IMG/VR virus record: IMGVR_UViG_3300035698_018500
Location: 1 to 52,182 of that record
Direction: 5' to 3' (one strand)
DNA length: 52,182 nucleotides
Source of the DNA: a virus
The position numbers and the translations under genes are program-made. Shown here piece by piece: positions 1-52,182 of this stretch. The notes below the pieces were generated by a model. That model was not told where the DNA came from, did no database searches, and saw only the letters and a program-made list of their open reading frames with translations. Each line of letters opens with the position of its first letter. Positions within the stretch are counted from its first letter, which is position 1.

Positions 1-412
1 CCTCGCAAATGCCCTCAACCGCTAATTCGTCTAAGTCATTTATTGTATTTGCTGGAATTAATTTTTTGTAAATTTCTATCCAAGTGACTGTACCTCCCGC
101 AGCAGTAGTTGCTCCAAGTGCTTTGTCACTTACGAAATTTCTTGTAATGTTTTTGATGCTTTCAATAAAACCAGCACTAATTGTTGTTGCTGATATTGTT
201 GGAGCATAAAGTGTACCCGTCATAGTATCACCCGTTCGTGACACCCTATCCCAACCTATTTGCAATATTGAATCGGTTGATGTTCCAGATGCGTATAATT
301 TAACATCAGAAGTGTTTAACGCTAATTCACCTAATTGTATTTGTCCAGCCGTTGGTATATTTCCAGCGATATTAGAACGTTTAAGTAATAGTGTGTTTTT
401 TCTAGTTACCAT
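1..412 (-). CDS. tail-fibre-like virion protein, N-terminal part (runs off the window)
   Basis: The frame starts with ATG at 412 and stays open to base 1, so only the first 137 residues are visible and the C-terminus lies outside. The start reads like many phage tail-fibre N-termini (KRSNIAGNIPTAGQIQLGE, then a line on 'LALNTSDVKLYASG'). It is followed by a 'DRVSRTGDTMTGTL' segment of the kind repeated in tail fibres before the shaft. A role at the distal tail or in host recognition is inferred. It lies downstream of other fibre genes on the same strand, and a promoter-like motif with a leader of about 60 nt precedes it. The exact family is not recognised. Confidence 0.7.
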   Translation of the reverse strand, partial: MVTRKNTLLLKRSNIAGNIPTAGQIQLGELALNTSDVKLYASGTSTDSILQIGWDRVSRTGDTMTGTLYAPTISATTISAGFIESIKNITRNFVSDKALGATTAAGGTVTWIEIYKKLIPANTINDLDELAVEGICE

Positions 413-472
413 ATAAATGGATTATTTAAACTTCTATGTAGAAGTGTTATGTTTTTTTGGTTATATAACCAT

Positions 473-485
473 CATATTATAAATA
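473..485 (-). promoter_or_regulatory. late-type promoter motif for the fibre gene ending at base 1
   Basis: On the minus strand the sequence reads TATTTATAATATG, a member of the motif found before many operon heads in this window. The following leader can fold into a small hairpin (ACTTCTA/TAGAAGT). Confidence 0.45.
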
Positions 486-510
486 TGTCGTAAATAAAGT
501 TTAGGTGATA

Positions 511-535
511 AAAAAAGGGACCGAAGCCCTTTTTT
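511..535 (-). terminator. intrinsic terminator hairpin
   Basis: AAAAAAGGG and CCCTTTTTT form a 9-bp stem. The minus-strand loop carries a C(UUCG)G-type tetraloop and a U-run follows. It lies two bases after the stop of the small ORF at 537-635 and should end minus-strand transcription coming from the 735-1745 side. Confidence 0.75.
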
Positions 536-536
536 G

Positions 537-635
537 TTATATTTTATTTTTAAATTTCCAAATAAAACCACCAGCTGATTTAGCTTTTCCATTACAAACA
601 TTACCAACATTAAAACCGCCATCTAATCCTTTCAT
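537..635 (-). pseudogene. remnant of a homing-endonuclease DNA-binding repeat (NUMOD/IENR type)
   Basis: This 32-codon frame (ATG at 635) ends in VCNGKAKSAGGFIWKFK. It matches the signature of the intron-encoded nuclease repeat (NUMOD1/IENR1), in which C-x-G-x-x-x-x-A-G-G-F-x-W-x-[FY] closes many GIY-YIG and HNH homing endonucleases. No nuclease domain is left upstream, where the frame meets a stop within four codons. I read it as the 3' stub of a decayed homing endonuclease that kept its stop and terminator. It could still be expressed as a small peptide. Confidence 0.55.
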
Positions 636-734
636 GACGATTTTTTATTTTTAAAACAATAAAAGTATTTTAAAAGTCAATAGTTTCCTCGGTCTAAATA
701 AAATATTAATTATAACTAATTAATAATCAATGTC

Positions 735-1745
735 TTAGTAAATACCCCCATCTAAAATGTCGAACTCAGCTAACACCCTAACGCCATTTGGTGTGGTTAC
801 ATTGGTGCTTCTAATAACAACGTCATTCAATTGTGTAACCCAAGCTCTATTCGCATATCCAGTTGAACCACCATATTCTGCAATTGAAGGTATTTGAGTT
901 GATGTTAAACCTGTAAAGGTATTCATGGTTCTAATATCTAAATTAACATCACCAGCACTAACACCGTTACCATCTTGTATTGTCCAACCAGCACCAATTG
1001 ACGTTGCAGCTGTGTTTCCTGTTGGATTAAAATTAATGGTAATGTTATCATCTTCTACGTATAATTGAGAAGTAAATGCAGAAACGCTAGCACCAAATAC
1101 TGTTAATGAACCGTTAATAACTACATCACCAGTTCCAGACAACCCAGGCGAACCACCACTACCAACTGTTAAACCACCACTACCAACTGATAACGAACCA
1201 TCTGTTGGTAACGACATATTGGTTCCATCAAAGGTTGCTGTGCCAGTAATTAATTTACCAGAAGTTGTTGTGTAAACCAACCTATTAGCTGTTAAATCAG
1301 AAACTGTTAAACCAGTCATTGTGTTTATCAATATTGATAAATCATCTTGACCTTGATTTCTTTTAATTGTAGCAACGTTATTTGAGTATGTAAACCCAGT
1401 TACGTATGTGTCAATACTGCTAATACTTGAAATGTTTGCCAATACAAACCCGTTAGTTGTACCAGATAAAAATTTACCAACTAAACCAGCGCCAGAAACA
1501 CCTTCATATTTAGTAATTCTATTCCTTAATTGTAAATCATAAAGATTAGAACCAGCTTCAAAAAAGTTTGCTATCAAACCAATACCAGCTGGAACCCAGT
1601 TATTTGTAGAGCTTGTTACACCAGAAAAGTAAACAATACCATCTGCTGTATTTACTATTGGTTCACCACCTAATAAAGATGTTGGTAATGGTCGATTAAC
1701 GATGTTACTATTCTTTAATATGTGGGTTGTTATTCTATTTGCCAT
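735..1745 (-). CDS. tail-fibre / virion structural protein
   Basis: The 336-residue protein is rich in Gly, Ser and Thr with short beta-type repeats such as SVGSGGLTVGSGG near residues 185-200. This is the look of a phage fibre or adhesin shaft. It starts MANRITTHILKNSNIVNRP, where the next fibre gene (ending at base 1) starts with a comparable KRSNIAGNIPTAGQ stretch, so the two probably share an attachment region. The C-terminus is DILDGGIY, almost the same as the DILNGGVY end of the upstream gene at 1790-2188. A promoter-like motif lies just upstream. No enzymatic domain is visible and the precise fibre role is unknown. Confidence 0.7.
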   Translation of the reverse strand: MANRITTHILKNSNIVNRPLPTSLLGGEPIVNTADGIVYFSGVTSSTNNWVPAGIGLIANFFEAGSNLYDLQLRNRITKYEGVSGAGLVGKFLSGTTNGFVLANISSISSIDTYVTGFTYSNNVATIKRNQGQDDLSILINTMTGLTVSDLTANRLVYTTTSGKLITGTATFDGTNMSLPTDGSLSVGSGGLTVGSGGSPGLSGTGDVVINGSLTVFGASVSAFTSQLYVEDDNITINFNPTGNTAATSIGAGWTIQDGNGVSAGDVNLDIRTMNTFTGLTSTQIPSIAEYGGSTGYANRAWVTQLNDVVIRSTNVTTPNGVRVLAEFDILDGGIY

Positions 1746-1765
1746 AATTAATTGTTTTTTTTATT

Positions 1766-1781
1766 GTTTTATTATAACTAT
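1766..1781 (-). promoter_or_regulatory. late-type promoter motif
   Basis: The minus-strand sequence TAGTTATAATAAAAC lies about 20 nt before the ATG at 1745 and matches the recurring TATTTATNATAAAAC motif with one mismatch. Confidence 0.45.
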
Positions 1782-1789
1782 TTAGTTTT

Positions 1790-2188
1790 TTAATATACAC
1801 CACCATTTAAGATATCATTTTCTATGATTGAGTTATTTGCTGTGATAATTCTATTTTCATCTAGAGAGCTTAAACCTAAATCTATTTCTGGTGTGTTTAT
1901 TTTTTGTGTTGATGTCCAAACAGAAGATGCTCCACTAATTGTATTTATATTTCTAAATCTAAGACTTGGTATTCCTAAATCATTCTCACCATCAATAAGT
2001 GGTATTATGTTTTTACTTACTTCTATATTATCCCTTAGAATTATTATTGTTCCATCATCATCACAGCTAATTAACCTATTAGTGTAAATAGCTGTACAAG
2101 CAGATAAAGTAGTGGTGTTTCCAGTTATTTCTAAAGGTTCTAGAATAAATGTTTGGTTAATGTCCGATACGTTGAAAAAATAACTCAT
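1790..2188 (-). CDS. small virion/fibre-associated protein, function unknown
   Basis: A 132-residue protein that I do not recognise as a family. It has a predicted beta-rich middle with ITGNTTTLSACTA and a C-terminus ENDILNGGVY that closely copies the end of the 735-1745 fibre protein (FDILDGGIY). Its start codon shares a base with the stop of the 2188-3246 gene, so the two are translationally coupled. Shared C-terminus, strand and operon suggest a tail-fibre or baseplate accessory protein. Confidence 0.6.
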   Translation of the reverse strand: MSYFFNVSDINQTFILEPLEITGNTTTLSACTAIYTNRLISCDDDGTIIILRDNIEVSKNIIPLIDGENDLGIPSLRFRNINTISGASSVWTSTQKINTPEIDLGLSSLDENRIITANNSIIENDILNGGVY

Positions 2189-3246
2189 TATGTTGTGCTA
2201 CCTATTAATTTAAACGAACCTATAATTGCTAGTGGTTTATAAACCCTAACAAAAACCGTATCGTTACTATTAACGATTAAGGGTGTGTTCAAGTTTAAAC
2301 CGTCAAAAACAACTAAGTCGTTAATTTTTATTGTTATTCTACTTATACCTTCAATCTCAATAATATTTGTAAAATTAGCAGAATATTGTGCGATAAAAGA
2401 AAATTGTGTTTCAGCTCTTGGTTTAAAAATAAAAGCGAAAGTTACTGTATTACCTTTTTTAGTTTCTTTAATGATATTATTATCATAAACTTTAGGTTCT
2501 TCAGACTCGATAGTTAATATATTTCTATTCATTGTTGGTATAACTTCATAGTCATCTTCATCTAGTATATATCCCAATAATTTCATTTCGAACAATTGAA
2601 CATAAAACCTTCTATTTTCAAAATCATCTATATTACTTTCATCACCAATTGATTCTAAATGCAATGGCATAGGGTGGCCGTTTACGTTCAAATAACATTG
2701 CTTAGACTGAAAAGCTCTTTGAATTTTTCTATTAAATTTATTTAAGTCTTTCATTTTACTGGTAAAAATTCTTACTTCATAAGTTAAGTCAACAGATGTT
2801 GGTTGTGGTACTTTATATAAATCAACACCACGTCTTACACCATCCCATGTTGGTACTTTCATATAAGTATATGTTCTGTTTCCTGGGATATTCCATAAAC
2901 CAGCTTGATTTTGGCCTTGTTGAATATCTGGTTTTCTAACAACAGTTATAAAAGGCATCTCAATATTTTTATATTTATCAGTAAATTGCCATGTTTTAGT
3001 AAATTCAGTCCATCGTTGTATAGTTAAAAAAATTACTGGTATTTTATCTTCACCAACACTAATTGAAAAACCTTTATCGTTATTCATAAAATCGATAAAA
3101 CTTTGGTCCATATCTTCTTCTAAAACACCTTTAGGTAAAAACGTGCCTTTATCAGCAATACCATCTAGAATTTCTTGTCTTCTTTCTGGACCTATTTTTT
3201 GGTTTTTTATATTTATGTCGGTTATATATCCTTTAGGCATTGCCAT
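2188..3246 (-). CDS. virion structural protein, function unknown
   Basis: A 352-residue protein without signal peptide or obvious enzyme motif. The central part (residues 75-235) is a well-formed alpha/beta sequence with several Trp and Pro positions (VIFLTIQRWTEFTKTWQF, then TYEVRIFTSKMKDLNKFN). The last 110 residues look like a beta-sandwich (TFAFIFKPRAETQFSF and so on). It lies between 3261-3782 and the fibre genes in one minus-strand operon. A neck, tail-terminator or baseplate role is possible, but only the structural context supports this. Confidence 0.6.
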   Translation of the reverse strand: MAMPKGYITDINIKNQKIGPERRQEILDGIADKGTFLPKGVLEEDMDQSFIDFMNNDKGFSISVGEDKIPVIFLTIQRWTEFTKTWQFTDKYKNIEMPFITVVRKPDIQQGQNQAGLWNIPGNRTYTYMKVPTWDGVRRGVDLYKVPQPTSVDLTYEVRIFTSKMKDLNKFNRKIQRAFQSKQCYLNVNGHPMPLHLESIGDESNIDDFENRRFYVQLFEMKLLGYILDEDDYEVIPTMNRNILTIESEEPKVYDNNIIKETKKGNTVTFAFIFKPRAETQFSFIAQYSANFTNIIEIEGISRITIKINDLVVFDGLNLNTPLIVNSNDTVFVRVYKPLAIIGSFKLIGSTT

Positions 3247-3260
3247 ATCTTATACTTTAT

Positions 3261-3782
3261 TTATAAACCTCTGAATTCATTAGCGTCAACTGCTGCACAT
3301 TCAACAGTTCTAAAAGCACCTTTGTAACCCATAATAGTATGTTTGTTATCGTAATTTTTAACCCCATCATTAACGATGCTAAAATATCTAATTTCAGTTT
3401 CTGTAACTGGGTAACCTATGTAATCACCATAGCTAAGTGTAGTGTCTAATTCTGACAATTGTGAATCATAAATCCCAAATGTTAAATTTCCATCTTGCAA
3501 ATACCTTAAAATACCATTTTTGTTGTATGTTTTATTTTCTGGTGTTGCCATAATAGGAATCACTTTTAGTTCTACTGGTGGAAAAAATCTAATACCATCT
3601 TTAGATGCTTCACCATAAAGATTATCGTATTCGCTAATATCTCTATTAACTCTATATAATATTATTGTGAAATTGCCATCACCTTCAATCGCTTCCCTAC
3701 CCATAGAAATTTCCAAGTTAAAATCCGATTCGGAAAAAAACTTGTTAACTCGTGTTATGGGTGTGATTTTTTTATTGTCCAT
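3261..3782 (-). CDS. virion protein, possibly neck or tail-completion
   Basis: A 173-residue protein, first gene of the minus-strand operon 3782-735, with a late-type promoter motif just upstream. It contains YDNLYGEASKDGIRFFPPVELKVI and a later DYIGYPVTETEIRYFSIVND. This faintly resembles the layout of T4 gp14-like neck proteins, in which a 'DGIRFFPP' segment is followed by 'GDYIxYPxTExxF.I'. That similarity is a by-eye impression only. No catalytic motif is present. Confidence 0.55.
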   Translation of the reverse strand: MDNKKITPITRVNKFFSESDFNLEISMGREAIEGDGNFTIILYRVNRDISEYDNLYGEASKDGIRFFPPVELKVIPIMATPENKTYNKNGILRYLQDGNLTFGIYDSQLSELDTTLSYGDYIGYPVTETEIRYFSIVNDGVKNYDNKHTIMGYKGAFRTVECAAVDANEFRGL

Positions 3783-3783
3783 G

Positions 3784-3799
3784 GTTTTAATTATAAATA
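3784..3799 (-). promoter_or_regulatory. late-type promoter motif
   Basis: The minus-strand sequence TATTTATAATTAAAAC lies one base before the ATG at 3782. It is a near-perfect copy of the motif found upstream of many structural operons here. Confidence 0.6.
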
Positions 3800-3828
3800 T
3801 TTATCTTTTTATTAATAACCACAAACTA

Positions 3829-3858
3829 TTGATTTTTATTTATATTTTATTATCTTTA
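3829..3858 (+). promoter_or_regulatory. Bacteroidota-type promoter for the helicase gene
   Basis: TTG (3829-3831) is followed after 19 nt by TATCTTTA (3851-3858). This fits the Bacteroidota TTG-N19/20-TAnnTTTG consensus except for the last base. The helicase frame opens about 25 nt downstream. Confidence 0.4.
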
Positions 3859-3892
3859 CGTATAATTATACCAGGACTAAAAACAAAAAGAT

Positions 3893-6847
3893 TTGATAAA
3901 TTTAGACGATATACGAGGGCGTTCAGCCATTTCATTGCTTGAGACATATGAAGGGATAAATCCATACATCAAAAAACTAAAAATAGCTTTTTTGAAAAAT
4001 AATAAATTAGCTTTAACTGAAAACCAATCAAAGTACATTACTGAAAACCATGAAAGAGAACCTCTTTTCATTAATAGGATTGTTGGTATAACTCCTTATC
4101 TAGGTGAAGAACTAAAAAAAATGGATGAGTTATCGTTCACACCAGAAAAAGTTTTAATTGAATTTATTCTTGCTGATACAGATAAAACATTTCATATATA
4201 CGGCAAACTAAAACAAAACCAAAAAGAGTCTAAAATGTATTGGTTACCTAAAACACAGCTAACTGATGACCCATATTTTGAACCTAGTAATATAGAAGTA
4301 GATTTTAACCTATATAACGAAGTTTTATCAGAATATGGAAAGAAACTATATCAACACCAAGAAGAAGGTGTTAAATTCCTTCTTTCCAGAAACGGTTGTA
4401 TTTTAGCTGATGATATGGGGTTGGGGAAAGCTTGGTTATCGAGTACTTACATATACACCCCTAAAAATAAGGTTAAAATAGGTACACTTAAAGTAGGTGA
4501 CAAGGTAATTGGTTCTGATGGAAACCCATGTAATGTTACTGGTGTTTTCCCACAAGGGGTTAAAGATTTATATCGTATTACGTTTAATGATGGTTATAGT
4601 GGTTTAGTTTGTAAAGAACATTTATGGACTGTATCGTCAAATAATTCTGGTAATAATTCAAAAAATAGAGAAAATAGGTACATTACACTAAGTACCGAAC
4701 AAATGCTCAATAAAGAATTGGTTATTGAACAAAAAGGGACGGGTTGGAATGAAAAAAGACCATATAAATTAAAGACATATTATAAACATAGTAATGGTCA
4801 AAATAAGTGGCAAATTCCAATTGTCAAACCAATAGAATTTTATAATAATATTGAATTACCGATTGAACCTTATTTATTAGGACTTGGTTTAGGGGATGGT
4901 TATTTTGATAATAGAAATAATATTAAAATAGAATTACACCAAAATGATTTTGAAGAAATATTTAAAAAACTAAATATTAATGAATACGCTGCAACAAATA
5001 ATAATCTAACAGCCTACATTAAATTAAATCATGAATTAATAGATTTAGGTTTAAACAATAAAAAATCAGATACTAAATTTATCCCTAACATCTATAAATA
5101 TTCATCAATTAATGATAGAATAGCTATACTACAAGGTCTCATGGATACTGATGGTCATTGTATTAAATCTAATGCTGGTGTATTTACTGGTACCGAGTAC
5201 TGTAGTGTATCGGAACAACTAACTGATGATGTAGCTGAAATTGTTCATAGTTTAGGTGGTATTGTTAGAAAATCATCTAAGGTTGGTTCTTACAAAAAAG
5301 AGGATGGAACTAGGGTAATATGTAAACGTGCTTTTAGGTTAAATATCAAGATGCCAGAAGGTATTAACCCATTTAGACTTAAAAGAAAAGCTAATTCTTA
5401 TAACTCGCCAAAAAAATATCCAGTTGGTCGATATATTTCTAATATTGAATTAGAAACAAAAGGTGATGCGGTATGTATTTCTGTAGATACTCCAGATAAG
5501 TTATATGTTGTCGAACATGGAATTGTTACACACAATACAACACAATCGATTGTAGCGGCACTAGAAAGTGGTGCTAAAAAAATATTAGTCGTTTGCCCGT
5601 CATCAACAAAAATTAACTGGGAGCGTGAAATTAATGTTTTTTGTGATGACACAACAATTATCGATGGTAAAAAATGGAGTGATGCTAAATTCACTATAAT
5701 TAATTTTGATATTCTTAAAAATTTCCATACTTTATCTTCTGGTAAAAAACCAAAAGAAGGTGAACCAGAAGAAATTTTAAATAGAGAATTGGTAAACGCT
5801 AATTATGATTTATGTATCATTGATGAGGCTCATTATTTAAAAAATAATGAAAGTATTAGAGGTAAAATAATGGTGGAACTTTGTGCTAAGGAAAAAATAG
5901 AGAAGGTTTGGTTGTTAACTGGTACACCCGTCGCAAATAGACCTATGGATTTCTTTAATCTTTTAAAGATTATTAAATCTCCTATCGCAGATAATTGGAA
6001 ACATTATGCTGTAAGGTATTGTGATGCTAGAAAGTTCTTTAGAACGCTTAAGAATGGTCAAAAAAAACAAATATGGCTTACTGATGGTGCTAGTAATTTA
6101 GAAGAACTAGCTAATAAAACCAAAAATACTATTATTAGACGTTTAAAAACTGAAGTGTTAGATATGCCAGATAAAGTAGTGACACCTATGCACCATATGT
6201 TAGATAAAAAAGGTGTTAAACAATATGAATTACTTTGGGAAGAATACTTACAAAAAAGGAAATTAGAGGGTAAGAAAACAGATAATCTACAAAAAGATTT
6301 GGTTGAACTTATTCTACTTAGACAATTTATTGCGCAAGAAGCTATTCCTTATACTATTGAAATGATAGAAAACGCTATTGAAATGGGTCGTAAAGTGATA
6401 GTATTTACTAGTTTTACTGATGAATTAGAAATGATATCTAATCACTTTGGTAAATTGGCGGTTAAACACAACGGCCTAATGACAACATTACAAAAACAAA
6501 AATCAGTTGATTCGTTTCAAAACAACGACAAGGTAAAAGTTTTTGTTGGTAATATAAAATCTGCTGGTGTTGGTATCACACTTACTGAAGCAACTGTGGT
6601 TATTTTTAACTCATTTGATTGGGTTACTGGTAATAACGAACAAGCTGAAGATAGAGCGTATAGAATTGGACAAAAGAATGATGTTAATGTTTATTATCAA
6701 TTATTTGACGACACTATATCAATAAGGATGTGGGAAACTTTAAAACAAAAACAAGAAATAATTAACATAATATTAGGTGTTGAAAATATAACCAAAGAAA
6801 ATGAAACAGATTTATTAACCCAAAAAATATTGAATGGTGATTTATAA
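3893..6847 (+). CDS. SNF2/DEAD-type helicase carrying an in-frame intein
   Basis: Superfamily 2 helicase of the SNF2 type. The order is a basic N-terminal region, QHQEEGVKFLL and Walker A DDMGLGK (residues 173-179), an inserted intein (180-548), then TTQSIVAAL, DEAH (IIDEAHYLK), LLTGTP, and the C-terminal lobe with AGVGITLTEAT and the motif VI segment EDRAYRIGQ. It probably acts in replication, recombination or repair like T4 UvsW-class helicases. No ATG exists near the start. The frame opens after a stop at 3878-3880 and the most likely start is the TTG at 3893, since ...DIRGRSAISLLETYEG looks like a native N-terminus. A second, broken copy of the last 71 codons lies at 9340-9552. Confidence 0.88.
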   Translation: MINLDDIRGRSAISLLETYEGINPYIKKLKIAFLKNNKLALTENQSKYITENHEREPLFINRIVGITPYLGEELKKMDELSFTPEKVLIEFILADTDKTFHIYGKLKQNQKESKMYWLPKTQLTDDPYFEPSNIEVDFNLYNEVLSEYGKKLYQHQEEGVKFLLSRNGCILADDMGLGKAWLSSTYIYTPKNKVKIGTLKVGDKVIGSDGNPCNVTGVFPQGVKDLYRITFNDGYSGLVCKEHLWTVSSNNSGNNSKNRENRYITLSTEQMLNKELVIEQKGTGWNEKRPYKLKTYYKHSNGQNKWQIPIVKPIEFYNNIELPIEPYLLGLGLGDGYFDNRNNIKIELHQNDFEEIFKKLNINEYAATNNNLTAYIKLNHELIDLGLNNKKSDTKFIPNIYKYSSINDRIAILQGLMDTDGHCIKSNAGVFTGTEYCSVSEQLTDDVAEIVHSLGGIVRKSSKVGSYKKEDGTRVICKRAFRLNIKMPEGINPFRLKRKANSYNSPKKYPVGRYISNIELETKGDAVCISVDTPDKLYVVEHGIVTHNTTQSIVAALESGAKKILVVCPSSTKINWEREINVFCDDTTIIDGKKWSDAKFTIINFDILKNFHTLSSGKKPKEGEPEEILNRELVNANYDLCIIDEAHYLKNNESIRGKIMVELCAKEKIEKVWLLTGTPVANRPMDFFNLLKIIKSPIADNWKHYAVRYCDARKFFRTLKNGQKKQIWLTDGASNLEELANKTKNTIIRRLKTEVLDMPDKVVTPMHHMLDKKGVKQYELLWEEYLQKRKLEGKKTDNLQKDLVELILLRQFIAQEAIPYTIEMIENAIEMGRKVIVFTSFTDELEMISNHFGKLAVKHNGLMTTLQKQKSVDSFQNNDKVKVFVGNIKSAGVGITLTEATVVIFNSFDWVTGNNEQAEDRAYRIGQKNDVNVYYQLFDDTISIRMWETLKQKQEIINIILGVENITKENETDLLTQKILNGDL
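4430..5536 (+). other. intein with class 3 features and LAGLIDADG endonuclease, in the helicase P-loop
   Basis: 369 residues inserted in frame between GLGK and TTQS. Removal restores the Walker A sequence DDMGLGKT. The intein begins with Ala (AWLSSTYIYTP) instead of Cys or Ser and ends VTHN before Thr+1. It carries Trp in block B (EHLWTV), Cys in block F (AVCISVD) and Thr in block G (IVTHN). This is the Trp-Cys-Thr triad that defines class 3 inteins, where the block F Cys replaces the N-terminal nucleophile. Two LAGLIDADG motifs (LGLGLGDGYF and LQGLMDTDGH) indicate a homing endonuclease. It is clearly related to the PhoH intein at 34035-35129. Confidence 0.88.
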
Positions 6848-6936
6848 TTTTTTTCTTCTAACTTTACTCCTATTCAAATTACCTTCATAATGAACAGTTA
6901 CTAATTTCATATAAAAATATATAAATTTAGTTTTTT

Positions 6937-8103
6937 TTAGTTAGAGAAACTGTAAATTCCTCTATTATAAATATTAATACTTGCATTATAATCAGCATCT
7001 ATTTCATATTTACAACTTGTACATTTGAAGTTCTCGCCTTGGCGAGACTTCTTATCTACATGACCGCAACTAGAACATGTTTGTGAGGTATATGCTGGTG
7101 AAACCTTCACCAACATAATACCGTTATCCTCACATATCCTATTTATTTTATCAATGGTCTTGACATAAGACCATCTTTGTATTTTATTTGTAAAATATTT
7201 CTTACCAGTTTTAACTGATACTAAATCTTCTATTATTATATTATTAACATCTTCGATGTTAATTAAATTACATAACCTATTTATTTCATTATCTCTATGA
7301 TTTAAACTTCGTTTAAATCCATTACTACCTTGTTTACATCTACTTATTTTAGAATATATATCACTTAAATCACCATTAATAACTTGATTATCAGATGTAA
7401 CAATTAATTTTTTATACCCCATATCAATTCCAATGGCTTTGCCATTGGTTTTAATATCTATCTCTTTTTCCCAAATAAGGCTAATATAATAATTATTTTT
7501 TACCTTCTTAATTTGTATATTATTTCTTAATTTAAACGTATTATGTTTAAATGATAATGAATGTTTATGGTGATTAAATGGTATATTTATTTGTAGGGCA
7601 CGAGTGCCCTTTTCATTAAAATAAGGTAATTTAAGATTAATAAAGTTATCAAAATGGGAACCATTTTGTATATTAAAAAATTCATTTGTTAGATTAATAC
7701 TAACATTATTTAGATTAGGTTTAGTGAAATATTTAGTTTTTAATATATTATTTAATGATAGGTCAGAGAATTTAGTTTTACAGAATGAAGAATCAGGATG
7801 ATTCTTCATCATATATGTGTATGTTTTTTTATATGATGAATATCTTTTCTTTTTACTTTTATCTAATTGACTTCTTATAATTTCTGATGCTTGTTTATAT
7901 ATTTCTCTTTTATATTTAGAATGTTTTATTACTTCTGTAGGAAGTAATTTAGATGATAAATTAGGTTTAAGGGGTAATACACCCTCTATTATATAGTTTA
8001 TATATATTTCTAAATCATGTTTATAATCAATAAATACTTGGTCAAGGGAAGCAAGCTTCCCTTGATTAGCATTTGATATAATATGTTTAGATGTTCTAAT
8101 CAT
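6937..8103 (-). CDS. tnpB: TnpB-type RNA-guided nuclease (IS200/IS605 OrfB family)
   Basis: 388 residues, about the usual TnpB length. The RuvC-like catalytic residues all appear present: Asp in AIGIDMGYKK (about 225), Glu in IIIEDLVS (about 290) and Asp in EIDADYNAS (about 372). A zinc ribbon CSSC...CTSC lies between the last two. Family knowledge says TnpB cleaves DNA next to a transposon-associated motif, guided by an RNA made from its own 3' end and the downstream flank. No TnpA transposase is present nearby. Instead the gene starts within the stop codon of a 49-residue RHH gene (TAATG overlap). It lies antisense to the helicase, directly after its stop, inside the nuclease island. Confidence 0.88.
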   Translation of the reverse strand: MIRTSKHIISNANQGKLASLDQVFIDYKHDLEIYINYIIEGVLPLKPNLSSKLLPTEVIKHSKYKREIYKQASEIIRSQLDKSKKKRYSSYKKTYTYMMKNHPDSSFCKTKFSDLSLNNILKTKYFTKPNLNNVSINLTNEFFNIQNGSHFDNFINLKLPYFNEKGTRALQINIPFNHHKHSLSFKHNTFKLRNNIQIKKVKNNYYISLIWEKEIDIKTNGKAIGIDMGYKKLIVTSDNQVINGDLSDIYSKISRCKQGSNGFKRSLNHRDNEINRLCNLINIEDVNNIIIEDLVSVKTGKKYFTNKIQRWSYVKTIDKINRICEDNGIMLVKVSPAYTSQTCSSCGHVDKKSRQGENFKCTSCKYEIDADYNASINIYNRGIYSFSN

Positions 8104-8252
8104 TATTTATTTTCTAATTCTTTTAGAATCAGTTTAGTAATTAATTTAGACATACCAATATTGTTTTCCAAACAATATTGTTGCAATTCAGTTTTAGTAG
8201 AATCTGTGATTCTTATAAAAACTCTATTTGTTTTATTTATTTTTGTTCGCAC
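8103..8252 (-). CDS. small ribbon-helix-helix DNA-binding protein (partner of TnpB)
   Basis: A 49-residue ORF starting with GTG at 8252. Its core RVFIRITDSTKTELQQYC followed by NNIGMSKLITKLILKEL has the beta-strand, helix, helix pattern of the Arc/CopG/ParD ribbon-helix-helix fold. The stop overlaps the tnpB ATG (TAATG), so the two are co-translated. It aligns by eye with the RHH proteins at 8817-9224 and 10659-10808, which also precede nuclease genes (shared IRI...K...C...S..I pattern). RHH proteins usually repress their own promoter, so autorepression of the nuclease is the likely role. A promoter motif abuts the start, so the transcript would be nearly leaderless. Confidence 0.75.
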   Translation of the reverse strand: MRTKINKTNRVFIRITDSTKTELQQYCLENNIGMSKLITKLILKELENK

Positions 8253-8265
8253 ATTAATAAATATA
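8253..8265 (-). promoter_or_regulatory. promoter motif of the RHH-tnpB operon
   Basis: The minus-strand sequence TATATTTATTAAT ends one base before the GTG start at 8252. It is the same motif that precedes many phage operons in this window, so the mobile module is wired to phage-type transcription. Confidence 0.5.
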
Positions 8266-8332
8266 TAGATAAAATGAAAAAGATAAAAAAATATATTTTA
8301 TTTTAAAAATAAGTTTTATCTGAATGATAATA

Positions 8333-8827
8333 TTATATATTTTTATATGTTTTATTAACTACGTTAATAACACCGTTAATAATCCTAGTTGTACCCCACA
8401 TTGGTCTAAGGTTAGATAATGCATTTACAATACTAGGGTGTTCAGTCGTTTCAAAACTACCGACTGGTTTTATGTGGTCAACGTGCCATTCACCATGGTT
8501 TCTCCATGTCATACCCTCAGTAAATAATGCTGTAATATGTTCTTTAAACTCCAAAGCGGAATAACCTAATAAATCTATAGTGTGACCTTCTTTTTTGGTG
8601 TTTAATCTCCATAAAGACATTTTAAGAACACTTCTCCATAAACCAACGTGTTTATTTTTTAACCTATATTCTTGTCTTTTATTTTGGTTTATTTTATTAT
8701 ATTCTTTTTTGTAAATATTTTTACATTCTTTACATTGACAATGATAACCATCTTTACCTAAATTATTAACGTGAAATTCAGCGATTGATTTTTCAAGATT
8801 ACATTTAGTACAAATTTTAGTCTTCAT
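8333..8827 (-). CDS. HNH endonuclease with N-terminal zinc finger
   Basis: A 164-residue protein. The N-terminus has a Cys4 knuckle (CTKC at residues 6-9 and CKEC at about 33-36). The HNH core is WHVDHIKPVGSF (about residues 113-125) followed by NALSNLRPMW, the usual DHI...N..L.P.W layout of homing-type HNH nucleases. The final polar residue normally found near TDN is shifted (TTRIINGV), so activity is probable but not certain. It overlaps the upstream RHH gene by 11 nt, so the two are translationally coupled. It probably generates the double-strand break for mobility of this module. Confidence 0.8.
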   Translation of the reverse strand: MKTKICTKCNLEKSIAEFHVNNLGKDGYHCQCKECKNIYKKEYNKINQNKRQEYRLKNKHVGLWRSVLKMSLWRLNTKKEGHTIDLLGYSALEFKEHITALFTEGMTWRNHGEWHVDHIKPVGSFETTEHPSIVNALSNLRPMWGTTRIINGVINVVNKTYKNI

Positions 8828-9224
8828 TTACAATTACTGTAAAATCAATATTATATGGTGTTCTATCTTCTAAATAAAATAAAACAGAGCCATAAACCAT
8901 TTTATTATCTTTATTCGTTTTTATTTCTGACACTATAGTTTCAAAACTTAAATTTTCTTTTAATGTTTTTTCTAAAACTGTTTTAAGTGTGTGATTAAAT
9001 TCAAACAGTTCATTTGTTAAAACTTTATTTAAAACCATTTTAGTTAACAATATCTTAATTGATTTTTCTTGTGATAAAAAAATACCATCTGTGATAAAAT
9101 TAATATCATCATTTATAAATTTAATTATTTTATCACTCATTGATAAAGATTCAATTTTACATTTATTTTTAAACTTATTTTTGAGTTCAGAATTTATCCT
9201 AATTTTTATTTCAGTTTCTTTCAT
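8817..9224 (-). CDS. ribbon-helix-helix protein with extra C-terminal domain (partner of the HNH nuclease)
   Basis: From the Met at 9224 the protein has 135 residues. The first 40 (KETEIKIRINSELKNKFKNK, then ...SLSMSDKIIKFIND) form a ribbon-helix-helix domain like those preceding TnpB and the EDxHD nuclease. The rest is a helical and beta region of unknown role ending in YNIDFTVIVNED. The frame is open up to an ATG at 9272, but the promoter motif overlaps that codon, so a downstream Met (9224 chosen; 9263 also possible) is more likely. It overlaps the HNH gene by 11 nt. Autorepression of the operon is inferred. Confidence 0.7.
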   Translation of the reverse strand: MKETEIKIRINSELKNKFKNKCKIESLSMSDKIIKFINDDINFITDGIFLSQEKSIKILLTKMVLNKVLTNELFEFNHTLKTVLEKTLKENLSFETIVSEIKTNKDNKMVYGSVLFYLEDRTPYNIDFTVIVNED

Positions 9225-9271
9225 TTTATTAAATTTTATCATATTTATTATTTGTGGTAACATTGTACCCA

Positions 9272-9285
9272 TATTAATAAATATA
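9272..9285 (-). promoter_or_regulatory. promoter motif of the RHH-HNH operon
   Basis: The minus-strand sequence TATATTTATTAATA is nearly identical to the motif before the RHH-tnpB operon (TATATTTATTAAT at 8253-8265). Confidence 0.5.
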
Positions 9286-9339
9286 CTAATATTTTAAAAA
9301 AGATATAAATATTTACTTTTTATTTAAAATATTTATAAT

Positions 9340-9552
9340 GGGAATAATGAACAAGCAGAAGATAGAGCATTCCGTATTGGTCAAAAAAATGATGTCAATG
9401 TTTACTATCAATTATTTGACGATACTATTTCGAGTAGAATGTGGTCTATGTTAAATAGTAAAAAAGACATCATCAATATAATTATGGGTGATAAAAAATT
9501 AACAGAAGATGAAATAACTGCCTTATTGGTAGATGACTTAATAACAATGTAA
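9340..9552 (+). pseudogene. 3' remnant of a second helicase gene copy
   Basis: 71 codons in frame from GGG to TAA encode GNNEQAEDRAFRIGQKND, then VYYQLFDDTISSRMW, and finally a diverged tail. The first 45 codons copy the motif VI region of the intact helicase (its residues about 914-960). The end differs from it: LTEDEITALLVDDLITM against ITKENETDLLTQKILNGDL. There is no upstream coding part, since the homology starts abruptly after a promoter-like TATTTATAAT. The stop lies one base before the glutaredoxin ATG, as expected for the ancestral helicase-glutaredoxin operon. This is the piece left behind when the nuclease island moved in. Confidence 0.85.
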
Positions 9553-9553
9553 T

Positions 9554-9808
9554 ATGATAACAATTTATAGTTTCCCAGAATGCCCTTATTGCAAGGAATT
9601 AAAAAAGATTTATGATTCACAAGGCATTAAATATCGTGACGTAAACATAAACTTAGAAGAAAATATTAAAGAATGGGATGAAATTTCTGAAGCATCAAAA
9701 GCTGAAGAAGTCCCAGTGATAAAAATAGATAAACAATTATTGGTACCTAATGTTTCCTTCCAATCAATTAGTGAAGCTGTTGAGATAACTAAGAAGTTTT
9801 TAAGTTAA
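9554..9808 (+). CDS. glutaredoxin
   Basis: 84 residues, the full length of a classical glutaredoxin, with the dithiol active site CPYC (residues 9-12) in ITIYSFPECPYCKEL. EEVPVIKID carries the cis-Pro loop that binds glutathione. In T4-like phages such proteins donate electrons to ribonucleotide reductase. Its ATG follows the stop of the helicase remnant by one base. That suggests it was originally the gene directly downstream of the helicase and now depends on whatever transcription crosses or starts in the remnant. Confidence 0.88.
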   Translation: MITIYSFPECPYCKELKKIYDSQGIKYRDVNINLEENIKEWDEISEASKAEEVPVIKIDKQLLVPNVSFQSISEAVEITKKFLS

Positions 9809-9823
9809 ATTAAAACTTATTGA

Positions 9824-9838
9824 TATTTATAATAAAAC
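9824..9838 (+). promoter_or_regulatory. late-type promoter motif in front of the truncated gene start
   Basis: TATTTATAATAAAAC lies 9 nt before the ATG at 9848, a perfect copy of the recurring motif. It now drives only a 14-codon stub. Confidence 0.55.
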
Positions 9839-9847
9839 AAATTTATT

Positions 9848-9892
9848 ATGTCAATAACTATAGACGAAAAAGAAAAACTATTCCTTAGATAA
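9848..9892 (+). pseudogene. 5' stub of the 10908-12062 virion gene (second copy)
   Basis: ATG plus 13 codons encode MSITIDEKEKLFLR and then a stop. The intact gene at 10908 begins MAISNDERDKLFRQ, with M, I, D, E, K, L and F in the same places and the same promoter motif at a similar distance. The EDxHD nuclease gene (reverse strand) ends inside this stub. The element therefore broke the resident gene near codon 13 and supplied a new promoter and 5' end on its other side. Confidence 0.65.
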
Positions 9893-10658
9893 CATGATTA
9901 AGATATTTAAGGATGTTTTTTCTATATGGAATAATTATTAATTTAATATTATTATCGTTACAATAATTTTCTTTTATTTTATCTCTACTTTTTAATTTAT
10001 TAAAAACCGTTTCACCACCAAACCATTTTATTGGTTTATAATGTTGTTCCCCATGAAATTCGATACATGTGTTATAATCTGGTAAATAAAAATCGAATGG
10101 TAATTTATTAATATTTTTACAATCATTAAATTTATATTGTGGTGAAAAGTTAATTTTTTTAGATTCTAATATATTTCTAATTTCTTTTTCACCTTTTGAT
10201 TCACGACAATTCGGACAACCTTTACCTCTTAAATGTTCATACGGTAATTGTTCGAAATTTCCATGTATAGGACAAATTATATTAATTTTAGTCTTTGAAT
10301 TAATATAATTAACTAATTTATAAATATAAAAATTATAATGTTTTATTATAAATTTATTTATTAATTCATCGTTAGTGATTAATTTAATTTTTAATTTATT
10401 AGTTCTTGCTTTAATACTTTTTATACTTCTATTTAATACTTTAACACAACCATGTATGCCAATTTTACTATAATTCTCAATTAAGAAAATATCATCATTC
10501 TTAACCCATTTTTCTTCCAGAATCAACCCTAATTTAAATGCTTTCATATAAATAGATTTAGTTGTTTTACCTAATTTTTTTACACAATAATCACTACAAT
10601 TAACAGAATAATTATTTTTTAAAAAATCTATTTCATTAGTACTCCACCTATTTGCCAT
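9885..10658 (-). CDS. homing endonuclease of the EDxHD/VSR-like type with DNA-binding repeats
   Basis: 257 residues in three parts. Residues 1-90 hold two SANT/Myb-like repeats (RWSTNEIDFLKNNYS...; KWVKNDDIFLIENYS...). Residues about 125-155 hold a zinc module CPIHGNFEQLPYEHLRGKGC followed by PNC. The C-terminal VSR-like nuclease has ESKGEKEIRNIL (Glu), LPFDFYLPDY (Asp) and IEFHGEQHY with a later KSRDKIK, the E-D-x-H-D spacing of the EDxHD superfamily. Family knowledge suggests site-specific DNA cleavage for mobility. Its ATG follows the stop of a 49-residue RHH gene with no gap. The 3' end lies inside the truncated virion-gene stub. Confidence 0.8.
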   Translation of the reverse strand: MANRWSTNEIDFLKNNYSVNCSDYCVKKLGKTTKSIYMKAFKLGLILEEKWVKNDDIFLIENYSKIGIHGCVKVLNRSIKSIKARTNKLKIKLITNDELINKFIIKHYNFYIYKLVNYINSKTKINIICPIHGNFEQLPYEHLRGKGCPNCRESKGEKEIRNILESKKINFSPQYKFNDCKNINKLPFDFYLPDYNTCIEFHGEQHYKPIKWFGGETVFNKLKSRDKIKENYCNDNNIKLIIIPYRKNILKYLNHVI

Positions 10659-10808
10659 TTATAATAATTTTTTTTTTAAATCCATTTCTATTAATAATTT
10701 TATTCGTTTTGATAGTGAATAACCGTTTTTATTACAGTATTCATTGTATTCTTCTTTTATTTTTTTATTTATCCTAATATTTAAATAATCGTTGTTTTGT
10801 GTTGACAT
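10659..10808 (-). CDS. small ribbon-helix-helix DNA-binding protein (partner of the EDxHD nuclease)
   Basis: 49 residues, exactly the length of the RHH protein before TnpB. NDYLNIRINKKIKEEYNEYC followed by NGYSLSKRIKLLIEMDL gives strand, helix, helix with Ser-Lys at the helix 2 start. The stop TAA is followed directly by the ATG of the nuclease gene. A promoter motif lies about 10 nt upstream. An autoregulator of the nuclease is the likely role (inference from fold and operon). Confidence 0.75.
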   Translation of the reverse strand: MSTQNNDYLNIRINKKIKEEYNEYCNKNGYSLSKRIKLLIEMDLKKKLL

Positions 10809-10817
10809 GTCATTACA

Positions 10818-10836
10818 TTTTTAATATAAATATATG
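10818..10836 (-). promoter_or_regulatory. promoter motif of the RHH-EDxHD operon
   Basis: The minus-strand sequence CATATATTTATATTAAAA lies about 10 nt before the RHH ATG and belongs to the recurring late-type motif. Confidence 0.5.
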
Positions 10837-10886
10837 AGTTATGTTAAAAAAAATAAATATTATTGTTTTATTTTATCTGTCAATGA

Positions 10887-10900
10887 TATTTATAGTAAAA
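10887..10900 (+). promoter_or_regulatory. late-type promoter motif
   Basis: TATTTATAGTAAAA lies 7 nt before the ATG at 10908. It parallels the copy before the truncated stub at 9824-9838. Confidence 0.55.
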
Positions 10901-10907
10901 AGGAACT

Positions 10908-12062
10908 ATGGCTATAAGTAATGATGAACGTGATAAGTTATTTCGTCAATTCAGACATTCATTGGGCGCACCAGTGCGTCAAATTGAATTGGAAGATGAG
11001 CAACTTTGTACCCTATTAGAAATTTCAATAGAGGACTATGCTCAATATGTCCAAGAATGGTTAGTTGAACATCAATGGCAATCTTTATTAGGTCAAAATT
11101 TAGACACAACAGATATGGCATTTGCTTTGAGTGTTAGAAACTTTAACTTTATGACCCAATATACTTATGCTTATTCTAAACAAGTTGGTTTACAGTCTAA
11201 TGGTCCGTGGGAGTTAAAAAAAGACTATGTCGAAGTTGAAGCTGGAAGACAAGTTTATGTTATCCCAGCTGGTCGTGAAATTAACGAAGTGCTTTGGATT
11301 ACTCCACCTCCCACGAATAGAGCTTTATTAGCTAATTTTGGTGGTATTGACGCTGGTTTTGGTGGTGGTTTTGGACAAATGGGTGGTGGTGTAGGTACAA
11401 TGGGTGCTGGTGGTGGAAATATGGGTTATTATATTGCACCAGCTTTTGATATATTGCTAACTGCTGCCGATATGAATTTAAAAAATCGTATTGTTAGAAG
11501 TGAATTAGCGCATAAAATAACAGCTGGACCAAACGGAACCAAACTACTTCATTTAATGAGTACTCCTGGTTCAAAATTATCTTTTGGTGGTTCAGCTGGC
11601 GGTTTAGGTACTGGGGTTGGTGGTGCAATGAACATGGCTGGTTGTCAAGTTTGGTATCACTATTACGACACTACACCAGAGAATTTAGGTAAATGTCTTG
11701 ACGACAATCCAGATATTATTAAAATGCCAAATCAAGTACCATTAGCTAGGCTAGATTACGCTGAATTTAACGAACCAACAAAAACACTTATTCGTCAGCT
11801 ATTTATTGCGGAAGCTAAAAGAGCTTTAGGCAGAACTAGAGGTAAGTTTGGTGGGATTGTTGGGCCGCCAGAAGCGGAAAGAACTATGGATTATGAAACA
11901 CTTATCTCAGAAGGTAATGACGAGAAAAAAGCTGTGTTAGAAAGATTGGAAGCTAGACTACTTAGACTTTCATCCACATCGCAATTAGAAAGAGGTGCTA
12001 AAGAAGCAACAGACTTAAATACTTCGATGAAATACAGACCATTAGGGTTTTGGGTTTATTAA
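10908..12062 (+). CDS. virion structural protein, perhaps head-tail connector
   Basis: 384 residues. The N-terminal 130 are helical and acidic (LFRQFRHSLGAPVRQIELED, then CTLLEISIEDYAQYVQEWL), like connector or neck proteins that begin by counting off helices. Residues about 145-180 are a Gly/Met-rich linker (GGGFGQMGGGVGTMGAGGG). The C-terminal part ends ...MKYRPLGFWVY. Head-completion or neck function is inferred from the look and from strong conservation pressure (its start is duplicated by the neighbouring element). I cannot assign a named T4 homologue. Confidence 0.6.
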   Translation: MAISNDERDKLFRQFRHSLGAPVRQIELEDEQLCTLLEISIEDYAQYVQEWLVEHQWQSLLGQNLDTTDMAFALSVRNFNFMTQYTYAYSKQVGLQSNGPWELKKDYVEVEAGRQVYVIPAGREINEVLWITPPPTNRALLANFGGIDAGFGGGFGQMGGGVGTMGAGGGNMGYYIAPAFDILLTAADMNLKNRIVRSELAHKITAGPNGTKLLHLMSTPGSKLSFGGSAGGLGTGVGGAMNMAGCQVWYHYYDTTPENLGKCLDDNPDIIKMPNQVPLARLDYAEFNEPTKTLIRQLFIAEAKRALGRTRGKFGGIVGPPEAERTMDYETLISEGNDEKKAVLERLEARLLRLSSTSQLERGAKEATDLNTSMKYRPLGFWVY

Positions 12063-12065
12063 AAT

Positions 12066-12090
12066 AAAAAGGGGCGTAAGCCCCTTTATT
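12066..12090. terminator. bidirectional terminator
   Basis: GGGGC-gtaa-GCCCC (12071-12084) has an A-rich left side and T-rich right side. It lies between the convergent virion gene (ends 12062) and DNA polymerase gene (ends 12095) and can serve both. Confidence 0.8.
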
Positions 12091-12094
12091 ATTT

Positions 12095-15000
12095 CTAAAA
12101 ACCCCAATCATCTTCTAGCTTTTCTTTTTTAACCTCTACCACTGGTATAGGTGGTTGTAGTTGCTGTAATTCAGATTTATCATCTATTTCGTTTATACTA
12201 GCTAGTTCTTGGTTATCAACATAGTACAGTGTGTCATCAACTACATAACCTTCTGGTACTTCACCATATGTGTCATCAAATTCATCATCTAATTTTAAAT
12301 CTTCATCGTTTCTAACTAAATTACCGTCTTCATCTTCTTCAATTTCATCGTCTTCATCTTCAATCATAACACGCTTTTTTATAACCTCTACTGTCTGTTC
12401 AATAACTACGTTGGACGAATTTTCTTTTACCTTATTAAGTATAAAAACCATGTTTTTATGGTCAACAATGGTTTCGAATTCAGAACCTATTGTTTCTCCA
12501 GTCATTACTTTACACTCGGCTAAATAATCTAACCATTCTTCATATCGATTATCGTTATTTTCTTTACCAACTATTTTGTAGTAGTTATCCCGTTCTACTG
12601 CTTGCTTTTCATACTTAAATATATCATTAAAATAACACAATGGTTCATTCCATTTTCTAGAAATAAGTGAAAACGAATCATCATCTGAAATATCGCATAA
12701 AACTAATATATCTATAGGTAACACACCTTGCATTGATTTTTCTAAATCTTTAAGTTCCAAATGTTTAATTATATCTTCTATCGTTTCTTTTTCAAGAATT
12801 AAACCTTCTATTTTAGCGATACGCATACGTTCGTAGTAATCAACTCTAAGTTCTTCCCATTCAGTTTCTTCCATGTTATTTGGCAACTTATTAACCTTAT
12901 CCCAAAACTTTATTTCTTTATCTTCCATTCGCATTAGGTCTTGGTAAGAATCTTGGTCAGCTTCCTTAAAAGGTATACCAGAAACCAACTCACATTCATT
13001 TCTAGTGAATATTTGTCTTTCCTTTAACTTTTCAGTTATTTTTTTAGTTTCTTTATCTTTTATCTTAACAATATCTAATAGAATATTATCACGTATTTCT
13101 GGGGTAAAACAAACTAATAATGGTTTAACTTTTTTATTAAATGCATCTAAGTAACGAGCAACATTGTACTCATCAGTGAATAATTGGGAATCAATACTTT
13201 CCATTCTAAGTTTTAGTGTTTCAATGTCCTCATCATCTTCTTCCAAAGCAGCAACTGCTTTTTTCAACATTTCGAGTTCTTTAATCAGTTCAAAATCACG
13301 CTCAACAATCTCTGGGTCTATTAATTTACTGTTTAATTGAACCTCTTTCCTAACAACTGGTAATGACATATCTGGATTTTCCAATTTCCAAGCATCAGCT
13401 TGTTTCTTAGTCATTTTATTAATCTCAACTGTTTTTAAGTCACCTTGTGATTTAGTAGTACCAATATTTATGTAATATAAAACATCACCTAAAGTAATAT
13501 TTAAAGCTTCTCTCATGGCCAATTCCATGTGTGCTTGTTTAGGTAATGGGTTACCAGCTTTATTTTTCATCGTAGCTTTTTTCTTGTAATCAGTCATTGA
13601 TAACTTAACTTTAGCTTTAGAAGCTATTTTAACCAAAGGTATTTGGTAATTATAAATTCTATCGACATATTCATAATAATAATTAATGAATGAATGACCA
13701 TCACCGTCTAACAACATACGAATAGATTTACCCAAGAAATCTTCTATGTAAACAGACATTCTTTTAGATTTTACCGAGTTACCTACTAGTTTAATCTTTC
13801 CACCAATATCGTTAGCGTAGTTTTTACGAGCAAAATTAATTGTAGAATTACAAATATCGTCAATATCTAACCCCATACGACCTTCCATATAATTTTCGTT
13901 AAACTCAGCCAACACAGCATCTAGCCCAGATAATTCTTTTCCAGCATCCTCCGTTGTTTTCCAATGGCTACCCTTGGCTATATATTTTATGTCATTAACG
14001 TTGTCTGGAAATGAAAAGTTAAATCCATCGGTATCACCAACTAGTGCACGAAACCCATGTGTTTCAGTAAAGTGTCGAACCATCAAACGTAAATACTGAC
14101 GACCACGACATGTTGTTTCTTCTGCTGAATCAGTATCACCCCAATTAAAAATATAAGGTGCACCGTATGAACCAAACCATGAGTTGGCAAGAATTTTAAG
14201 CGGTAATTGTTTTTTATCGTACAAGTTAGCTAAAGCTTTATGTTCTTGTATTTCTTTTTTAAGTGTTTCTTTTTCTTTGTCTAATAAAGTTTTTTCCTCT
14301 TTAAGTTTTGTTTCTAAATTTTTGTAGATTTTCTTTTCTTTACCGTTTAAGAATTTAAACTTATCACGTGTATCAACCACATAAGTTAACATCCCCTCCA
14401 TCACACCACTAATATCTAATTCTGGGAAAATGTTGTGTGTAAGTTGTGTTTTAGGGTAAAGTGCTGCGTAATCTAGCTTTACCACATTTCTAGCGTATCC
14501 TACTTCTAATAGACGAGAAAGACCACCAGTAAAATCTCTTTTAGTTTGTGTTTCTGGAATAGCTAAACCGTTTTCATAAGACCATGCAGCCATAATAAGT
14601 TTCCATTGACCAGCAGTACCCATTGTTGATGAACGTTGGAATGTTGTTGGTAACATCTTTGCGATAAGAAAACTGGCTTGGTTGAATATATTATCTATTT
14701 GTTCAGTCTCCCAAAGGTCATCACACAAGTATCGTTGTACGATAAATTGACCAGTAGTTTTGATATAATTCTTTTTTAATGGGTTCTTGTCTGTAATTTT
14801 AAACCAATCACCATTTTCATTGTTAAAAGCGTAACTGTTTGCCTTATCAGCCCAAGTTGAATTAATTTTATCACCAGCAACATAAACACGATTAGCTTTA
14901 GCTATCTCAGAATATTGCGTGATGTACTTTAAACCCCATGATTTAATTTCAGTATTAATTGCCATCGCTCTACGTACAGCATGTGAAATATCAATAATGT

Positions 15001-15898
15001 TATAACCATACATATGTGTCTGGTTATAAGCTTCCGTTTCACCACCTAACTTAAGTGTTGATGGTTTACGTTTAATCTTAGAAACTCTATTAAGGGTGAT
15101 AGCTAATTCCGTTATTGGAATAGATAAACGTTCAGCACGTTCAAATAAGAAAGGCCAGTCAAAATTTTCAGAATTATAACCAGTAATTATATCTGGTTTA
15201 ACCATATCAATTACTCTAAAGAATTTCTGGATGGTTTCTCTTTCTGAATCACGTTTTTCGTAGCCGTTAGTTCCTTTAACTTCCATTACTTCTTCTAAAC
15301 CTCGATTATCCCTAACCCCAATTTGAAATATTGCATTTTTGCTAGCGTATAACCCCTCAGTTTCTAAGTCAAATTGAAACCTATGCACATCGTCATAATT
15401 ATCCATCCCTTTAAATAAACGTTTACCTGTTTGAATGAGAAATTGTTCAGTGGGGCTAAAAATAACAAACTCTCGATTGTTGTCTTTACTAAACACATCA
15501 ACCCCACCCTCTTTAAAAAAATTTACTAGGTTATTGTACGATTTTTTACATGTAGCTATGTACTTGTAACCGTTTTCCATACGTAACGGAATGTTTCCTT
15601 CATCATCATCAGTTCTAAGTAACGTGATTTTAACATCGTATTTTCTACATGCTTCGATTATTTTCATACGCTTACCACCGTATAATTTATCAGTTACACT
15701 ATCCTTAAACCATAAAAATGGCTTATAAGGGTGGTCTTCTAACTTTTTGGTTGGGGTAGCGTCTTTGTTGTTGATTACAAGAGTAACCATTGGTTTATCA
15801 TAATTAGCTTCTACCGCTACTATGTATTGTTGTGGGTCGTTACCTTGAAGGAAAGACTCAATAAGTTCATTACTTACTTTTGTTTTTGTTTGACTCAT
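12095..15898 (-). CDS. DNA polymerase, family B, with proofreading exonuclease
   Basis: 1267 residues, much longer than T4 gp43 (898). The 3'-5' exonuclease motifs are FDLETEGL (about 176, Asp177 and Glu179) and ITGYNSENFDW (about 238). Polymerase motif A is LDYAALYP (about 475), motif B KILANSWFGSYG (about 568) and motif C VGDTDG (about 620), where Gly replaces the usual Ser. The about 600 residues after motif C include the thumb and a very acidic stretch near 1185-1215 (EDEDDEIEEDEDG). The end, LEDDWGF, could be a sliding-clamp binding tail like that of gp43. The stop is TAG, followed by TAA two codons later. Two host-type promoters lie upstream. Confidence 0.95.
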   Translation of the reverse strand: MSQTKTKVSNELIESFLQGNDPQQYIVAVEANYDKPMVTLVINNKDATPTKKLEDHPYKPFLWFKDSVTDKLYGGKRMKIIEACRKYDVKITLLRTDDDEGNIPLRMENGYKYIATCKKSYNNLVNFFKEGGVDVFSKDNNREFVIFSPTEQFLIQTGKRLFKGMDNYDDVHRFQFDLETEGLYASKNAIFQIGVRDNRGLEEVMEVKGTNGYEKRDSERETIQKFFRVIDMVKPDIITGYNSENFDWPFLFERAERLSIPITELAITLNRVSKIKRKPSTLKLGGETEAYNQTHMYGYNIIDISHAVRRAMAINTEIKSWGLKYITQYSEIAKANRVYVAGDKINSTWADKANSYAFNNENGDWFKITDKNPLKKNYIKTTGQFIVQRYLCDDLWETEQIDNIFNQASFLIAKMLPTTFQRSSTMGTAGQWKLIMAAWSYENGLAIPETQTKRDFTGGLSRLLEVGYARNVVKLDYAALYPKTQLTHNIFPELDISGVMEGMLTYVVDTRDKFKFLNGKEKKIYKNLETKLKEEKTLLDKEKETLKKEIQEHKALANLYDKKQLPLKILANSWFGSYGAPYIFNWGDTDSAEETTCRGRQYLRLMVRHFTETHGFRALVGDTDGFNFSFPDNVNDIKYIAKGSHWKTTEDAGKELSGLDAVLAEFNENYMEGRMGLDIDDICNSTINFARKNYANDIGGKIKLVGNSVKSKRMSVYIEDFLGKSIRMLLDGDGHSFINYYYEYVDRIYNYQIPLVKIASKAKVKLSMTDYKKKATMKNKAGNPLPKQAHMELAMREALNITLGDVLYYINIGTTKSQGDLKTVEINKMTKKQADAWKLENPDMSLPVVRKEVQLNSKLIDPEIVERDFELIKELEMLKKAVAALEEDDEDIETLKLRMESIDSQLFTDEYNVARYLDAFNKKVKPLLVCFTPEIRDNILLDIVKIKDKETKKITEKLKERQIFTRNECELVSGIPFKEADQDSYQDLMRMEDKEIKFWDKVNKLPNNMEETEWEELRVDYYERMRIAKIEGLILEKETIEDIIKHLELKDLEKSMQGVLPIDILVLCDISDDDSFSLISRKWNEPLCYFNDIFKYEKQAVERDNYYKIVGKENNDNRYEEWLDYLAECKVMTGETIGSEFETIVDHKNMVFILNKVKENSSNVVIEQTVEVIKKRVMIEDEDDEIEEDEDGNLVRNDEDLKLDDEFDDTYGEVPEGYVVDDTLYYVDNQELASINEIDDKSELQQLQPPIPVVEVKKEKLEDDWGF

Positions 15899-15911
15899 TG
15901 TTATATTTTTA

Positions 15912-15942
15912 CAAAGGTACTAAACAAAAATGAATCTGACAA
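15912..15942 (-). promoter_or_regulatory. Bacteroidota-type promoter P2 of DNA polymerase
   Basis: On the minus strand TTG (15942-15940), 20 nt spacer, TACCTTTG (15919-15912). This is a perfect match to TTG-N20-TAnnTTTG, with the ATG 14 nt beyond the -7 box. Confidence 0.75.
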
Positions 15943-15962
15943 GTAAAAACACTAAATATTTT

Positions 15963-15985
15963 TAACTTTGTATGTTACAAAGTTA
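15963..15985. promoter_or_regulatory. palindrome overlapping the -7 box of P1 (possible operator)
   Basis: TAACTTTGTA-TGT-TACAAAGTTA is a perfect 10-bp inverted repeat. One arm contains the -7 element of promoter P1. A repressor bound here would block P1, but the regulator is unknown. Confidence 0.45.
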
Positions 15986-16008
15986 CGATTTTAATTTTAA
16001 TATTGCAA
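15978..16008 (-). promoter_or_regulatory. Bacteroidota-type promoter P1 of DNA polymerase
   Basis: On the minus strand TTG (16008-16006), 20 nt spacer, TAACTTTG (15985-15978). It has the same spacing as P2, 66 bp further upstream, giving a tandem pair. Confidence 0.7.
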
Positions 16009-16016
16009 CTAAACAG

Positions 16017-16391
16017 TTATTTTTTTACACTCCCATCTAAGATATTGATAAATAACTCTTCCCTAATAGGTACGATTAAATTACCAGAACCATCTAAGAA
16101 ATCAATTTCAAATTGACCCACATACCTACCAGCGTGGCTAGTTTGGTTTTGATTAAAGTTGAATGTTAAATAAAATTCATCACCTGTACAATCGGTTCTA
16201 GGTTCTACTTGTTCAATAGTAGCTAATTTTTTAGCAATACGTTTAACACCAGTTATAACATCGGTCATGGTAAAAAATATATTTGCGTTTTGAATTTTAT
16301 AGTTAAATTTTTTAAAATCGTTTCTACCATCATTTATTAATTCTAATTTTAATACTGGTAATGTTGAGTCTTTATTTATGTGAAATTCCAT
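16017..16391 (-). CDS. BppU-like baseplate protein
   Basis: 124 residues. KDSTLPVLKLELINDGRND, then NANIFFTMTDVITGVKRIAK and later GRYVGQFEIDFLDG..LIVPI follow the pattern of the BppU N-terminal domain (baseplate upper protein, which ties receptor-binding fibres to the baseplate). Only this domain is present, so it is a stand-alone version. The C-terminus FINILDGSVKK echoes the ILDGG ends of the fibre proteins at 735-2188. It lies downstream of two fibre genes on the same strand. Confidence 0.6.
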   Translation of the reverse strand: MEFHINKDSTLPVLKLELINDGRNDFKKFNYKIQNANIFFTMTDVITGVKRIAKKLATIEQVEPRTDCTGDEFYLTFNFNQNQTSHAGRYVGQFEIDFLDGSGNLIVPIREELFINILDGSVKK

Positions 16392-16477
16392 AGTTTTTTT
16401 AATATAATTTTTTATTCTTTATCTATAATATAAAATTGGTTGTCTCCATCACCAAAAATTGTTAAATCAGTTTCAAG

Positions 16478-18211
16478 CTATCTATTGCTTGGTAAACCAT
16501 ATTTCCCACCATCTACTTTACAACTGATATCTATATCGTTAAAAGTTATATCACAAATGTTAAACTTAAACTCTGATATTTCACCGATAAAAGTACCAGC
16601 AAAATTTCTCTCTATGTTTAAACCTAAATCATTAATATCTTGCCCATCAAAAGTCATGTTTTCTAGCAATCCTTGTGAACCACCTCCAATACTTAGATTA
16701 AACGGTACGCCAATTTGTTTGGCGTAATATTCGTCTAATCTTTTAGCTACAAACTCTTCAAAATTATCAAAAACGACTTTTAATCTACAATTAACATAAA
16801 TCATTAAACGCCCTTTTCTTCTATTTTTACATATTAATTCTTGTTCAGTATACGTTTCATTTGCAACAAAACGTATACTTATTTTACTCCATTCATCATC
16901 TTTTACAATACCAGCTGGTGAATAATGTTCATCTATTGTAACACCAGTAACATAAATATCGTCACTACACTGACCAGTTAATTTTAAGCTTCTATAACCA
17001 ATACTACCATCGTCTTTAATTCTAAAACCAACAGCGTTATCAATTATGTCTACATCTTTATCTACTTCATATTTAGGTTCGCTATCACCACTATAAGAAC
17101 AAACTGTTTCACGACCATAACCATCACTAGTTCTATTACCACAACCAGTACATGTTTGATTATCTTTTGCTCTACCATAAACCAAAAATGGGTTAGTATA
17201 ATCTGTTTTTTTTGTTTCTAAACTACTAACAAAAATACCACCACCACTATAAGAACAAACTGTTTCACGACCAAATGGTCGGTTGTCTCTACCCGAACCA
17301 CATTTGTTGCACTTATAATTATCATCAGCTCTACCATAAATCAAAAATTGGTTTGTGATTTTTTCAATTTTTATTTGTGGGGGACTTAAAGGCACCATAA
17401 TACTAGATGGTTCATCTAAAATATCAATAGTTGTTTCTTTAATTGTTGTACAAAAATTTGTTATCGTATCAGTACAACCTGTATCAGATGTGCAATTTAT
17501 TGTGCAGCCTGTATTATTTCCATCAAAAATATTCCAAAATTTATTTTCCGCTCTAGTACCCATGTAAAAGAAAAAACCCTTATTGTTAGGGTATAAGTCA
17601 TTTAAAGTAGTGCCAGTATGCGATATTTCTGTTTTATTTAACCAAAAATCAGCAACCCACGCTTTCTTAGTCCTAGTAGGTAATACTTCATATGTTGAAC
17701 CATCTATTTTATAAAAACCTTGATAAAAACCACCGCTTAGCCTTAATTTAGTCCCAATAGGGGTAGTGTCATTAACCAACTCGATAGGGTAAACAAATTG
17801 GTTGGTTGAACCACTAACTAAATTTAATTTTAATCTAAAATCATTAGCTGGTATTGTTAAGTTAGTCGTATTTAAAATATCTAATAAACCAATATTAGAA
17901 TCATCACCAAACGATTTAACATACCTTAACTTACCATTATCTAACCCAGTTAACCCAAAGGTGGGGAAAGTATAACCACTATTAACCGCACCATCCCAAG
18001 CTGCTAAACTAACAATGGTTTCTATACCAACACTATTTTGATAAATCAAAGGGTTATTAAAATCATACCATACAGCTAAACAGCCGTTAGAATCTAACCC
18101 ACCATAATTTATTTCATCTTGGGAATCATTGGCCAAATAAAAGTCCCAATAATCACTATTGGATAATTTTAGGTCTAGTTTGTTAACGTTAAAATTTTTA
18201 ATATTTCCCAT
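16478..18211 (-). CDS. virion/tail protein with two Cys-rich repeats
   Basis: 577 residues, mostly beta-rich. Two repeats of about 37 residues near the middle (coding about 17246-17353 and 17092-17200) share FL[IV]YGRA.DN..C..CG, a Gly-rich linker and GRETVCSYSG, with three Cys each. The C-terminal part resembles a lectin-like (LamG-type) fold (SIGGGSQGLLENMTFDGQDI), suggesting a host-surface binding tail protein (inference). It ends at TAG. The frame continues after the TAG for 21 sensible codons (LETDLTIFGDGDNQFYIIDKE) to a TAA at 16412, so the true end may be further downstream by readthrough, or the TAG may be a recent mutation. It is coupled to the S74 fibre gene with a 2-nt gap. Confidence 0.65.
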   Translation of the reverse strand: MGNIKNFNVNKLDLKLSNSDYWDFYLANDSQDEINYGGLDSNGCLAVWYDFNNPLIYQNSVGIETIVSLAAWDGAVNSGYTFPTFGLTGLDNGKLRYVKSFGDDSNIGLLDILNTTNLTIPANDFRLKLNLVSGSTNQFVYPIELVNDTTPIGTKLRLSGGFYQGFYKIDGSTYEVLPTRTKKAWVADFWLNKTEISHTGTTLNDLYPNNKGFFFYMGTRAENKFWNIFDGNNTGCTINCTSDTGCTDTITNFCTTIKETTIDILDEPSSIMVPLSPPQIKIEKITNQFLIYGRADDNYKCNKCGSGRDNRPFGRETVCSYSGGGIFVSSLETKKTDYTNPFLVYGRAKDNQTCTGCGNRTSDGYGRETVCSYSGDSEPKYEVDKDVDIIDNAVGFRIKDDGSIGYRSLKLTGQCSDDIYVTGVTIDEHYSPAGIVKDDEWSKISIRFVANETYTEQELICKNRRKGRLMIYVNCRLKVVFDNFEEFVAKRLDEYYAKQIGVPFNLSIGGGSQGLLENMTFDGQDINDLGLNIERNFAGTFIGEISEFKFNICDITFNDIDISCKVDGGKYGLPSNR

Positions 18212-18213
18212 TT

Positions 18214-19947
18214 TTAAAAGCTTTCTAAGTTAGCACGTTTCCACCCAGTGCTTGTTTTAATATATACGTAATCCTCATCTCTAGTGATGTTACCTAATGT
18301 TCCAAACATATCACTAGACGAAGTTGGTGTGTATTGTGGGATTGTTAATGTGTTAGGTTTGAAACCATTGTTTGTGGTCCAGTTACCTTCTGAATCTGTA
18401 ACTAAATCAGCCGATAAACCAAGACCTTTTGCGTGTAAAACCCTAATTCCACCATCAACCCCTGTTTCTGGTGTACCGTTATAATTCAAATCAATATTAT
18501 TATCTTCAGCTAATATTGTTTGTGTTTCTAAAAAATGATTAGATGTTGTGCCAGAAGTTATCTCTTTAATTGCCTCAACTAACAAAGGTATTACCCCATC
18601 AATATGTAATCCTTTATAACCATCTTCATCTTCATTTGTAAACACCAATAAAGGTTCAACAATTTCTACTTGTTGTGCTATGAAACCTAATTTAATAGCA
18701 TTAGTTCCAGCATTTCTATCTTTCCATTGATAAGTAACCCCTTGAAGGGCTTTTATTTTAGCCAACGCACCAGTCAATGGTGTTATGTTTTCTTTAAGTC
18801 GTTCATCCGAAGTATTGGTAGTAAGATTACCATTGGCATCAATTCTAACATCATTAACAGATGCTTGTGATGAAATTCGCTTAATGTTTAAAAAATCAAC
18901 ATATGTTGTATTTCTTAGGTCCCCAAAAATGTCGTTACCTAAAACGATGGTGTACTCAGCGTCAGCGGTTGAAGCAGAACCATAAACAAATGACATAAAA
19001 CCATTAGCTATAGTTTCAGAACCACCAGCATATGACCCATAACCATTTGCTTGTGTTCTAAACCCTTCAGCATGTGAATAACTACCAGTTGCTTGTGTTT
19101 CAAAACCTTCAGCGTGTGATGATTCACCACTAGCTATTGTGCTTTGACCTTCAGCGTGTGATGATTTTCCACTAGCTATTGTGCCAGAACCTTCAGCATG
19201 TGACGCAAAACCAGAGGTTAAACAATTATTTCCTTCTGTAACAGAATAATCGCCACTACCCACACCACCAGAACCACTCAATACTGCTGAAGAAACCCCA
19301 GTTCCAGCCACCCAAATATTTGACGTTGACCCACTAGTACCGCCAGAACTAGGTAAAAAACCAACCATACCTTCAGAGTCGATACACGTCAACACATAGC
19401 CTACTTGTGGGTCATTTGTAACAATTAATCTATCGGTTCTTGTAATACCAGATACGTCAGCCCATATTGTTCTTCCAGTAAAATCTAAAGTTCCAGCTGA
19501 TAAATAAAACAAGTTGTTAGTTTGTACTGTACCACTATAATTTCCACTACCTAAATCATCCATAGTTAAAACATCTACATCGTATGAAAAACCAGTATAT
19601 GTTAAATTTATTAAATTCTCATCAATTACAGTTGTTGTTTCAGAATAAAAAATAGGGTCAATTGTTTGAGTTGTTGCGGAATTAGTGGGTGTTATTGCAG
19701 ATAAATATGGTTCGCCTAAGACCATAATAGGGTCACCCCAAGTAAAATTTGTTGTTGTGTTATTCCCAGAAAAATCACTTAAAACAAAATAATCTTGAGT
19801 GACACCACTAGTTAAAAGGTTTGGACCTGTTGGTAGATTACCAAAAGGTACTCCAAAATTAGTTGCACCAGACAAAACAGTAGTTGTTACTATGTCTTGT
19901 TTAACTTGTCTATTGTTAGAAAAATCTAATTTTGTTCTAAATGCCAT
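18214..19947 (-). CDS. tail fibre with YadA-like repeats and S74 intramolecular chaperone
   Basis: 577 residues. Residues about 225-320 hold a ladder of 14-residue repeats (SHAEG..TIASGKS, SHAEGF.TQA.G and similar) as in YadA-like trimeric head repeats. Residues about 380-465 form the peptidase S74 intramolecular chaperone: NTSDERLKENI with the Ser-Asp-x-Arg/Leu-Lys core, then LGFIAQQVE. Family knowledge says S74 domains drive trimerisation of fibres and then cut themselves off. Here about 110 further residues follow S74, ending GWKRANLESF. It is the first gene of the minus operon, from a divergent promoter at 19956-20001. Confidence 0.85.
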   Translation of the reverse strand: MAFRTKLDFSNNRQVKQDIVTTTVLSGATNFGVPFGNLPTGPNLLTSGVTQDYFVLSDFSGNNTTTNFTWGDPIMVLGEPYLSAITPTNSATTQTIDPIFYSETTTVIDENLINLTYTGFSYDVDVLTMDDLGSGNYSGTVQTNNLFYLSAGTLDFTGRTIWADVSGITRTDRLIVTNDPQVGYVLTCIDSEGMVGFLPSSGGTSGSTSNIWVAGTGVSSAVLSGSGGVGSGDYSVTEGNNCLTSGFASHAEGSGTIASGKSSHAEGQSTIASGESSHAEGFETQATGSYSHAEGFRTQANGYGSYAGGSETIANGFMSFVYGSASTADAEYTIVLGNDIFGDLRNTTYVDFLNIKRISSQASVNDVRIDANGNLTTNTSDERLKENITPLTGALAKIKALQGVTYQWKDRNAGTNAIKLGFIAQQVEIVEPLLVFTNEDEDGYKGLHIDGVIPLLVEAIKEITSGTTSNHFLETQTILAEDNNIDLNYNGTPETGVDGGIRVLHAKGLGLSADLVTDSEGNWTTNNGFKPNTLTIPQYTPTSSSDMFGTLGNITRDEDYVYIKTSTGWKRANLESF

Positions 19948-19955
19948 ATTTATAG

Positions 19956-20001
19956 GTTTTATTATAAATATTCTACTTTTTGAATATATTTATAATAAAA
20001 C
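19956..20001. promoter_or_regulatory. divergent pair of late-type promoters
   Basis: GAATATTTATAATAAAAC on the minus strand (19973-19956) and GAATATATTTATAATAAAAC on the plus strand (19982-20001) form an inverted pair 8 nt apart. They serve the S74 fibre gene and the 20010 operon. Both read into an ATG within about 10 nt. This is the clearest evidence for the motif. Confidence 0.7.
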
Positions 20002-20009
20002 GATAATTT

Positions 20010-20501
20010 ATGGCAACATTTAAAAAGAAACAATTTACTGAATCAGTTGGTGGCGATATTTTTTCTGACGGAAGTGATAGAAACGTTACTAATAACAGTG
20101 AAATAGAAACTGGACCAGTTGAAAAACCATACAACGATAATTCTGATTACGAAAAAGGTAGGGCAACAACAACAGATAAAGTATTTGGTCGTTACAGACA
20201 AAATATTCCATGGTTTGCTGTCTATAGTTTTGGTGGTTCTAGGACTGGTGGTGTAGCTGTTAATTATGGTTTAAGGGAATATGATGTAAAAACCATTGTA
20301 AAAAAGAAAACAGTAGAAGAAAAAATAGAAGATTTGGTTAAAAAAAGTAAAACTTCTGATGTTACAGATAAAAACTATAACCCAAAATTAGCTAAAATGA
20401 TTGACACAATTAATGATATTGATTTAACCGATACTCAAATTGAAGACGTTAAAAAAGCATTGGATAGTAAAAAAAATGAAAATAAACCAAAAAATATTTA
20501 A
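20010..20501 (+). CDS. small virion-module protein, function unknown
   Basis: 163 residues, hydrophilic, with charged ends and a compact middle (GRYRQNIPWFAVYSFGGSRTG). The tail is Lys-rich (KKALDSKKNENKPKNI). No known motif seen. It is the first gene of a five-gene plus-strand operon with gaps of 2 to 14 nt and a late-type promoter, so a late structural or assembly role is likely. Confidence 0.6.
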   Translation: MATFKKKQFTESVGGDIFSDGSDRNVTNNSEIETGPVEKPYNDNSDYEKGRATTTDKVFGRYRQNIPWFAVYSFGGSRTGGVAVNYGLREYDVKTIVKKKTVEEKIEDLVKKSKTSDVTDKNYNPKLAKMIDTINDIDLTDTQIEDVKKALDSKKNENKPKNI

Positions 20502-20503
20502 CA

Positions 20504-20944
20504 ATGAACAGGAATATAAAAGACAAAGTTTTAACTACTGGTAAAGAAGAGGGTAAAAAACACCAAGCATATGCTATGGAATTATCTAGACTTAAATCAG
20601 CAAAAGAAATTTGTCTTAACACCAAAAATTGTGTTGAATATAACACATTAGGTGGCGATGCTAGATTTAATGAAATTGAAACAGTTGTTGAAAACCCTAA
20701 AAAGGCTGATGAGTTCAGAAGAAAAACTCAAAAAGATACAAACCCTAACAATATGTATCAAGATGAAAAATCACCAACTGATATTAATACACCTAGTGTA
20801 TCTAGGAAAAGCAACCATGATGGTGGTGAAAAACATAAAATATTAAATAACTATCAAGCTTTAAGCGAGGGAATAACAAAAGAAATTTCTGAAATCAGAT
20901 ATTTAATAGAATATATGAATAATAACAAAAAACAAAACTTATAA
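20504..20944 (+). CDS. small hydrophilic protein, function unknown
   Basis: 146 residues, very charged, mostly predicted helical (MELSRLKSAKEICLNTKNC; GITKEISEIRYLIEYMNNNKK). It follows the 20010 gene by 2 nt. No family recognised; possibly a scaffold or assembly factor. Confidence 0.55.
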   Translation: MNRNIKDKVLTTGKEEGKKHQAYAMELSRLKSAKEICLNTKNCVEYNTLGGDARFNEIETVVENPKKADEFRRKTQKDTNPNNMYQDEKSPTDINTPSVSRKSNHDGGEKHKILNNYQALSEGITKEISEIRYLIEYMNNNKKQNL

Positions 20945-20947
20945 CAC

Positions 20948-21406
20948 ATGCCACAAGTTTACAATGGTGGGCAATCCCCACTAGAATTTTATGCAATTAA
21001 TGGTAACTCATTATATCCTGGTTCTGGTAGATTAGCGATAATCAATCATTCAGCTATCGGTACTGGAAAATACGCTTTCCAAGGACCTTACAAAAACCCT
21101 CAAATAACAGGTAATGTAAATGATAAATATAGTGCTACCAATACCAATGCTATCGCTGACCAACAATCACCATATAATGGTAAAGGTACTGGTGACGGTC
21201 TTACTCTAGGTGTTTATGCAGCGCCAAAAAATTATAATGGTGGTAACACTGAAGATATTAATGGTACTTTGGGTGTTTTTGGTTCTGGTAGAAACTCCCA
21301 AATAACACTTAACGTTGGTACTTGGGGTTATGGTCCTTATCAAGTTGCTGGAGCTGATTACACATTACCTAACACCGCTCTTAATATAGGACAAATAATT
21401 ATTTAA
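20948..21406 (+). CDS. small Gly/Asn-rich virion protein, function unknown
   Basis: 152 residues, rich in Gly, Asn, Tyr and Thr (YNGGQSPLEFYAINGNSLYP; GTLGVFGSGRNSQITLNVGT), with low charge and beta-type composition. This fits a structural surface or spike component. It lies 3 nt after the previous gene in the same operon. Unrecognised family. Confidence 0.6.
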   Translation: MPQVYNGGQSPLEFYAINGNSLYPGSGRLAIINHSAIGTGKYAFQGPYKNPQITGNVNDKYSATNTNAIADQQSPYNGKGTGDGLTLGVYAAPKNYNGGNTEDINGTLGVFGSGRNSQITLNVGTWGYGPYQVAGADYTLPNTALNIGQIII

Positions 21407-21415
21407 AAAAAGACA

Positions 21416-21895
21416 ATGAAACTTTACAATCTATTTAAAGAAGTTATATTAGAAGAAATTAACAAAACTCGTCAGATTATTTCTGAGGGTGTAGCTGTTA
21501 ATGATGTTAAGGCTGCTATAGATGGTAAATATAACGTAAACATTTTATATAGAGATTATGAAGGTCAAGAACCTAGTAAAAGATATGTTCAAGTTTACAA
21601 TTTAGCTAAGACTAAAGCGGGTAATGATTGTATAAGAGCTTATCAAATTTTTGGTGGTTCTAAAACAACACCAAAAAGTGGTGCTTGGAAAATATTTAGA
21701 CTAGATAGGATTGAAGGTTGGTATCCAACAAATATGAAATGGCAGAACCCAGTATCTGATATTAATTCAGGTATTCCAACATATAATCAAACAGGTGACA
21801 AAAGTATGTCTGTTGTTAATAAAAAGGTTAACCCAGATACATTTACTAGACAAAGAAGCGATATTAGTCAAGCACCAACAAATAAAGAAATATAA
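21416..21895 (+). CDS. WYL-like domain protein with T4-type capsid-targeting N-terminus
   Basis: 159 residues. The start MKLYNLFKEVILEEINK resembles the T4 capsid-targeting sequence (MKTYQEFIAEA...). ISE-G at about 22-25 fits the gp21 cleavage rule (I/L)-x-E before a small residue. Residues about 40-105 look like a WYL domain: VNILYRDYEG, then RYVQVYNLAKTKAG, CIRAYQIFGGS and FRLDRIEGWYPT. WYL domains bind ligands or nucleic acids and often regulate transcription or nucleases. An internal head protein delivered with the DNA is inferred. Confidence 0.6.
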   Translation: MKLYNLFKEVILEEINKTRQIISEGVAVNDVKAAIDGKYNVNILYRDYEGQEPSKRYVQVYNLAKTKAGNDCIRAYQIFGGSKTTPKSGAWKIFRLDRIEGWYPTNMKWQNPVSDINSGIPTYNQTGDKSMSVVNKKVNPDTFTRQRSDISQAPTNKEI

Positions 21896-21909
21896 AAATA
21901 AAAAGAAAT

Positions 21910-22500
21910 ATGGAAGCACCAGTACCAGTTAATTTATCCGAATTAAGTGGGATATTAGCAAAATCTAGACAAATAATGTCCAAGGTTGAAAATGAAAAAC
22001 CAGTTAAGGAATCAAGAGATAGTGTTATGAGAGAAAGTTATGGCTCTGGTTATGATGAAAAAGATGAAAGAGAAGCAATCTATGAAAATTATGAAACACA
22101 ACAAAATAGTTTTGACCCAACAAATGTTCAAGATTATACTGAAGAACAAGTTATGAATTCTAAATTACCAGCTAACGTAAAAGAAGCTATGATTAAAAAT
22201 AGAATACCTAGACTTAGTGCTCCACCATCTAAATTTACCGCTGAAGATATTTCTAGAATTACAGGTGCTCCAATTAAAAGACCTACACAATCTAGACCAA
22301 TGGTTAATGAAAACATTCAAAAACCACAACAAAATTCTGAAATGGTTACTATTAGTAAAACAGAATTAAAAGAAATGATTAATGAGGGTATAAATACTTT
22401 CTTCAAACAAGTTTATAATAAAACTATAACCGAGGAAACTATTAAGAAAACAATTAACTTGCTAATCAAAGAAGGTAAAATAACACTAAAAAAGAAATAA
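21910..22500 (+). CDS. virion-module protein with helical C-terminus, function unknown
   Basis: 196 residues. The N-terminal 150 are polar, Pro/Glu-rich and probably disordered (APVPVNLSELSGILAKSRQI...). The last 45 (VTISKTELKEMINEGINTFF, then ...ETIKKTINLLIKEGKITLKKK) form an amphipathic helical domain. Last gene of the 20010 operon, followed by a strong terminator. No family recognised. Confidence 0.6.
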   Translation: MEAPVPVNLSELSGILAKSRQIMSKVENEKPVKESRDSVMRESYGSGYDEKDEREAIYENYETQQNSFDPTNVQDYTEEQVMNSKLPANVKEAMIKNRIPRLSAPPSKFTAEDISRITGAPIKRPTQSRPMVNENIQKPQQNSEMVTISKTELKEMINEGINTFFKQVYNKTITEETIKKTINLLIKEGKITLKKK

Positions 22501-22507
22501 TATTAAT

Positions 22508-22531
22508 AAAAAGACCCATATGGGTCTTTTT
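22508..22531 (+). terminator. intrinsic terminator
   Basis: AAAAAGACCCATATGGGTCTTTTT is a perfect palindrome with a T-run, 7 nt after the stop of the 20010-22500 operon. Confidence 0.85.
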
Positions 22532-22626
22532 CTATTTACTAATGTTTTTAATAACTTATATTTGGGTATTAATAAAACTTTATACAAATTAACGAAAATT
22601 AATAAAAAAAAAATAAAATAATAAAA

Positions 22627-23906
22627 ATGAAACAAAATAAAACAAACATCACCCCAGTTGGTCGCAAAATAAAGGTATTAGTAATACCTAGCGACAGAAC
22701 TGGGGTGAGCTGAAAAGTTACTTTAGAAGCACCAACCCACATATTGCGTTAGAAAATAAATACCCATCGGAATTCCATGTTGACGTGGATTACGAACCAC
22801 AGTTAAATAATGACGATTGGTTAAAACAATACGATATCATTCACTATCATAGAACACTTGGCCCATACGAACAAATGGAATCTTTAATTGAAAAATTTAA
22901 TTCTTTGGGGATTGTTTCTATTATGGATTTAGATGATTATTGGGCACCAGGCACACACCACCCAGCATATCATTTAATTAAAAATAATGAAATCGATAAA
23001 AAAATACTTAACAACCTTAAAGTTGCTAAAAATATTACAACGACTACTAATTTATTTGCTGACGAAATAAAAAAATTTAATAAAAATGTTTTTGTTTTAC
23101 CTAATGCCATTGACCCCACAGAAAAACAATTCACACCAAACTTACAAAAATCTGACAGAATTAGAATTGGGTGGTTAGGTGGTTCTTCACATTTAAAAGA
23201 TTTAGAAATACTTAACAATGTTGTTGGTTGTTTAAGAGCGGATGGTTTATTAGATAAAGTACAATTTGTATTATGTGGTTTTGATACTAGAGGTACACAT
23301 ACAATGATTGATAGTATTACTGGTGAACAAAAAACTAGGGCTATTAAACCATTGGAAAGCGTTTGGTATAAATATGAACAGATTTTTACTGATAACTATC
23401 AAACGATTAGTCCAGAGTATAAAGATTTTTTAATGAAATTTACTTTAGATGAGTACCCTAATATTAGTAATGAACCGTATAGACGTGTTTGGACTAAACC
23501 AATTTCTACATATGCTTCAAACTATAATTTATTTGATATTTCTCTAGCACCTTTAGAAGAAAACATATTTAACAAAGTTAAAAGTCAATTAAAAGTAATT
23601 GAAGCTGGTTTTCACCATAAAGCTATTATAGCGCAAAACTTTGGGCCGTATAAAATTGATTTAAAAAATACAATCAAATATGGTGGTGGTTTTGATATGA
23701 CAGCCAACAGTGTATTGGTCGATTCAAATAAAAACCATAAAGATTGGTATTCAGCGATAAAAAAATTGATTCAAAACCCAGAAGTTGTGACAGCATTACA
23801 AGAAAATCTTCACAATACAATTAAAGACATCTACTCTATGGATAAAGTTACCGAACAAAGAAGAACTTTATACTTAGATTTACTAAATAACAAAATAACA
23901 AAATAA
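22627..23906 (+). CDS. glycosyltransferase (GT4-like) with an internal frame change
   Basis: Two frames join. The first, ATG 22627 to TGA 22711, encodes 28 residues ending KVLVIPSDRTGVS. The second continues from 22716 as SYFRSTNPHIALENKYP and runs to 23906. Together they give a 423-residue protein with the N-terminal motif of phage glycosyltransferases ('...PSDRTGVxYFRS..PH'). The C-terminal half has GT-B features (IRIGWLGGSSHLKDL, EAGFHHKAIIAQNFGPY). The second frame is intact for almost 400 codons, arguing against an old pseudogene. A nested hairpin lies just before the frame change. If no recoding occurs, the internal ATG at 22785 would give a 373-residue protein lacking the nucleotide-proximal N-terminus. 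Confidence 0.7.
22649..22708 (+). promoter_or_regulatory. 60-nt nested stem-loop abutting the frame-change site
   Basis: Outer stem TCACCCCAGTT (22649-22659) with AACTGGGGTGA (22698-22708), 11 bp perfect. Middle stem GTCGC (22661-22665) with GCGAC (22691-22695). Inner hairpin GGTATTA-G-TAATACC (22674-22688). It ends two bases before the in-frame TGA at 22711, while also coding for the conserved glycosyltransferase N-terminus. Confidence 0.7.
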
Positions 23907-23912
23907 CAAATC

Positions 23913-24389
23913 ATGAGTAAAAAAAACGATTTAAAATTAGTATTTGACTTTATAGCTGAATACTTAACTAGCGATGAAGAGCAAACAGAAGTAAGAAAAG
24001 GTAAGGGTTTATTAATCGAAGATTTTAACCCTAAACTTAACACAGAAATATCTGATGACGTAATAACTAAATTAAAATCACCGATTGATAATATCGGTGC
24101 TGATGCTAGTTATATTAAAAACTTAATGGATAGAGTTGAAACTAAAACAAACGACCAAGCACACATAAACAATCAATTAGCTATTCAACGAAAAGAATTT
24201 GGTGTTGAAATTAAAAAACTTAAAGAAAAAATTTCTGAAGATTTAAAAACAGAAAAACTTAATGAAGAAGGTATTGTTGTTTCTGGTGGTACTATTAATG
24301 TAATCACTGAAAATGGTGTTGAAAAAGTTATTGTTGATGATACAGTTTCTAAAACTACATATGAAAAAAAACCTAAAAAACAATACTAA
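23913..24389 (+). CDS. protein of unknown function with coiled-coil segment
   Basis: 158 residues. A helical N-terminus (LVFDFIAEYLTSDEEQ) is followed by a long charged helical segment (LAIQRKEFGVEIKKLKEKIS) likely to form a coiled coil. The C-terminus is a short beta region. It follows the glycosyltransferase by 6 nt and ends in the loop of a terminator. No known family. Confidence 0.55.
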   Translation: MSKKNDLKLVFDFIAEYLTSDEEQTEVRKGKGLLIEDFNPKLNTEISDDVITKLKSPIDNIGADASYIKNLMDRVETKTNDQAHINNQLAIQRKEFGVEIKKLKEKISEDLKTEKLNEEGIVVSGGTINVITENGVEKVIVDDTVSKTTYEKKPKKQY

Positions 24390-24412
24390 AAGACTTGTTT
24401 TTTAGGTTTTTT
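24366..24412 (+). terminator. terminator overlapping the gene end and the next promoter
   Basis: AAAAAACCTAAAAAACAA (24366-24383) pairs perfectly with 24395-24412 (18 bp). The stop codon of the 23913 gene lies in the loop and a T-run closes the stem. The last arm starts with the TTG of the next promoter. Confidence 0.7.
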
Positions 24413-24425
24413 GTTCGTATATTTG
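24395..24425 (+). promoter_or_regulatory. Bacteroidota-type promoter of the HD-dut-guaB operon
   Basis: TTG (24395-24397), 20 nt, TATATTTG (24418-24425). A perfect fit to TTG-N20-TAnnTTTG, 35 nt before the ATG at 24461. Confidence 0.7.
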
Positions 24426-24460
24426 TAAAAAATATATAACACATTTAAACAAAAAAAACA

Positions 24461-25030
24461 ATGTCTTTAGAACAAGAAAAAATCGTTGCTAACACAAAAA
24501 AATATTTTGATACTGCAACAAAATTAGGTTTCATGAACAATGAGTTGATGACCTTCTTAGGTGAAGCTTTTATCAAAGCGCCAGCATCTACCATGGAATC
24601 ATTACACAACGCTTTTGAAGGTGGTCTTATTGACCATTCATTAAGAGTGGCACAGTATGCTGTGTTAATAAACAAAGCCTTACCAGAATCTGAACAAGTA
24701 GACCAAGCATCTTTGCTTAAGGTTTGTCTGTTACATCAAATAGGTAAGACCAACCTATACACGCCATGTGCTTCTGAATGGCACCGTAAGAATCAAGGTA
24801 AGATGTATGAATTCAATGAGGATTTAGTGTCTATGCGAGTAAGTGAACGTAGTCTTTATTATGCTTTATCCCATGGTATTTTATTCAATGAAGAAGAATA
24901 CGCTGCTATTATTATGTTTGATAAAAAAGATGATAAAATGGCTGAATACCATAATACCATCTTAGGTGAGTTATTAAAAATGGGTAATACGTTTGCTATT
25001 AAACATGAAAAAAACAAAGCTAGTAAATAA
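24461..25030 (+). CDS. HD-domain-like protein with an altered metal motif
   Basis: 189 residues. [20 protein letters not shown] (first His) and [16 protein letters not shown] (about 85-100) follow the HD phosphohydrolase layout, but the eponymous HD is HQ, so a metal ligand is missing. HD proteins in phages usually act on nucleotides or as nucleases; here the activity may be changed or lost. It overlaps the dUTPase start (ATAATG region) and shares its host-type promoter, suggesting an early nucleotide-metabolism role. Confidence 0.65.
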
Positions 25031-25611
25031 TGGTGATAGTTGAAAAAATGAGAGCAAGACTTTTAGAAGTCGTAGACCCAAACAATCCTTATTCGCAAGA
25101 AGATTTCGATAACGAATTTGCTAGTAATTTGTCAACCATTACTGTTGATGAAGATTATTATAAAATAAAACTAAGCTTTTTAAATAAATCAACCAATGAA
25201 GACCCACAGTACGAAACTGTTGGGTCATCTGGTTTTGATTTAAGGGCTAATTTAATTGGAAAATTAGTAATACCATCTGGTAAAAGAGAAATAGTACCAA
25301 CTGGATTATTTTTTGAAATCCCAGAAAGTTTTGAAATTCAAATAAGACCACGTAGTGGTTTGGCTGCTAAAAACGGGGTGACTGTTTTAAATACACCTGG
25401 AACTATAGATGCGGATTATAGAGGTGAAATAAAAATTATATTAATCAATCTAGGTAGTGAAGATTTTATAGTTAACCATGGTGATAGAATAGCGCAAGGG
25501 GTTGTAGCGGCTGTAAGTGCAAAAAACATTATTAAATTAACAAAGGTTAATGAAATCTCCGTAAATACACAACGTGGTGAAGGTGGTTTCGGTTCAACTG
25601 GTTTAAACTAA
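25030..25611 (+). CDS. dut: dUTP diphosphatase (dUTPase)
   Basis: 193 residues, longer than the usual about 150 because of a 45-residue N-terminal extension. All five dUTPase motifs are visible: [35 protein letters not shown] with the catalytic Asp, NHGDRIAQ, and [10 protein letters not shown] at the end. It hydrolyses dUTP to dUMP, keeping uracil out of phage DNA and feeding dTMP synthesis. Last base of the upstream stop is shared with its start; the guaB-like gene follows after 5 nt. Confidence 0.93.
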
Positions 25612-25616
25612 ACAAC

Positions 25617-26390
25617 ATGATAAATAAATTTGATTTTAACGATATATTAATTAAACCAAGTAAAACGTCTGATATAAAAAGTAGACAAGATATAAACCCA
25701 AGACGAACATTTTTTTTACCGCTTATAACTGCACCTATGGATACAGTTATAAGTGAGAAAAACAAGTTGATTTACTCTAATCTAAACATAATTACATGTT
25801 TACCTAGAGGTGAAAAAAATAATAGTGATTTTGAATCTTATTCATTGCGAGAAATAGAAGAAGAATTAAACTCTAAACGTTTAAAATCAAATGGATTTTA
25901 TTTAATAGATATAGCTAATGGTCATATGTCAAGATTAATCACCGTCACTAAAAAAATTAAAAGAACTTTACCTAAAGTTACATTAATGGTTGGTAATGTT
26001 GCTAACCCAGAAACTTATGTTGAGCTATCTAACGCTGGTGCCGATTATATTAGGGTTGGTATTGGTAACGGTGGTGGTTGTTTTGTTGGTGAAACAAAAG
26101 TAATAACAAAAGATGGTGAAAAAGACATTAAAGATATTATAATTGATGATTTAGTTTTAACACACACTGGTGAATTTAAACTAGTATCTAGTACTTTAGC
26201 TTATCCAACTAGTGAATCATTAATAAAAATAAATGAAACAATTTCAACTAAAAAACATGAATATTACGTTGTAAATAAAAAATTTTCTAATTTAGTTAAT
26301 GATAATAATATTCATGAATATGCCGAATGGTTAAGTGCCGATTTACTAACTAAAGAATATTTTTTATTGGAATACGTAACTAATGTCTGA
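25617..26390 (+). CDS. guaB: IMP dehydrogenase/GMP reductase family, N-terminal half fused to split-intein N part
   Basis: 154 residues of the TIM-barrel enzyme (FDFNDILIKPSKTSDI, PLITAPMDTV, NPETYVELSNAGADYIRVGI) end at GNGGG. Then comes an intein N-half of 103 residues starting CFVGETKVITKDG and ending in a TGA. No CBS domains are present. IMP dehydrogenase oxidises IMP to XMP, the limiting step of guanine nucleotide synthesis. The other half of the enzyme is encoded at 27436-28107 after the intein C part, so an active enzyme needs trans-splicing of two separate proteins. Between them lies a homing endonuclease. Confidence 0.88.
   Translation: MINKFDFNDILIKPSKTSDIKSRQDINPRRTFFLPLITAPMDTVISEKNKLIYSNLNIITCLPRGEKNNSDFESYSLREIEEELNSKRLKSNGFYLIDIANGHMSRLITVTKKIKRTLPKVTLMVGNVANPETYVELSNAGADYIRVGIGNGGGCFVGETKVITKDGEKDIKDIIIDDLVLTHTGEFKLVSSTLAYPTSESLIKINETISTKKHEYYVVNKKFSNLVNDNNIHEYAEWLSADLLTKEYFLLEYVTNV
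26079..26387 (+). other. split-intein N-terminal fragment (IntN)
   Basis: 103 residues from Cys1 (CFVGETKVI) to the TGA. Block A is the CFVGETKV start with GEKDIKDI, and block B is the ...THTGEFKLV... region. It sits directly before the catalytic Cys of the enzyme. Confidence 0.85.
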
Positions 26391-26409
26391 CCTTTTAATT
26401 AGTTCGACA

Positions 26410-26424
26410 TATTTATAATTAAAG
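26410..26424 (+). promoter_or_regulatory. promoter motif of the intein-associated endonuclease
   Basis: TATTTATAATTAAAG lies 2 nt before the ATG at 26427. The free-standing endonuclease thus has its own late-type promoter inside the split gene. Confidence 0.5.
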
Positions 26425-26426
26425 AT

Positions 26427-27452
26427 ATGTTAAAAGAAAAATTTAATGAGGGTAATAAATGTTTAGAATGTGGTGTTGTATTTAAAAAAGACACTAATAA
26501 TAAAAATTATTTATCTTTCATAAGTCATTTAAAAAAAGACCATAATATTAGTAATAGTGAATATTATTTAAAACATTATTTGAATAATAAAATAGTTTTA
26601 TGTGGTTGTGGTTGTGGTAAAAAAACTAATTATTTTAAAGGTAAATTTTTAAAATATTATTCTAATCATAAAAATTTTATTACCCCATCTGAAGATACTT
26701 TATTTAAAGTAAATAAATCAAAAAAAGAGTATAATAATATTGACAATTTAATAAAAAAAACTGGTATTAGTTTTGAGACAATAAATAGAACATTCGATGA
26801 GTTTATAAGGTTAGAAAAACCAATTAGTGTTTTGAGTAAAGATTTATTTATAGATTTTAGAACATTAAAAAGTTATTGGTTTAAATTAGGTCTTATTAAA
26901 AATAAAGAAGAATTTAAGCGAATCTCTTTAAAATCTAAAGTTAAGTGGATGGTAAACCCACTTAAACCTAACGATACAATTATCAATATTCTAAATGAAA
27001 ATATTTTAATTTTAAAAAAAGAATTAGAGAGTAAAGAGAAATTAACGTTTAATGATATTATAACAATAATAGGTGTTGATGTTAATAAAAATTTTTTAAG
27101 TTTTTATTTAAAAGAAAAATTATCATATAATGAGATTAAAAAAATAAAATTTATTAAACAAAGTCAGATTGAAATTGAGTTTCAAAACGTTTTAAAATTT
27201 TATTTCGGCAAATCAATTACTGGTTCTTTTGAATTAGATGGTAGAGTTTTCGACTATAAGTTAGGTAATAAAATATTAATAGAGTTAGATGGTGAATATT
27301 GGCACTCTAAAGAAGAAGCTAAAAAAAATGATTTATTAAAAAATAAGATAGCTGAAAAAAATAAATTAATATTAATAAGAGTTAATGATAAAGAGGTTAA
27401 ATCTTTAGGGTTTATTAATAAATTAAAAAAAATATATGATGAATTTAAATAA
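26427..27452 (+). CDS. free-standing homing endonuclease (EDxHD/VSR-like) inside the fractured guaB gene
   Basis: 341 residues. The N-terminus has zinc modules (CLECGVVFKKD..., a MucR-like Cys2His2 with HLKKDH; then CGCGCGKK). A helical DNA-binding middle follows. The C-terminus is VSR-like: IEIEFQNVL (Glu), GRVFDYKLG (Asp), IELDGEYWHS (His) and KKNDLLKNK (Asp), the E-D-x-H-D set known for endonucleases lodged between split-intein halves. It should cut intein-free guaB alleles and so spread the split intein. Its end overlaps the start of the second guaB half by 17 nt, so it is co-translated with it. Confidence 0.82.
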   Translation: MLKEKFNEGNKCLECGVVFKKDTNNKNYLSFISHLKKDHNISNSEYYLKHYLNNKIVLCGCGCGKKTNYFKGKFLKYYSNHKNFITPSEDTLFKVNKSKKEYNNIDNLIKKTGISFETINRTFDEFIRLEKPISVLSKDLFIDFRTLKSYWFKLGLIKNKEEFKRISLKSKVKWMVNPLKPNDTIINILNENILILKKELESKEKLTFNDIITIIGVDVNKNFLSFYLKEKLSYNEIKKIKFIKQSQIEIEFQNVLKFYFGKSITGSFELDGRVFDYKLGNKILIELDGEYWHSKEEAKKNDLLKNKIAEKNKLILIRVNDKEVKSLGFINKLKKIYDEFK

Positions 27453-27573
27453 ATATAGGTTAATAGAAATTTCTACTATTGAGGAAATTAATAATGATAA
27501 TTATGAAATGGTTTATGATTTAACTATTGAGGATAATGAGTCATACACAGCTAATAAAAATATAGTTCATAAC
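27436..27573 (+). other. split-intein C-terminal fragment (IntC)
   Basis: 46 residues ending in IVHN before Cys+1. Blocks F (VYDLTIED) and G (NIVHN) are intact. Short IntC parts of this size are typical of naturally split inteins in fractured phage genes. Confidence 0.85.
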
Positions 27574-28107
27574 TGTTCAACAACTGTACATACAGGTGTT
27601 GGTTACCCTATGGGGTCCTTGGTTCAAGAATGTTACGAACTTTCATGTACTTTAGATAAACCAGCCAAAATTGTTGCTGATGGTGGTATGCAGAATTATA
27701 GTGATATAATTAAAGCATTGGCTTTAGGTGCTGATTTTGTTATGATTGGTAGTTTATTTAATAAAGCTATAGAATCATGTGGTGATAACTATTTGTGGAA
27801 ACATATCAAGGTGTCTCAAAATATAGCTGAAAAAGCTTACAAATTAAAAATACCTGTTTATAAAAAATTTAGAGGTATGAGTACTAAAGAAGTTCAAAAG
27901 AAATGGGGTAAAGTTGTTCCAACTACGTCTGAAGGCGTTATTCGATATAGAAAAGTTGAATATACGTTACAACAATGGACAAATAATTTTGAAGATTATT
28001 TGCGTTCAGCCATGAGTTATTCTAACGCTAAAAATTTGATAGATTTTATTGGTAAAGCAGAAATAATAAAAATAACGGATAACGCTTATAACAGATTTAA
28101 AAAATGA
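27436..28107 (+). CDS. guaB: split-intein C part fused to the C-terminal half of IMP dehydrogenase
   Basis: The first 46 residues are an intein C-half (YEMVYDLTIEDNESYTANK, then IVHN). The enzyme resumes with CSTTVHTGVGYPMGSLV. The Cys directly after the splice junction is the catalytic Cys of the IMPDH/GMPR family and also serves as the +1 nucleophile. KIVADGGMQNYSDIIKALALG and ADFVMIGSLF are the phosphate-binding loops. The spliced enzyme would be about 330 residues. The start overlaps the endonuclease ORF by 17 nt; ATGATG offers two starts. Confidence 0.88.
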   Translation: MMNLNKYRLIEISTIEEINNDNYEMVYDLTIEDNESYTANKNIVHNCSTTVHTGVGYPMGSLVQECYELSCTLDKPAKIVADGGMQNYSDIIKALALGADFVMIGSLFNKAIESCGDNYLWKHIKVSQNIAEKAYKLKIPVYKKFRGMSTKEVQKKWGKVVPTTSEGVIRYRKVEYTLQQWTNNFEDYLRSAMSYSNAKNLIDFIGKAEIIKITDNAYNRFKK

Positions 28108-29753
28108 TAACGGTAATATATTGTACTAGAGAAAGTAAACCAGAACATAAAGAACATCTAATTAAGACTTCTGGACTCCATAAACACATCGAGGTAATCG
28201 AAATAATCAATAATGGTGAATCACTAACTCAAATATATAATCGTGGGTTAAAACAAGCTAAAAACGATATCGTTGTGTTTTGTCATGATGACTTAACTGT
28301 TGAAACCAATCAATGGGGTAAAAAACTAATCAAAATGTTTGAAAAAAACCCAGAATTTGGTATTATAGGTGTTGCTGGGTCTAAAAACATGCCAGTATCT
28401 GGTCAGTGGTGGGAAAACCCTAAAAAAATGTATGGTCGTGTCGCACACACACACGAAGGTAAAACTTGGTTATCTGCTTATTCCGATGACTTAGGTCAAA
28501 TACTGGAAGAAGTGGTTGTTTGTGATGGTGTTTGGTTTGCGTTAGACAAAACGAGAATTAAAAAAGAATTTAACGAAAATGTAGAAGGATTTCATTTTTA
28601 CGATGTAACCTTTGCGTTCGAAAATTATTTAGAAGGTGTTAAGATTGGCGTTACCACAGCTATCAGAATCAACCATCAATCTATCGGTATGACTAATGAA
28701 GCTTGGGATAAAAATAGAACTGACTTTTCGGAAACCTACCAAGGACATTTGCCAGCTAACATAAAGAGAGTATTAAGAAAGGGTGAAAAATTAAATGTCC
28801 TTATTGGTTGTTTGAGTTTTGCCAATTTTACTGGTTCCGAACTTTATGTTTTTGAATTAGCTAAACAATTAGTAAAAAAAGGTTGTGAGGTTAGTGTATG
28901 TTCGAATATTGGTATGCCATTGGCTGGTTTAGCTAAATCTATTGGTATTAAAATGTATAGTTTACAAGAACCTCCTGGTTTTAAGTTAGGTGATGGTAAA
29001 TGGTTATTAAAGTCTCCTCAAGGTGATGTAGTTTCACAAGAAAATACGCTATATAATATTTCAAAAATTAATTTTGATATTGTTCACTTAAACCATAAAC
29101 CAGTAACCGAACACTTACTAAGACTGTATCCAAATACGCCAGTTATTTGTTCAATTCATTCAGAAGTTATATCATTAGAAGAACCAGTTATTTCTGAGTC
29201 TATTAAACAATATATTGCTATTAGGCAAGAAATAAAAGACCATATCATAAATTCGTTTGGTGTTCCAGAGGACAAGGTTTGTGTTATTCATAACCCTATC
29301 GATGGTGATAAATTTAAAATCACTAATTCAAACGAAAAACGTGAAAAGAAAAGAATCCTTTTTGTTGGTACAATTGATTACCTTAGAAAAAATACTATAC
29401 AAGAACTTATAAATAAAACCAAAGAAGAAAATCAAGAACTTTGGATTGTTGGTAAGAAAAACGACAAGTATTTAGATGAAACGATAAACAATCAAGAACA
29501 TGTTAGTTATTTTGAACCGACAGCTAATATTGAAAAATTCATTCATCAATGTGATGAAACAGCTGGTATTCTTTTAGGTAGAACAACAATTGAAGGTTGG
29601 ATGTGTGGTAAAGCTGGTTGGATTTATGATGTTGATTCTAGTGGAAATGTTTTAAGTCAAAAACTACACCCTGTTCCAGAAGACATTGTTAAATTTGATA
29701 GTAAGTCAATTACGGCAGAAATAATAGAAGAATACAAAAAAATATTAGAATAA
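28104..29753 (+). CDS. two-domain glycosyltransferase (GT2-like plus GT4-like)
   Basis: 549 residues. The N-terminal about 220 resemble an SP_1764-type GT-A domain (IEVIEIINNGESLTQIYNRG, then NDIVVFCHDDLTV with the D-x-D-like HDD). The C-terminal about 320 form a GT-B fold (CLSFANFTGSELYVFELAKQ, KKRILFVGTIDYLRKNTIQE, LLGRTTIEGWMCGKAG). It probably adds two sugars in the same pathway. It overlaps the guaB C-half by 4 nt and the next gene by one base. Confidence 0.82.
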   Translation: MITVIYCTRESKPEHKEHLIKTSGLHKHIEVIEIINNGESLTQIYNRGLKQAKNDIVVFCHDDLTVETNQWGKKLIKMFEKNPEFGIIGVAGSKNMPVSGQWWENPKKMYGRVAHTHEGKTWLSAYSDDLGQILEEVVVCDGVWFALDKTRIKKEFNENVEGFHFYDVTFAFENYLEGVKIGVTTAIRINHQSIGMTNEAWDKNRTDFSETYQGHLPANIKRVLRKGEKLNVLIGCLSFANFTGSELYVFELAKQLVKKGCEVSVCSNIGMPLAGLAKSIGIKMYSLQEPPGFKLGDGKWLLKSPQGDVVSQENTLYNISKINFDIVHLNHKPVTEHLLRLYPNTPVICSIHSEVISLEEPVISESIKQYIAIRQEIKDHIINSFGVPEDKVCVIHNPIDGDKFKITNSNEKREKKRILFVGTIDYLRKNTIQELINKTKEENQELWIVGKKNDKYLDETINNQEHVSYFEPTANIEKFIHQCDETAGILLGRTTIEGWMCGKAGWIYDVDSSGNVLSQKLHPVPEDIVKFDSKSITAEIIEEYKKILE

Positions 29754-30475
29754 TGGAAGGTATTACGGTGATATTGAATGGTTTTAAAAGACCACAATTC
29801 CTAAAACAACAGATTGATACTATAAACAATCAAACGGTTAAACCGAAAGAAATTATGTTATGGCAAAACAACGTAGAAGGTTTTGATTCAGAATTAACAG
29901 ATTCAATCACAACTGCTTCGTGTAATAAAAACTTAGGTGTGTGGGCAAGATTTGCATTTGCACTTAACGCTAAAACAGAATATGTTTGTGTTTTTGATGA
30001 TGACACCATACCAGGTAAAATGTGGTTTGAAAATTGTTTAAACACAATGGAGACGCATGAAGGGTTGTTAGGGACGATTGGTTTGGTTTATAATAACGAA
30101 GACGGTTACTTACCTAATGTTAGACACGGTTGGGATAATCCTAATTTAAAACCCATTAGAGTTGATATAGTTGGTCATGCTTGGTTTTTTAAAAGAGAGT
30201 GGTTATCAACATATTGGAGAGAATTACCACCAGATGGTTTTGATTTCGTAGGTGAAGATATGCACTTTTCATACATGTTACAAAAATACTTAGGTTTAAA
30301 TACGTATGTACCACCTCACCCACCACACGTCCCAGAAATGTGGGGTAGTACAAAGGGATGGGAAATGGGAACCGAAAAAAATGGTTTATCATTGGTGCCA
30401 GCAAATATTAACAAAATGAATGAGTATTACAAACATTTGGTACATAATGGGTTTAATATTATAAATTCAAAGTAA
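29753..30475 (+). CDS. glycosyltransferase family 2-like
   Basis: 240 residues with a GT-A layout: ITVILNGFKRPQFLKQQID at the start and VCVFDDDTIPGKMWF, whose DDD is the metal and nucleotide-sugar binding motif. DFVGEDMHFSYMLQKYLG carries the likely catalytic ED. It transfers a sugar from a nucleotide donor to a glycan or protein acceptor. Its start overlaps the upstream stop (TAATGG). Part of the glycan cluster 28104-32819. Confidence 0.82.
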   Translation: MEGITVILNGFKRPQFLKQQIDTINNQTVKPKEIMLWQNNVEGFDSELTDSITTASCNKNLGVWARFAFALNAKTEYVCVFDDDTIPGKMWFENCLNTMETHEGLLGTIGLVYNNEDGYLPNVRHGWDNPNLKPIRVDIVGHAWFFKREWLSTYWRELPPDGFDFVGEDMHFSYMLQKYLGLNTYVPPHPPHVPEMWGSTKGWEMGTEKNGLSLVPANINKMNEYYKHLVHNGFNIINSK

Positions 30476-30485
30476 AAAAAAATAT

Positions 30486-31215
<730 letters not shown>

Positions 31216-31824
31216 ATGGGAAACATTAATTTAGGGTATTATACGGTAACACATGAGACTACTGGTGGTGTGTGTGTAGATGTTGGGTGTAATTTAGGTG
31301 ATTTCACTGACAAATATAAAAAACATTTTAAGAAAATATATTTTATAGAGCCTCAAAAACAATTATTTGATAATCTAATAACAAGGTTTGAGTTAGATGA
31401 AAACATTTACGGTTTTAATTTAGCTGCGTGGTCAATTTCAGATATTGAGTTAGAATTAGTTGGTCATAGTAACAATGACCATGGGTCTGTTGGTGTTAAA
31501 AGCGAATTATTAAATAGTGATTGGGGTGATAATGTTGTGAATAAAGTTAAATCTGTAGATATCAACACATTATTCGGTAAAATAAATGAAAAATATATTG
31601 ACTACATGAAAATTGATTGTGAAAATTCAGAATATGAATTTTTATTAAATAAAGATTTGTCTAATATAGGTTATATTGGGATAGAATTACACAATCAAAT
31701 GGGTATAGGTAAATATACAAGTTTAATTGATTGGATTCAAGTTACGCACGAATTAGTTAATGGTGATTTAACCTACAAGGTTAATTGGAATAATGAAGTA
31801 CTTTTTAAAAATAAAATAAAATGA
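31216..31824 (+). CDS. FkbM-family methyltransferase
   Basis: 202 residues. VCVDVGCNLGDFTDKYKKHF is the SAM-binding motif I, IYFIEPQK the acidic loop after strand 2 and IDYMKIDCENSEYEFL the FkbM motif with the D-x-E. Such enzymes O-methylate sugars. The start is set by the TAAA repeat, with the ATG directly after it. It overlaps the epimerase start by 4 nt (ATGA). Confidence 0.82.
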   Translation: MGNINLGYYTVTHETTGGVCVDVGCNLGDFTDKYKKHFKKIYFIEPQKQLFDNLITRFELDENIYGFNLAAWSISDIELELVGHSNNDHGSVGVKSELLNSDWGDNVVNKVKSVDINTLFGKINEKYIDYMKIDCENSEYEFLLNKDLSNIGYIGIELHNQMGIGKYTSLIDWIQVTHELVNGDLTYKVNWNNEVLFKNKIK

Positions 31825-32819
31825 TTTTATTAACTTACGGTACTCGACCAGAATTCATCAAAATTAAACCTTTGATTGACGAAATGGAAAAAGAAAATAT
31901 TCCATTTAAAATATTATTTACTGGTCAACATAAAACAATCTCAAACGGTATATTTGATTATTATTTAAGTGGATTAGACTATGGTAAAAATAGATTAGAC
32001 AGTATTATAATGAACTGTATGAATATACCAGATGAGTTTTTAAATGACATAACACACATTTTAGTACAAGGTGATACAACATCAGTTACGGGTTTAGCGT
32101 TATCTGCTTTACATAGACAAATCCCTGTTATCCATTTAGAGGCTGGTTTAAGGACTTATGATACCGAAAACCCATATCCAGAAGAGAACAACAGAAGAAT
32201 CGTTTCTACGATAGCTAAAGTGCATCTATGTCCTACTGAATTAAACCGTAAAAACCTAGAGAGCGAGCATACGTTAGGTGATATCTATGTTGTTGGAAAT
32301 ACTGTGTTGGATAATTTAATCCATTACAAAGACAAATGTGAATACACAGATAAAGTTTTAGTTACGCTTCACAGACGTGAAAACCATGACCAAATCGATT
32401 TATGGTTTAATGAAATCAATAAATTGGCAAAAGAAAACCCAGAACTTGAGTTTATTTTGCCAATTCACCCAAACCCTAATGTTTTAAAACACAAAGATAT
32501 TTTAACGAACGTCACAGTTATCGAACCAATGACACATTCTAATTTATTAGAGTTGTTGGTTAAAACAAAAATAGTAATCACAGATAGTGGGGGTCTTCAA
32601 GAAGAATGTTCTTTCTTTAATAAAAAATGTTTGGTATGTAGAAAAATTACTGAAAGACCAGAATCTATTGGTTTAAGTAGTTATATGGTAATTGAACCTA
32701 GTGATTTAAAACCAAGTTTCGATTCTCAAATAAAGGAATATATTATCGATGTTGAATCACCATATGGGGATGGTGGTTCATCGAAAAAAATAATTGAAAT
32801 TTTTAAAAAAATATTATAA
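31821..32819 (+). CDS. wecB: UDP-N-acetylglucosamine 2-epimerase
   Basis: 332 residues, slightly shorter than the usual 370-380. TYGTRPEFIKIKPL, ILVQGDTTSVTGLALSAL, VIHLEAGLRTYD.ENPYPEE, LVTLHRRENH and ITDSGGLQEECSF are all core motifs of the WecB family. It converts UDP-GlcNAc to UDP-ManNAc, the precursor of mannosamine or sialic-acid-like sugars. With five glycosyltransferase-like genes and a methyltransferase nearby, it probably supplies a sugar for decorating virion or host surface. Confidence 0.9.
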   Translation: MILLTYGTRPEFIKIKPLIDEMEKENIPFKILFTGQHKTISNGIFDYYLSGLDYGKNRLDSIIMNCMNIPDEFLNDITHILVQGDTTSVTGLALSALHRQIPVIHLEAGLRTYDTENPYPEENNRRIVSTIAKVHLCPTELNRKNLESEHTLGDIYVVGNTVLDNLIHYKDKCEYTDKVLVTLHRRENHDQIDLWFNEINKLAKENPELEFILPIHPNPNVLKHKDILTNVTVIEPMTHSNLLELLVKTKIVITDSGGLQEECSFFNKKCLVCRKITERPESIGLSSYMVIEPSDLKPSFDSQIKEYIIDVESPYGDGGSSKKIIEIFKKIL

Positions 32820-33757
32820 TGGGTATTAAAAAATGGATGGGTATTTTATCGTTATCGTTAAGTAACGTTGAAAAAAATGCTCTTAGTCAAATAGGTGGAG
32901 CGTTAAGTGATGATGTTTCACAATCTTGTAGGTTAACTCAAGGACAATTAGCTGATTCATTAATCAACGGTGAAATAACACAAGAAGTTTTAAATTTAAA
33001 ATGGCGAACATATAAAATACTTAAAGCAAGTGAAGGTGTTACAGCTAAAATTATTGGTTACGATAATGATGGTATGCCAATTACTAAAGTAATAAAACGA
33101 AATAATAAAAAAGCTCTTAAAAAAGTTAAAGTTGATGAAGTAGATACTTTTATTGTTGAAATGGTTATTGATAATAGTGAAATTTCTTCTGGAAGCAATC
33201 AAGTTATGAATAATGAATATGTGAGTATTTACGACCAAGTTAATATAAATCATGGTGATGATGGTGAAATAATTAGTGCTAGCCATGGCGAAATAGATGG
33301 TTTAGAGTACTTTGCGACAAACAAAGCGGGAAAACCTATTAAAATAATTAGAAACGAAGCCTCTAGTTTTTCGATAGAAAACTTTACAAAAAAATTAGTC
33401 GTTAGAAAAATAAGTAAAACAAAAAAAATGTTGGAGTTTTATGTTAGTGTTTATCCAGATGAATATAACAGAACTAGTCGTTTATTTATTAGCGCTATAA
33501 AAAAAGCTATTGAAAACCCACAACATTCTAACATGTTAAATTTTAAATCTGTTGAGTTTGTAACGTATAAATCTTTAGGTGTTTCTGATTTTTTAGAATT
33601 TGAATACGAAATCGAATCTTTTGATAAAATTATAGAGTTTAATGGGTCATATGTTATTAAGTTCATCGCCAACACTATAGTAAACGGTAAAGACATAATG
33701 GAGGGACACAGAGTGGAAGAACTCGATAAAAAATATGCTGATAAAACTAAAAAATAA
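32819..33757 (+). CDS. protein of unknown function
   Basis: 312 residues, soluble, starting MGIKKWMGILSLSLSNVEK and coupled to the epimerase by a one-base overlap. The first 70 residues are helical, the middle is charged, and the last 130 form an alpha/beta region (KMLEFYVSVYPDEYNRTSRL...). No motif recognised. Its position before PhoH and the structural genes may reflect a virion role. Confidence 0.5.
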   Translation: MGIKKWMGILSLSLSNVEKNALSQIGGALSDDVSQSCRLTQGQLADSLINGEITQEVLNLKWRTYKILKASEGVTAKIIGYDNDGMPITKVIKRNNKKALKKVKVDEVDTFIVEMVIDNSEISSGSNQVMNNEYVSIYDQVNINHGDDGEIISASHGEIDGLEYFATNKAGKPIKIIRNEASSFSIENFTKKLVVRKISKTKKMLEFYVSVYPDEYNRTSRLFISAIKKAIENPQHSNMLNFKSVEFVTYKSLGVSDFLEFEYEIESFDKIIEFNGSYVIKFIANTIVNGKDIMEGHRVEELDKKYADKTKK

Positions 33758-33776
33758 AATAATTGATAATATGAGC

Positions 33777-33794
33777 TATATTTATTAATAAAAC
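33777..33794 (+). promoter_or_regulatory. late-type promoter of phoH
   Basis: TATATTTATTAATAAAAC lies 6 nt before the ATG at 33801 and is a near-perfect copy of the recurring motif. Confidence 0.6.
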
Positions 33795-33800
33795 AAATTT

Positions 33801-35777
33801 ATGTCAAAAAAAGTTTCAACACCGTTAAAAACAACTGCTGCTAAACCAGCTAGAACCACTAGAACTAAAAAAACAGAAACTAACGAAATTGTTTCTTCGG
33901 CACACATAAAACAAGACTTACTTAGCCAGATAAAAATAGATTTAAAACATAAGAATGAGGTTCAGAAAAAACTTACCCAATCAATCAAAAATGGTGATGT
34001 AACTATTTGTACTGGCCCAGCTGGTACTGGTAAAGCCCAACCACTTGATTCATTAATTTTAACCCCAAAAGGGTATGTTAAAATGGGTGATATTAATGTA
34101 GGTGATGAGGTTATTGGGGTTAATGGTACCCCTATATTAGTAGATGGTGTTTACCCACAAGGTGAAAAAGAAATTTATTTAATTTCTTTTTCAGATGGAA
34201 CACAAACTGAGTGTTGTGGTGAACATTTATGGTTTACTCAAACCTATGAAGAGAGGAATAAACGTAAAAGAGTAACTGATGATAATGGGAAACGTATTTA
34301 TATCGGTAAAAATCCAAATAAAGGTTCAGTTAGAAATACGATTGATATTATGAATTCGTTAGTTGTTGGTAAAAAATCACAAAAAGTTAATCACTCAATT
34401 CCAATTGTTAAACAAATTGAATTTAAAACCAAAGAAGTTACTATTGACCCTTATTTATTAGGTTGTTTATTAGGTGATGGTGGTTTTACCACACCAGCAA
34501 TATCCTTAACAACAAATGATGTACAAATTGTTGAAACGATTTCTAATATTTTACCAAAAAATCATATTCTAAAAGAAAAATATGGTCAAAATTATATTAT
34601 AAAGTCGGTTGGGGTTAAAAAAAATGATATAACAGAGTATTTACGTGAAGTTAATTTATTTGGATTAACTTCTTCATACAAATTCATTCCAGAAGAATAT
34701 CTAATTAACGATACTAACACTAGATTAGAAATTTTAAGGGGGTTATTAGACACTGATGGTTCCGTGGATACAAAAACTGGTACACCGTTATTCTATTCTA
34801 CTTCTGAGAAGTTAATAGATGGAGTAACCTTTATAGTACAATCACTTGGTGGTATAGTTAAAAAAACACAAAAAATAGGTAAATATAGAAAACTAAATGG
34901 TGAGGTAAAAGAATGTAAGGTTATTTATTCGCTACATATTAACTTACCACTAGGGGTAATACCATTTAAATTAGATAGGAAAATAAATCTAATGAAACAA
35001 AGAGTTAAATATTTTCCTATTCGGTATATTAAAAATGTTGAACTAATAGGTAAGAAAAAGGCTCAATGTATTTCTGTAAATGACGAAAACCATTTATATT
35101 TAACAAATGATTGTATTGTAACGCACAACACCTTATTAAGTGTTGCTGAGGCGTTAATCTTATTAAAAACTCACCCAGAAATTTATTATGAAATCAAACT
35201 AGTTAAATCAATCATTCAACTTAAAGATGAGGATTTAGGTACTTTACCTGGTGATGAAAGAGATAAATTAAAATTTATTATGATGTCTTTCTTTGATGCT
35301 TTCTATAAACTAATAGGTGAAGAACTAACTAATAAATTGTTAGATGCTGGTTACATAAAAATGGAGGTTTTTGGTTCTATTCGTGGTAGGTCACTATCAA
35401 ACTGTATCGTGTTATTTGATGAATTTCAAAACGTTACCGATAACAACGGAAAAACACTTCTTACTCGTTTCTCTGAAAACACCAAAGTAATAGCTCTAGG
35501 TGATAGTAATCAAGTAGATTTAAAAAAACCAGAATCTAGTTGTTTAGGTGAGTTAGTCAGAATGGCTAAATTACACCCAGAAGAAGGTGTTAATGTGGTT
35601 GAATTTACTGAAAATGAAGTTGTTAGACATAGGTTAACAAAATATTTTATAAACATTTTTGAACATAAAGACTACAAAAAAATTACGGTACCAAAACCAT
35701 CATCAAGTAGAATAATTAAAAAATCTGGTTTTTTTAGTTTTTTAAACTTTTTAAAAAAAAAAATAGATAATTTATAA
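33801..35777 (+). CDS. phoH: PhoH-like ATPase carrying an in-frame intein
   Basis: 658 residues, of which 365 are intein. A Lys/Thr-rich N-terminus (residues 1-33) precedes the P-loop TGPAGTGK (71-78). The intein follows (79-443) and the ATPase resumes TLLSVAEALILLK. Downstream come TLPGDERDKL, FGSIRGRSLSN and Walker B CIVLFDEFQN, then VIALGDSNQVDL and NEVVRHRLTKYF. PhoH-like ATPases are common in T4-like phages and often linked to nucleic-acid metabolism under stress, but their exact task is unresolved. Late-type promoter upstream. Confidence 0.93.
   Translation: MSKKVSTPLKTTAAKPARTTRTKKTETNEIVSSAHIKQDLLSQIKIDLKHKNEVQKKLTQSIKNGDVTICTGPAGTGKAQPLDSLILTPKGYVKMGDINVGDEVIGVNGTPILVDGVYPQGEKEIYLISFSDGTQTECCGEHLWFTQTYEERNKRKRVTDDNGKRIYIGKNPNKGSVRNTIDIMNSLVVGKKSQKVNHSIPIVKQIEFKTKEVTIDPYLLGCLLGDGGFTTPAISLTTNDVQIVETISNILPKNHILKEKYGQNYIIKSVGVKKNDITEYLREVNLFGLTSSYKFIPEEYLINDTNTRLEILRGLLDTDGSVDTKTGTPLFYSTSEKLIDGVTFIVQSLGGIVKKTQKIGKYRKLNGEVKECKVIYSLHINLPLGVIPFKLDRKINLMKQRVKYFPIRYIKNVELIGKKKAQCISVNDENHLYLTNDCIVTHNTLLSVAEALILLKTHPEIYYEIKLVKSIIQLKDEDLGTLPGDERDKLKFIMMSFFDAFYKLIGEELTNKLLDAGYIKMEVFGSIRGRSLSNCIVLFDEFQNVTDNNGKTLLTRFSENTKVIALGDSNQVDLKKPESSCLGELVRMAKLHPEEGVNVVEFTENEVVRHRLTKYFINIFEHKDYKKITVPKPSSSRIIKKSGFFSFLNFLKKKIDNL
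34035..35129 (+). other. intein with class 3 features and LAGLIDADG endonuclease, in the PhoH P-loop
   Basis: 365 residues between GTGK and TLLS. It starts with Ala (AQPLDSLILTPKGYV), ends IVTHN before Thr+1 and carries Trp in GEHLWF, Cys in KAQCISVN and Thr in VTHN, the class 3 triad. LAGLIDADG motifs are LGCLLGDGGF and LRGLLDTDGS. The N-terminal splicing region and block F align with the helicase intein (4430-5536), e.g. 'GVYPQG' against 'GVFPQG' and 'CISVNDENHLYL' against 'CISVDTPDKLYV'. Confidence 0.88.
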
Positions 35778-35819
35778 AATTTACTTTACTTATTGATGAC
35801 TATCCCGTAAATTGGTATC

Positions 35820-36428
35820 ATGAAAATAGGTATAAGTATAAATGAGGTTTTAAGAGATTTTATCGGCCAATTGGTTTACACATATGATAAGTATATTGGC
35901 GAAACTAATTTAACAGAAGAAGACGTTACTAATTTTAATTTAATAGAACATTTTAAATTCGATAACGTTAACAAACTTAATTCGTTTCTATATTTAGAAG
36001 CACCTCTAGAAATTTTTGGTCATGCTGACCAAATGTCTGATGGTTTAATTAACCATTTTAATAATTTTATTATGGATATTGTCGATGATGATGAACACCA
36101 AGTTGAATTGGTGAGTCGTGAAATCGATAAAAGTATCCCGTCTACCTATTTCTTCTTATCTAAAACCAGCTGTAGAATCGGAAACATTAGATTCGTTAAA
36201 CAAAACTCTGATGAATGGGGTGATTGTGACGTATTAATCACCGCCAACCCAGTAGCTTTAGAAAATAAACCTTCTGGTAAAATAAGCGTGAAGGTCAACG
36301 CATCTTACAATAAAAAAGTTGCTTCTGATTATCAGATTGACTCAATTTTGGATTTTATTAACGATGAAGAACTTAGAAATAGGATTTTAACAACGACAAC
36401 AATAACAACAACTTACGAAGAAATTTAA
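35820..36428 (+). CDS. HAD-like protein lacking the catalytic Asp residues
   Basis: 202 residues. MKIGISINEVLRDFIGQL has the shape of the HAD/5'-nucleotidase start 'IGIDxDGVLRDF', but Ser and Asn/Glu replace the nucleophile and acid Asp. Later TYFFLSKTSCRIGNIRFVK and WGDCDVLITANP resemble the second half of NT5C-type HAD proteins. It is probably inactive as a phosphatase and may be structural or regulatory. The HAD link is a weak, by-eye call. Confidence 0.5.
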   Translation: MKIGISINEVLRDFIGQLVYTYDKYIGETNLTEEDVTNFNLIEHFKFDNVNKLNSFLYLEAPLEIFGHADQMSDGLINHFNNFIMDIVDDDEHQVELVSREIDKSIPSTYFFLSKTSCRIGNIRFVKQNSDEWGDCDVLITANPVALENKPSGKISVKVNASYNKKVASDYQIDSILDFINDEELRNRILTTTTITTTYEEI

Positions 36429-36432
36429 AAAT

Positions 36433-36786
36433 ATGATTGAATTTGGAGGAATAATCTATCAACTAGATTTAGATGCTTTAAACGAAGCGATTAAAATAAA
36501 AGGTCAAAACTCTAAAGACATTGTTGAAAGAGTTGAAAAAACTTATACTAACGAAAAAGGTGAAGTTACTGGTGGTGAAATATTAGAAACGTTTAGAGGT
36601 CGTTTTCCTCTTTTAGATTCTAATAAATACGAAATAATAAGAATGTTAATTGATATTCTTATGGATGACGTAGATGAAGAACCAGACGATTCATTAGGTA
36701 TTGAAAGAGCTTTAAGTAAAAAACCAGTATCGTATAGAATAGCATTCAACACGCTAAAAAATTATAAAATATTAAAAGAAATATAA
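36433..36786 (+). CDS. small protein of unknown function
   Basis: 117 residues, acidic and helical, with RMLIDILMDDVDEEPDDSLG and an N-terminal IEFGGIIYQLDLDALNEA. It lies 4 nt after the HAD-like gene and 19 nt before the next gene. No family recognised; its place in a late operon suggests a chaperone or assembly role. Confidence 0.5.
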   Translation: MIEFGGIIYQLDLDALNEAIKIKGQNSKDIVERVEKTYTNEKGEVTGGEILETFRGRFPLLDSNKYEIIRMLIDILMDDVDEEPDDSLGIERALSKKPVSYRIAFNTLKNYKILKEI

Positions 36787-36805
36787 CAACCCAAAAACAA
36801 AAAAA

Positions 36806-37954
36806 ATGGAAGGACAAACAAAACAAATTGAAGAACAAATCGATAACGTTACCAAAGTAATCAAAAATTTAAAAAATAAAGATTTTAATGTTTATTTCTT
36901 TACTCTAGACACTAAAGGTAACCCTACAGCTGGTATCGCAAATATCTATGAGCATGTTAAAATGCTTAATGAATTAGGTTATAATGCCGCTATTCTACAC
37001 GAAAAAAACGATTATAAATTAAAAGCCGATGAAAATGGTCAAGGAATTAGTGAATGGTTAGGTGAAGAATATGCTTCATTACCACACATTTCAATTGAAG
37101 GGCAGAATTTAAATATTAGTCCAGCTGATATTATTGTCATACCAGAAATATTTTCAAATGTTATGGACCAAGTAAAAGGGTTCCCATGTAAAAAAGTTGT
37201 TTTCTCGCAAAGTTATGATTACTTATTGGAGTTATTACCTATCGGTAAAAGATGGAACACTGATTATGGTTTTAATGATGTAATAACGACTTCAGAAAAA
37301 CAAGCTGATTATTTAAAATCACTATTCCCATCAATCAACACACAAGTTGTACCAGTATCAATACCCTCTTATTTTAAAGATAGTGATAAACCTAAAATCC
37401 CAGTTGTGTCAATCCTTACCAGAAACCAAGGTGATGCGGCTAAAATTGCAAAATCATTTTATTTACAATACCCAATTTATAAATGGGTTACTTTTAAAGA
37501 ATTAAGGGGTTTGCCTAGACAACAATTCGCCACTGAATTAGCTAAATCTTGTTTAGCTGTATGGGTTGATGATACTTCTGGTTTTGGAACATTCCCTTTA
37601 GAAGCTATTGAGTGTAACACAACGGTTATCGGTAAAATGCCTAATCTTATCCCAGAATGGATGGAAACTAAAGATGAAGAAGGTAATTTAGTTATCAATA
37701 ATAATGGTGTTTGGACAAACACAACTATGAATATTCCAGAATTAATTGCAACCTATTTAAAAGTTTGGTTAGAAGACTCCGTACCAACTGATTTGATTGA
37801 GGGAATTAAAGGCTCACAAGGTTTATACACAGAAGAAAAACAAAAAGATGCGTTATCTAAAGCGTATGATACTTTAACGAATAACAGAATCCTAGAAGTT
37901 CAAAATTCTTTAGCTAAATTAGAAGAAGCTAAAACACAAACAACTAACGTTTAA
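36806..37954 (+). CDS. glycosyltransferase-like protein (GT-B fold)
   Basis: 382 residues. NVYFFTLDTKGNPTAGIANI, then HVKMLNELGYNAAIL, form the first Rossmann lobe. IPVVSILTRNQGDAAKIAKS begins the second and CLAVWVDDTSGFGTFPLEAI is the donor-binding 'E' region of GT4-type enzymes. The last 60 residues are helical. The acceptor is unknown. Its position between structural genes and the late sigma factor fits glycosylation of virion proteins. Confidence 0.72.
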   Translation: MEGQTKQIEEQIDNVTKVIKNLKNKDFNVYFFTLDTKGNPTAGIANIYEHVKMLNELGYNAAILHEKNDYKLKADENGQGISEWLGEEYASLPHISIEGQNLNISPADIIVIPEIFSNVMDQVKGFPCKKVVFSQSYDYLLELLPIGKRWNTDYGFNDVITTSEKQADYLKSLFPSINTQVVPVSIPSYFKDSDKPKIPVVSILTRNQGDAAKIAKSFYLQYPIYKWVTFKELRGLPRQQFATELAKSCLAVWVDDTSGFGTFPLEAIECNTTVIGKMPNLIPEWMETKDEEGNLVINNNGVWTNTTMNIPELIATYLKVWLEDSVPTDLIEGIKGSQGLYTEEKQKDALSKAYDTLTNNRILEVQNSLAKLEEAKTQTTNV

Positions 37955-37979
37955 TTAAATATAAAATAAAAAAAGAAAA

Positions 37980-38777
37980 ATGGAAAAACAAACACAAATA
38001 AGCGTTATCCTTCCAGTTCATGATTTGAACGAAGTAACAAAACCTATGTTTCAAAACGCAATCCAAAGCGTTACAAACCAAACAGTGCAACCAGACAAAT
38101 TAATTATTGTTGTACCTAAAGGAAGTGAAACAGCAAAATACATCAAATCTTTTGATTTTGGTGAAAATAAAAAATTAGTAGTTATCGCTGAAAATGATGG
38201 TGCTACTGATTTTGCCTCGCAAGTTAATTACGGTGTTTCCGTTACCAAAACAGAATGGTTCTCTATCTTAGAATTCGATGATGAATATGCTAAGATTTGG
38301 TTCAAAAATGTTGTTGAATACATAGATGCACATAGCAACGTTGATTTATTTTTACCAATTGTAATTGATGTAGATTCAGTAGGAAACTTTATTGGTTTTA
38401 CCAACGAAGCAGTTTGGGCCAACAGTTTTTCAGATGAGTTAGGTATTTTAGATAACAATGCATTATTAACCTATCAAAACTTTAATATTGATGGAATGGT
38501 TATTAAAAAATCTACTTATGAAGAATTTGGTGGGTTTAAACCTAGTATTAAATTAACGTTTATCTATGAGTTTTTATTACGTATGACATTCAAGGATGTT
38601 AGGGTAATGGTTGTACCTAGATTTGGTTACAAACACGTAAACCAAAGACCAGGTTCTTTATTCTCATACTACAAAGAAACTCTAGACCCAATTGAAGCTA
38701 AGTGGTGGTTATCAACAGCAAAAAAAGAATACTATTTTCCAAAAGATAGACAGATAACATACGATTCACAAAGTTAA
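37980..38777 (+). CDS. glycosyltransferase family 2-like
   Basis: 265 residues. ISVILPVHDLNEVTKPMFQN, VTNQTVQPDKLIIV and TEWFSILEFDDEYAKIWF (the FDD metal motif) are the GT-A signature. FNIDGMVIKKSTYEEFGGF is the acceptor-loop region. It lies 25 nt after the GT-B gene, with which it probably works, and 3 nt before the late sigma gene. Confidence 0.82.
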   Translation: MEKQTQISVILPVHDLNEVTKPMFQNAIQSVTNQTVQPDKLIIVVPKGSETAKYIKSFDFGENKKLVVIAENDGATDFASQVNYGVSVTKTEWFSILEFDDEYAKIWFKNVVEYIDAHSNVDLFLPIVIDVDSVGNFIGFTNEAVWANSFSDELGILDNNALLTYQNFNIDGMVIKKSTYEEFGGFKPSIKLTFIYEFLLRMTFKDVRVMVVPRFGYKHVNQRPGSLFSYYKETLDPIEAKWWLSTAKKEYYFPKDRQITYDSQS

Positions 38778-38780
38778 TAA

Positions 38781-39509
38781 ATGATTATAAAAAGAGGGCG
38801 TAAAAGAAAAAATGATATGTACTTTGGTCCAGAGGAAGAAGAAGCGGTCGTTAAATTTTTAGAGTCAGATAGTGAAACAGAAAGAAATGTTATTTTTAAT
38901 GAATGGTTAAAAGCGCCATTAGATAAGATGATTGAATCAATTATCAGAAGGTATAAATTATATAGAAAGGGTGAAACTTTTGAAGAACTTCATGGTGACA
39001 CCGTTTCTTTTCTGATAACTAAAGTGCATAAATTTGAAACTGGAAGAGGGAAAAAAGCTTATTCGTATTTTGGAACAATAGCCAAGAATTATATTCTTGG
39101 GTTATTAATAAAAGATGAAAAATACATGAAACAGACATCATCTTATGAAGATATGTCGTCAAGTATAGAGGAAAGGTCAGATATGACTTATGTTATTGAT
39201 GGTGATGAGCTTATGATGGATAATTTTTTAAAAAAATTATCTAGTGGTATCCAAGAAGAAATGAACGATGAAAACCAACCACAAAAAAAGAAATTAAATG
39301 ATAATGAAAGAAAAGTGGGGTTAGCTCTTATCGAAATTCTAGAAAACTGGGAAACAGCGTTTGAATCTATGGACGGTGGTTCTAAATATAATAAAAATTC
39401 TGTTTTAGAAACCATGAGAAATTACACCAACTTATCGACAAAAGATATTAGATTGGCTATGAAAAGATATAAAGAGCTTTATGAGTTATTAAAACACCAT
39501 GGTTTATAG
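38781..39509 (+). CDS. gp55-like late sigma factor
   Basis: 242 residues. FGPEEEEAVVKFLESDSETE, IFNEWLKAPLDKMIESIIRR and YKLYRKGETFEELHGDTVSF, then KKAYSYFGTIAKNYILGLLI follow the sigma region 2 layout of T4 gp55 (core binding and -10 recognition). No region 4 is evident. In T4, gp55 together with the clamp directs host polymerase to late promoters with only a -10-like element. The window's TATATTTAT motif is a natural candidate target. It ends in TAG. Confidence 0.75.
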   Translation: MIIKRGRKRKNDMYFGPEEEEAVVKFLESDSETERNVIFNEWLKAPLDKMIESIIRRYKLYRKGETFEELHGDTVSFLITKVHKFETGRGKKAYSYFGTIAKNYILGLLIKDEKYMKQTSSYEDMSSSIEERSDMTYVIDGDELMMDNFLKKLSSGIQEEMNDENQPQKKKLNDNERKVGLALIEILENWETAFESMDGGSKYNKNSVLETMRNYTNLSTKDIRLAMKRYKELYELLKHHGL

Positions 39510-39538
39510 AATTATTACGATAAAACCAAACTAACAGG

Positions 39539-39553
39539 TATTTATAGTAAAAC
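39539..39553 (+). promoter_or_regulatory. late-type promoter motif
   Basis: TATTTATAGTAAAAC lies 7 nt before the ATG at 39561, right after the late sigma gene. Confidence 0.6.
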
Positions 39554-39560
39554 AAAAATC

Positions 39561-39947
39561 ATGGGAAGAAAGAAAAAACAAGAAGTTAAAGTAAATAACA
39601 ATGAATCGCTAGAGGGTTTAATGCAAGAAACCTATAACGATGCGTGTCTACAAATAAATGACGCTCAAAAAACAATCAATGAATTGTCAGCTAGCGCTAC
39701 CCCAGTAGATATTGATGATTTAACTAAAGTAGCTAAAGAAAAAGGTGGTTTATTAAAAATAAAAGATTCAGCTATTAGGATAAAATTAGAATTGGCTAAA
39801 CTACAAAGCGATATCATCAAAAATAGAGGTGATGCTGAGGGTGCTATTTCTGAAAGAAGTAACGGTTCCGCATCTCTTAGTGATTTTAAAACTATTCGTG
39901 AAATGTTGAAAAACAAAGGAATTGAAGAAGAAGAAGAAAACAAATAA
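39561..39947 (+). CDS. small protein, function unknown (small terminase possible)
   Basis: 128 residues, helical: SLEGLMQETYNDACLQINDA and ...LLKIKDSAIRIKLELAKLQSD. The size and coiled-coil character fit a T4 gp16-type small terminase, and a very charged C-terminus (GIEEEEENK) would suit it, but no DNA-binding motif is clear. Confidence 0.5.
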   Translation: MGRKKKQEVKVNNNESLEGLMQETYNDACLQINDAQKTINELSASATPVDIDDLTKVAKEKGGLLKIKDSAIRIKLELAKLQSDIIKNRGDAEGAISERSNGSASLSDFKTIREMLKNKGIEEEEENK

Positions 39948-39996
39948 TAAATTAAACCCACTAACGTTTAGAAATTAGTTTTAATAAAAAAACATT

Positions 39997-41418
39997 ATGA
40001 GTGTCTTAAATAAAAAAAGAAAAATCTTTGGAAATATTGCTGCCGCTAAGACTTTGACAGAATCGATGCCAAATTTAAAACTAAGCTCATCGTTTCCTTC
40101 GGTTAATAACAATGGGGATAGCATAACTTTCCTAACTGACCTAATCCAATCTTTGATTGGGTATGCTGCGTTAATAAAAGCATTGGTTGACACTCTAACC
40201 CACTCAATCGAAGAAATAGAAGTGGAGGTTAAAAAAGCACTTAAAACAGAATTAAAAAGTATTGTTAGTTGCGGTATAGACCCTAGTTTACCAGCCTTTA
40301 TTAAATCAAACACCACTACTGGTATAGTGATTGAAGTTAAAAAGATTGATTTTTTAGACCTAATGAAAGTTGACCCAACTAGTGTGTCTGGTAAATTAAT
40401 GTATGACGACCCAACAGCTGGTCTGGCTTCAACAGACTTCAATACTTTTTTATATGCGGTTATACAAGATGATGGAAACACCCATACGTGGCAAAACATT
40501 ATTGATTTTAAATTTGTTTCATTAGACCCTAATGGTGTCAACCCTAATAACTCGCTTATTATAAAAGCAAACCCAAGTTTTGATACAAAAACGCTTAATG
40601 ATTTAAACAATAATTTTGTTGATAGTCTTAACTTATTTAATTCTCAAGGGTTAATCAATAAAATAATCGATATTGTTTTTGGTTCTATATCATTTAGTTT
40701 AGGTAAAAGTAGTAAACAATTAGAAGCCGAGGCGAAGATTAATAATGTAGTCGATAAAATAGTCAATACAGATGAAGGTCAAACTATTGGTGATAATTAT
40801 TTTACTTTTGACAACCAAGAAATTTCTAAAATACAAAATGACGTTGATAATAGAAAAAAAGGTATTGTAAAAATTAAATCAGCAACAACATTCGATGCCT
40901 CAATACCCGAAACTAATTTAACTAATTTTAATAATGATATGGGCACTGCGGTTACGGTTCAACAAAAAAAAGAAGTTTTAAATAGTCACTTGGATAAAAT
41001 GGCTGACAAAACAACAATTAATTCGCCAAACCCACAAGATAAACAAACGATTAAATTAAATTTTATTCAAGGAATTATTAGTACTTTGATTAAAGGGATT
41101 GTAAGCGTTATTTTATCACCAAAGGTTGTTCTTATTTTTTTAGTTAATTTTAAAATAGTATACGGCCCAACAGTAACTTATACTGATGGTGTTGATTTTA
41201 TTAAAAAAAACAAAGCTTTAGTTAAAAATATAATAAAAAGAATAACAACTATGATTATTGAAATGTTATTGGCAATTGCGTTGAAAAGAATAGCGGAATT
41301 AATTGGTGAGGCACAAATAAAAAAACAAATTGATGTGTTAAAAAATAAAACCACTCAACTGCTAAGTTTAGTGGGCGTTTCGCAAGAAGCGATTAGAAGA
41401 ATAAAAGGTTTAGGATAA
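39997..41418 (+). CDS. baseplate/tail structural protein
   Basis: 473 residues. The N-terminal 90 are helical, the middle alternates beta and helix, and two hydrophobic stretches near 355-385 and 405-435 (GIISTLIKGIVSVILSP; RITTMIIEMLLAIAL) could contact a membrane or pack inside a hub. It heads the baseplate group with the 41418 protein and the gp5-like hub and overlaps the next ORF by one base. A baseplate hub role is inferred from this context only. Confidence 0.6.
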   Translation: MSVLNKKRKIFGNIAAAKTLTESMPNLKLSSSFPSVNNNGDSITFLTDLIQSLIGYAALIKALVDTLTHSIEEIEVEVKKALKTELKSIVSCGIDPSLPAFIKSNTTTGIVIEVKKIDFLDLMKVDPTSVSGKLMYDDPTAGLASTDFNTFLYAVIQDDGNTHTWQNIIDFKFVSLDPNGVNPNNSLIIKANPSFDTKTLNDLNNNFVDSLNLFNSQGLINKIIDIVFGSISFSLGKSSKQLEAEAKINNVVDKIVNTDEGQTIGDNYFTFDNQEISKIQNDVDNRKKGIVKIKSATTFDASIPETNLTNFNNDMGTAVTVQQKKEVLNSHLDKMADKTTINSPNPQDKQTIKLNFIQGIISTLIKGIVSVILSPKVVLIFLVNFKIVYGPTVTYTDGVDFIKKNKALVKNIIKRITTMIIEMLLAIALKRIAELIGEAQIKKQIDVLKNKTTQLLSLVGVSQEAIRRIKGLG

Positions 41419-41870
41419 TGGCGTTTAATATAGATAAAAAAGAAGAAATAAAATCGATTAATTCTAGTTTCAATCTAGGTAGTATAAGTGGTGTTTTGAA
41501 CCTTATTTTATCTGCTTTTTCAATACCAGATGAACCTGTTGTTCCATTACCACCACCACTTATATTGATTGGCGCTAAACTAAGACCTGGTGTTTCGGCA
41601 AGTGCAGTTGCTTCTAGAATAATTTCTAGGCAATCAGAAGCTGGAAGACAAGTCGGTGATGTGTTTGCTGATGGTCCTAATAACGAAGAAGCCATGGAAC
41701 TTATTCGAATCGAAGAAATAATCAATGCCGTTTTAACCGAAGCTAAAATAGAGGTTGTAATCCCACCAGGCGTATCCGTTACCACTATTGGTGTTGGTAA
41801 CTTAGGCGCACCAGTTATTTCAAAAGGTGCAACAACTACAATGGGTATAGGTGACGGTGTAATTAGATAA
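41418..41870 (+). CDS. small baseplate-module protein, function unknown
   Basis: 150 residues with a Pro-rich hydrophobic segment (PDEPVVPLPPPLILIGAKLR) and a C-terminal Gly/Val-rich part (GVSVTTIGVGNLGAPVIS). Start and upstream stop share a base (TAATGG). No known motif. It lies between two baseplate-type genes. Confidence 0.55.
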   Translation: MAFNIDKKEEIKSINSSFNLGSISGVLNLILSAFSIPDEPVVPLPPPLILIGAKLRPGVSASAVASRIISRQSEAGRQVGDVFADGPNNEEAMELIRIEEIINAVLTEAKIEVVIPPGVSVTTIGVGNLGAPVISKGATTTMGIGDGVIR

Positions 41871-41881
41871 AACATAAAAAT

Positions 41882-42061
41882 ATGTATGAAGATTTAAAAG
41901 AAAAATCAAACAATGAAATTTTGTTTGAGATAAAACAAATGGAGGCAGACCACGAAGCTATCAAATTAAAAATGTTGCAAGACTATGATAAATTGGTTGA
42001 AATAGAAAAAAAATTTGATGTTGCAAATAAACTAATACTAAAGAGATTAAAAGGGGAATAA
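41882..42061 (+). CDS. 59-residue coiled-coil protein
   Basis: A short ORF from ATG 41882 to TAA 42059-42061, just before the ATG at 42063. MYEDLKEKSNNEILFEIKQ followed by a run of heptad-like residues indicates a single coiled-coil helix. Tight packing (12 nt after the previous stop, 1 nt before the next start) supports real coding. A baseplate or tail chaperone is possible. Confidence 0.65.
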   Translation: MYEDLKEKSNNEILFEIKQMEADHEAIKLKMLQDYDKLVEIEKKFDVANKLILKRLKGE

Positions 42062-42062
42062 T

Positions 42063-43040
42063 ATGTATTTTTTTGAAGGTACTAATAAATTAAATAGAGG
42101 CGAAAAAAGCGGATACGAAAACGTAAGTAGTTTTAAGTATTTAAAATATGGTGAAGTTATTTCTATCACAGATGAATTTGGTTTAGGTAGAATAAAAGTT
42201 AGGGTAAAAGGTTCCCAATCAGTTGGGGGTGATGATGGTATATTAAATGCTGATTTACCTTACGCTACACCTATGTTACCTAAATTTTTATCAACATACC
42301 CAAAAATAGGTGAAGCGGTTTGGGTTTTTGTTTTAGACAAAACCAAACAACAAGTTGATAGATTATATATTGGTCCAATAATCTCACAATTAGATAAATT
42401 AAATAGAGATAGCGGGTTAACAACAGCATTGGCTGGTTTCAGTTTTGGACCAATAGCTCCAAAAGTAAATATTGATACAATACCACAACTTAAAGGTGTA
42501 TTTCCAGATTTAGAAGATATATCTATTCAAGGTAGGTTTAACACAGATATAACTCAGAAAAAAAATGAGATAGTTCTTAGGGCTGGTAAATTTGAAAACA
42601 CACCAGTATCGGCAAAAAACCCGTTTCCGTTTCAATTTAACACTAAAACTCAAGCGTTTATCCAAATTAAAAACGATGTTACGATAAATAAAGAAACACG
42701 TGAAAAGGGTACAATCACAAATATTGTCGCTAATAAAATTAATTTAATAACACATAAAGATGGTAGTCCTAGATTTAACGTAACTGACCAAAATAATTTG
42801 GTTAGTGAAGCCGAAATGATTAAAATTTTAGAAGAAGCACACCAGTTACCTTTTGGTGATGTTTTGATTGAATACCTTAAATTATTAAAAGAAGCTTTAT
42901 TTTCTCACGTCCATAACGGTAATGGAAACCCAGCAACCGATTTAACAGCGTCTGGTAATAAACAAGCATTAGCTACTTTTAAATCTAAAGCCGAAGACTT
43001 AGAAAAATCAATGTTATCTAAAAACATTCGCATTAATTAA
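42063..43040 (+). CDS. gp5-like baseplate hub protein (OB-fold)
   Basis: 325 residues. YLKYGEVISITDEFGLGRIK, VRVKGSQS and LPYATPMLPKFLSTYPKIGE, then AVWVFVLDKTKQQVDRLYIG follow the N-terminal OB-fold of T4 gp5 and VgrG-like hub proteins, which carries the central spike of the baseplate. The T4 lysozyme domain is absent. The C-terminal 110 residues contain HVHNGNGNPAT like the metal-binding HxH of spike ends. Confidence 0.78.
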   Translation: MYFFEGTNKLNRGEKSGYENVSSFKYLKYGEVISITDEFGLGRIKVRVKGSQSVGGDDGILNADLPYATPMLPKFLSTYPKIGEAVWVFVLDKTKQQVDRLYIGPIISQLDKLNRDSGLTTALAGFSFGPIAPKVNIDTIPQLKGVFPDLEDISIQGRFNTDITQKKNEIVLRAGKFENTPVSAKNPFPFQFNTKTQAFIQIKNDVTINKETREKGTITNIVANKINLITHKDGSPRFNVTDQNNLVSEAEMIKILEEAHQLPFGDVLIEYLKLLKEALFSHVHNGNGNPATDLTASGNKQALATFKSKAEDLEKSMLSKNIRIN

Positions 43041-43050
43041 TCTTCTTAGA

Positions 43051-43066
43051 TATTTATTAATAAAAG
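43051..43066 (+). promoter_or_regulatory. late-type promoter motif
   Basis: TATTTATTAATAAAAG lies 5 nt before the ATG at 43072. Confidence 0.55.
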
Positions 43067-43071
43067 ATAAA

Positions 43072-44478
43072 ATGGTAATACGAACATACTTCGATAAGAG
43101 CAACACTATCGTCAGCAATACTAACGTTAACACTGGGTTAAACCCAGTAACTGAACTATTCTATGGTGGCACTGACAGTCAACAACGATATAGTAGATTT
43201 TTATTATACTTCGATGAAACTCGAATTAAAGAATTGTATACTGGCGATACATTTACGGATTTAACAAAATTAAAACATACTCTTAGAATGACCAATACTG
43301 GTTCATTTGATAAAGAATTATTAAACAAAAATATGGGTTCAAAAGATAGAACAGCATCTTTTGATTTAATTGCTTTCAAGATTAATCAACCATGGGATAA
43401 CGGTGTTGGTTATGATTATGAGATACCCATATTAACTAACGGTGACGCATCATTTAATAATGGTGTTTCAAACTGGGTGAATGCAAGAACAGGTGTTGAA
43501 TGGGCTAATGGGACTGGGGTTTATTCTGGTTCACCTTCTGGCATTACTGTTTCTACACAACATTTTGATAAAGGAAACGAAAATATTGAAATGGATATAA
43601 GTGATTTCGTTAACGGAGTATTAACTGGTGATACTAATCATGGTTTAGGTATAGCATATTCTAGAGCTTACGAAGCAATAAACACTACCGAATTACAATA
43701 TGTTGGTTTCTTCACAAATAATACTCAAACATTCTACGAACCATTTATCGAAACAACTTATTCTAATCACATTAAAGATGATAGGAATGATTTTTATTTG
43801 GATAAGAACAACAAATTATTTTTATATGTAAATTTAGCTGGTAACCCACATAACTTAGATTTTAAACCAACAGTAGATATATACGATAATAACGATGTTT
43901 TATTTTCTGGTTTTTCGGATACTGAAGTAAATCATGTAACCAAAGGAGTTTACTCAATAGATTTATTGGTGCCAACCACTACTGAAAATATAGAAACCAT
44001 GTATACTGATACTTGGTCTAATATATATATTGATGGTGTTGCTAGACCAGATATTTCATTGGATTTTGTCGTTAAAGACTCTTTAGGGTATTATAACATC
44101 GGTAACACTGATTATCTACCCAAAAAAGTTGGGTTGACTGTTTCTGGTGTTAAACATAATGAAAAAATTAAACGTGGTGATATAAGAAAAATTTTAGTTT
44201 CTGCTAGAATACCTTATACTGTTGAACAAAATCAAAAAATAAGTGATTTAGAATATAGGTTATATGTTAAAGAAGGTTCAGCTGAATTAACCGTTATAGA
44301 TTTTCAACCAGTTGAAGCCACCCCAAACAATTATTATTTTTTAATAGATACTAGTAGTCTTATACCAAATATTTATTATTTAGATATAAAAGTTACATCT
44401 AACCTAGATGTGACTACGATTAAAGAAAATATTAAATTTGAGATTGTCAATCAAGTTGACCTTAGAAATTCTCAATAA
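43072..44478 (+). CDS. virion structural protein with Ig/beta-sandwich parts
   Basis: 468 residues, beta-rich. The N-terminal about 220 (RYSRFLLYFDETRIKELYTG; WVNARTGVEWANGTGVYSGS; HFDKGNENIEMDISDFVNGV) resemble the DNRLRE-like domains of surface proteins. The C-terminal half is built of beta-sandwich repeats (FVVKDSLGYYNIGNTDYLPK). A baseplate wedge or tail fibre connector is likely; the exact role is unknown. Confidence 0.6.
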   Translation: MVIRTYFDKSNTIVSNTNVNTGLNPVTELFYGGTDSQQRYSRFLLYFDETRIKELYTGDTFTDLTKLKHTLRMTNTGSFDKELLNKNMGSKDRTASFDLIAFKINQPWDNGVGYDYEIPILTNGDASFNNGVSNWVNARTGVEWANGTGVYSGSPSGITVSTQHFDKGNENIEMDISDFVNGVLTGDTNHGLGIAYSRAYEAINTTELQYVGFFTNNTQTFYEPFIETTYSNHIKDDRNDFYLDKNNKLFLYVNLAGNPHNLDFKPTVDIYDNNDVLFSGFSDTEVNHVTKGVYSIDLLVPTTTENIETMYTDTWSNIYIDGVARPDISLDFVVKDSLGYYNIGNTDYLPKKVGLTVSGVKHNEKIKRGDIRKILVSARIPYTVEQNQKISDLEYRLYVKEGSAELTVIDFQPVEATPNNYYFLIDTSSLIPNIYYLDIKVTSNLDVTTIKENIKFEIVNQVDLRNSQ

Positions 44479-44482
44479 AAGC

Positions 44483-44512
44483 TTGACAAAAAATAATTTT
44501 GTCGTATATTTA
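44483..44512 (+). promoter_or_regulatory. promoter of the zinc-ribbon gene
   Basis: TTG (44483-44485), 19 nt, TATATTTA (44505-44512), fitting the host-type consensus except for the last base. The same TATATTTATTATTA also fits the late-type motif. A 107-nt leader with potential structure follows. Confidence 0.5.
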
Positions 44513-44527
44513 TTATTACGTTAACTC
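44513..44527 (+). repeat. left arm of a gene-flanking inverted repeat
   Basis: TTATTACGTTAACTC at the start of the leader is the exact reverse complement of GAGTTAACGTAATAA at 45540-45554, 15 of 15 bases. Confidence 0.9.
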
Positions 44528-44619
44528 ACGTATTAGTTTCGAGTCATTATTTGACTTTAGAGTTGTTAAAGCAACAAAGAAATTAGTACAATAATAACAA
44601 CTATTAAAAGTTAAATAAA

Positions 44620-45528
44620 ATGAAAAAACAAATGATTAGTGGTCCGTCTAAAACGGTACCAACAGCAAACATTGCTGTAAACAAAAGTAGAATAAAAGTC
44701 TACAACAAAGAAGGCGAAATGCCATCCTATTATCTTCAAAGCGGACAAGAGTTCCAAATTGAAATCTTTAACCCAACAACAGAAGTTGTGTTGGCAAAAA
44801 TCACACTAAATAATAAATCCTTATCTCAAGGTGGGTTGGTATTAAATCCTGGCCAGAGAATATTCTTAGACCGTTACTTAGACGTTGCTAAAAAATTCTT
44901 GTTCGATACTTACGAAGTGTCAAACACTAGCGAAGTAAAAAAAGCCATAGAAAACAATGGTGACGTTAAGGTAGAATTTTTTAAAGAAAAAGTACAACAA
45001 TACTATGGTGGCATACTAAAAAGACAAGGAAGCCGCACAATATTCGGTGGTCCAACGTTTACCACAAACACTGGTGGTTATGTTCACTATAGTACAACTA
45101 ATGATATTGATGGTATGGGTTCTTTTACTTCACTAAATAGTAATTTTATCGGGTTAACGGCTCTTAATAGTTCAAGTATTGCCACGACAGATTCGATAGA
45201 TTTGTTAGCTCTAGGTGATGTAACTTACACACAAAGAACTGTACCCATCAAAGATAGTAAATTAAAACCGCTATCTAGTATTACTCGTTCAGCAAAAATA
45301 ATTGAAACTGGTAGAGTTGAACAAGGTTCTAGTTCTGACCAAAAATTTAAAACGGTAAACAAAGAATTTGATTACTTTGCTTTCCATGTGGTAGAATATA
45401 AACTTCTTCCAGTATCACAAAAAATAAACACAGTCGAAGATTTAAACGTTAAAGTTTACTGTACAAACTGTGGTGCAAAATTAGGTAAAGGACATAATTT
45501 CTGTTCTAGCTGTGGTACAAAAGCTTAA
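44620..45528 (+). CDS. unknown protein with C-terminal zinc ribbon
   Basis: 302 residues. A beta-rich N-terminal part (IKVYNKEGEMPSYYLQSGQE, FQIEIFNPTTEVVLAKITLN, LNPGQRIFLDRYLDVAKKFL) is followed by a Thr/Ser-rich middle. A C-terminal Cys4 zinc ribbon reads YCTNCGAKLGKGHNFCSSCG. The first part looks like a virion or surface domain and the last may bind a protein or nucleic acid. The gene stands alone, with its own promoter, a 107-nt leader and a terminator, and is framed by a 15-bp inverted repeat. High expression as a head accessory protein is possible (inference). Confidence 0.55.
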   Translation: MKKQMISGPSKTVPTANIAVNKSRIKVYNKEGEMPSYYLQSGQEFQIEIFNPTTEVVLAKITLNNKSLSQGGLVLNPGQRIFLDRYLDVAKKFLFDTYEVSNTSEVKKAIENNGDVKVEFFKEKVQQYYGGILKRQGSRTIFGGPTFTTNTGGYVHYSTTNDIDGMGSFTSLNSNFIGLTALNSSSIATTDSIDLLALGDVTYTQRTVPIKDSKLKPLSSITRSAKIIETGRVEQGSSSDQKFKTVNKEFDYFAFHVVEYKLLPVSQKINTVEDLNVKVYCTNCGAKLGKGHNFCSSCGTKA

Positions 45529-45539
45529 ATAAAATATAA

Positions 45540-45554
45540 GAGTTAACGTAATAA
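45540..45554 (+). repeat. right arm of the gene-flanking inverted repeat
   Basis: GAGTTAACGTAATAA lies 12 nt after the stop codon and touches the terminator. It pairs with 44513-44527 in the leader. Confidence 0.9.
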
Positions 45555-45584
45555 AAAAAGCCTAGGTAATTCTAGGCTTTTTTT
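45553..45584. terminator. bidirectional terminator
   Basis: AAAAAAAGCCTAG and CTAGGCTTTTTTT form a 13-bp stem around GTAATT, between convergent genes ending at 45528 and 45587. Confidence 0.85.
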
Positions 45585-45586
45585 AT

Positions 45587-46234
45587 TTAATCTAGTTTAA
45601 TTATCGTTTTGTTTAGTTTGAATACGTCATTTAATTCTTTTACTGTAGTTTTGGTTATTAACCCATTTATATTAGAACCAATCCAACAGAATACTTTTTC
45701 ATCAATATAAACGACTTTGAAGAACGACATAGGGATTGGTATTTTTGATTTACCCATGTATGTGGTCTTTTTACCGTCATAGATGACTCCTGTGACAATA
45801 ATAGCGTCTTTCTTGTACTTGGCTATAGAATCTTCAACAGAACGTTCTATTTGGGCCCATTTACCTCTATTAAAAGCTGCTAGTTGTGGCGCTGCATTAA
45901 ATAAACTAAAAGACCTATGGTTTAATTCATTATTATAAGAAGTAATATGTGATGGTGTTAAGTGTCCAATATCATAACCAGTTCTTAAATAATAATCTTT
46001 TGTATATTTTCCTTTGTAGGTGTCTTGAAACCATCTATTGTCTCTTTCTTTATCTAATTTTAAAAAGTCAGAATAAGTTATCACATGTTTAGAGGCTAAA
46101 GCGCATGTGTCTTTTGTTAGATATAAAGTAATATCTCCATGTGAGATGGTTAATTTATTATCTATCGTAATTGTTTGACCAATCGAAACTATGGATACCA
46201 GACCTAACCCCAATATTAATAATTTTTTAACCAT
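45587..46234 (-). CDS. secreted DNA/RNA non-specific endonuclease
   Basis: 215 residues. The first 20 (MVKKLLILGLGLVSIVSIGQ) form a signal peptide. YDIGHLTPSH is the catalytic motif; the family norm is DRGH, so Arg is replaced by Ile here. FSLFNAAPQLAAFNRGKWAQ supplies the Asn that binds the metal and the later Glu. The family (NUC1/NucA) cuts single- and double-stranded DNA and RNA. Export to the periplasm or outside suggests degrading host or competitor DNA, or nucleotide recycling on lysis. Confidence 0.82.
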   Translation of the reverse strand: MVKKLLILGLGLVSIVSIGQTITIDNKLTISHGDITLYLTKDTCALASKHVITYSDFLKLDKERDNRWFQDTYKGKYTKDYYLRTGYDIGHLTPSHITSYNNELNHRSFSLFNAAPQLAAFNRGKWAQIERSVEDSIAKYKKDAIIVTGVIYDGKKTTYMGKSKIPIPMSFFKVVYIDEKVFCWIGSNINGLITKTTVKELNDVFKLNKTIIKLD

Positions 46235-46254
46235 AACTTTTTTATTATAATGAG

Positions 46255-46269
46255 TAACTATAAATAATA
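46255..46269 (-). promoter_or_regulatory. possible promoter of the nuclease gene
   Basis: The minus-strand sequence TATTATTTATAGTTA lies 20 nt before the ATG at 46234. It is a weaker copy of the recurring motif. Confidence 0.35.
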
Positions 46270-46308
46270 AAGTAAAAACTACATTAACTATTGGTTTTTT
46301 AAGTTATT

Positions 46309-46857
46309 TTAAAGTTCTATTCTATTAAATTTATTATCAAAAAACGGTATGTCACCAATACTTGCTTTAAATTCATTAAAAATATCGGGTTCATGCGTTT
46401 TAAGGTATTCAATCATATTACTACCTATTTTTGAGTTATCGGTAGAATCTCTAATACCTAAAATATACTTGCTTAACCCGTTAAGTGGTCCAATTAAGAA
46501 TTCTTCGGATTCAACATAATTATTTCTTGTTACCGATGATTTACTTGGGGCTTTTCCACCATAATAATCGTAAGGGATTAATTTATTACCATAATCTCGT
46601 TTAATTAAATCACCATCTAAAATTAATTGAGCATCACCAAATACAACATCTTTATTCCTAGTAAAAGACACCCCAGTATATTTTCTATCCTCTTTATTAA
46701 ATTTTGTTTTTATTGTTTGAGTAGTTCTAGCTTCAATCTTATTAATTGATAACATATTCATAACTGCATCGATGTGGGATGAATGGTATATTAAATTTCT
46801 ACCCCTAAATGGTGAATTAAAATTCTCTCTTAATAATTTTTTAATTAATGTTTTCAT
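46309..46857 (-). CDS. possible ADP-ribosyltransferase-like internal head protein
   Basis: 182 residues. The start MKTLIKKLLRENFNSPF is amphipathic, and LRE-N fits the gp21 cleavage rule (L-x-E), as in capsid-targeted internal proteins. IYHSSHIDAVMNMLSINKIE, KYTGVSFTRNKDVVFG and VESEEFLIGPLNGLSKYILG loosely follow the ADP-ribosyltransferase plan: entry His or Arg, then S-x-S/T, then E-x-E. T4 packages the ART Alt in its head. The ART assignment is tentative and no family was confirmed. Late-type promoter directly upstream. Confidence 0.5.
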   Translation of the reverse strand: MKTLIKKLLRENFNSPFRGRNLIYHSSHIDAVMNMLSINKIEARTTQTIKTKFNKEDRKYTGVSFTRNKDVVFGDAQLILDGDLIKRDYGNKLIPYDYYGGKAPSKSSVTRNNYVESEEFLIGPLNGLSKYILGIRDSTDNSKIGSNMIEYLKTHEPDIFNEFKASIGDIPFFDNKFNRIEL

Positions 46858-46872
46858 ATAAATATAAATATA
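46858..46872 (-). promoter_or_regulatory. late-type promoter motif
   Basis: The minus-strand sequence TATATTTATATTTAT abuts the ATG at 46857. Confidence 0.45.
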
Positions 46873-46903
46873 TGATATTCAGTAATAGTTAAATATATAA
46901 AAT

Positions 46904-46934
46904 AAAAAAGGCTACCGTTATGGTAGCCTTTTTT
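46904..46934 (-). terminator. terminator of the capsid operon
   Basis: AAAAAAGGCTACC-gttat-GGTAGCCTTTTTT is a 13-bp stem, 21 nt past the capsid stop on the minus strand. Confidence 0.88.
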
Positions 46935-46954
46935 ATTTTATAGCGTTAATTAGA

Positions 46955-48781
46955 TTATCTTAATTCTCTTACGTCAAATGTAGGTACACCGTCTACTCTT
47001 ACGTGACCGTAAAAACGGTTGTTCACAACTTTCTTAGCGTAACGTGTCATGATACCTTTAACTGGCGCAAAGTTGAACGGGTTGTACATCGTTGGCGTTA
47101 ATTGTAATGGTACGTATGGAGCGTAGATATAACCAGTATCAAGTAAAGATTTACCTTTGTGACCAATGATTACTGAGTAAGATGGCGCATAAGGGTCTCT
47201 GTATACTTGGAAACGTCCAGATAATGAACCGATTCTTTCGATACCCATGTTATATTGGTCTTGCTCTGGGTTAGCATCACTTACGTGGAAGTATTCTAAA
47301 TCATCAAAGATAGCAGAGATTTCAGAAGAAACTACGATAAAGTTAGCACCACCTCTAAGAGTAGATTTGTGGATTTGAGCAGAAACTTGGGTTAATCTAG
47401 TGATTAAAGTTTGGTTCCAGTCTTTTTGTGTGTATGGGCTAGCAGCTGAAGAAGCACTTCTCCATCCGTTATAGTCCCAACGTAATTGCCATGCAGCAGC
47501 TTTACGGATATCTCTAAGGATTTCACGGTCAATCTCAGCAGCAACTTGTTCTGATAACATAGCTGTTAATTCAGCTTCAGCATCAATGTTGTGGAATGCA
47601 CTAACGTCTTGAGCAAGCTCTGGAGACCAAGTAGCACGTAATTTTCTTTCTTCAACAACAACAACAACTTCGTCTAATCTGAAAGATACTTCTCCCATTT
47701 CAGTTTCAAGTTCTAATGTTGCATATCTTGCCCATGCAGATGTAAAAGTAAATGCAGATACAGTAGAAGCAGAAGCACCAACGTAACCATCATAAGTTGT
47801 AGTTCCAGCAGCAGCAGCAGTTCCAGCAGCAGTTGTTCCTACAGGGTGACGTAAGTCTAATTCTAAGAAACATACACCAGTTCCATCAGTTAATGCGTTA
47901 GAACCAGATACGATACCTTTACCATATTGTTGGGTAACAAGACGGAAAGGAATTTCTTTACCAGCAGCAATAATTGTGTTTGCGTCTCTATCTAAGATAG
48001 CGTTAGTAGACAATACGTGTAATGAAGCTAAGAAAGATTCAGTATCCATTTGGTTACCATCAGCACCTGTCATTACTTCTCTACCGTTAGTTGTTAAACC
48101 AGCTGAGAAACCAGAAATACCAACAATGATACCTCTTAATGAACCATCAGTTGCAGTTGGTAAAGTAGCACTAGGAGCAGCAATAGCGAAAGCACCGTCA
48201 ACACCCATAGTGTAAACTTGATTAGCACCAGCAACAATTGTTAAAGTACCTTTTGAGTTATCAAATAAACCATCGTTATAGAATGCATCGTATAAGTTTT
48301 TTCCGATGAATTGAGTAACTGCACAGTTAGTTTGGTCGATACAAGATGGAACACCACCGTTCATTGCTGTATGAGCAGAGAAAGTAGTACCATAAGCACC
48401 ACCAGTAGCATAATTATCACCAGCTACACCAGCAGCATCTACACGAGATGAAGTTTGTGGTACGAAGTAAAATAATTTACCGATTGGCATGTTCATAGCT
48501 TGTACAGACACGATGTCGTTAGCTAATAATTTAGAGAATACTCTACGTACAATTGGGAATACAACTGTTTCGAAAGAACCAGAAGATTGTGTAGTAGTAC
48601 CTTCACTTAATAATGTAGATGCTTGGTTTTCATATAACTGAGCAATGTTTTCTTTAACGTGTCCTTTTAGACCGTCTAGGAATCCTAATGAATCCCATTT
48701 AGATTGTGTTTCTTTACGGATAGCCTTCATGTGGTTTAATCCGATGTTACCAACCTGTCCAGATGCTAATAAATGTGACAT
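46955..48781 (-). CDS. major capsid protein, T4 gp23-like
   Basis: 608 residues, close to the T4 gp23 length (521) with an insertion. FPIVRRVFSKLLANDIVSVQ, AMNMPIGKLFYFVPQ matches the gp23 segment around 'VRRAIPQLIAFDLVGVQPM.GPTG', and IHKSTLRGGANFIVVSSEIS, FDDLEYFHVS, YRDPYAPSYSVIIGHKGKSL and YNPFNFAPVKGIMTRYAKKV follow it to the end. The Ala/Gly-rich run near residues 315-330 (GTTAAGTAAAAGTTT) is the variable insertion domain. Processing by the gp21-like protease of the first about 65 residues is expected. Codon use is more GC-rich than in its neighbours, as for a highly expressed gene. Confidence 0.94.
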   Translation of the reverse strand: MSHLLASGQVGNIGLNHMKAIRKETQSKWDSLGFLDGLKGHVKENIAQLYENQASTLLSEGTTTQSSGSFETVVFPIVRRVFSKLLANDIVSVQAMNMPIGKLFYFVPQTSSRVDAAGVAGDNYATGGAYGTTFSAHTAMNGGVPSCIDQTNCAVTQFIGKNLYDAFYNDGLFDNSKGTLTIVAGANQVYTMGVDGAFAIAAPSATLPTATDGSLRGIIVGISGFSAGLTTNGREVMTGADGNQMDTESFLASLHVLSTNAILDRDANTIIAAGKEIPFRLVTQQYGKGIVSGSNALTDGTGVCFLELDLRHPVGTTAAGTAAAAGTTTYDGYVGASASTVSAFTFTSAWARYATLELETEMGEVSFRLDEVVVVVEERKLRATWSPELAQDVSAFHNIDAEAELTAMLSEQVAAEIDREILRDIRKAAAWQLRWDYNGWRSASSAASPYTQKDWNQTLITRLTQVSAQIHKSTLRGGANFIVVSSEISAIFDDLEYFHVSDANPEQDQYNMGIERIGSLSGRFQVYRDPYAPSYSVIIGHKGKSLLDTGYIYAPYVPLQLTPTMYNPFNFAPVKGIMTRYAKKVVNNRFYGHVRVDGVPTFDVRELR

Positions 48782-48817
48782 AATTTGTTTTTGTTTTATT
48801 TTTTATTGTTAGGGTTA

Positions 48818-49984
48818 TTATCTTTTTTCAACTCTGTTAATCAAATCCATGATTCTCTTCGTTGAAGGGTCAACATAAGCAGTGCTTTCATTTAATTGTT
48901 TTGAAGTACTAGTAGTTGCCTCTTTAATAATTTTACGCTCAATCGATTCGTTGATTGGTTTTCTTGTATCCAATTCGTTAGCGATTGTTTTGTAAAGTTT
49001 TTTTGATTCTTTAAGGTTAGAAACCTCTTCATCAAATCTTTTTATAATATTTTGTTTTTCACCTTTTGTAGTTGAATGTTCCATTAACAATTTAGTTACA
49101 TATGTAAGGTTAGAATTAAACACCACAGTTTCTACTAACTTAGTTCTAAATTCTTTAAGAGCAGCTCTGAATTCTTCGTTCTCCCCTTTAAGTTTTCTAG
49201 CTTCAATCAATAAACTATTATATTTTTTTGTTGTTTCAAAAACTAATTGTTTCGCTTTTGTAGATTCGTTTACCGATTTAGGGTTTTCTGGAGCTCCGAT
49301 AGAACCAGGTCCTCTTTTGTTACGGTGAGTACCTTGACTCATTCCCGTACCAACGCCAATTTTTTCTTCGATTGCCTCAATCTCTTCTTCTTCTTCTTCT
49401 TCTTCATCAGCTGGTACTAAGTCATCTGGCGTTTCTGATTCATCATTATCATCATCCATCTCAATTTCGTATTCAACATCGTCAGTTCCTTCTAAATCTT
49501 CACCACCCATTTCAGCTGGTTCTAATTCTAATTCTTCTTCCTCTGCTCCTACACCATCAAGTTTAACTACGTATTCACCTGGTTCAGCGATATTCATGTG
49601 GATTTCATCACCCACGATTTCGATTTCGTCTTCGCCACTTAATTTTTTATAAATTGCGATTACTTCATCATCCGATGCTTCGGTCATATCCATTTCTTCT
49701 CCACCTAACACGTCTGTGTCCATTCCTAATTCAGAGCCCATTTCTGGTCCCTCTTTTGGGGTTTCAATGTCGCCTAAGCTATCGTCTTCTTCACCACCCA
49801 TTTCAGCTGGTTCCAATTCCAATTCTTCTTCTTCATAAACCTCGTATAGAGATTCTTTCACCACACCATTAATTTCTTCTTTAGCAACGCTACGAAGTAT
49901 TTCTTTAGTGTTGGCATTAAGAGCGTTTTGAATATTTTTGATATCCAATAATGCTTCTTCAATTATAGATTTTTTATCTGCCAT
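48818..49984 (-). CDS. prohead core scaffold protein, T4 gp22-like
   Basis: 388 residues from the Met at 49984 (MADKKSIIEEALLDIKNI). The frame is open to 50041, but a late-type promoter motif at 50044-50056 and the Lys/Ile-rich early part favour the inner start. Two copies of LELEPAEMGGE (coding near 49500 and 49800) and an acidic, Glu-rich centre are followed by a helical C-terminus with LVFETTKKYNSLLIEARKLK. This is the composition of T4 gp22. It lies between the protease and the capsid gene, as in T4, forms the inner core on which the capsid assembles and is then digested. Confidence 0.8.
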   Translation of the reverse strand: MADKKSIIEEALLDIKNIQNALNANTKEILRSVAKEEINGVVKESLYEVYEEEELELEPAEMGGEEDDSLGDIETPKEGPEMGSELGMDTDVLGGEEMDMTEASDDEVIAIYKKLSGEDEIEIVGDEIHMNIAEPGEYVVKLDGVGAEEEELELEPAEMGGEDLEGTDDVEYEIEMDDDNDESETPDDLVPADEEEEEEEEIEAIEEKIGVGTGMSQGTHRNKRGPGSIGAPENPKSVNESTKAKQLVFETTKKYNSLLIEARKLKGENEEFRAALKEFRTKLVETVVFNSNLTYVTKLLMEHSTTKGEKQNIIKRFDEEVSNLKESKKLYKTIANELDTRKPINESIERKIIKEATTSTSKQLNESTAYVDPSTKRIMDLINRVEKR

Positions 49985-50043
49985 TTTTTTTTTTATCTTT
50001 TTTAGTTTTATTTTATAGATAAAGAATGAGATAGAACTCATTT

Positions 50044-50056
50044 GTTAATAAATATA
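50044..50056 (-). promoter_or_regulatory. late-type promoter motif of the scaffold-capsid operon
   Basis: The minus-strand sequence TATATTTATTAAC lies 60 nt before the chosen ATG at 49984. Confidence 0.5.
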
Positions 50057-50106
50057 CGTTATTTCATTAAAAATCATTTTTTCAATAAAAATGATTAAAA
50101 AAAATC

Positions 50107-51984
50107 TTATTCAGATAAAAATTTATCTAAATCGTTTAATAGGTTTTCTTTTATTAATGGTTTCTTGGTTTCTTTGTTCTCAACATAAGGTTTCATTTCT
50201 TCTCTACTTCTACCAATCCATGCGTCTGGGGTAGAAGGGGCTGTAACTACATCCCAACAAATAATTTCAAAATCTTCTTGAACTATTTGTTCACCATTTT
50301 CCCCTTCAACTAACGAACCAACACCTCTAGAGGAAACACCAATCTTAATTCTATTTCTTAATAAGTTAGCCACTTCATCTCCTTTTGTTGACACTATACC
50401 GTAGTTAATAAAACCAGGTGTCATCAAAATTTCCATTTTACCCATAAGTGTGTGACCTTCCCACCATGTCTCAACAATATTATGTGAAATTCTATCACCA
50501 GCAATAATAGATGAATTTCCATTCCAACAAGTTTTACCATTATCTCTAACATAGAACACGTGATTAGGTACATCAACACAATAAACATTATCGTTATACT
50601 CAACTAATTCCGTTTTTAACGTTCTTTTATCTAAATAAATACCTTTTGTTTTTGAAATATGTAATCTATTCATTGGGTTTGAATGACCTTTTTTAATTAC
50701 TCTATTTTCAAACATTCTATCATAATTTCGTTCCTCAATTCTTAAATTAGATGAGTACCCAATTTTTAATATAATTTCTTGTAAATCATTTATTAATTTT
50801 TTAGAAGTACTAAAAACTTCTCGATATTTACCATCTCTAACTCGTCCATCCCCCAAAACAAACCAATCTAAAAAATCAGATAATAAGTTATCACTCAATC
50901 CTTTTAATTCAGTTGGTATAAATTTATCTTGTGATTTACCAAATTGTTTTAAATAATTATGTAATCTAGCATCATTTATTTTAAAATCTACTTTACCATC
51001 TGAATAGATTATTTCTTTAAAACTTAACGGTAATAATTGTAATAATTCCCTTATCAGTATTTTACCATTTTCTTTTTTCTGTGTTATTTTACAAACATAA
51101 CCACTATCAGATGATTCAAAACCATATTCTGTTTCACCATTTTCAGTTATTCTAGATATTCTTTTTTTTGTTTTGTTAACCACAACACAACCATCGGCTA
51201 AATAAACACCCATAAATTTGACCCATAAATCCATTGGTATCTCAATATCACTCATCAATTCTAATTTTTTACTGTATGAGGTATTAAAAGCTATTTCATT
51301 TTCATCTAGACCTTTAATAGTAAAAAATTTTTTATCGTCACCAACCCACTTACCAAGTTTAGGTATATACATTTTATCAATACCTTTAATCTTGTGTTCG
51401 TGTATGTCTGTGGCGGTAATAAAACTCCCATTACCGTTTCTATCTATAACCCAAAATTTATGGTTAGGTGTGACCATTAAGTCAATTGACCTACCTTTTA
51501 TTGAAATCATATTACCGTTGTAGTGCTTAACTATTTTTTTTGTTATAGTTTTTAGCTCTATTTGGTTTGAAATTGGGTTTAAAGTATATACTTCTTCAGT
51601 TGAAGAAATATCTTTAATATATTTCCACCCATCTTTAGTTAAAATTTCAGCACTTTGTCGGTGACATTCTGGGTGGTCTAATTCACCAACTGCTCTTCTT
51701 TCTCTAATTGCTTCTTGATATAGTCTGTCTTGGCTTTTAAGTATCGCTTCTCGATAGATTCTACCGTTACGATTAAGAATACCAAATTTTTGTAAAACCA
51801 CATAAACGATAAGTGGTTCCATTATAGCTAGTTTGCCACCTGTATCTAATTTTTTTATCTCATTGATAAAAAGTTGGTTTCTCGGTTCTTCTGGGGAGAT
51901 ATATCCAGCATCGTGCTCGATTAGCCCACCCCAACCGCTCTCACCACGTTTAAGTATTCTAAAGTCTTTATAATTTATGTCCAT
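50107..51984 (-). CDS. prohead protease (T4 gp21-like) with an in-frame intein
   Basis: 625 residues, of which 384 are intein. The N-terminal 106 (AIMEPLIVYVVLQKFGILNR, then NGRIYREAILKSQDRLYQEA and AVGELDHPE, which carries the catalytic His) join after splicing to SSIIAGDRISHNIVETWWEG and MTPGFINYGIVSTKG, KIGVSSRG (catalytic Ser) and DVVTAPSTPDAWIG. This is the serine protease fold of phage T4 gp21/HK97 type. It matures the capsid by cutting scaffold and internal proteins after (I/L)-x-E. The product ends in a charged helix. The gene starts the minus-strand head operon with a promoter motif upstream. Confidence 0.93.
   Translation of the reverse strand: MDINYKDFRILKRGESGWGGLIEHDAGYISPEEPRNQLFINEIKKLDTGGKLAIMEPLIVYVVLQKFGILNRNGRIYREAILKSQDRLYQEAIRERRAVGELDHPECHRQSAEILTKDGWKYIKDISSTEEVYTLNPISNQIELKTITKKIVKHYNGNMISIKGRSIDLMVTPNHKFWVIDRNGNGSFITATDIHEHKIKGIDKMYIPKLGKWVGDDKKFFTIKGLDENEIAFNTSYSKKLELMSDIEIPMDLWVKFMGVYLADGCVVVNKTKKRISRITENGETEYGFESSDSGYVCKITQKKENGKILIRELLQLLPLSFKEIIYSDGKVDFKINDARLHNYLKQFGKSQDKFIPTELKGLSDNLLSDFLDWFVLGDGRVRDGKYREVFSTSKKLINDLQEIILKIGYSSNLRIEERNYDRMFENRVIKKGHSNPMNRLHISKTKGIYLDKRTLKTELVEYNDNVYCVDVPNHVFYVRDNGKTCWNGNSSIIAGDRISHNIVETWWEGHTLMGKMEILMTPGFINYGIVSTKGDEVANLLRNRIKIGVSSRGVGSLVEGENGEQIVQEDFEIICWDVVTAPSTPDAWIGRSREEMKPYVENKETKKPLIKENLLNDLDKFLSE
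50515..51666 (-). other. class 1 intein with LAGLIDADG endonuclease in the prohead protease
   Basis: 384 residues from CHRQSAEILTKDGWK to FYVRDNGKTCWNGN before Ser+1. Block A starts with Cys. LAGLIDADG motifs are FMGVYLADGCVV and LDWFVLGDGRVRDG. The penultimate residue is Gly (GN) instead of His. It lies directly after the catalytic DHPE, so the protease is inactive until splicing. Confidence 0.88.
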
Positions 51985-51995
51985 ATTTATGTGTT

Positions 51996-52010
51996 ATGTA
52001 TATAAATATG
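51996..52010 (-). promoter_or_regulatory. late-type promoter of the protease gene
   Basis: The minus-strand sequence CATATTTATATACAT lies 12 nt before the ATG at 51984. Confidence 0.45.
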
Positions 52011-52024
52011 TCAGTAAAATAAAA

Positions 52025-52052
52025 AAACCCTTAGTAGAGCTACTAAGGGTTT
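52025..52052 (-). terminator. terminator
   Basis: AAACCCTTAGTAG and CTACTAAGGGTTT form a perfect 13-bp stem around AG, just past the stop of the partial gene at the right edge (minus strand). Confidence 0.85.
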
Positions 52053-52056
52053 AAGT

Positions 52057-52182
52057 TTATATTTTTTTTCTGTGAAAATTAAACGTTTTGTTGTCATCGA
52101 AAACGTGTTTAATTATAATTGGTGTAATCTCATCTAGGTTTTTTTTCATTTGTTTTGAATTAGCTGGAACCTTTTCTTGTAG
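52057..52182 (-). CDS. C-terminal end of an unknown head-region gene (starts outside the window)
   Basis: The frame runs from the window edge to TAA at 52057-52059 and encodes 41 residues ending KHVFDDNKTFNFHRKKI. The rest lies to the right. Its place upstream of the protease matches where T4 keeps gp67/gp68 and portal, but the fragment is too short to identify. Confidence 0.6.
   Translation of the reverse strand, partial: LQEKVPANSKQMKKNLDEITPIIIKHVFDDNKTFNFHRKKI

Follow-up and report, generated by a model that had tools for sequence, protein, structure and literature searches.

The window analyzed here is the whole 52,182-nt stretch of a viral record (IMG/VR record IMGVR_UViG_3300035698_018500, positions 1 to 52,182), to which no near DNA match was found in the phage collection. 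Six open reading frames, all on the minus strand and at the coordinates given for them in an earlier note on this DNA, form three nuclease operons, each with a gene for a ribbon-helix-helix (RHH) protein directly before the nuclease gene. RHH1 (8103–8252, 49 aa) precedes TnpB, an RNA-guided nuclease of 388 aa (6937–8103; Pfam Cas12f1-like_TNB, 5.5e-20; PHROG transposase, 6e-32), RHH2 (8817–9224, 135 aa) precedes an HNH endonuclease VII-like nuclease (8333–8827; PHROG phrog_1035, 2.8e-21), and RHH3 (10659–10808, 49 aa) precedes an EDxHD/Vsr-like nuclease of 257 aa (9885–10658; PHROG phrog_559, 6e-51; homing endonuclease phrog_9084, 2e-34). The ORF finder extends the RHH2 frame to 9272. RHH1 and TnpB share a stop-start overlap (TAATG), RHH2 and HNH overlap by 11 nt, and RHH3 and EDxHD are adjacent (TAA-ATG). 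Reading frames, junctions and family matches agree with the earlier note on this DNA, which had described three nuclease families, each led by an RHH gene with touching or overlapping codons.

All three RHH proteins match phrog_582, an "Arc-like repressor" (2e-4, 3.1e-3, and 3.9e-4 for RHH1, RHH2, and RHH3, respectively). Their homology, previously proposed from alignment by eye, is borne out by pairwise comparisons (E about 1e-3 for RHH1 and RHH3, 0.06 for RHH2 and RHH3), by a bridging RHH protein in L073 that matches RHH1 at 3.8e-6, RHH2 at 3.2e-5 and RHH3 at 2e-9, and by a 10-row alignment in which M1, R12, K18, C25, S33, and I36 are invariant. A search of the PDB with the RHH profile gave 2kel (0.0066) and DinJ (9lew, 0.0076), and the Pfam RelB match of RHH3 (0.0054) falls below the cut-off. 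The single matches are weak and the family pattern is consistent, identifying by profile an RHH DNA-binding domain in all three proteins. RHH1 and RHH3 have exactly 49 residues, as had been noted, and consist of the RHH core only, with no toxin-binding segment beyond it, and the 135 residues of RHH2 include an additional C-terminal domain. Comparison of long RHH2-type proteins with the C-extein of the window's prohead protease gave a probability of 1.9% by profile, and the fold search returned prohead proteins. A 54-aa protein located before an EDxHD nuclease in L284 (735-kb phage LR756501) resembles an RHH by eye, but PHROG gave nothing, profile comparison gave nothing clear, and the sole family match is CcdA at 0.074; the protein was excluded from all counts.

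The HNH-RHH2 operon lies between two versions of the same gene end. On its left, the SNF2-type helicase gene (3893–6847, plus strand; Pfam SNF2-rel_dom, 1.8e-29; Helicase_C, 2.1e-14) is chimeric, its last ∼75 codons (about 6620–6847) being foreign and element-borne according to C-end type and tree. On its right, a displaced native helicase 3′ end (9340–9552, plus strand) is followed by a glutaredoxin gene (9554–9808, plus strand; Pfam Glutaredoxin, 3.1e-12), which synteny places directly behind the helicase gene in relatives whose site is empty. HNH-RHH2 with a displaced helicase end was found in seven lineages; other relatives have empty sites and one has a scar. This scar locus, L003, retains both the window's displaced end (identical in protein) and the foreign end (one residue different), and the nuclease cassette is gone. 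A phage-type promoter motif, ATATTTATAAT (9329–9339, plus strand), at the right edge of the element faces the displaced helicase end and the glutaredoxin gene.

Close relatives provide element-free helicase alleles for comparison (L013 for L090 and L027 for L096). The displaced end of L090 matches the native end at the empty site of L013 in every nucleotide and is 71% identical to L090's own joined end; that of L096 is 95% identical to the native end of L027, a locus that lacks this element but not every nuclease, as another kind of HNH lies on the opposite strand between its helicase and glutaredoxin genes. A tree of 57 helicase C-ends places 9/9 displaced and 33/38 labelled-empty ends on one side of a branch with support of 94/96 and all 10 element-borne ends across it, although the element-borne ends do not form one clade (at least four label changes). 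The five labelled-empty ends that group with the element-borne ones are those of L218 (on a long branch), L047, L053, and L074 (no nuclease detected), and L093, which carries an HNH despite its label; L058 and L062, which are occupied but outside the tree's occupied list, appear as the nearest "empty" ends of element-borne ends. The helicase joint falls at the same codons in the seven displaced-end lineages, and the element-type joined end adjoins HNH wherever a contig shows both. No displaced gene ends were seen for L206, L099, or L205. At the sequence level, these comparisons demonstrate that HNH insertion replaced the helicase 3′ end.

The TnpB operon is nested inside the HNH gene, contradicting the initial picture of three independent modules side by side. 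Alignment of copies that are 93.7–96.4% identical (L165 spanning both ends, L166 the left and L167 the right) places the element at 6893–8374 on the minus strand, its left (∼8374) and right (∼6893) ends being approximate; L163 also spans the right end, its left end aligns at 87.5% over 48 bp, and L164 has shorter ends. The C terminus of the window HNH is found beyond the far side of the element, as a displaced 3′ end (..HYEGNLNRSKVRRKKL, stop; 6842–6892, minus strand) recognized by comparison with the intact HNH C termini of L005, L018, L057, and L092. The last 9–11 or so codons of the window HNH are instead supplied by the left end of the TnpB element, and the nuclease, lacking its conserved C terminus, may be dead. 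We class the element as IS607-like: it resembles the IS607-type TnpA-TnpB family in its TnpB, in ends common to several copies and in the serine recombinase-tnpB junction of the sister copy L163. It differs in that an RHH gene replaces the transposase in the window, L164, L165, and L166, the serine recombinase TnpA being present in the L163 copy only (Pfam Resolvase, 2.4e-18). L163 and the RHH-bearing L165 and window copies have the TAATG junction in common, and their left ends and promoter regions are similar. A pattern search of bacterial and archaeal genomes, which cannot prove absence, gave 72 stretches that fit the pattern and no TnpB relatives among them.

A corresponding arrangement surrounds EDxHD-RHH3. 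The neck (head-tail adaptor-like) gene (10908–12062, plus strand; PHROG head-tail adaptor Ad2, 7.4e-7) has an element-borne 5′ end, and its displaced native 5′ end (MSITIDEKEKLFLR, stop; 9848–9892, plus strand) remains at the other end of the operon; the EDxHD-RHH3 insertion replaced the 5′ end of this gene in the window. The neck protein had no match in the phage collection; a relative is encoded by 171 stretches, of which 80 were kept. The 3′ end of the neck gene is replaced in L003, L048, and L049, that of glutaredoxin in four of the six loci examined (no displaced glutaredoxin end was seen at L036 or L059), and in L182 another gene next to an HNH-RHH pair has undergone end replacement. End replacement by HNH and EDxHD insertions is the larger feature missed in the first reading of this sequence. 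In the EDxHD protein itself, D189, E200, Q205, and H206 are invariant in all nine alignment rows. Its model returned Vsr as the second Foldseek match, with a probability of 0.96 but an E value of 0.085 and nothing at ≤0.001, and the N-terminal 92 residues have pLDDT values below 50. EDxHD relatives contain repeated stretches resembling CapR and DUF723 zinc-ribbon domains, both matched by the window protein below the Pfam cut-offs.

Each of the three operons is preceded by the exact word TATATTTAT (minus strand; 8265, 9285, and 10834), as had been reported, but it is no hallmark of a module: the motif type lies ≤75 nt upstream of 16 of the 52 listed window genes. The motif serves the phage as a general promoter, with no specificity for the module, because 13 of the 49 listed genes outside the three RHH operons also have it. 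Between this motif and RHH2 lies a candidate operator, the imperfect palindrome ATGGGTACAATGTTACCAC (9254–9272, minus strand), centered 39 bp before the RHH2 start. A site like GTGGGWACAATGTTMCCAC, centered 34–39 bp before RHH2, is conserved in 10/10 RHH2-HNH operons examined. The palindrome is near-perfect in two (L095 over 47 bp and L182 over 29 bp) and imperfect in eight, and in seven of the 10 the surrounding AT-rich stretch contains another center with a higher number of symmetric pairs. The window site has 8 of 15 symmetric pairs, a value reached by 962 of 20,000 shuffles. Near-matches to the site (≤4 mismatches) in 2.8 Mb of partly redundant sequence lie at RHH2 starts in nine of 10 cases, the remaining one being away from any helicase, and the site is absent from L099 and L205, whose RHH-HNH operons have other RHHs. 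Its conservation may reflect plain common descent of the operons. No operator was found before RHH1, and the candidate for RHH3, a 10-bp palindrome that covers its start codon and has no equivalent in L073, is doubtful. The repressor role suggested in the earlier note is supported for RHH2 by its conserved candidate site at the promoter; autorepression is favored because the RHH2-HNH operons share this site. A further candidate, GTATAAACAA, considered as an operator common to L099, L205, and L206, has three of its 11 distinct occurrences at RHH promoters; it was chosen post hoc and not used.

The pairing of RHH and nuclease recurs beyond the window. In 145 viral records, 17/17 strong matches to the RHH profile precede a nuclease, and all three nuclease families were found with an RHH-first operon in this phage group. 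One 362-kb record holds three RHH-nuclease cases whose RHHs form no part of the profile and were not the basis for its retrieval. Close HNH relatives have an RHH in 8/11 cases as counted, or 10/11 when two copies cut by the contig start (L083 and L089) are swapped for near-identical siblings (L084–L086 and L090), which have one. Counting from the nuclease side, with nucleases identical over their last 120 residues collapsed and only RHHs matching the profile at ≤1e-3 detected, a profile RHH precedes two of 23 EDxHD relatives and none of 40 distant HNH genes. In megaphages, two RHH relatives with intermediate matches (E 3.7e-9 and 6.9e-7) have no nuclease following. The RHH-first order is thus repeated at other places and in other records beyond chance expectation, and the proposed reusable module stands as a recurring but not universal arrangement.

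Collectively, these data suggest that the operons are probably nested homing elements that replace gene ends, with the RHH proteins most likely repressing their own operons. From this arrangement we infer cleavage, homing, immunity, and repression as follows. The probable target of the HNH nuclease is the element-free helicase gene, at the codons for its conserved C-terminal motif V(P/T)GNN-EQAEDR, and repair would copy in a cassette in which HNH and RHH2 accompany a helicase 3′ end that is foreign and diverged yet still works. The helicase would stay functional and presumably immune, and its native 3′ end remains as a fragment on the far side of the element. EDxHD-RHH3 would treat the neck gene 5′ end in the same way, and the IS607-like TnpB element, with RHH1 in the transposase slot, is inserted in the HNH 3′ end. 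Each RHH, translated first and coupled to its own nuclease, most likely binds the promoter of its operon and represses it, such that the nuclease would be made only briefly or at a low level after entry.

Phage nucleases are known at boundaries of genetic exchange (PMC10448857), and the duplicated gene ends could be products of ordinary unequal recombination among phage genomes, in which nucleases were carried along at the joints of the mosaic. This appears improbable, as the joint falls at the same codons in seven lineages, the element-type joined end lies beside HNH wherever both are visible, and the pattern is repeated with EDxHD at other genes. Somewhat less remote, yet still unlikely, is an RNA hairpin before RHH2 that hides the ribosome site, the RHH doing something else. 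Such hairpins are used by T4 I-TevI and segB and by Aeh1 mobE in the portion of PMC2988022 consulted, and the RHH2 site does sit between promoter motif and start codon; however, its center is 34–39 bp upstream of the start and the 47-bp symmetry of L095 extends into the promoter motif, so that a DNA site fits better.

Repression by the RHH also has to be weighed against two other functions for this protein. The HNH protein is small and both translationally coupled to and, in the close relatives counted above, co-inherited with its RHH, which could therefore be a DNA-targeting subunit that delivers a poorly DNA-binding nuclease to its site. TnpB is RNA-guided and the EDxHD proteins have zinc-ribbon-like stretches, making a shared targeting role unneeded; moreover, 21 of 23 EDxHD relatives have no profile RHH, and the candidate site is at the RHH2 promoter with its other near-match not at a helicase. 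We regard this function as quite unlikely. Least probable is an addiction pair in which the RHH neutralizes the nuclease protein: antitoxin-first order, coupling, the RHH fold and the sub-threshold RelB match would suit it, but RHH1 and RHH3 are bare DNA-binding domains without a toxin-binding tail, one RHH type would need to fit three unrelated nucleases, and addiction cannot be strong because L003 lost the entire HNH-RHH2 cassette. No evidence was found for the antidote or target-locator roles raised previously, and three mechanistically different nucleases make shared targeting unlikely.

Gene-end-replacing homing elements are already known in fungi. In the WHO elements that Torulaspora and Lachancea yeasts carry (PMC7282813, in part), the homing nuclease is free-standing, lies downstream of the gene it targets and brings a cleavage-resistant 3′ end, and 3′ end fragments of the gene remain beside the element; there the target is the yeast nuclear gene FBA1, the nuclease is an HO-like intein/zinc-finger type, and that part describes no companion repressor. 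Fungal mitochondrial mORFs with carboxy-terminal duplications (PMC3630166, in part, including the Allomyces case cited there) likewise join a foreign C-terminal end to an endonuclease ORF and a displaced native end, although in mitochondrial genes, with LAGLIDADG or GIY-YIG nucleases and, in the part consulted, no mention of an RHH gene. The phage elements share the arrangement of a nuclease flanked by a foreign joined end and a displaced native end (helicase 3′, neck 5′ and 3′, glutaredoxin 3′), and differ from WHO in residing in phage genes, in using HNH or EDxHD nucleases, in their antisense orientation, in their RHH partner and in affecting 5′ as well as 3′ ends. The free-standing Seg and Mob endonucleases of T4-like phages also lack an intron or intein and are tightly regulated, with autorepression and translational coupling as a precedent (PMC2988022, in part); that text attributes regulation to the nuclease itself, promoters or RNA structure, and describes neither gene-end replacement with a displaced fragment nor a separate repressor gene. 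Arc/CopG-type regulators resemble the RHHs in their small fold, first position in the operon and candidate site near the promoter, the partner here being a mobile nuclease instead of a toxin or a gene for plasmid replication. Neither a phage case of gene-end-replacing homing nor an RHH-nuclease partnership was found in the literature searched.

These elements would carry gene-end-replacing homing beyond fungi into bacterial viruses, where a single site is available in its empty, occupied and scar states, and would constitute a natural counterpart of engineered homing-rescue drives in which to test how host genes escape harm. The RHH partnership suggests that three selfish nucleases of unrelated families have adopted a single small repressor type. 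The window's TnpB element, in which a putative repressor occupies the position of the transposase in its sister copy, is also relevant to how TnpB can survive when it does not transpose. Evenly balanced, in our judgment, is the broader proposal that a natural class of "homing-and-rescue" elements exists in large T4-like phages, probably those of Bacteroidota, with nucleases that cut phage genes and supply their own diverged 3′ or 5′ gene end as the rescue. Many of these would have an exchangeable RHH repressor, recruited by RNA-guided TnpB and by protein-guided HNH and EDxHD, once replacing a transposase, and in some lineages fused to a prohead-protease-like or terminase-ATPase domain, which could tie nuclease release to virion assembly.

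In the window's helicase gene, the Walker A motif GLGK is followed by a LAGLIDADG intein (Pfam LAGLIDADG_3, 2.5e-5). Inserts of ∼1 kb in the helicase genes of L006, L025, L030, L059, and L067 had been considered as a second element, a reading that was dropped as they lie inside one open frame through the helicase. An overlap suggested by the alignment is an artifact of aligning, and these inserts are read as putative inteins.

Nested homing elements that replace the ends of phage genes and carry an RHH protein, probably as their repressor, appear from sequence comparison to describe this region better than the reusable RHH-nuclease module of the earlier note. The six element genes that it named, all on the minus strand, were confirmed, with TnpB at 6937–8103, RHH1 at 8103–8252, an HNH nuclease at 8333–8827, RHH2 at 8817–9224, an EDxHD nuclease at 9885–10658, and RHH3 at 10659–10808; each RHH and its nuclease have touching or overlapping codons. 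The relatedness of the three RHH proteins also held, as phmmer gave an E-value of about 1e-3 for RHH1 against RHH3 and of 0.06 for RHH2 against RHH3, and the RHH of L073 (L-numbers are loci in relatives) links all three. The first part of the window, a single virus record of 52,182 bases, matches IMG/VR contig 3300023242_000003 (neck protein at 100% and RHH matches at the same coordinates), and the capsid protein is T4-like, the first among the matches listed being Flavobacterium phage immuto (38.5%).

In relatives empty of the element, the helicase is followed after about 10 bp by glutaredoxin and, about 40 bp further on, by the neck gene. The window has instead a helicase with a foreign 3′ end, the antisense HNH and RHH2 genes, and a second, diverged helicase 3′ end without a start. 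Such displaced ends, former native ends left as fragments beyond the element, were found in seven lineages (window/L003, L005, L018, the L057 group, L066/L084–L086, L090, and L096) and pick up within the codons for (G)NN-EQAEDR. That of L090 is, base for base, the native end of empty L013, and that of L096 is 95% identical to L027. Locus by locus, identity between the joined end, the foreign end fused to the helicase, and the displaced end is 67–76%. Compared with the joined ends of the occupied loci L058/L062, identity is 83–91% for those of the window, L003, L005, L083–L086, L089, L090, and L092; the joined ends of L018, L032, and L095/L096, compared only with ends listed as empty, reached 75–78% at best, a value that for L096 hardly exceeds the 76% shared with its displaced counterpart. 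A tree of 57 helicase ends, built on an alignment of just 68 columns, groups all nine displaced ends with 33 of the 38 ends labeled empty and leaves all ten element-borne ends, which are not a single clade, outside that group (support for the separating branch, 94/96). L003 retains the two gene ends seen in the window's event but lacks HNH, RHH2, and TnpB, and reads as its scar. A phage promoter motif at 9329, the element's outer end, faces outward and would serve genes past the insert. In L047, L053–L056, L074, and L077 the helicase has an element-type 3′ end and no nuclease was found next to it, possibly through old losses of the element, and some relatives contain a further in-frame helicase insert near the motif proposed as the HNH element's target.

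Other gene ends were displaced as well. The 5′ end of the window's neck gene is left as MSITIDEKEKLFLR-stop at 9848–9892, with a new start at 10908; among the compared loci with an EDxHD gene there, none besides the twin record L002 has this displaced end. In L003, L048, and L049 it is the neck 3′ end that is displaced, beside an EDxHD nuclease, and the L003 fragment equals the window's native end from LERGAKEATDL on. At the glutaredoxin 3′ end, a displaced (L)TKKF(L/I)(G/A)-stop accompanies an EDxHD nuclease in L009, L025, L057, and L066, with none in L036 or L059, and L182 has a displaced LHVLDGSIK-stop beside HNH-RHH; the glutaredoxin and L182 ends are short, and position weighs as heavily as sequence in their assignment. 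No displaced gene end was found beside L099, L205, or L206. A 138-residue ORF just before the neck gene in L042/L044 (10001–10417), with no nuclease seen alongside, resembles the N-terminal 51 residues of the neck protein (45%). Gene-end replacement is described as the mode of action of WHO elements (PMC7282813) and of mORFs in fungal mitochondria (PMC3630166). No description of phage gene-end replacement, or of a homing nuclease or TnpB partnered by an RHH, turned up in the available portions of the literature searched, which included PMC2988022 and PMC10448857 and few subscription papers.

The HNH gene has itself been interrupted. Its relatives have the C terminus ..YEGNLNRNKxRRKKL or near variants, and the window HNH ends in foreign codons, with its own proper end at 6842–6892 on the far side of TnpB. 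The ends of the IS607-like TnpB element (∼8374 and ∼6893) recur in copies elsewhere. The TnpB element is thus nested in the HNH element, one selfish element inside another. In L163, tnpB is preceded by a serine recombinase (Pfam Resolvase, 2.4e-18; PHROG transposase, 2.7e-44), and in the window, L164, L165, and L166 by RHH1, with the same TAATG junction; the element thus holds a repressor-like gene in the slot of its sister's transposase gene.

A profile of ten RHHs (A1) was searched against 145 IMG/VR records (45 + 50 + 50), a biased sample reached via the neck gene or a nuclease, with near copies (records G021, G042, G043, and G046) and with several of its RHHs themselves in A1. All 17 strong matches (E below 1e-10; 14, 2, and 1 in the three sets) have a nuclease downstream, directly in 16; the exception is L073, where a second TnpB element intervenes. 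The frame of the L164 RHH is continuous with the upstream gene. Least biased are three RHH matches in the 362-kb record G030, chosen for an HNH gene without RHH (L098): one precedes an HNH adjoining a DNA-polymerase-like gene, one another HNH near terminase-like genes (these neighbors named by eye), and one an EDxHD nuclease. Two intermediate matches (3.7e-9 and 6.9e-7) in 12 phage-collection records have no nuclease downstream. Weak matches numbered 22, 2, and 7 in the three sets; no nuclease was seen in the four contexts viewed among the 22 (L187, L194, L207, and L208), where a different RHH of 49–50 residues lies beside a tail-sheath-looking gene.

In the reverse count of distinct nucleases, where an RHH was scored only when matching A1, RHH1 precedes four of five near-complete TnpB copies and the recombinase the fifth (a sixth, a weak 112-residue fragment in L101, was omitted). 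An RHH precedes 2 of 23 EDxHD genes, L073 being scored as no. Close HNH relatives have it in 8 of 11 cases, or 10 of 11 once siblings replace two contig-cut copies, those at middle distance in two of seven, and distant ones in 0 of 40; the HNH of L205, itself a query, has one. By these counts, one HNH clade and this TnpB are strongly associated with the RHH and EDxHD only occasionally, and in the records searched the partnership was seen in this phage group only. The module idea was half right: RHH-first pairs recur, but an RHH matching A1 is absent from most EDxHD and from the 40 distant HNH genes. In the 735-kb phage of L284 (LR756501.1, 1089–1499), a small RHH_1 gene (7.4e-6) is divergent to a 54-residue ORF directly before an EDxHD nuclease. 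The intervening gene in L073 (8454–9626) is a different TnpB-like gene, convergent with the RHH gene, and the nuclease there is EDxHD.

As the RHH is common to one RNA-guided and two protein-guided nucleases, regulation is favored over targeting, and the suggested role as target locator was not borne out. A site like GTGGGWACAATGTTMCCAC lies before RHH2 in all ten RHH2-HNH operons examined, centered 34–39 bp upstream of the start and just beyond the promoter motif. The palindrome is perfect for 47 bp in L095 and for 29 bp in L182, two operons at different genes, and imperfect in the other eight (8 to 11 of 15 pairs); a different center within that stretch gives higher symmetry in 7 of the 10, and shuffled sequences reached the value of the window site in 962 of 20,000. 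Scanning 2.8 Mb of partly redundant sequence on one strand with the nearly symmetric consensus (≤4 mismatches) gave ten distinct places, nine at RHH2 starts (L095 among them, with the start of its ORF called farther upstream) and the tenth within the gene that precedes RHH1 in L164, taken for chance; the L018 site, with five mismatches, falls outside these ten. No such site was found before RHH1, RHH3, L099, or L205.

The RHH2 proteins of L032, L090, L092, L095, and L182 carry a different C-terminal domain. A model of the L092 protein (mean pLDDT 67, residues 1–46 below 50) resembles models of prohead core proteins and proteases, with a best E of 8.7e-9; 36 matches had an E of 0.001 or less, several of them to entries named prohead protease. 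The domain is probably not an active protease, since inspection of the alignment by eye suggests that some rows do not keep the likely active-site positions. In L093 (1210–2582), the eleventh close HNH relative, the place of RHH2 at the helicase/glutaredoxin junction is taken by an ORF of 290 residues that immediately precedes HNH and joins a terminase ATPase domain (Terminase_6N, 1.8e-7) to an RHH-like tail (RHH_1, 0.0038, under Pfam's cut-off).

Further inserts occur in the window. LAGLIDADG inserts, read as inteins, lie in the helicase (3893–6847), a PhoH-like gene (33801–35777), and the prohead protease (50107–51984). The IMP dehydrogenase/GMP reductase gene (25617–28107) is broken into two ORFs, with an intein-splicing match in the second, and between them lies a separate restriction-like nuclease gene (26427–27452), the arrangement known as a "fractured gene."
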